From the IMG/VR virus record IMGVR_UViG_3300038306_000120, positions 1 to 20,303 of that record: a DNA stretch of 20,303 nt; one strand, 5' to 3'. Below, in pieces: positions 1 to 20,303 of this stretch (position 1 is the stretch's first letter; each line of letters begins with the position of its first letter). Source of the stretch: a virus. Both the position numbers and the translations under genes were made by a program. The notes below the pieces were generated by a model, which made no database searches, was not told the origin of the DNA, and saw nothing but the letters and a program-made list of their open reading frames with translations.

Positions 1-53
1 GCAGGGTCGAAACCCTTGTGTGCTGCTCGTATCTCTAGGCTGATTTCATCCAT
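1..53 (-). CDS. Partial gene cut by the left edge
   Basis: An ATG at 53 opens a frame that stays open to the window edge and reads MDEISLEIRAAHKGFDP. It overlaps the end of the preceding 70-residue gene by 8 nt, the packing style used throughout this arm. T7 order would place small gene-4.x proteins or DNA polymerase next. The visible 17 residues do not resemble the start of T7 DNA polymerase, so I give no function. The call rests on an open frame plus overlap only. Confidence 0.4.
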   Translation of the reverse strand, partial: MDEISLEIRAAHKGFDP

Positions 54-258
54 TTAACTCTGCGAGCTGTGCCCGCACGGCCTTCTTGGCCTCGGCTACG
101 TTCCAGTGTTGGGAGAATCCCTTGACGCCATTAACGCTGACATGGTATGCACCAGACAGAGCTGGCTTGCCATAGGAGGTGCTGATGCGCGCCACCTGAA
201 CCCCGGCGACCATGGCATCTAGAATGCCGAAGCCCCGCTTGAGGTAGATGATGCTCAT
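46..258 (-). CDS. Hypothetical protein, 70 aa, downstream of primase-helicase
   Basis: A small 70-residue protein that I do not recognise. It is basic, with several Lys/Arg, a Gly-rich centre (GAYHVSVNGVKGF) and a helical C-terminus (WNVAEAKKAVRAQLAEL). It has no membrane segment or known motif. Its ATG overlaps the TGA of the primase-helicase gene (ATGA), so translation is probably coupled. Position matches the small gene-4.x proteins of T7-like phages, but I see no sequence evidence linking it to a particular one. Confidence 0.7.
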   Translation of the reverse strand: MSIIYLKRGFGILDAMVAGVQVARISTSYGKPALSGAYHVSVNGVKGFSQHWNVAEAKKAVRAQLAELNG

Positions 259-1910
259 CGCTCGTATGCCTTCTTCTCGGTGGTGACAGTAGACTGTCGA
301 TGGGTTTCCAGCAGCCGCCCGGTGGTGTGGTTGTACTCCAGGGCACAGTTCACCCCGGTCTCTCCTGAGAACCTGTTCTTCAGGACACGGCAGGTCGTAA
401 CGTCAGCTTGGTCTTCTGATTGCTGGTCCCGCTCAAAGCCAATGACGAGGAAGGCCAGCTGCCCGATGGCGCCTGAGCCTCGGAGGTGGGCAAGACTGAT
501 TTGTCCGCCATCCTCGTGGGCTGTCCCCGGTGGTCGCTTGAGGTGGGAGACAATGATGAGGGCAATGTTCAGTTCCTTGGTGAGCGTGGCCAGCTTGGTC
601 ATCAGCGCATCGATGCGACGCCGCTCGTCCCCTGACTCATCGCCTGAGACCATGATGGAGATGTGGTCTAGGAAGATGTACTTCGCACCCATGCCATGCA
701 CCATGAACCTAATCTTGCCGATGAGGTGGTCGGTGTCGGTGGAGCCGAAGTGGTCATAGAGGATGCAGTTGCCTGTCCCCATGGTGGCCTGGAAGGCGTC
801 ATGCAGTTTGTCCATCGGCACCTCCTTGCCGTGGATATGCAGTGGAACATTGAGCTCAATGCCTATGATGCCCTTAGCTGTCTGCTTCACGGACTCCTCC
901 AGTGCGAGGTAGCCCACCTTCTTGTCATTCGTAATCAGGTGGTGAGCTATCTCCCGGCAGATGCTGGACTTGCCAATGCCTGTGCCTGAGGTTAGAACAA
1001 CCAGCTCACCCAATCGGATGCCGTATGTCTTGGCGTTCATGCCACCCCAAGGATACGGGAAGGTCTCAGTGTCATCCTCCTCAGACACCAGCTCCCAGAG
1101 GTCCTCACCGAGGACGACACCGTCAGGACGGAAGGGCTTGGCGCCCCACTGGGCAGACACAAGCTCGCTTCCTTTGCCAGCCATCAGCATCTCGTTTGCG
1201 TCCTTCATGGGCAAGGTGGCAATCTTAGCCTTACCCACGGACAACATCAAACTACACTTCTCTGCGGCCTTGCGGCCTGGCTCATCGTTGTCAAACATGA
1301 AAACAACGGAGTCAAAGGTCTCGAGCCATTCGAGACTGTTGGCCACGGACTTGTGTGCACCTTCGGCACCGTTGGGGATGGAGACCACCGCCCACTTGTT
1401 GCCCGTCACCTGTGATAGTGACAGTGCATCAATCTCACCTTCAGTGATGGTGACCATCTTGCCACCGCCACGCCAGAGGTGCTGACCATACAGCCCAATG
1501 TTCTTGTTCTTACCCCGGATGGAGAAGTTCTTGTCCTTGAAGCGGCACTTCTGGGTCGTTGGGAAGCCCGCGTCATCGCGGAAGGTTGCCACCTGGCAGG
1601 GCTCTTCCTTGCCTGTCGCCTTGCAGAATGCCACGCCGACTCCATAGTCCCACTTGCGGCAGGTCTCTTCGGTCAGTCCCCGGCTGGGGATGGGCTGGTA
1701 CGTCCGCTCAATGAGGTCCGAAGGAATCTTCGGCTGCTTAGCTGCGGCTACTCCAGCCTCATGTTCGTGGTGTCCACATGAAAAGCAGTGGCCATGCCCA
1801 TCATCATATCTTGCAAGAGCGTCAGAGCTGGAGCAGTTAGGGCATGGTTCATGTCCTGTGAAGTTACTGTCTGAAGCAGCACGTGTGTCTGGGGTTGTGT
1901 TGTTGTCCAT
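255..1910 (-). CDS. T7 gp4-like DNA primase-helicase
   Basis: A bifunctional replication protein of 551 residues that primes lagging strands and unwinds the fork. An N-terminal zinc-ribbon has the CPNC pair at residues 23-26 and CFSC at 42-45. The TOPRIM primase core shows TEGEIDALS and the acidic MFDNDEPGRKA motif. The C-terminal RecA-like helicase has Walker A SGTGIGKSS, Walker B LDHISIMVSGDESGDERR, the SHLKRP motif and LRGSGAIGQL, each closely matching T7 gp4. I start it at ATG 1910. The frame extends to a TTG at 1982, but those 24 extra residues look unconserved and lie inside the resolvase gene. No strong Shine-Dalgarno precedes 1910, so translation may depend on the overlapping resolvase gene. 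Its stop overlaps the next ATG. All catalytic motifs are intact, so it is probably functional. Confidence 0.95.
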   Translation of the reverse strand: MDNNTTPDTRAASDSNFTGHEPCPNCSSSDALARYDDGHGHCFSCGHHEHEAGVAAAKQPKIPSDLIERTYQPIPSRGLTEETCRKWDYGVGVAFCKATGKEEPCQVATFRDDAGFPTTQKCRFKDKNFSIRGKNKNIGLYGQHLWRGGGKMVTITEGEIDALSLSQVTGNKWAVVSIPNGAEGAHKSVANSLEWLETFDSVVFMFDNDEPGRKAAEKCSLMLSVGKAKIATLPMKDANEMLMAGKGSELVSAQWGAKPFRPDGVVLGEDLWELVSEEDDTETFPYPWGGMNAKTYGIRLGELVVLTSGTGIGKSSICREIAHHLITNDKKVGYLALEESVKQTAKGIIGIELNVPLHIHGKEVPMDKLHDAFQATMGTGNCILYDHFGSTDTDHLIGKIRFMVHGMGAKYIFLDHISIMVSGDESGDERRRIDALMTKLATLTKELNIALIIVSHLKRPPGTAHEDGGQISLAHLRGSGAIGQLAFLVIGFERDQQSEDQADVTTCRVLKNRFSGETGVNCALEYNHTTGRLLETHRQSTVTTEKKAYER

Positions 1911-2251
1911 CGTTTCAGTTCTGTTGAAGCTATTACTTTCTTGTCCTCTAGGATTACTCCATGCTTCTGGAGTGCATCCCAAATCGCCTTGAGGTAGTTG
2001 TCCAAGTCCGGTGCTGGGAACAGCAGCTTGGTTGTCTTAGGGCTATTCACCTCGAACAGCTGCGCCATGATGAGGGTGCTGTCGTAGGGGAGAAAACCAG
2101 CAGCTTGAGCTTCGGCCACCGCCGCTTCAATAGTCGTTGCGTTTCCCTTGCGGTACTCGGCATACGGTCCCTTGTAGTATGAAGGTCCATACCTTGCTAC
2201 GCGGACACGACTTGCGGCGATTGGATTCTGCTCAAGCTGGAGGTAAAGCAT
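1748..2251 (-). CDS. RusA-family Holliday-junction resolvase
   Basis: A 167-residue protein with the RusA signature: PDLDN at residues 81-85, then K88, D92, D103 and K113. The spacing fits the family's metal-binding Asp and Lys residues. RusA enzymes cut branched DNA. The gene sits between ssDNA-binding protein and primase-helicase, exactly where T7 has endonuclease I (gene 3), so it probably replaces that enzyme in resolving replication and packaging intermediates. Its ATG overlaps the TAA of the ssDNA-binding gene (TAATG). The RusA core ends near residue 115, where the ATG of the primase gene begins. The remaining 53 residues are encoded in a different frame of the primase gene and look low in conservation. 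Family assignment is firm; the role of the tail is unknown. Confidence 0.85.
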   Translation of the reverse strand: MLYLQLEQNPIAASRVRVARYGPSYYKGPYAEYRKGNATTIEAAVAEAQAAGFLPYDSTLIMAQLFEVNSPKTTKLLFPAPDLDNYLKAIWDALQKHGVILEDKKVIASTELKRWTTTQPQTHVLLQTVTSQDMNHALTAPALTLLQDMMMGMATAFHVDTTNMRLE

Positions 2252-2841
2252 TAGAAGTTGAAGTCGTCGCCCCCTGCTTCCAATGCGGACTGACCCTCAC
2301 CCCCGGATGGGGCGACAGCCTCGATGCCAAAGTCATCAGCAGATGCTTGGACACCATAGTATTCAGGCTCGATGATGAGGCACGAGAGAATCTCGAAAGT
2401 CACACCGACCTTTGGCTTGCTGTAGGGCTTCATTGCCAGAGAGACCCGCATCTTCGTGCCCTTGCCAAGGTTGCCCTCAGGAACGAACTTCTGCATGTCT
2501 GTGTCAAACAGAACGTGCGGCTGGTTCGTCCATGCGGTGCCATCCTTGCGGACGCCTCCCACCTTACGCTTGCACTTGATGAGAACCTTGTTGGTTGCGT
2601 TCCCATCCTCATCCACGTAGTTGGTAATCGGGATTGGATTTGTTGGCTTGCCTTCACCAAAGTCAGCCTTGGTCTCAGCATAGAATGCCTTGACGGTCTT
2701 CAAGAAGTCTTGGGCATCAGCCTTATCGACAATCAAGTCCACGTACCACTGGTGCTCGAACTTGGTGTCTGGGTTATCTGGATTGATGGAGCACCATGAG
2801 GAGGTGCCCACCGGGGTTACGATTTTGGTTGTTTTTACCAT
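2251..2841 (-). CDS. T7 gp2.5-like single-stranded DNA-binding protein
   Basis: A 196-residue protein in the gp2.5 position, between RNA polymerase and the endonuclease gene. It has a beta-rich body (for example VLIKCKRKVGG and FEILSCLIIEPEYYG) and ends in a Gly/acidic tail, GGDDFNF. The acidic tail with a terminal Phe is the hallmark of gp2.5 proteins, which use it to contact DNA polymerase and the primase-helicase. The start at 2841 is supported by a Shine-Dalgarno (AGGA, 6 nt before ATG). The stop overlaps the resolvase start (TAATG). It should coat ssDNA at the replication fork and in recombination. Confidence 0.9.
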   Translation of the reverse strand: MVKTTKIVTPVGTSSWCSINPDNPDTKFEHQWYVDLIVDKADAQDFLKTVKAFYAETKADFGEGKPTNPIPITNYVDEDGNATNKVLIKCKRKVGGVRKDGTAWTNQPHVLFDTDMQKFVPEGNLGKGTKMRVSLAMKPYSKPKVGVTFEILSCLIIEPEYYGVQASADDFGIEAVAPSGGEGQSALEAGGDDFNF

Positions 2842-2858
2842 GTGTTTCCTGCCTGTCT

Positions 2859-5243
2859 CTAATGAAAGAAGTACAAGGACTTGAGTAGGTCTGAGATGTC
2901 CAACTCCCCCGCGATGGGAGGGGTCAGGATGCTCTCATGTGTTAAAGAATAAGAGCACCGGATGTCCTTGTCAAAGGATTCGAGGAGATTATTTTGGAAA
3001 ATCCCAATAGTCTCCTCACGAAGGCCGCGCGCTAGGGTTGCGGCGTCGGCGGCGTGGGTTGCAAAGGAGTCATGCACCATCGCCAGAGAGTTGACACCCT
3101 CCAGCTTCATGCGGTTGACGGTAGCCAGCATCACGCTGCTGTCCAGGGAGTGGATGAAGTTCGGCACGATGGCCTTGAGATTGTCCCGCGCAGACAGGGA
3201 ATCCAGAGGGTCTTTGTAGAATGCCTCCTTCCGTATCTTGGAGCCGATGGCCGTGACCACCCTACGCCGCACCGTCTGCCTGTATCCTTGGTAAACTCTG
3301 AGGCCGATGGGTGTCACCCACGACACGCCCGTGTCAGCCTCTACGGCAGGTCTGATGGTGTCCTTAATCCAGGCCATCAGGTCAAGGGCGCGCGGCATCA
3401 TCTCTTGGATGACACCCCAGGTGTACCCAGCCAGGACTGCACACTGCGGGCGGAGGCGTCCACCGAAGGGTAGCCGTCCACTCTCAATGAAGCTGGAATA
3501 CATGGTGTCCTGGAAGAGCTGGATGATGGTGAAGTAGCTGGCACCATACGGCACCGACATGACCACCCGCTTCATCAGCTTCCGGTCGATGCCATACCTG
3601 AGCAGCTCGAGATTCCCCTTGGTTGGGTCATGCTCCAGCTTGTGTGTCACTGCGTCTGCCACCTTCTGATAGATGTCGGCTGGCCTATCTTGTGGTGTGC
3701 AGTTGGTGGCTGAGCCAATGTCCTTGTCACGCAGCAGGAGGGACATGAGTTGCAGCCCGTTGTTGCTGCCATCCATAGCGCATGGGATGTGGGAGGGGTG
3801 AGCTGGGTCGGCATCATGCGCCGCGAACTCCAGGCACCACGCCAGGAACTGGAAGGGACTGTCGGCGCGCGCCCACTCTGTCCAGTCCAGGGGGTTGGCC
3901 GCGCTGTCCATGATGTGCTGCCTCATCCCCAGCACCTGGGCGATGCGGTTGGCCAGTGAACCCTTGAACCCCCAGAGATTGGCTCCATGTATCAGGAACC
4001 AGCGGTAGGCATCGGAGTCCATGACCTTCCCCTCTGCAAACAGAAGCAGCCCCTTGGCTACGTCATCACCCTGCGGGCTGAACACCTTAGGCAGGGGATA
4101 CGCGCGCCCTCGAAAGTCTAGGTGGTGTGGAAAGTAAATGGCGGATTCGCCTGAAAACTTTTCGGCTGTTTTTATGCTTGTGTTTAGTCTGAACCTGCGC
4201 CCCACGTTCATGCTGTTGGTGGCATGGATGCGCTGCACCTCACGGAAGTGTTGGCGCTGCTCCGCCTTGGAGGCGCCAACTGGATAGTCTGGCTCAGCTA
4301 GGAAGTCGCAATCAGGCAGCCCTGCGATGGTGGAACGCTCCTCCCAGAGCGTCCGCATTACGGCCAGCACCTTGGTGTTCACCTTCCATGCTGTGCTCTG
4401 CAATGTGTTGACAGCAGCGAAGGCGCGCGGACAGTCAGCTGCCTTGAGGTCATCATAGTGTTTGCCCTCCTTGGCATTGATGAACCCACGAGACTGGAAC
4501 TCCTCGAGATTGTAGCCGCCAGTGTAGTTGTCCACCCAGTCATTCGGTGGCTCCACCATTGGCTCATATAGGACACCACGAAGGCCATCCTGGCGGTAGC
4601 TCTCAGCCAGCCATGCCTCCATCTCTGCGGTTGGAGCCACGAGGCCGATGCGGCGCCCGCGCTGCAAGCGGTGGTAAATCTTAATCATCCCGGTGTGCTT
4701 CTCCATGAGCATGAGCGCCGTCATCCCGATTGAGATAAGGTCGCCACGGCTCCAGCCACGGTTGATGATGCCCGCGCGGCGCGCGTTCTTGAGAATGGTC
4801 TGCTCGGTGCGGCGGTCGTTCTTGTGCTTGTTCTCAATCAACTCAGAGTTGAAGGTGGCCGAGTGGGTCTCCTTGAATCCTTGGAGCTGGTGTTCGAGCT
4901 GGATGGCGCGGCCAATCGCCCCAGCTAGTGCCGTGCGCTTGCGCTTGCGGCTGATACCATCCAGCACGGCGCGCGCGATGATGGTGCTGGTCAGCTCAGG
5001 TGTGAGTAGGCGGAAGAAGGGCTTCACCTTCTTACCCACCCCAGCGCCCGCACCATCCAGCCACTCGCTGATGCCAACAGTCAGGGGGAGGATGGCAACG
5101 GACAGCGCGAGGCTGCCTGTTGCCGTGGATGTCTCATGCCCATCAGCTACCTGACGGGCGTTTGCCTTGTACCTGCGCGCAATGCCTGTGTCAAGGGCTG
5201 CCCGCTCTTGGTCGCCCTGCCTACTCACGGGTTGACATGCCAT
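2859..5243 (-). CDS. Single-subunit T7-like DNA-directed RNA polymerase
   Basis: A 794-residue frame, somewhat shorter than T7 RNA polymerase (883 aa) mainly in the N-terminal domain. Conserved core elements are present: DFRGRAYPLP near 376; AMDGSNNG with the catalytic Asp at 491 (T7 Asp537); DRKLMKRVVMSVPYG with Lys558 and Tyr566 (T7 Lys631/Tyr639); PNFIHSLDSS near 694; and MVHDSF with Asp725 (T7 Asp812). It ends LYFFH, so the aromatic C-terminal foot is kept but one residue follows the Phe pair. It should transcribe from the two phage promoters near 10.7 kb. The start is uncertain. ATG 5243 has no suitable Shine-Dalgarno, whereas the well-placed GGAG serves an ATG at 5256 whose frame stops after 11 codons (see the separate entry). 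A +1 shift there would fuse it to this gene. Confidence 0.95.
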   Translation of the reverse strand: MACQPVSRQGDQERAALDTGIARRYKANARQVADGHETSTATGSLALSVAILPLTVGISEWLDGAGAGVGKKVKPFFRLLTPELTSTIIARAVLDGISRKRKRTALAGAIGRAIQLEHQLQGFKETHSATFNSELIENKHKNDRRTEQTILKNARRAGIINRGWSRGDLISIGMTALMLMEKHTGMIKIYHRLQRGRRIGLVAPTAEMEAWLAESYRQDGLRGVLYEPMVEPPNDWVDNYTGGYNLEEFQSRGFINAKEGKHYDDLKAADCPRAFAAVNTLQSTAWKVNTKVLAVMRTLWEERSTIAGLPDCDFLAEPDYPVGASKAEQRQHFREVQRIHATNSMNVGRRFRLNTSIKTAEKFSGESAIYFPHHLDFRGRAYPLPKVFSPQGDDVAKGLLLFAEGKVMDSDAYRWFLIHGANLWGFKGSLANRIAQVLGMRQHIMDSAANPLDWTEWARADSPFQFLAWCLEFAAHDADPAHPSHIPCAMDGSNNGLQLMSLLLRDKDIGSATNCTPQDRPADIYQKVADAVTHKLEHDPTKGNLELLRYGIDRKLMKRVVMSVPYGASYFTIIQLFQDTMYSSFIESGRLPFGGRLRPQCAVLAGYTWGVIQEMMPRALDLMAWIKDTIRPAVEADTGVSWVTPIGLRVYQGYRQTVRRRVVTAIGSKIRKEAFYKDPLDSLSARDNLKAIVPNFIHSLDSSVMLATVNRMKLEGVNSLAMVHDSFATHAADAATLARGLREETIGIFQNNLLESFDKDIRCSYSLTHESILTPPIAGELDISDLLKSLYFFH

Positions 5244-5256
5244 CGAAGGACTTCAT
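5221..5256 (-). other. Out-of-frame start with Shine-Dalgarno at the RNA polymerase 5' end (possible +1 frameshift)
   Basis: The upstream gene's TAA overlaps an ATG at 5256 (TAATG), with GGAG 8 nt before it. This is the coupled-start pattern seen at most junctions here. That frame reads MKSFDGMSTRE and then meets TAG at 5223-5221. Skipping one base (GAG, then AGG instead of TAG) enters the polymerase frame at RQGDQERAALDTG, the part that looks like the normal polymerase N-terminus. It may be a programmed +1 shift, a leader peptide with re-initiation at 5243, or a sequencing/assembly indel. The sequence alone cannot separate these. Confidence 0.5.
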
Positions 5257-5657
5257 TATGCCAGCTCCACAGTACGGGCAAAGGCCATGAGGGCGCGCTC
5301 GACCAGCTGTGCATCGCACTCGTTCTCCTTCCAGGCAGTCTGGGACGCGTATCCCGTAGGCTGGTAGCCGAGCAGCGCCATGCGTGAGCGGTGGAGCTGG
5401 AGGACTAGGGAGGCCACCGCAGCCTCATCCAGAAGCACACAGTGCGCCTCTGGCATGGTGAGCATGATGTGGGTCAGCTCGAGGCGTGGGCTGAGAGGTA
5501 GGGAGCACTCTACAGTGTCCCCATCCATGTCAGCCACCTCAAACCTGCGGCGGAGGTCGGTGGGCGTGACACGACGCGCGTAGTCTTCTGGGTGGTGCAG
5601 AGCCAGCGTGTCGTAATGGGCGGCGCTGAGTGTGAGTGATTGGAAGGTGTGTTTCAT
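5256..5657 (-). CDS. Hypothetical protein, 133 aa, directly upstream of RNA polymerase
   Basis: I do not recognise this protein. It is a mixed alpha/beta, moderately acidic protein with His-rich N-terminal segments (SAAHYDTLALHHPEDY) and a helical C-terminal third. It has no membrane span and no metal-binding cluster. Its ATG overlaps the upstream gene's TGA (ATGA) and its TAA overlaps an ATG leading towards RNA polymerase, so it is translationally linked on both sides. In T7 this stretch of early region carries host-takeover genes such as 0.3 to 0.7, but no similarity to those is visible. Confidence 0.75.
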   Translation of the reverse strand: MKHTFQSLTLSAAHYDTLALHHPEDYARRVTPTDLRRRFEVADMDGDTVECSLPLSPRLELTHIMLTMPEAHCVLLDEAAVASLVLQLHRSRMALLGYQPTGYASQTAWKENECDAQLVERALMAFARTVELA

Positions 5658-5998
5658 GAGTTTTTGGTGGCGCTTTTGCTGGTTTCACTTTGTAGCAAAC
5701 GCACCGCTGTGCGAATCCTGTAGGTGTCGATGTTTCCAGGGTCCCGCTCGTCCTGCCCATTGGCGGCCATGGAAGCTCGTAGGATTGCGAGTGCATAGGT
5801 TTGGGCACCGTGCGCGTCCGTGCACTGACCATGGGAGGTGATGCAGACTGTGCCGAGGTCGTTAAGGCTCACCTGGAAGTCTGGGTTCCATTTAAGTCCG
5901 GGCGCGTCACAGGTGGCGTCCCAGTCAGCGCGTGGGTCGGGGCGGGATGCCTCAAGACGGGCAATCTCGGTATCGATTTCTTGGTTTGTGAGTTTCAT
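5654..5998 (-). CDS. Hypothetical protein, 114 aa
   Basis: Unrecognised. The N-terminus is helical (MKLTNQEIDTEIARLEASRP). The middle carries several Cys residues (DATCDAP, TVCITSHGQCTD) without a clear CxxC pair. The C-terminus is helical (TYALAILRASMAANGQ) with a basic, Ser-rich tail. The start at 5998 follows a Shine-Dalgarno-like AGGA about 7 nt upstream. The gap to the preceding gene is 8 nt and its stop overlaps the next start (ATGA). It belongs to the same leftward early transcript. Confidence 0.75.
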   Translation of the reverse strand: MKLTNQEIDTEIARLEASRPDPRADWDATCDAPGLKWNPDFQVSLNDLGTVCITSHGQCTDAHGAQTYALAILRASMAANGQDERDPGNIDTYRIRTAVRLLQSETSKSATKNS

Positions 5999-6006
5999 GT
6001 GTTTTC

Positions 6007-6294
6007 CTAGAGGGCGGCTCGGGTGAGGTGGTCGATGAGGTAGTCAAGGCGGGCGCGAACCTGCTTGGCCTCTTCAAGGTTCAGGTAGGTGGCACCCCGG
6101 CACTCTGGGAGATTTACAATCACGTTGGAGTAGCCGAACATATTGACCTGGAGTGGTGCTCCAGCCTCTGGCTCCACCTCCCAGCCTCGTGGATGCTGGG
6201 GTGCTGGAGCCTCGAACAAGTGAGGCATGAGGTCGTGAAGTTGCTTTGCCTCTTCGGGCGTAGCGTCAGTGAGTGTGAGTTTTTTGATGGGCAT
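6007..6294 (-). CDS. Hypothetical protein, 95 aa, paralogue of the 7223-7519 gene
   Basis: It begins MPIKKLTLTDATPEEAKQL and continues LMPHLFEAPAP. The gene at 7223-7519 begins MSIKKLSLTHASRDEQARL and continues LMPHLFNAPAP, so the two are clearly duplicates sharing an N-terminal motif of about 30 residues, while the rest has diverged. Both end in a helix rich in Arg, Leu and Ala. The function is unknown. The ATG overlaps the stop of the MarR-like gene (TAATG). A local duplication inside the early region is the simplest explanation. Confidence 0.75.
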   Translation of the reverse strand: MPIKKLTLTDATPEEAKQLHDLMPHLFEAPAPQHPRGWEVEPEAGAPLQVNMFGYSNVIVNLPECRGATYLNLEEAKQVRARLDYLIDHLTRAAL

Positions 6295-6674
6295 TACAGT
6301 AGTGAGGTGTTGAGGTCAATGAGGAGGCAGGTCTTGAGCGCCCGGCCTTTGGGTGAGAGCGTCACAAGTTTGCGGCGCTTGTCTGTTGGGTCGATGGTGC
6401 ACTGGAGTAAGCCAGCACACTCGCCGCCCCGTGGGTGGTCGTTGGCGTCGCCCAGCAGCCGCAGGTAGCGGGCAACTGAGCCTTGGGTGACGCGCACTTC
6501 CTTGACCAGCTCCCTCACAAGGATGGGCTGGGGGTCTACGCGCATGACGTTCAGCAGGACAGCGACACCTTGGGTCTCAAGGTCGCCGCCCACTGCGTCA
6601 CGGATGGCGTCAAGGGAGTCAATCAGAGCCTTGATGCGCGGGCTATCCAAGGGTGCCACCTCGCATCTCGACAA
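6294..6674 (-). CDS. MarR-like winged-helix DNA-binding protein
   Basis: A protein of up to 126 residues. The helix-turn-helix region reads ILVRELVKEVRVTQGSVARYLRLLGD. A wing follows, DPTDKRRKLVTLSPKGRAL, which matches the D-x-x-D-x-R-x-x-x-V-x-L-T-x-x-G-R pattern of MarR regulators. The dimerisation helices usual at both ends are short. It could regulate phage early genes or host promoters; the target is inferred, not seen. The start is ambiguous. The frame opens at a TTG at 6674. GTG 6659 and TTG 6650 are alternatives, and the last has the best Shine-Dalgarno (GAGGTG, 6 nt upstream) and overlaps the stop of the preceding small membrane protein. Its stop overlaps the next ATG. Confidence 0.7.
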   Translation of the reverse strand: MSRCEVAPLDSPRIKALIDSLDAIRDAVGGDLETQGVAVLLNVMRVDPQPILVRELVKEVRVTQGSVARYLRLLGDANDHPRGGECAGLLQCTIDPTDKRRKLVTLSPKGRALKTCLLIDLNTSLL

Positions 6675-6771
6675 CAGCCTTGAGGCCGAGCCATCCGATG
6701 TAGCACCAGAGCGATGCGGCGGTGAAGAACACGAGCTTGCGCACGTTCTTGCGGGTTTTGGGTGAGGCCAT
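6643..6771 (-). CDS. Small single-pass membrane protein, 42 aa
   Basis: The frame ATG 6771 to TAG 6643 gives 42 residues. A basic N-terminus (MASPKTRKNVRK) is followed by one hydrophobic span, LVFFTAASLWCYIGWLGL, and a short polar tail. This layout predicts one inner-membrane helix with the positive N-terminus in the cytoplasm. It fills an otherwise empty gap between two genes, starts 3 nt after the stop of the gene above it, and overlaps the MarR-like gene below. Small membrane proteins of T7-like early regions often inhibit host functions or exclude other phages, but no family is recognised. Confidence 0.6.
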   Translation of the reverse strand: MASPKTRKNVRKLVFFTAASLWCYIGWLGLKAVVEMRGGTLG

Positions 6772-6774
6772 AGC

Positions 6775-6996
6775 TTAGGTGCCCGCCTCTTCTAGGCCAA
6801 GGTAGTCGGTGATTTCGGTGGCTCTCTCGTTCAGCTCCTCACGGGCTGCTTCGTATTCCTGGAGGCGCCACTCAAGCTCCTCGTCCTCGGTGTCGATGTC
6901 GAGAATGGGGGCAGGGCTGCGGAAGGCTGCCTCATGGATGATTTTTCTCTCATACTCAGTGAGAGTTGAGAGGGTGGTGTTTGCGATGTCTGACAT
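6775..6996 (-). CDS. Hypothetical acidic coiled protein, 73 aa
   Basis: A very acidic, mostly helical protein. The C-terminal half (DTEDEELEWRLQEYEAAREELNE) looks like a short coiled coil. The start at 6996 is strongly supported by TAGGAG 8 nt upstream. It is the first gene after a 226-nt gap, so it may open a second transcription unit of the early arm. Charge and size resemble small phage inhibitors that mimic DNA or bind host enzymes, but that is only a possibility. Confidence 0.7.
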   Translation of the reverse strand: MSDIANTTLSTLTEYERKIIHEAAFRSPAPILDIDTEDEELEWRLQEYEAAREELNERATEITDYLGLEEAGT

Positions 6997-7222
6997 TTGT
7001 ATCTCCTAGAGATGGTGGAGGGGAGTCTTCCCCTTGAGGTGGTAAGAGTATCAAGGTATTCTGGTAATGTAAAGACATTCTCAAAATACTTTCTCTTGGG
7101 TATGACGGTAAAAGAAAGAGTGGATTAAGGTTGAAATCCCCTCCGCATTCAGTCACACTGGGGGTCGTGGTGGCTTTTGCAGAGGGAGTAAAGGGTGTTT
7201 AGAGGGTTACTCTAGAGGGCTT
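6997..7222 (-). promoter_or_regulatory. Intergenic gap with a weak host-type promoter candidate
   Basis: This is the only sizeable break in the leftward early arm. On the minus strand a -35-like TTTACA lies 17 nt before TACTCT (around 7075-7047), in an AT-rich stretch; the match is weak. A 5-bp stem, GGGGA/TCCCC, lies at 7021-7034. The 14-mer TCTCAAAATACTTT at 7079-7092 recurs in inverted orientation at 11308-11321. No gene is visible. It could hold a promoter or processing site for the genes from 6996 down to RNA polymerase. Confidence 0.35.
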
Positions 7223-7519
7223 TCATCTTTTGTTTGCAAGCATGTCAGCGACGCTGATGAGGTCTTCGGCCACGGCTCGAAGGTGGGATTCACCAGCGTA
7301 TATAAAGTCTCGCCTGGCACCGCCTTCAGCGTCGCCAATGTAGAGCTGGATGGGGATGGTGGAATCATCCACCTCCCTCATGTAAAGGCTGGAGGTTACG
7401 CCAGTGCCTTGGTGTTCGTAGTAGGGAGCCGGGGCGTTGAACAGGTGGGGCATCAGCCGATGCAGCCGTGCTTGTTCATCGCGTGAGGCGTGAGTGAGAG
7501 AGAGTTTTTTGATTGACAT
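7223..7519 (-). CDS. Hypothetical protein, 98 aa, paralogue of the 6007-6294 gene
   Basis: It shares the N-terminal block M-x-IKKL-x-LT-x-A followed by LMPHLF-x-APAP with the 95-residue gene at 6007-6294. The centre differs (EVDDSTIPIQLYIGDAEGG) and it ends in a helix and basic tail (ISVADMLANKR). The true start is ATG 7519, which overlaps the TAA of the 30-residue membrane protein (TAATG). The frame can be extended upstream to 7678, but that part crosses two other genes. The function is unknown. Confidence 0.75.
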   Translation of the reverse strand: MSIKKLSLTHASRDEQARLHRLMPHLFNAPAPYYEHQGTGVTSSLYMREVDDSTIPIQLYIGDAEGGARRDFIYAGESHLRAVAEDLISVADMLANKR

Positions 7520-7611
7520 TACTTGTCCGGGTTGGTAAAGAGTGAGGAGATGAGGCCAAGGGCTAGGATTACCCAGCCGATGGCGCAGAGAATGGAGAGG
7601 ATGGTCTCCAC
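7519..7611 (-). CDS. Tiny membrane protein, 30 aa
   Basis: A GTG start at 7611 overlaps the TAG of the 177-residue gene (TAGTG), and its TAA overlaps the ATG of the next gene (TAATG). Coupling on both sides argues that this very short frame is real. The product is almost entirely one hydrophobic helix (ETILSILCAIGWVILALGLI) with a short polar tail ending in Lys. It has a single membrane span and no recognised family. It is the second miniature membrane protein of this arm. Confidence 0.6.
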   Translation of the reverse strand: METILSILCAIGWVILALGLISSLFTNPDK

Positions 7612-8144
7612 TAGAAGGTGCTGCCGTCGATGGTGAACAGCTCTTCGTCAGAGCGGACAAGAAGCTCGTCCTCGGCAAACTCTTCGGAATCCTGGTAGCG
7701 CATGTCGGCTTCCCAATCGCCCACCAAGGAGTCGCAGCATTGCGCTATGACGTCACGGATTGTGGTAGAATCAGGGGCTGGCCGTGTGCAGAAGTCGAGC
7801 AGTGGTCGGAATGCCGCGCAGTCTCCGCAGTACCCGGTGGGCATGAAGTCCCCGTCGATGAAGAGGCCATTGTTCAGCAGCCATGTCCATGCCCGTATTC
7901 CAGCAAGGTCAAGAATATCATCATCCAATCTGCTGTTGATGGTGGCGTGACTGGGGCTGTAGGGGCTGACGGAGTAGCTCCGCACTGTGCCAAGGAAGTG
8001 TTCGGCTAGTGCATTGAGACTATCAAGCCACTCGCCGCCCCAGTGGTATTCGCGGTCGGTCGAGAGGAAGTTCTGGATGGCGACATCCTTGGCTTCCTGG
8101 GTTAGCTCGGTGAAGGAGTAAAGGTCGGTCGTGATTGTTTTCAT
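7611..8144 (-). CDS. Conserved-type phage hypothetical protein, 177 aa
   Basis: It begins MKTITTDLYSFTELTQEAKD and continues AIQNF, a style I associate with a widespread but uncharacterised phage protein family (often written 'ELSEEAK-x-KA'). The rest is acidic, Trp-rich and Cys-rich (GYCGDCAAF, DFCTRP, QCCDSL), with an acidic C-terminus (DSEEFAEDELLVRSDEEL). No catalytic motif is evident. Its ATG overlaps the upstream TGA and its stop overlaps a downstream GTG. The paired Cys residues could bind metal, but no complete zinc-ribbon spacing is clear. Confidence 0.75.
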   Translation of the reverse strand: MKTITTDLYSFTELTQEAKDVAIQNFLSTDREYHWGGEWLDSLNALAEHFLGTVRSYSVSPYSPSHATINSRLDDDILDLAGIRAWTWLLNNGLFIDGDFMPTGYCGDCAAFRPLLDFCTRPAPDSTTIRDVIAQCCDSLVGDWEADMRYQDSEEFAEDELLVRSDEELFTIDGSTF

Positions 8145-8791
8145 GATTGTTTTTTCTGGAAGAAGGCGTGCTGTTTCCAGCCTTGCTCGGCCAGTCCCGT
8201 GATTTCGGCATGTGCCAGGAAGTCTTGTTGTACCATCTCGATTCCTTCCTGTCCATAGTGCTCCTCAAAGTCGATGTGGAAGGAGGCGTCCTCGATGTAT
8301 TCGCAGAAGTGGATTTCACTCTGCCCCCAGTAGCCATCGAACCACTTCTGGAAGTCCTCGTCGCTGTGATGGTGCTCGGCTAGGAAGTCTTGGATTGTGT
8401 TGCTATACACGAAACTGGTGATACATTCTACCACATCAGCCTCTAGTATTTCCCACTCCAATGTGCTATGCACTTCGTCATCAATGAGCGGGTAATCCTC
8501 CAGCCCTTGGAGTGCCTCGATTACACCATCGGGCAGGTCTTGGCCGACCTCAAAGGTGAACTCGTCGCCGTGGGTGTAGTAGCTCCCTCGATTGGTGATG
8601 GCTGGAGTGCCGAAGCCCATCATTTGGTTCATCCAAATCCAGTTGGCGATGGACACTGTGCACTGCCAGTTTACCCCGAAGTCCAAGGGTGTTACTTCAC
8701 CCCGGCCATCCTCGAAGTAGGAGTTTGCATTGTCTTCCATCAGGATGTGATGGTAGATTAAGTGGTCTGCGATTTCTTGTGTGAGTATCAT
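8141..8791 (-). CDS. Hypothetical acidic protein, 216 aa
   Basis: Unrecognised. It is the longest of the early unknowns, strongly acidic, and rich in Trp, Tyr and His (IANWIWMNQMMGF, HHHSDEDFQKWFDGYWGQ). There is no membrane span or nucleotide-binding motif. It overlaps both neighbours by 4 nt (ATGA), so it is co-translated with the 177-residue protein that follows. High negative charge in an early phage protein can indicate DNA mimicry or enzyme inhibition, but nothing specific supports that here. Confidence 0.75.
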   Translation of the reverse strand: MILTQEIADHLIYHHILMEDNANSYFEDGRGEVTPLDFGVNWQCTVSIANWIWMNQMMGFGTPAITNRGSYYTHGDEFTFEVGQDLPDGVIEALQGLEDYPLIDDEVHSTLEWEILEADVVECITSFVYSNTIQDFLAEHHHSDEDFQKWFDGYWGQSEIHFCEYIEDASFHIDFEEHYGQEGIEMVQQDFLAHAEITGLAEQGWKQHAFFQKKQS

Positions 8792-9033
8792 GATTCTATG
8801 CGGTCGAGCAGTTGCTCTGCGTTGTTTTGGATGAAGTCTAGAAGCTCGGTCTCACTTATGCACTCGGTGCAGGAAGTGACAAAGTCCCGAAGTTCTGGTG
8901 CTGCTGCCAGCAGGTTGGTGTCTTTTTCATCATAGGCCACGGCAACAGTCCTGCCATCCAGCTCCGATATGATGAGTCCTTGGCTGCTGCCAGTGTTGGA
9001 AGCATACCAATAATCGTGTGTTGTTTCACTCAT
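8788..9033 (-). CDS. Hypothetical phage protein with AAAPEL motif, 81 aa
   Basis: A small acidic protein containing TNLLAAAPELRDFV, which matches the 'N-A-x-L-I-A-A-A-P-x-L' motif found in many small phage proteins of unknown function. I start it at ATG 9033, where TTAGGAG lies 7 nt upstream. A TTG two codons earlier is less likely. It overlaps the next gene by 4 nt. Confidence 0.75.
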   Translation of the reverse strand: MSETTHDYWYASNTGSSQGLIISELDGRTVAVAYDEKDTNLLAAAPELRDFVTSCTECISETELLDFIQNNAEQLLDRIES

Positions 9034-9035
9034 TT

Positions 9036-9275
9036 TCAATCTCCTAAGTCCATGGGAAAGAGGGTAGCCAGCAGGAAGCAGCCTTCAAGTTCAACATTAC
9101 GGGCATCCTGCGCCCTCTGAGCATGGCGGTGGCAGTGGTCGTCAAACCGCTGCGGCGCAATGATGGAGTAGCGTAGCATCACACGGGCAGCCGCTCTGCC
9201 GTGGTGGTCGTCGTAGCTTCGGAAGGCGCAGTCTACGCCAGCTTCATCGACACGCTGTACGAGTTTCGGTCTCAC
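9036..9275 (-). CDS. Hypothetical protein, 79 aa
   Basis: An unrecognised basic protein rich in Arg and His (SYDDHHGRAAARVMLRYS, DDHCHRHAQRAQDARN), ending in a hydrophobic stretch (GCFLLATLFPMDLGD). It starts with GTG, overlapping the upstream TGA (GTGA), and stops 2 nt before the next start. It could be a small nucleic-acid-binding protein because of its charge, but there is no motif. Confidence 0.6.
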   Translation of the reverse strand: MRPKLVQRVDEAGVDCAFRSYDDHHGRAAARVMLRYSIIAPQRFDDHCHRHAQRAQDARNVELEGCFLLATLFPMDLGD

Positions 9276-9559
9276 ACTTCCACCCCCAATGTGCCGTCAC
9301 ACACCTTGAACCTACCATCCTTGATGGCCTTCCGAATCGCCACTGGCGACATCTTCAAGAAGAAGCTCAAGTAGGCCATCGTTGTCCTGGAAGTGTGGCG
9401 CAAGTCGCTGCTCATTACCACTTCGCCGCGCCTCTTATCCCAGCGGCAAATCACAGTTGCATGACTTTGGAAAAACTGGCAGGTACCCGCAAAGATGCGG
9501 ATTTGATTGGGAGCAGGGTTGCCACTTGCAGTGGTCATTTGTTCAACGAAGATGTGCAT
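9272..9559 (-). CDS. Hypothetical protein, 95 aa, with a possible DNA-binding C-terminus
   Basis: Unrecognised. From ATG 9559 it reads MHIFVEQMTTASGNPAPNQI, has a basic centre (ICRWDKRRGEVV), and ends in a stretch (LSFFLKMSPVAIRKAIKDGR) with the look of an excisionase-like or small helix-turn-helix segment ('spvairkaIkdGrf'). The frame extends to 9622, but that part overlaps the upstream gene. The ATG is 1 nt past the upstream TAA, and its stop overlaps the next GTG. Confidence 0.65.
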   Translation of the reverse strand: MHIFVEQMTTASGNPAPNQIRIFAGTCQFFQSHATVICRWDKRRGEVVMSSDLRHTSRTTMAYLSFFLKMSPVAIRKAIKDGRFKVCDGTLGVEV

Positions 9560-9560
9560 T

Positions 9561-9926
9561 TTATTTGCAGTGGATTCTGAGGGTTTCAGAGACTTTGATT
9601 GTGCAGTACTTGAGTCCCGCACAAGCAGAAAGTTGCATTACTTCTTGCAATGTTGGGAAGATTTTAATACCCGTCCTGATGGTGCAGAACATTGGGCGCC
9701 CTCTTTGGTCGAGTCCTGCGTAGAAGCCCATGAAGTCCTCAGGGTGCTTGAGCACAAATCCCTCCCTGATGGGCGCTCGGTCGTAGGTGGTTGTCACCAC
9801 GGCGTCGCAGTCTTCACAGTAGGGCTTGTCGCCCGTGTCAGCGAAAGCCCCGGTGTTCATTTGCTGGAAGCCCCTAATCGACAGCTCAGTGCCGCCGCAT
9901 TCGTCACAGCGGTGGAGGCGCTTCAC
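9561..9926 (-). CDS. Zinc-ribbon-like hypothetical protein, 121 aa
   Basis: The N-terminal region has two Cys pairs, CDEC at residues 7-10 and CEDC about 26 residues later, forming a probable zinc ribbon. The remainder is mixed alpha/beta, ending KYCTIKVSETLRIHCK. The start is GTG 9926, overlapping the upstream TGA (GTGA). Zinc ribbons in early phage proteins often contact nucleic acid or transcription machinery. No specific family is recognised. Confidence 0.7.
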   Translation of the reverse strand: MKRLHRCDECGGTELSIRGFQQMNTGAFADTGDKPYCEDCDAVVTTTYDRAPIREGFVLKHPEDFMGFYAGLDQRGRPMFCTIRTGIKIFPTLQEVMQLSACAGLKYCTIKVSETLRIHCK

Positions 9927-10192
9927 TTGGAACCCCCCACCAACGCCTTGGCTGCCGCAACCGTTGCGATGCGGTCAGTAAGCTGGGGCTTCCCCTCATA
10001 AGAGAGCGCCAGTCCCAGCGTCCGCATCACCAAGGTCACTGCGTCGTTACTTTGCGACCATATGGTGCGCTTGGCGCTCAAGGTCTCTTCGGCGTCCGGG
10101 ATGGTCTTCCAGAGCTGGAGACTTTCCCACTTGTTTGTGTTATCTTCCAGCAAAGCGGAAAGGATGGCGATGGTTTGTTTGGTTGGTTTCAT
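9923..10192 (-). CDS. Hypothetical protein, 89 aa
   Basis: An unrecognised helical protein starting MKPTKQTIAILSALLEDNTN. It has no motif or membrane span. I start it at ATG 10192, 1 nt after the upstream TAA. The longer frame to 10258 lies inside the upstream gene. The region before the ATG is A/T-rich with no clear Shine-Dalgarno, as for the two genes upstream. Its stop overlaps the next GTG. Confidence 0.7.
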   Translation of the reverse strand: MKPTKQTIAILSALLEDNTNKWESLQLWKTIPDAEETLSAKRTIWSQSNDAVTLVMRTLGLALSYEGKPQLTDRIATVAAAKALVGGSK

Positions 10193-10193
10193 T

Positions 10194-10424
10194 TTACAAT
10201 CCCTTGCGGTGTTCGATGGTTGCTGCCACTTGGCGCTTGATAATGTCGAGCTTGCCATTCAACATATAGTTGCTGGCAGCGTTGGATTCCAGAATCTCGC
10301 CGGGAATCACGTCGGACAAGTCCGACAAGGACAAGTCCGATGCACGATTCAGCAGCGCTTGGGTGTCTGTGGTGTACTCGGCTTTCAGTAGAGTGCCGAG
10401 GGTGACGTATTGGAGCTGTTTCAT
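10194..10424 (-). CDS. Hypothetical protein, 76 aa
   Basis: An unrecognised helical protein starting MKQLQYVTLGTLLKAEY. Its middle reads ASDLSLSDLSDVIPGEIL, encoded by a DNA stretch (about 10313-10341) with a repeated TCCGACAAG-type element. ATG 10424 is preceded by CAAAAAC with no Shine-Dalgarno, the same leader as the first early gene. The gap to the previous stop is 13 nt. Confidence 0.65.
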   Translation of the reverse strand: MKQLQYVTLGTLLKAEYTTDTQALLNRASDLSLSDLSDVIPGEILESNAASNYMLNGKLDIIKRQVAATIEHRKGL

Positions 10425-10437
10425 GTTTTTGTTTGGG

Positions 10438-10653
10438 TTAGCTGTGGCTGTGGCCATCGAGTTCGATGCCAAGAAACATACCCTTCCAGCCATCGGCAGG
10501 GTAGTAGTAGTTGGACAAGGAATCAAACCGAAGAGTTTCCAGTGGGATTCCTTTACGTTCGCATGTTGCGATTACCGCCTCAGGGACGGTAGAAAGACCT
10601 AGTTCGACCGCTATCGGAGTCGGTGAACCATCGTAGTTGAAGAGCGTTTCCAT
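10438..10653 (-). CDS. First gene of the early arm, hypothetical protein, 71 aa
   Basis: A small acidic protein (METLFNYDGSPTPIAVELGL and onward) ending in a His/Ser tail (DGHSHS). It is the promoter-proximal gene of the leftward arm, with ATG 59 nt downstream of the predicted +1 of the nearer phage promoter. The open frame can be extended to 10731 only by reading through that promoter, so the short start is preferred. ATG 10653 is preceded by CACCAAAAAC without a Shine-Dalgarno. In T7 the first early genes counter host defences; here the function is unknown. Confidence 0.65.
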   Translation of the reverse strand: METLFNYDGSPTPIAVELGLSTVPEAVIATCERKGIPLETLRFDSLSNYYYPADGWKGMFLGIELDGHSHS

Positions 10654-10705
10654 GTTTTTGGTGACCGTTAAACGACGGTAGGCGTTGATTGGTGGGAGCT
10701 GTGCG

Positions 10706-10729
10706 CTTGCTCTATAGAGCCTACTACGC
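10706..10729 (-). promoter_or_regulatory. T7-class phage promoter, copy 1
   Basis: On the minus strand GCGTAGTAGGCTCTATA precedes G at 10712 (+1), followed by AGCAAG. Aligned on CTATAG with the T7 promoter (TAATACGACTCACTATAG), it shares T-14, A-13, A-10, C-7 and the CTATA block. The segment matching copy 2 runs from -17 to +7 with one difference at -15, which is the footprint of a phage RNA polymerase promoter. It aims at the early genes starting at 10653. The core GCTCTATAGAGC is also a perfect palindrome, so a protein-binding site is an alternative. Confidence 0.7.
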
Positions 10730-10773
10730 ACGTTTTGAGACTTGCTCCCAGTCAGTCTTTTACAATCGGCACA

Positions 10774-10797
10774 CTTGCTCTATAGAGCCTACTATGC
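10774..10797 (-). promoter_or_regulatory. T7-class phage promoter, copy 2
   Basis: A second copy 68 bp upstream of copy 1, identical from -14 to +7 and differing at -15 (A instead of G), with +1 at 10780. The sequences outside the -17 to +7 window are not conserved, which argues for a functional site rather than a simple duplication. It has the same orientation, towards the early arm. Confidence 0.7.
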
Positions 10798-10862
10798 GCC
10801 TTGGATTGTACTTTTACTACAGCCGCGTATTCCCTACTGTGGCATTGTCGCTTGCCTAGGTT

Positions 10863-10963
10863 AGCGCCCGCGCAGGCGCTTATAATCGGGATTCTCACTG
10901 CTAGTTAGGAAGCTGCAAATATGGGGATACCCCCATCATTCCAAGTGTCAGAATCTTTGGAAT
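10863..10963. other. Cluster of three perfect hairpins
   Basis: Three stems follow one another. AGCGCC/GGCGCT has a 6-nt loop (10863-10880). ATGGGG/CCCCAT has a 4-nt loop (10921-10936). ATTCCAA/TTGGAAT has a 12-nt loop (10938-10963). None is followed by a T run on either strand, so they do not look like classic terminators. They lie upstream of the two phage promoters and may be processing or protein-binding sites. Confidence 0.4.
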
Positions 10964-11032
10964 CCTCGATTTCATCCTAGTTGTCAAAGTACGGTCTCGG
11001 TTCAACTTGCGACTATGTTGCTGGACTCGTTG

Positions 11033-11048
11033 CCAAGGGTATCCTTGG
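11033..11048. repeat. Perfect hairpin CCAAGG/CCTTGG
   Basis: A 6-bp perfect inverted repeat with a 4-nt GTAT loop, in an otherwise featureless 300-bp stretch. No T run follows. The role is unknown. Confidence 0.4.
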
Positions 11049-11255
11049 TCGCTTTCCGGCTAAGTGGCTTATCTTGCCTGCATCGCTACTTTCTCCATTA
11101 CCCGTGGCTCTATTGTCCCTTGGCCATGGAGCCAACATCAGCAGTGCCCGAAGGGATGCAGAGTGGATGGCTCGCCTTGGCAGGCGGGGCAGGCGAGGGA
11201 CGGGTTCTGGAAAAGAGCGAGTCGATTAGGGCGCTGGGCGCTTTCTCTCGACCCA

Positions 11256-11286
11256 CAGAGAATGACAGATTCTCTGCGTATGTCAA
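11256..11286 (-). promoter_or_regulatory. Perfect -35 box next to an 8-bp inverted repeat
   Basis: On the minus strand a consensus TTGACA (11286-11281) is followed by CAGAGAAT/ATTCTCTG, a perfect 8-bp inverted repeat with a 5-nt loop (11256-11276). A possible -10 at the right distance (CATTCT) is weak. The layout would suit a repressed host-type promoter directed at the early arm, but the poor -10 keeps confidence low. Confidence 0.35.
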
Positions 11287-11329
11287 CACAATACCAAAGA
11301 ATCGGGCAAAGTATTTTGAGATTCAGTCA

Positions 11330-11354
11330 TAAGTCCTTATGCCATAAGCACTTA
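11330..11354. promoter_or_regulatory. 25-bp operator-like palindrome
   Basis: TAAGTCCTTATG and CATAAGCACTTA flank a central C. Eleven of twelve position pairs are complementary and the inner six are perfect. Size and symmetry fit the binding site of a dimeric regulator such as a winged-helix protein; the MarR-like protein at 6294-6674 is one candidate partner. Which promoter it would control is not clear. Confidence 0.45.
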
Positions 11355-11432
11355 CGTTTCTAAAATAGTTTGGAAAGCCATCCATCCAGCACTTTAAGTG
11401 AATCTACTACCTAAGAGCACCGAGTTTCAGAC

Positions 11433-11450
11433 TTGGCACGATACTTGCAG
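11433..11450 (+). promoter_or_regulatory. Sigma-54-like site, copy 1
   Basis: TTGGCACGATACTTGCAG matches the sigma-54 consensus TGGCACG-N4-TTGC(A/T) at every defined position, with GG and GC correctly spaced. It lies in a 45-bp repeat unit that also carries GCAACATCCTAT and recurs at 11478. No gene follows closely on the plus strand. Confidence 0.5.
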
Positions 11451-11477
11451 GGCATCATTGCAACATCCTATCAAATG

Positions 11478-11495
11478 TTGGCACGATAGTTGCAG
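11478..11495 (+). promoter_or_regulatory. Sigma-54-like site, copy 2
   Basis: TTGGCACGATAGTTGCAG, again a full match to TGGCACG-N4-TTGC(A/T), exactly 45 bp after copy 1. The shared element GCAACATCCTAT follows in both units, while the bases between differ. Confidence 0.5.
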
Positions 11496-11660
11496 TAAAC
11501 AAAAGCAACATCCTATGTCCGCATTGCAGCCAAATCGCTCTGGTGACCTGTCGAGGGATATGGTAAGGGTATTGCCTAAAACGCAACAGAAGCGCTTAAA
11601 ACCAGCCTGAGAGCATGCCATTTTGGCAGGGAATGCCGGAATGCGGCCACATTTTCAAAG

Positions 11661-11710
11661 TTGGCACGGTATTTGTAGGGGAATCTTGGCACGGTATTTG
11701 TAGGGACAAG
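11661..11710 (+). repeat. Two 25-bp repeats with variant sigma-54-like sites
   Basis: TTGGCACGGTATTTGTAGGG occurs at 11661 and 11686. The -24 half TGGCACG is kept, but the -12 half is TTGT instead of TTGC, which weakens the promoter match. The 25-bp tandem repetition suggests a protein-binding array related to the two copies at 11433 and 11478. Confidence 0.55.
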
Positions 11711-11781
11711 TCAGGCCAGCGATGACTGGAGGATACCTGCCAAAAAGGCAGACCGCCATGCGGCCATGCACATCCGGCCAG

Positions 11782-11868
11782 ACCGTGCGGAATCGCACAC
11801 CATGGACTGGGCAGACCGTGCGGTATCGCACAGCACCGTGCGGTATCGAACACCGTGCGGTATCGAAC
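11782..11868. repeat. Four copies of ACCGTGCGG(A/T)ATCG(C/A)AC
   Basis: Units begin at 11782, 11815, 11835 and 11852, the last two in direct 17-bp tandem. In the first two, GTGCG and CGCAC form a 5-bp inverted repeat around a 4-bp centre, while the last two have lost one arm base. This looks like an array of dimeric protein-binding sites (iterons or operators). Confidence 0.65.
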
Positions 11869-11873
11869 ACCAT

Positions 11874-11929
11874 AGGAAGTTGCAAAGACCGTAGGAAGTT
11901 GCAAAGACCGTAGGAAGTTGCAAAGACCG
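11874..11929. repeat. Three tandem 19-bp repeats
   Basis: AGGAAGTTGCAAAGACCGT is repeated without change at 11874, 11893 and 11912 (the last lacks the final T). The period is not a multiple of three, so it is not coding. It directly follows the previous array and precedes a short AT-rich stretch (TTGTATATATCC, about 11960-11971), an arrangement seen at iteron-type replication origins. Confidence 0.7.
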
Positions 11930-12070
11930 GGGGGGCATGGGGGGAACGCCGGGCGCGGCCTTGTATATATCCCCACTCGCATTTTTCAGCCATTTTTAGC
12001 GACTCACAACTGAACCACTGCGGTGCTATTCACGCCCTATTGGCTCATGTTTGAACCTTTGTGGCGGGCG

Positions 12071-12258
12071 GAGTCCCACTCAGACTCGGCAAGCCTAGTT
12101 GCATAAGGCAGCCTGGAGGAGTGAGACAGGCCCCTGAATCATCCCTGGAAAACACACAAACCAGGGAACCCCTACTATGCGGGGGATGCAACCAAACGGA
12201 GCATCTGAGACAGGGACGATTAGGTCCGATAGACGGTCAGGGGCGAAGTTCCCCTTTT
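12071..12258. ncRNA. Series of stem-loops, possible structured RNA
   Basis: Several short helices lie in a row: GAGTC/GACTC (12071-12087), TCCCTGG/CCAGGGA with a 12-nt A-rich loop (12142-12167), CCCC/GGGG around TACTATGC (about 12170-12185), GGAC/GTCC (about 12216-12229), and AGGGG/CCCCT followed by TTTT (12239-12258). The last could be a weak plus-strand terminator. No known RNA family is recognised; the density of stems is the only support. Confidence 0.3.
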
Positions 12259-12488
12259 GGATAAGGATAGCATTTGATACTATTTCCTCATAATACCACA
12301 GGGGCTCTAGGTGTAGTATAGGACTACCAAAACCCTTAAACTAGAGTCCTTTTAGAGGGGGTGGGGGTGGTCAAGGTTGCCTTCAGGACTCACCCCTCCT
12401 TTCCTTACTCCCCCCCCATGGGGAGACAAAGGATTCTCCAGGTGTCTTCATTGGTGTCAGGTCACCGCGCATATGGTCTAGCGTACCA

Positions 12489-12520
12489 CAGATTTCGTCA
12501 TTCTCTAGTGGTCAAATCTG
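12489..12520 (-). terminator. Hairpin just after the terminase gene
   Basis: A perfect 7-bp inverted repeat, CAGATTT/AAATCTG, with an 18-nt loop starts 12 nt beyond the stop of the large terminase gene. No T run follows on the minus strand, so termination is only suggested by location. Confidence 0.3.
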
Positions 12521-12531
12521 GGGAATCTGTA

Positions 12532-14196
12532 TCACAGCCATCCGTCCCTCTCAGGGGCTGCTCCAATGGCGTTCTCCAGGAACTTCTCGAGCTCAAGGTC
12601 CAGTGCCTCTCTCTTGGTCTCCTGCATGTTCCTGTCAACGTCTTGACCAACAGCCTCAACCCAGTAGTTGGCAGCCATTGCCAGTGCCTCCAGACGGTCA
12701 TCGTGAGACAGGGCGCCTCGGGCATTGGTGATGCGGGTCATCTGGTGGAAGAGCCTGTATTGGGGAGCGACCTCAGGAGGTAGATGGGAGGTAGAGCTGT
12801 AATCCCTCTCAATCATCTCAGGGGACACGATGATGCGGTGCTGGTTCATCAGCGGCTCCAGGGTATCGATGATTCGCTTCTCCTTCTGGGTGTTGTGCCT
12901 GACCTCAGACAGGGTCACGGGGTAAATCCTCTGGAGGTATGGCGTCAGCAGCTCATTGAACATGCCATCACCAAAGTTGGACTCCGACTGAATCTCCTTC
13001 ACATTGTATGACTTGGCCAGGTTCGCCAGTGCCTCCAGGGTCTCTGAGCTATACCCACCAGCCATACCACCGCACTCGTGCACGTACATGAACCCATTCA
13101 GCATCGACATGATGCAATACCCGGTCTCATCCTTGCCGCGTCCAGCAGGGTCGATGGTCATCACTGTGCCACGGTAGCCAACAAAGGAGCCCTCAACGGC
13201 AAATGGGCGGTGGAAGTAATCCCCACTGAAGCCCACGGTGTTGAGGTTCTTAATCACCTTATCAGGGTCGCTGGAGTGCAGCACCCTCTCAGGGGCCACA
13301 TCCTTGTCGATGTCCATGACAACCAGGTCTCTCAGCTTCAGCGGATAGCGGTCAGCATCCGACAGGCTTGGGTCAAGCATGAACTGCAGCGCAAAGCCCG
13401 AGCGTCCGTATGACAGCTCCCGTTCCGTGAGGTCATCCTCATCGAACCGAAGCGGGTCAACTGGCTTCCCTTCCAGGGACGGGTCATCTGTAATGGCATC
13501 GAGGATATATGGAGCCAAGAAGTCCCCGTAGGACACCACCTTCTCCCTCTTTGGATATCTCCCAGTCCAGACTCTGGAGCCATAGCCTCTAGCGGGGAGG
13601 GCTTTGTAAAGGGACATCTCTGTCTGATAGGTGCCAAGGAACTTAATCATTCCACCTGGCTTCAGAATAGCTTCGAACTCTTTCACCAACTCACCGAGCT
13701 TATCTCGCATGGCCTGGGTCTCAGAGTTGTTGAGGCTTTCAACGTCGTCAGCTACGATTACGTTAGCGCGCGAGCCCGTAAGCTGGCCTGTGATGCCCAC
13801 GGCTTTCACAGATGGAGCGTGAGCTGCTGGTGCGGGACCAACATCAAAGGCAATCTTGGAGTCACGCTGGTCAGCCCGTGCCTTCAGGTGCGCTAGGATG
13901 GGCATCTCATTGATGAGGCGCTGGGTGAAGGTAGAGAAGTCGTCAGAGCGACTCTTGGATGCTGAGACTACCAGGATATTCAGAGTTGGGTCAAGCAGCA
14001 GAAGCCAGCATACGAAGGCTGATGTCTCGTATGACTTACCAACACCCCGGTAGGCCAGGATGACCTGACGACGGGGGCCATGCTGTAGATACTGGGCAAT
14101 GTCATACTGGACAGGGGTTGGTTCAGGGAGTCCAAGGTGGTCCCATACGAGATACAGGAAGTTCCTGAAGTCCCGCAGCTCTGGGGGTGTCTCCAC
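12532..14196 (-). CDS. T7 gp19-like terminase large subunit
   Basis: A 554-residue packaging motor with ATPase and nuclease domains. Walker A is AYRGVGKS with Lys54, and Walker B is VIVADD with Asp150/Asp151. The C-terminal RNase H-like nuclease carries TIDPAGRGKDET (Asp349), QSESNFGDG (Glu405/Asp410) and SHDDRLEA (Asp499/Asp500), matching the metal ligands of phage terminases. It starts with GTG at 14196, overlapping the stop of the small subunit (TAGTG), with GAGGAG a few bases before it. It cuts concatemers and drives DNA into proheads through the portal. It lies on the strand opposite to portal and capsid, unlike T7. Confidence 0.95.
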   Translation of the reverse strand: METPPELRDFRNFLYLVWDHLGLPEPTPVQYDIAQYLQHGPRRQVILAYRGVGKSYETSAFVCWLLLLDPTLNILVVSASKSRSDDFSTFTQRLINEMPILAHLKARADQRDSKIAFDVGPAPAAHAPSVKAVGITGQLTGSRANVIVADDVESLNNSETQAMRDKLGELVKEFEAILKPGGMIKFLGTYQTEMSLYKALPARGYGSRVWTGRYPKREKVVSYGDFLAPYILDAITDDPSLEGKPVDPLRFDEDDLTERELSYGRSGFALQFMLDPSLSDADRYPLKLRDLVVMDIDKDVAPERVLHSSDPDKVIKNLNTVGFSGDYFHRPFAVEGSFVGYRGTVMTIDPAGRGKDETGYCIMSMLNGFMYVHECGGMAGGYSSETLEALANLAKSYNVKEIQSESNFGDGMFNELLTPYLQRIYPVTLSEVRHNTQKEKRIIDTLEPLMNQHRIIVSPEMIERDYSSTSHLPPEVAPQYRLFHQMTRITNARGALSHDDRLEALAMAANYWVEAVGQDVDRNMQETKREALDLELEKFLENAIGAAPERDGWL

Positions 14197-14414
14197 TACG
14201 CCTCCTCGGCAACAAGGAAGGGAAGCGTCTTGGTGAGCTTCACAATAGGCTCACTGTCTTCTACAGCCACAGTGATGCTGTTGTCCTTCAGGAGCTTGAT
14301 GGCAGCTGAGATGTCAGCCGTGGTAGCCTCACCACTTTCAATCCTGGCATTGAGCTCATCGATGACATTAGCATGAAGTTTGGCTAATAGGGGTTTTAAT
14401 AGTTCTGATTCCAT
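14196..14414 (-). CDS. T7 gp18-like terminase small subunit
   Basis: A 72-residue protein directly upstream of and overlapping the large terminase. It is helical, with the segment ELNARIESGEATTADISAAI continuing into KLLKDNSI, a pattern I associate with small terminase subunits of T7-like phages ('ESGEAT-x-x-D-x-x-x-A-x-x-x-L-K-x-N-x-I'). It should recognise the packaging site. I start it at ATG 14414. A longer frame to 14492 would cross the divergent metallophosphoesterase start. No Shine-Dalgarno precedes it. Confidence 0.75.
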   Translation of the reverse strand: MESELLKPLLAKLHANVIDELNARIESGEATTADISAAIKLLKDNSITVAVEDSEPIVKLTKTLPFLVAEEA

Positions 14415-14466
14415 AGTACAATGTGCGCGATGCACAGACGCATCATAACATAAAAGCACAGCACCT
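14415..14466. promoter_or_regulatory. Short divergent promoter region between terminase and structural arm
   Basis: Only 52 bp separate the two diverging genes. On the minus strand TGTTATGAT (14449-14442) resembles an extended -10 for the terminase genes. On the plus strand TACAAT (14417-14422) resembles a -10 with a poor -35. Neither start has a Shine-Dalgarno, and no copy of the phage promoter is present. This is the only intergenic spot that could start the structural transcript within the window. Confidence 0.35.
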
Positions 14467-15471
14467 ATGGCCATAACCCCTAAAAAGTTCAACCAATCAG
14501 TTGAGTCCCTGCGAGAAGAGATGGACCACCTGAAGAAGGAGGTCCGAAAGGCCTATCGGAAGCTCTCCAAGCAGCGCACCACTGAGTCCCTCATCTGCCA
14601 GGCCGTAGAAGACGCGCTAACAGGTGTCAGGCTCCATAAGCCCACAAAGGCTATGAGAATGCGCAAACCAGCCAAGGGCGCCCCAGAGGCCTGGCTGTGC
14701 CTCTCAGACTGGCAGGTTGGCAAGGTCACTGAGACCTACAACTCCAAGATAGCCAAGCGCCGCGTACATCAGCTCACAAAGCAGGCAGCTGAGCTGCTGA
14801 TTAAGGAGCGACCACCTGTACTGCACATCATCCTTCAGGGGGATATGGTTGAAGGCGAGGCCATCTTTGCAGGCCAACCATTTGAGATTGACGACGACCT
14901 CTGGACACAATCAGTCAAGACTGTGCCTAAGCTCATCGCGCACGTAATCACCCAGCTGTCCCCTCTGGTGCCCAAGATTAAGATTGCCTGCGTCCACGGC
15001 AACCACGGACGCTCTGGTTTCAAGGGCGGCGGACATAGCCGCAAGACGAACTGGGACCTGGTCTCCTACAACACCGCCCGCCTCATGTGTGAGGTAGCTG
15101 GCATCGAGAACATGACCTGGGACATCTCTGAGGACTGGTATGTGAAGCAGAAGGTGGCTGGAAATGGCATCCTCTGTGTCCACGGAGACCAGATTGGTGG
15201 CGGAAACCCCTTCAATGTGGGCGCCATCTACCGGAAGGCCATGGGCTGGACCCATAACGTGGATGATTGGAAGTTCCTGAGTGTGGGACACCACCACACC
15301 CATGCCTCTGGAGAGCTCAACCGGGATGTGTATTTCTTCCTGAGTGGGAGCCCAGAGTCAGATAATGACTTCGCCAAGGAAAAGCTGGCCCAGGGTGGCC
15401 TGGCACTGCAGCGAATGTGCTTCTTCAACCGTAAAGGCCTTGTATCAGAGCACTTACTGAGGATGACATAA
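14467..15471 (+). CDS. Calcineurin-like metallophosphoesterase
   Basis: A 334-residue protein with the ordered metal-binding motifs of the family: LSDWQVGK near residue 78 (Asp, with Gln in the place of the usual His), GDMVEG near 125, GNHGR near 178, VHGD near 239, and GHHHTH near 275. The Gln in the first motif is, to my knowledge, shared by other phage members ('LSDLQIGK'). The N-terminus is a charged, probably coiled segment (LREEMDHLKKEVRKAYRKL). Such enzymes act as nucleases or phosphatases, but the substrate is unknown. It heads the structural operon, diverges from terminase and overlaps the next start (TAATG), so a role in DNA processing at packaging is possible. Confidence 0.85.
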   Translation: MAITPKKFNQSVESLREEMDHLKKEVRKAYRKLSKQRTTESLICQAVEDALTGVRLHKPTKAMRMRKPAKGAPEAWLCLSDWQVGKVTETYNSKIAKRRVHQLTKQAAELLIKERPPVLHIILQGDMVEGEAIFAGQPFEIDDDLWTQSVKTVPKLIAHVITQLSPLVPKIKIACVHGNHGRSGFKGGGHSRKTNWDLVSYNTARLMCEVAGIENMTWDISEDWYVKQKVAGNGILCVHGDQIGGGNPFNVGAIYRKAMGWTHNVDDWKFLSVGHHHTHASGELNRDVYFFLSGSPESDNDFAKEKLAQGGLALQRMCFFNRKGLVSEHLLRMT

Positions 15472-15659
15472 TGAATAAAGAAGAGTTCCCCAACGTATCC
15501 AAGGTGTTCATTGAGTCTCTAGAGGAGCTGGTTCCAAAAAAGATGCCAACTCTACTAGATAAGGACAGAGAAATATGGTACAACGTGGGCGTTCAGTCGC
15601 TCATCACCCTCCTACGTGACATTCACGAGATGCAGAACGACAATATCTTATCAGAATAA
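15471..15659 (+). CDS. Hypothetical protein, 62 aa
   Basis: An unrecognised small acidic, helical protein (MNKEEFPNVSKVFIESLEEL and onward). It overlaps both the metallophosphoesterase stop and the next start with TAATG junctions, so it belongs to the structural operon. It has no membrane segment or motif. Confidence 0.7.
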   Translation: MNKEEFPNVSKVFIESLEELVPKKMPTLLDKDREIWYNVGVQSLITLLRDIHEMQNDNILSE

Positions 15660-15841
15660 TGTGTATCGGCGGAAATAAACCCAAGGACCCAGAACCAGCC
15701 CCTCCAGCACCCAAGCCGCCAGAGCGGCTGGCTATTCGCGTGGAGAATCCAGAGGCCGCAGGCACTGGGGAGTTTGGACGCCGTCGTCAGGGTAAGAGTG
15801 CCCTAGTCATTCCTCGTAGGGGACTAAACATCCCAACGTAA
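15659..15841 (+). CDS. Small Pro-rich protein resembling T7 gp7.3
   Basis: A 60-residue protein: MCIGG, then a Pro-rich stretch (EPAPPAPKPPE), then a basic C-terminus GRRRQGKSALVIPRRGLNIPT. T7 gp7.3, encoded just before the portal gene, ends with a similar basic block and a GINI-like terminus (KKSLSVARSSGGGINI). Position and the C-terminal pattern support a gp7.3-type virion or tail assembly protein, although it is shorter than gp7.3. It overlaps the portal start (TAATG). Confidence 0.6.
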   Translation: MCIGGNKPKDPEPAPPAPKPPERLAIRVENPEAAGTGEFGRRRQGKSALVIPRRGLNIPT

Positions 15842-17385
15842 TGGCTGAGCATCAAGAACTAACAGCCCAGGCGTGGTATGAAACCCAGGATGGAAGGCGC
15901 TCCCCGTACCTAGAACGTGCGCGGGAGTGTTCGAAGATTACCATCCCAACGCTCATCACAGCCGCAGGCAGCGTGGCAAGTCAGAAGCTGAAGACACCCT
16001 TCCAGAGTGTTGGCGCGCGCGGGGTGAACAACCTGGGCTCTGCGCTACTGATGAGCCTACTCCCACCCAACGCCCCCTTCTTCAGGCTAGACCTAGATGA
16101 GAAGGCAAAGGCTGAGATGGAAGGAGTTGAGGAGGTACAGACTGAGGTGGCTACCGCCCTGTCTGACATGGAGCGCAAGGTGCATAAGGAGATTGAGGTA
16201 AACAACTTCAGAGTTGGCCTCTTCGAAGCCCTGAAGCACCTGATTGTCTCAGGAAATGTCCTACTCCATGTCCCCAAAGAGGGAAATATGCGTGTCTACC
16301 ATTTGGATAGATACGTCATCACCCGTGACCCTATGGGAAACGTGGAGCGAATCGTCATCAAGGAGGATATCTCACCCCTCCAGGTTCCAGATGGCATCGA
16401 TGTCTCTGGAGTTGACCAAGGTGAGGACGTTGGCCTATACACCTCCATCACAACCATTGACAATAAGACCGTTGAGGTCTATCAAGAGGTTGCTGGAACC
16501 CGTATTGCTGGCTCTGAGGGTTCATACCCAAAGGGGCGCAACCCATTCCTAGCCCTGCGACTTAACCGCGTGGATGGAGAGGATTATGGCCGTGGATACG
16601 TTGAGGAGTACCTCGGGGACCTAGAATCCCTGGAGGGTCTCACCCAATCCATCGTTGAAGGGTCTGCCGCATCAGCAAAGCTCTTGTTCATGGTGGCACC
16701 AAATGGCTCCACCCGCAAGTCCGCGGTTGCCAAGGCTAAGAATGGCGCCATCATTGATGGTGTTGCCACGGAGGTCTCTGTTCTGCAGATTGCGAAACAT
16801 GCAGACTTCAGAGTGGCCTTAGCAACAATCGAGCAGATTCAGGAACGACTGAACTATGCCTTCATGCTCACCGAGGGTGCCATCCGAAAGGCAGAGCGGG
16901 TAACCGCAGAGGAGGTACGGCTTGTAACCCAGGCCATTGAGCGTCAGCTTGGAGGCATCTACTCGGTGCTCTCCCAAGAGTTCCAACTGCCCCTTGTTAA
17001 GATTGTCATGCAGCGCATGGAGTCCGCAGGGCGTCTGCCTAAGATGCCAGCCAACATGGTGCAGCCTATGGTTGTCACCGGGGTAGAGGCACTTGGCCGG
17101 GGCAATGACCTCAACAAACTCGATAGCTTCATCGCAGGCATCGGACAGCTGCTCGGCCCAGAGGCCATTGGGCAGTTCGTCAATGTATCAGACTACCTGG
17201 CGCGAAGAGCGACAGCCCTGGGCATTGACACACGCGGTCTAATCAAGACCGAAGAAGAACTACAGCAGGCGTCGCAAGCGGCGCAACAGGACGAGCTGAT
17301 GGCCCAAGCGGGCCCCCAGGTAATCAAGTCCGCAACGGACGCTGCTGTTAATACACAAACGCAAGCACCTGGAGGTGCACAGTAA
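15841..17385 (+). CDS. T7 gp8-like portal (head-tail connector) protein
   Basis: A 514-residue protein of typical connector length. Features of the family include the N-terminal RSPYLERARECSKITIPTLI, ARGVNNLGSALLMSLLPPNA followed by PFFRLDL, the LLHVPKEGNMRVYHLDRYVI region, and LTEGAIRKAERVTAEEVRLV near 340-360. The C-terminus is Gln/Ala-rich. Twelve copies should form the ring at one head vertex, docking the terminase and later the tail. It overlaps the gp7.3-like gene and ends 1 nt before the scaffold start. Confidence 0.95.
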   Translation: MAEHQELTAQAWYETQDGRRSPYLERARECSKITIPTLITAAGSVASQKLKTPFQSVGARGVNNLGSALLMSLLPPNAPFFRLDLDEKAKAEMEGVEEVQTEVATALSDMERKVHKEIEVNNFRVGLFEALKHLIVSGNVLLHVPKEGNMRVYHLDRYVITRDPMGNVERIVIKEDISPLQVPDGIDVSGVDQGEDVGLYTSITTIDNKTVEVYQEVAGTRIAGSEGSYPKGRNPFLALRLNRVDGEDYGRGYVEEYLGDLESLEGLTQSIVEGSAASAKLLFMVAPNGSTRKSAVAKAKNGAIIDGVATEVSVLQIAKHADFRVALATIEQIQERLNYAFMLTEGAIRKAERVTAEEVRLVTQAIERQLGGIYSVLSQEFQLPLVKIVMQRMESAGRLPKMPANMVQPMVVTGVEALGRGNDLNKLDSFIAGIGQLLGPEAIGQFVNVSDYLARRATALGIDTRGLIKTEEELQQASQAAQQDELMAQAGPQVIKSATDAAVNTQTQAPGGAQ

Positions 17386-17386
17386 T

Positions 17387-18157
17387 ATGGTTGAAGTAGT
17401 AAACGTACCCGGAGCCGAGCCTTCGGCAGTAAATCCAGACCCAGACGCAGCCGCCGCAGCTGATGCAGCCGCCGCGCGCGCCGCTGGTGAGGAGCCAGCC
17501 GAGGGCGCCTTTGTACTCCCTGAGAAGTTTGCCGATGAGGCAGCTCTGCTCAAGGCATACAATGAGCTGGAATCCAAGCAGAGCACCGGAGCACTAAAAA
17601 CTGATGAGAATGGCCTGGCTATTCCTGCCGTTGAGGGTGCTGCCCCAGAGGCCATGCAGGAGTATGTGGACAACTACGCCAAGAATGGCAAGCTCGAAGA
17701 GGCTGACTATGCCGGACTCGAGAAGCTGGGACTACCAAAGAACATGGTGGACAGCTACATCCAAGGCCAGGTTGCCATTGCTGGTCAGGCTGAAGCAGCC
17801 GCCGCCACCTACGAGGGCAACGTAATGACTGAGGCTGGCGGTGCCGAGTCCTATGGAACGCTGACCTCCTGGGCAGCTGATAATCTCAGTGAGACTGAGG
17901 TTGCCGAGTTCAACCGGGCTGTGGAGACTGGTGACATCAACCAGGCAAAGAGCGCCGTGAAGGGCCTTATGGCACAGCACCAACTGAAGGAGGGTAGAGC
18001 CCCCACCCTATTGCAGGGCAAGACCAGTGGTACAGGCACCGCCTCCTATCAATCCCTTGAACAAATGAAAGCTGACATGCGGGACCCCCGCTATCACCAA
18101 GACCCAGCTTTCCGCAAGTCTGTCTCAGACAAACTTGCAAACTCAAATATCATGTAA
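17387..18157 (+). CDS. Capsid assembly scaffolding protein (gp9-like)
   Basis: A 256-residue acidic, Ala-rich, helical protein between portal and capsid, the fixed position of T7 gene 9. The N-terminus is low complexity (DPDAAAAADAAAARAAGEEP). The C-terminus is more ordered (SLEQMKADMRDPRYHQDPAF) and matches the 'D-x-R-Y-x-x-D-P-A-F-R-x-x-V' ending typical of these scaffolds. I start it at ATG 17387, with GGAGGT 10 nt upstream. A GTG at 17375 is less likely. It should guide capsid assembly and then leave the prohead. Confidence 0.9.
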   Translation: MVEVVNVPGAEPSAVNPDPDAAAAADAAAARAAGEEPAEGAFVLPEKFADEAALLKAYNELESKQSTGALKTDENGLAIPAVEGAAPEAMQEYVDNYAKNGKLEEADYAGLEKLGLPKNMVDSYIQGQVAIAGQAEAAAATYEGNVMTEAGGAESYGTLTSWAADNLSETEVAEFNRAVETGDINQAKSAVKGLMAQHQLKEGRAPTLLQGKTSGTGTASYQSLEQMKADMRDPRYHQDPAFRKSVSDKLANSNIM

Positions 18158-18209
18158 GTGATGTTTCTGACCATAGCAATAAGTGTTCGGCCCCTTACGA
18201 GGGATAACT

Positions 18210-18274
18210 TAAACTCCTAAGCTGTGTCAGCCCCCAATGTTTTTCCTTTTTTACACATAAACCTTAGGAGTTTA
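18210..18274 (+). promoter_or_regulatory. 12-bp inverted repeat that could hide the capsid gene ribosome binding site
   Basis: TAAACTCCTAAG (18210-18221) and CTTAGGAGTTTA (18263-18274) are perfect complements separated by 41 nt. The right arm contains AGGAG, the Shine-Dalgarno of the capsid gene (ATG 18280). Pairing in the mRNA would block the ribosome site. The loop is rich in C and T (CCCCC, TTTTT, TTTTTT). A smaller CCCT/AGGG stem with a UACG loop sits just upstream (18192-18203). Confidence 0.6.
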
Positions 18275-18279
18275 TAACT

Positions 18280-19296
18280 ATGGCCGGTAACGTGCTATCA
18301 ACCCCTGGATATGGAGACTCTGCGGACTCCCTATTCCTTCGCCAGTTTGCAGGTGAGGTAATCACTGCATTCGAAACCGCAAACATTATGATGCCTTTGC
18401 ATACGGTTCGCACCATCCCGCAAGGCAAATCTGCTCAGTTCCCGACTATCGGTAACACCACTGCAGACTACCACACTCCGGGTACGGATATCCAAATCGC
18501 TGATGGTCAGAATACGACCTGGGGCGAGTTCGGGCACAATGAGCGCCTGATTACGATTGACGACCTTCTCTTGTCTTCGGCATTTGTCGATAGCCTGGAA
18601 GAGGCAAAAGCCCACTACGAGTACCGCTCTGTGTATAGCCAGAAAATGGGCTATGCCTTGGCCAAGACTGCTGATGAGCAGCTTATGGCTTTGGTGGCAG
18701 AAGGCTCTGAGATGGCTGCTACCGATGGTGGTGCCAACAGTGTAGCCGTACAGGCTATTGGTGGTGGTGACATTGAGATTGCTGGCACTACTGGTGCTGA
18801 CTCCGCTGTTACGGCAGCTTCGTTGGTATCTATGGTCTATGACTGTGCGGTTGCTTTTGACGAAGCTGACGTACCTGCAGAGGACCGCCACATCGTCCTT
18901 CCCCCACAGCTGTATTACAACCTAATCAGCAATGGGTCGGCGGGATGGAGTGTCGCAACTTCGGTGGCTAACTCCGACATTGGTGGCTCAGGCTTCCAGA
19001 CTGGCACTGTCCCAATGCTTGCGGGTTTCCAAATCCACATGTCCAACAACCTGCCTGTAACTGACCGTGCTGCATTGCTTGGTGAAAACAACGACTATGC
19101 TACCACTGGTGGTACGGACAAGCTGAAGGGCATTGCCTTCCAGCGTGGCGCGATTGGTACTGTTAAGTTGCGTGACTTGGCTGTTGAGAGCGAATACCAG
19201 ATTGCCCGCCAGGGTACTCTGATGGTTGCTAAGTATGCCATGGGCCACGGTGTCCTGGTGCCTGCTGCCTGTCTCAAAATCGTAAACCTCTCCTAG
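18280..19296 (+). CDS. Major capsid protein (T7 gp10-like)
   Basis: A 338-residue HK97-fold capsid subunit, close to the T7 gp10A length. The N-terminal region SLFLRQFAGEVITAFETANI, the stretch FPTIGNTTADYHTPGTDI, LITIDDLLLSSAFVDSLEEA followed by KAHYEYRS, and the C-terminal GTLMVAKYAMGHGVLVPAAC are typical of T7-like capsids. ATG 18280 has TTAGGAG about 9 nt upstream, inside the inverted repeat described above. The gene uses more third-position T than its neighbours, perhaps fitting high expression. A strong hairpin follows its stop. Confidence 0.95.
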   Translation: MAGNVLSTPGYGDSADSLFLRQFAGEVITAFETANIMMPLHTVRTIPQGKSAQFPTIGNTTADYHTPGTDIQIADGQNTTWGEFGHNERLITIDDLLLSSAFVDSLEEAKAHYEYRSVYSQKMGYALAKTADEQLMALVAEGSEMAATDGGANSVAVQAIGGGDIEIAGTTGADSAVTAASLVSMVYDCAVAFDEADVPAEDRHIVLPPQLYYNLISNGSAGWSVATSVANSDIGGSGFQTGTVPMLAGFQIHMSNNLPVTDRAALLGENNDYATTGGTDKLKGIAFQRGAIGTVKLRDLAVESEYQIARQGTLMVAKYAMGHGVLVPAACLKIVNLS

Positions 19297-19316
19297 AGAT
19301 AGGTTGAGATATTATT

Positions 19317-19340
19317 GGGGGGCACCTTCGGGTGTCCTCC
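19317..19340 (+). terminator. Strong hairpin after the capsid gene
   Basis: GGGGGGCACC and GGTGTCCTCC form a 10-bp stem (two G-U pairs) closed by a UUCG tetraloop in the very stable C(UUCG)G context, 21 nt after the capsid stop. The downstream sequence (ATTTCCC) is only weakly T-rich. T7 has its main phage-polymerase terminator at this same place, so partial termination after the capsid gene is likely. Confidence 0.7.
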
Positions 19341-19367
19341 ATTTCCCGACGCTGACTACATAAACTA

Positions 19368-20303
19368 ATGGCAATCTTCAATCTAACAGCATCCACCCCA
19401 ATCCCTGTGGTGAATGATAATATCCCAAGCGCCATTGTGGCTGCAGGCAGCGAGACCTTTGAGTACACGGCTCATATTGGGGACCAGACAACCACTGGAG
19501 TTGTTATCCAACCAACGGGGGGCGGGCCCTTCCCATTCGGCATATTCTGCCGTGGGGGTAAGAGTGGAGCCGACTCCCAGCTCACAGATGCTAAGATTCT
19601 AGGGGACTCCACCGCTGCTGGTGCTAGCACCTTTGGGACTCACATTGGCCTAAGTGGATTTGGTATCCTGTACACCATGATTTGCCCAGACTACCGACAG
19701 GGTGCCGGACTTCGTGCACCATCGGTACTGTTCCCAGCTGGACCTGTAGCATCAGGAACTGACAACTTTGGTGTGATTGGAGAGGATGTGGAAGACATCA
19801 TTCAAACATGGTCTGCGCGGTTGGAGCTGTCTAAGGCCAACTCTGAAAAGACATTTGCGATGGGTGCGAGTGCTGGATGTATGCGCCTACTGCTGGCGAT
19901 GGCAGAGGGGCTCCGACCTGACTGCTGCGTCCTACGTGCTCCACTCATCAATCTGAGCGACTGGGAGCCCAACCGGAATGGCCACGACGCCATCCCTGGC
20001 TTTGTTGGCGACGGCAGCACAGCATGGGAGGACCTAACACAGGCCGATAAGAACCGCCTGAGGGCGCGGAGTCCCATGCAGCGCACGGATGAGCTCCCTA
20101 TCATTCCATACCTCATAATCTATGGTGAGGATGACGCCACAGTTCCCCGCGCATGGGTAGATGCGTTTCGGGACAAAATGGAGGCCCGTGGGGCTGAAGT
20201 TCAGGTGGTGGTTGTACCTGGAGGCACCCACGCCATGGCAGCACAGGCTGTGGGCGTCCTGTCCACCGCCGCCGAGAAGAGTCGGGCTGTTATGGCGACA
20301 GTC
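19368..20303 (+). CDS. Alpha/beta-hydrolase-like protein (partial, runs off the right edge)
   Basis: A frame from ATG 19368 stays open for 312 codons to the window end. It has the layout of an esterase/peptidase of the alpha/beta-hydrolase (dienelactone hydrolase or prolyl-oligopeptidase-like) type: PFPFGIFCRGG near 54-64, in place of the HGG oxyanion region; nucleophile elbow GASAG with Ser168; YGEDDATVP with Asp256 in the D-x-x-V-P context; and PGGTH with His288. The Ser-Asp-His order and spacing fit a working triad. The first 30 or so residues (MAIFNLTASTPIPVVNDNIP and on) do not look like a signal peptide and might be a virion anchor. It follows the capsid gene where T7 has tail genes. 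Substrate unknown; a virion-borne esterase acting on the host surface is one possibility. No clear Shine-Dalgarno is present. Confidence 0.75.
   Translation, partial: MAIFNLTASTPIPVVNDNIPSAIVAAGSETFEYTAHIGDQTTTGVVIQPTGGGPFPFGIFCRGGKSGADSQLTDAKILGDSTAAGASTFGTHIGLSGFGILYTMICPDYRQGAGLRAPSVLFPAGPVASGTDNFGVIGEDVEDIIQTWSARLELSKANSEKTFAMGASAGCMRLLLAMAEGLRPDCCVLRAPLINLSDWEPNRNGHDAIPGFVGDGSTAWEDLTQADKNRLRARSPMQRTDELPIIPYLIIYGEDDATVPRAWVDAFRDKMEARGAEVQVVVVPGGTHAMAAQAVGVLSTAAEKSRAVMATV

Follow-up and report, generated by a model that had tools for sequence, protein, structure and literature searches.

In T7, no gene separates gene 10 from gene 11, and the T-phi terminator occupies the place behind the capsid gene. 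Phage phiM1 holds a tRNA and no other gene between its capsid and tail tubular A genes, and both phages differ in this from the clade described below, where the interval holds either one to three small genes or a hydrolase gene. Among podophages, esterase tailspikes (Moo19 gp82, the B2 tailspike and G7C gp63.1) have been suggested to act on acylated O-antigen (PMC11654681), and phage DEV carries an esterase-like domain within its long fibre (PMC10925440). Podophage decoration proteins, such as phiM1 gp43/gp44, N4 gp17 and phi29 gp8.5, are products of accessory virion genes, some of them host-binding (PMC11440229; PMC7602432); the words 'hydrolase' and 'catalytic' are absent from the decoration-protein review, which describes none of these proteins as an enzyme (PMC7602432). 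In the open-access literature, we found no publication on an alpha/beta-hydrolase encoded between the capsid and tail tubular genes of a T7-type phage.

The window analysed here is a whole IMG/VR record of 20,303 b, the right end of which falls inside such a hydrolase gene. Using Pfam and PHROGs, we recovered T7-like genes for a T7-type RNA polymerase, terminase, portal, scaffold and Gp10A-like capsid protein, and the window thus contains the gene set that marks the Autographiviridae (T7-type RNA polymerase together with portal, scaffold, major capsid protein [MCP] and terminase). Its closest named relatives are Roseobacter phages, for example CRP-114, with identities of 61% for the terminase, about 50% for the portal and 42–43% for the capsid protein. 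The one-strand gene order of T7 was absent from both the window and its near-complete relative G013, in which the terminase, RNA polymerase and replication genes lie on the − strand and the structural genes on the + strand. The structural module of the window (14467–20303, +) is accordingly inverted relative to the terminase, RNA polymerase and replication genes (1–14492, −), and this layout is not the product of a chimera, since the 39.8-kb G013 (loci L107–L109) shows the same arrangement. The + strand operon opens with a metallophosphoesterase/exonuclease-like gene (14467–15471; PF00149, phrog_284) and continues with the portal, a T7 gp8-like head-tail connector (15841–17385; PF12236 at 2e-84, phrog_449), the T7 gp9-like scaffold or capsid assembly protein (17375–18157; PF05396, phrog_1052) and the T7 gp10A-like MCP (18280–19296; PF21703 at 3e-52, phrog_267).

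An ATG located 71 nt after the capsid stop codon begins the hydrolase reading frame (19368–20303, +), which encodes 312 aa and runs to the contig end without a stop codon, its 3' end being missing. A complete homologue of 322 aa was recovered on contig L085 (IMGVR_UViG_3300037805_000041; L085:7618–8583). The initial annotation, made from the window alone, had proposed an active hydrolase with Ser168, Asp256 and His288 as its triad, placed directly after the capsid gene, and both the family and the position are upheld by our searches, the preceding gene being the Gp10A-like MCP in Pfam and PHROGs alike. The window protein matched Peptidase_S9 (PF00326; 3.3e-8, 33.7 bits against a cut-off of 22.6), Abhydrolase_3 (PF07859; 6e-6, 26.6 bits against 25) and DLH (PF01738; 8.9e-5, 22.6 bits against 21), and the L085 allele likewise exceeded the curated cut-offs of two of these families. 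A PHROG family annotated as 'esterase' matched at 2.5e-6, and a sequence search of the PDB returned weak hydrolase matches, such as the dienelactone hydrolase 3f67 (E 0.0019). In an alignment with four bacterial S9/alpha-beta hydrolases, the Ser, Asp and His of these enzymes superposed, in order, on Ser168 (19869–19871) of the nucleophile elbow GASAG (19863–19877), Asp256 (20133–20135) in YGEDDATVP and His288 (20229–20231) in PGGTH. The L085 protein, with a GSSAG elbow, retains all three residues at 64.5% overall identity, and the hydrolase reading has therefore withstood comparison with a diverged homologue. A putative oxyanion-hole turn reads RGG (Arg62–Gly64; 19551–19559) at the place of HGG in the bacterial relatives. 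By its profiles and motifs, the frame is a member of the alpha/beta-hydrolase family with a whole triad, and we infer that its product is a catalytically active, putative serine hydrolase using Ser168–Asp256–His288. The single-sequence AlphaFold2 model reached a pLDDT of only 35.5, too low in confidence to inform the fold, and the fold assignment thus rests on the profiles.

The hydrolase resembles bacterial S9, Abhydrolase_3 and DLH enzymes in its catalytic domain, in the GxSxG–Asp–His order and in a similar core length, with identities of up to 28% over about 165 aa (a Pseudoalteromonas protein) and 27% (a Rhodobacteraceae S9 peptidase). Unlike them, it is the product of a phage gene lying between those for capsid and tail, has RGG for HGG and possesses its own N-terminal 45 residues, and the beta-propeller found at the N-terminus of prolyl oligopeptidase (S9) proper is absent, the complete 322-aa allele consisting of the catalytic domain only. 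The RGG variant was also found in the alignment in one S9-family protein of Pseudoalteromonas. Neither allele matched a tail, fibre or decoration-protein family in Pfam or PHROGs; no signal peptide was evident, and the 322 residues of the complete allele include no domain for N-terminal anchoring, fibre formation or trimerisation. Esterase tailspikes and fibres, by comparison, are long proteins with tail-attachment domains, whereas the window-type hydrolase is one domain beside the capsid gene; the G7C enzyme is moreover an SGNH hydrolase, of a fold different from the alpha/beta-hydrolase. A tail or fibre domain that had been envisaged to the right of the window is not there, as the L085 protein ends and is followed by tail tubular protein A.

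To place this gene in context, we read the stretch between MCP and gp11 (tail tubular protein A) in 80 related capsid loci. In most of them gp11 begins about 35–170 nt after the MCP gene, and in most of the more remote T7-like relatives the two are directly adjacent. The clade closest to the window (L002–L008, L092, L100 and L102) carries in this slot between one and three small genes in tandem, each encoding 117–165 aa, whose products form one family (alignment A2). This family had no Pfam match and no convincing PHROG match; its structural model (pLDDT 69) is beta-rich, with weak jelly-roll/cupin-like neighbours and one viral match below 1e-3, none of which identified the protein. A profile search recovered the family in 11 of 50 records, all of the same clade as the window, and every one of the other clade records seen to span the slot (11) carries it; the profile matched neither L085 nor the window, the latter being cut within the slot. 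Conversely, Peptidase_S9 was detected among these 50 records in L085 only. The small slot gene and the hydrolase are thus mutually exclusive in these data, and the hydrolase has taken over the slot from the small protein that the rest of the clade encodes there. An origin of the hydrolase N-terminus from the slot protein was ruled out (hhalign probability 0.1). The view that this is no standard T7-family gene at this place agrees with the survey, in which the 80 capsid loci contained no further hydrolase. Decoration proteins are a possible functional counterpart of the slot protein, and the hydrolase gene, like a decoration-protein gene, adjoins the MCP gene within the structural operon.

The slot and its surroundings vary in other ways as well. 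Two contigs carry three diverged tandem copies of the slot protein between MCP and gp11 (L004 1753–2838; L005 3423–4511), and these proteins mostly track their neighbours, with copies 1 and 2 being 98% and copy 3 81% identical between the two contigs. In two contigs from different samples, gp11 is a 989-aa protein of four tandem gp11-like units (L002 11421–14390; L003 5099–8068), while relatives have one unit of about 205 aa. In the distant relative L052, a 686-aa Mtd_N/tailspike-like protein (8696–10756) lies between the capsid and tail tubular A genes; this suggests that virion proteins exposed at the surface can be accommodated in the slot, but a single case is of little weight as proof.

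The L085 contig matches the window from position 11734 onward. From 12000 to about 19300 of the window, the two show few differences in 7 kb (nearly 100% nucleotide identity), and from the start of the hydrolase gene the identity falls to about 65–76%. At the protein level, the portal and scaffold are 100% identical and the MCP 99.7%, with the hydrolase standing far apart at the value given above. Six nucleotides after the hydrolase stop codon, L085 encodes MAVNNPFTTTQLEAVNTILSGIGEL, the start of tail tubular protein A, so that the T7 order resumes right after the hydrolase. A codon comparison revealed differences at 63% of the synonymous sites against 24% of the non-synonymous ones (dN/dS about 0.2), and with synonymous sites near saturation the two alleles must have split long ago and have remained under purifying selection. 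Residues 246–292, which include the acid and the histidine, are the most alike (77%), and residues 116–135 (19713–19772) are the most variable stretch in the comparison by segment (25% identity), possibly representing a substrate-specificity loop. As so divergent a hydrolase stands beside nearly invariant portal, scaffold and capsid genes, the allele pair points to placement by recombination into near-identical genomes; on its 3' side, the comparison extends to the window end before gp11 and, in L085, to 25 codons into gp11. The hydrolase gene has probably been swapped between phages. Swapping of surface-facing genes fits selection on host range and is no proof of a surface location. The sole comparable exchanged gene that we saw in the clade is gp12 (tail nozzle), which is 48–56% identical in phages that match at 93–98% in the adjacent head genes: L100 and L102 share gp11 at 97% and gp12 at 48%, and L003 and L092 share MCP at 97% and gp12 at 56%.

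Between MCP and the hydrolase gene lies an 11-bp hairpin with a UUCG loop (19316–19341, +, starting TTGGGGGG; z = -3.1), which occurred at the same place in 8 of 8 clade loci tested. In the hairpin alignment, 77 of 77 pair cells were standard versus 48–62% in slid controls, with one pair altered on both sides; the element is without a long U-tract. It is probably a transcription terminator or attenuator, and the succession of MCP, terminator-like hairpin at the T-phi place and gp11 is what the clade shares with the gene 10–gene 11 region of T7. The hydrolase gene has no clear Shine-Dalgarno sequence, versus AGGAG for the capsid gene. Together, the hairpin and the lack of a clear Shine-Dalgarno suggest that fewer copies of the hydrolase than of the capsid protein are made, a hint weakened by the other slot genes of the clade, which are likewise without a clear Shine-Dalgarno.

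Our preferred reading, to which we give somewhat less than an even chance, is that of a late, exchangeable serine hydrolase that replaced the slot protein and acts, on the virion or outside the cell, on acylated polymers of the host surface. The enzyme (an esterase/deacylase or S9/DLH-like hydrolase) would be expressed late, read with the structural genes behind the post-capsid hairpin; it would ride on the virion, at the head surface or neck, or work extracellularly, and would aid adsorption by removing acyl or ester groups from the host's capsule, its O-antigen or an extracellular polymer, with different alleles matching different hosts. The hydrolase may in this manner help the phage to deal with the host surface. 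Indirect support comes from the predicted beta-rich nature of the protein that it replaces and from the exchange of alleles between otherwise identical phages. The missing anchor, fibre and trimerisation domains and the undetectable similarity to the slot protein weigh against it, as does the decoration-protein review, in which no enzyme is reported; another protein can be the receptor binder, as a long repetitive, fibre-like open frame ends the structural module of one clade genome. The main rival is a serious one, and we consider it quite possible if not favoured: the gene would be a late accessory 'moron' whose product stays outside the virion and acts within the dying cell or once released, for example by altering receptors against superinfection or re-adsorption to debris, or by aiding metabolism or lysis. 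A compact single-domain enzyme with no virion-type domain and no evident signal peptide, related most closely, as far as detectable, to ordinary bacterial hydrolases, and encoded behind a terminator-like hairpin with no clear Shine-Dalgarno, is what such a gene would look like. However, the hydrolase displaces a clade-wide gene family in a structural operon of otherwise tight MCP–X–gp11 order, whereas moron insertion more often spares the resident gene.

A narrower form of the virion reading, which we regard as unlikely, is that the enzyme took over from a head or neck accessory protein as a virion-carried, exchangeable 'armed decoration', by which otherwise identical phages would differ in the acylated polymer that they process. 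The replacement in the slot would also suit a hydrolase fold that no longer catalyses and has been retained for a structural or binding purpose, such as decoration or the binding of carbohydrate, given that lectin-like use of enzyme folds occurs and that the oxyanion turn has Arg for the usual His; yet the triad and motifs are retained in two alleles near saturation at synonymous sites, and RGG is also present in a bacterial S9-family protein, which makes this improbable. That the frame is a chance one, or a chimera of assembly at a contig end, might be prompted by both contigs terminating nearby and by the lack of the gene in other clade members, but two independent contigs bear different alleles at the same place, with profile matches far beyond chance and purifying selection, and the idea is in practice refuted. 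Phage-borne hydrolases are already known; what is new here, and well supported, is the exchange of alleles together with the slot replacement. Phage tails are known to carry enzymes that open the host surface, and the preferred reading, if true, would mean that the head–neck slot can be armed too; a pair of all but identical phages with different alleles of a single enzyme would then serve as a small natural experiment. Should the hydrolase prove absent from the virion, it would nonetheless be an uncommon accessory enzyme, encoded in an interval that most T7-like phages leave without genes.

Searches with tblastn against phages (E 0.01 and 10) and plasmids returned no full-length relative of the hydrolase. 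Peptide-pattern scans of viral and genome contigs for either allele or both, in addition to a scan for further alleles with the 30-nt 3' end of the MCP gene, recovered L085 only, and the rarity of the gene is a lower-bound statement, as short exact-peptide scans miss distant relatives. An enzyme-like 'short fibre' of Alteromonas phages R8W and H4-4 was rejected as a counterpart, its gene preceding the portal and thus lying outside the slot.

Away from the hydrolase, the window contains four sigma-54-like (−24/−12) sites, TGGCACG-N4-TTGCA, on the + strand (11434–11449, 11479–11494, 11662–11677 and 11687–11702). Two are perfect and two have one mismatch, all within 270 nt of non-coding DNA, against a chance expectation of 0.17, and they face the antisense strand of the terminase gene and the structural operon. 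The near-identical contig L094 carries the two perfect sites, and none of the other loci compared does. Upstream of the leftward genes, CTTGCTCTATAGAGCCTACTAYGC occurs in two copies (90%; 10706–10734 and 10774–10802), which are candidate promoters of the phage RNA polymerase.
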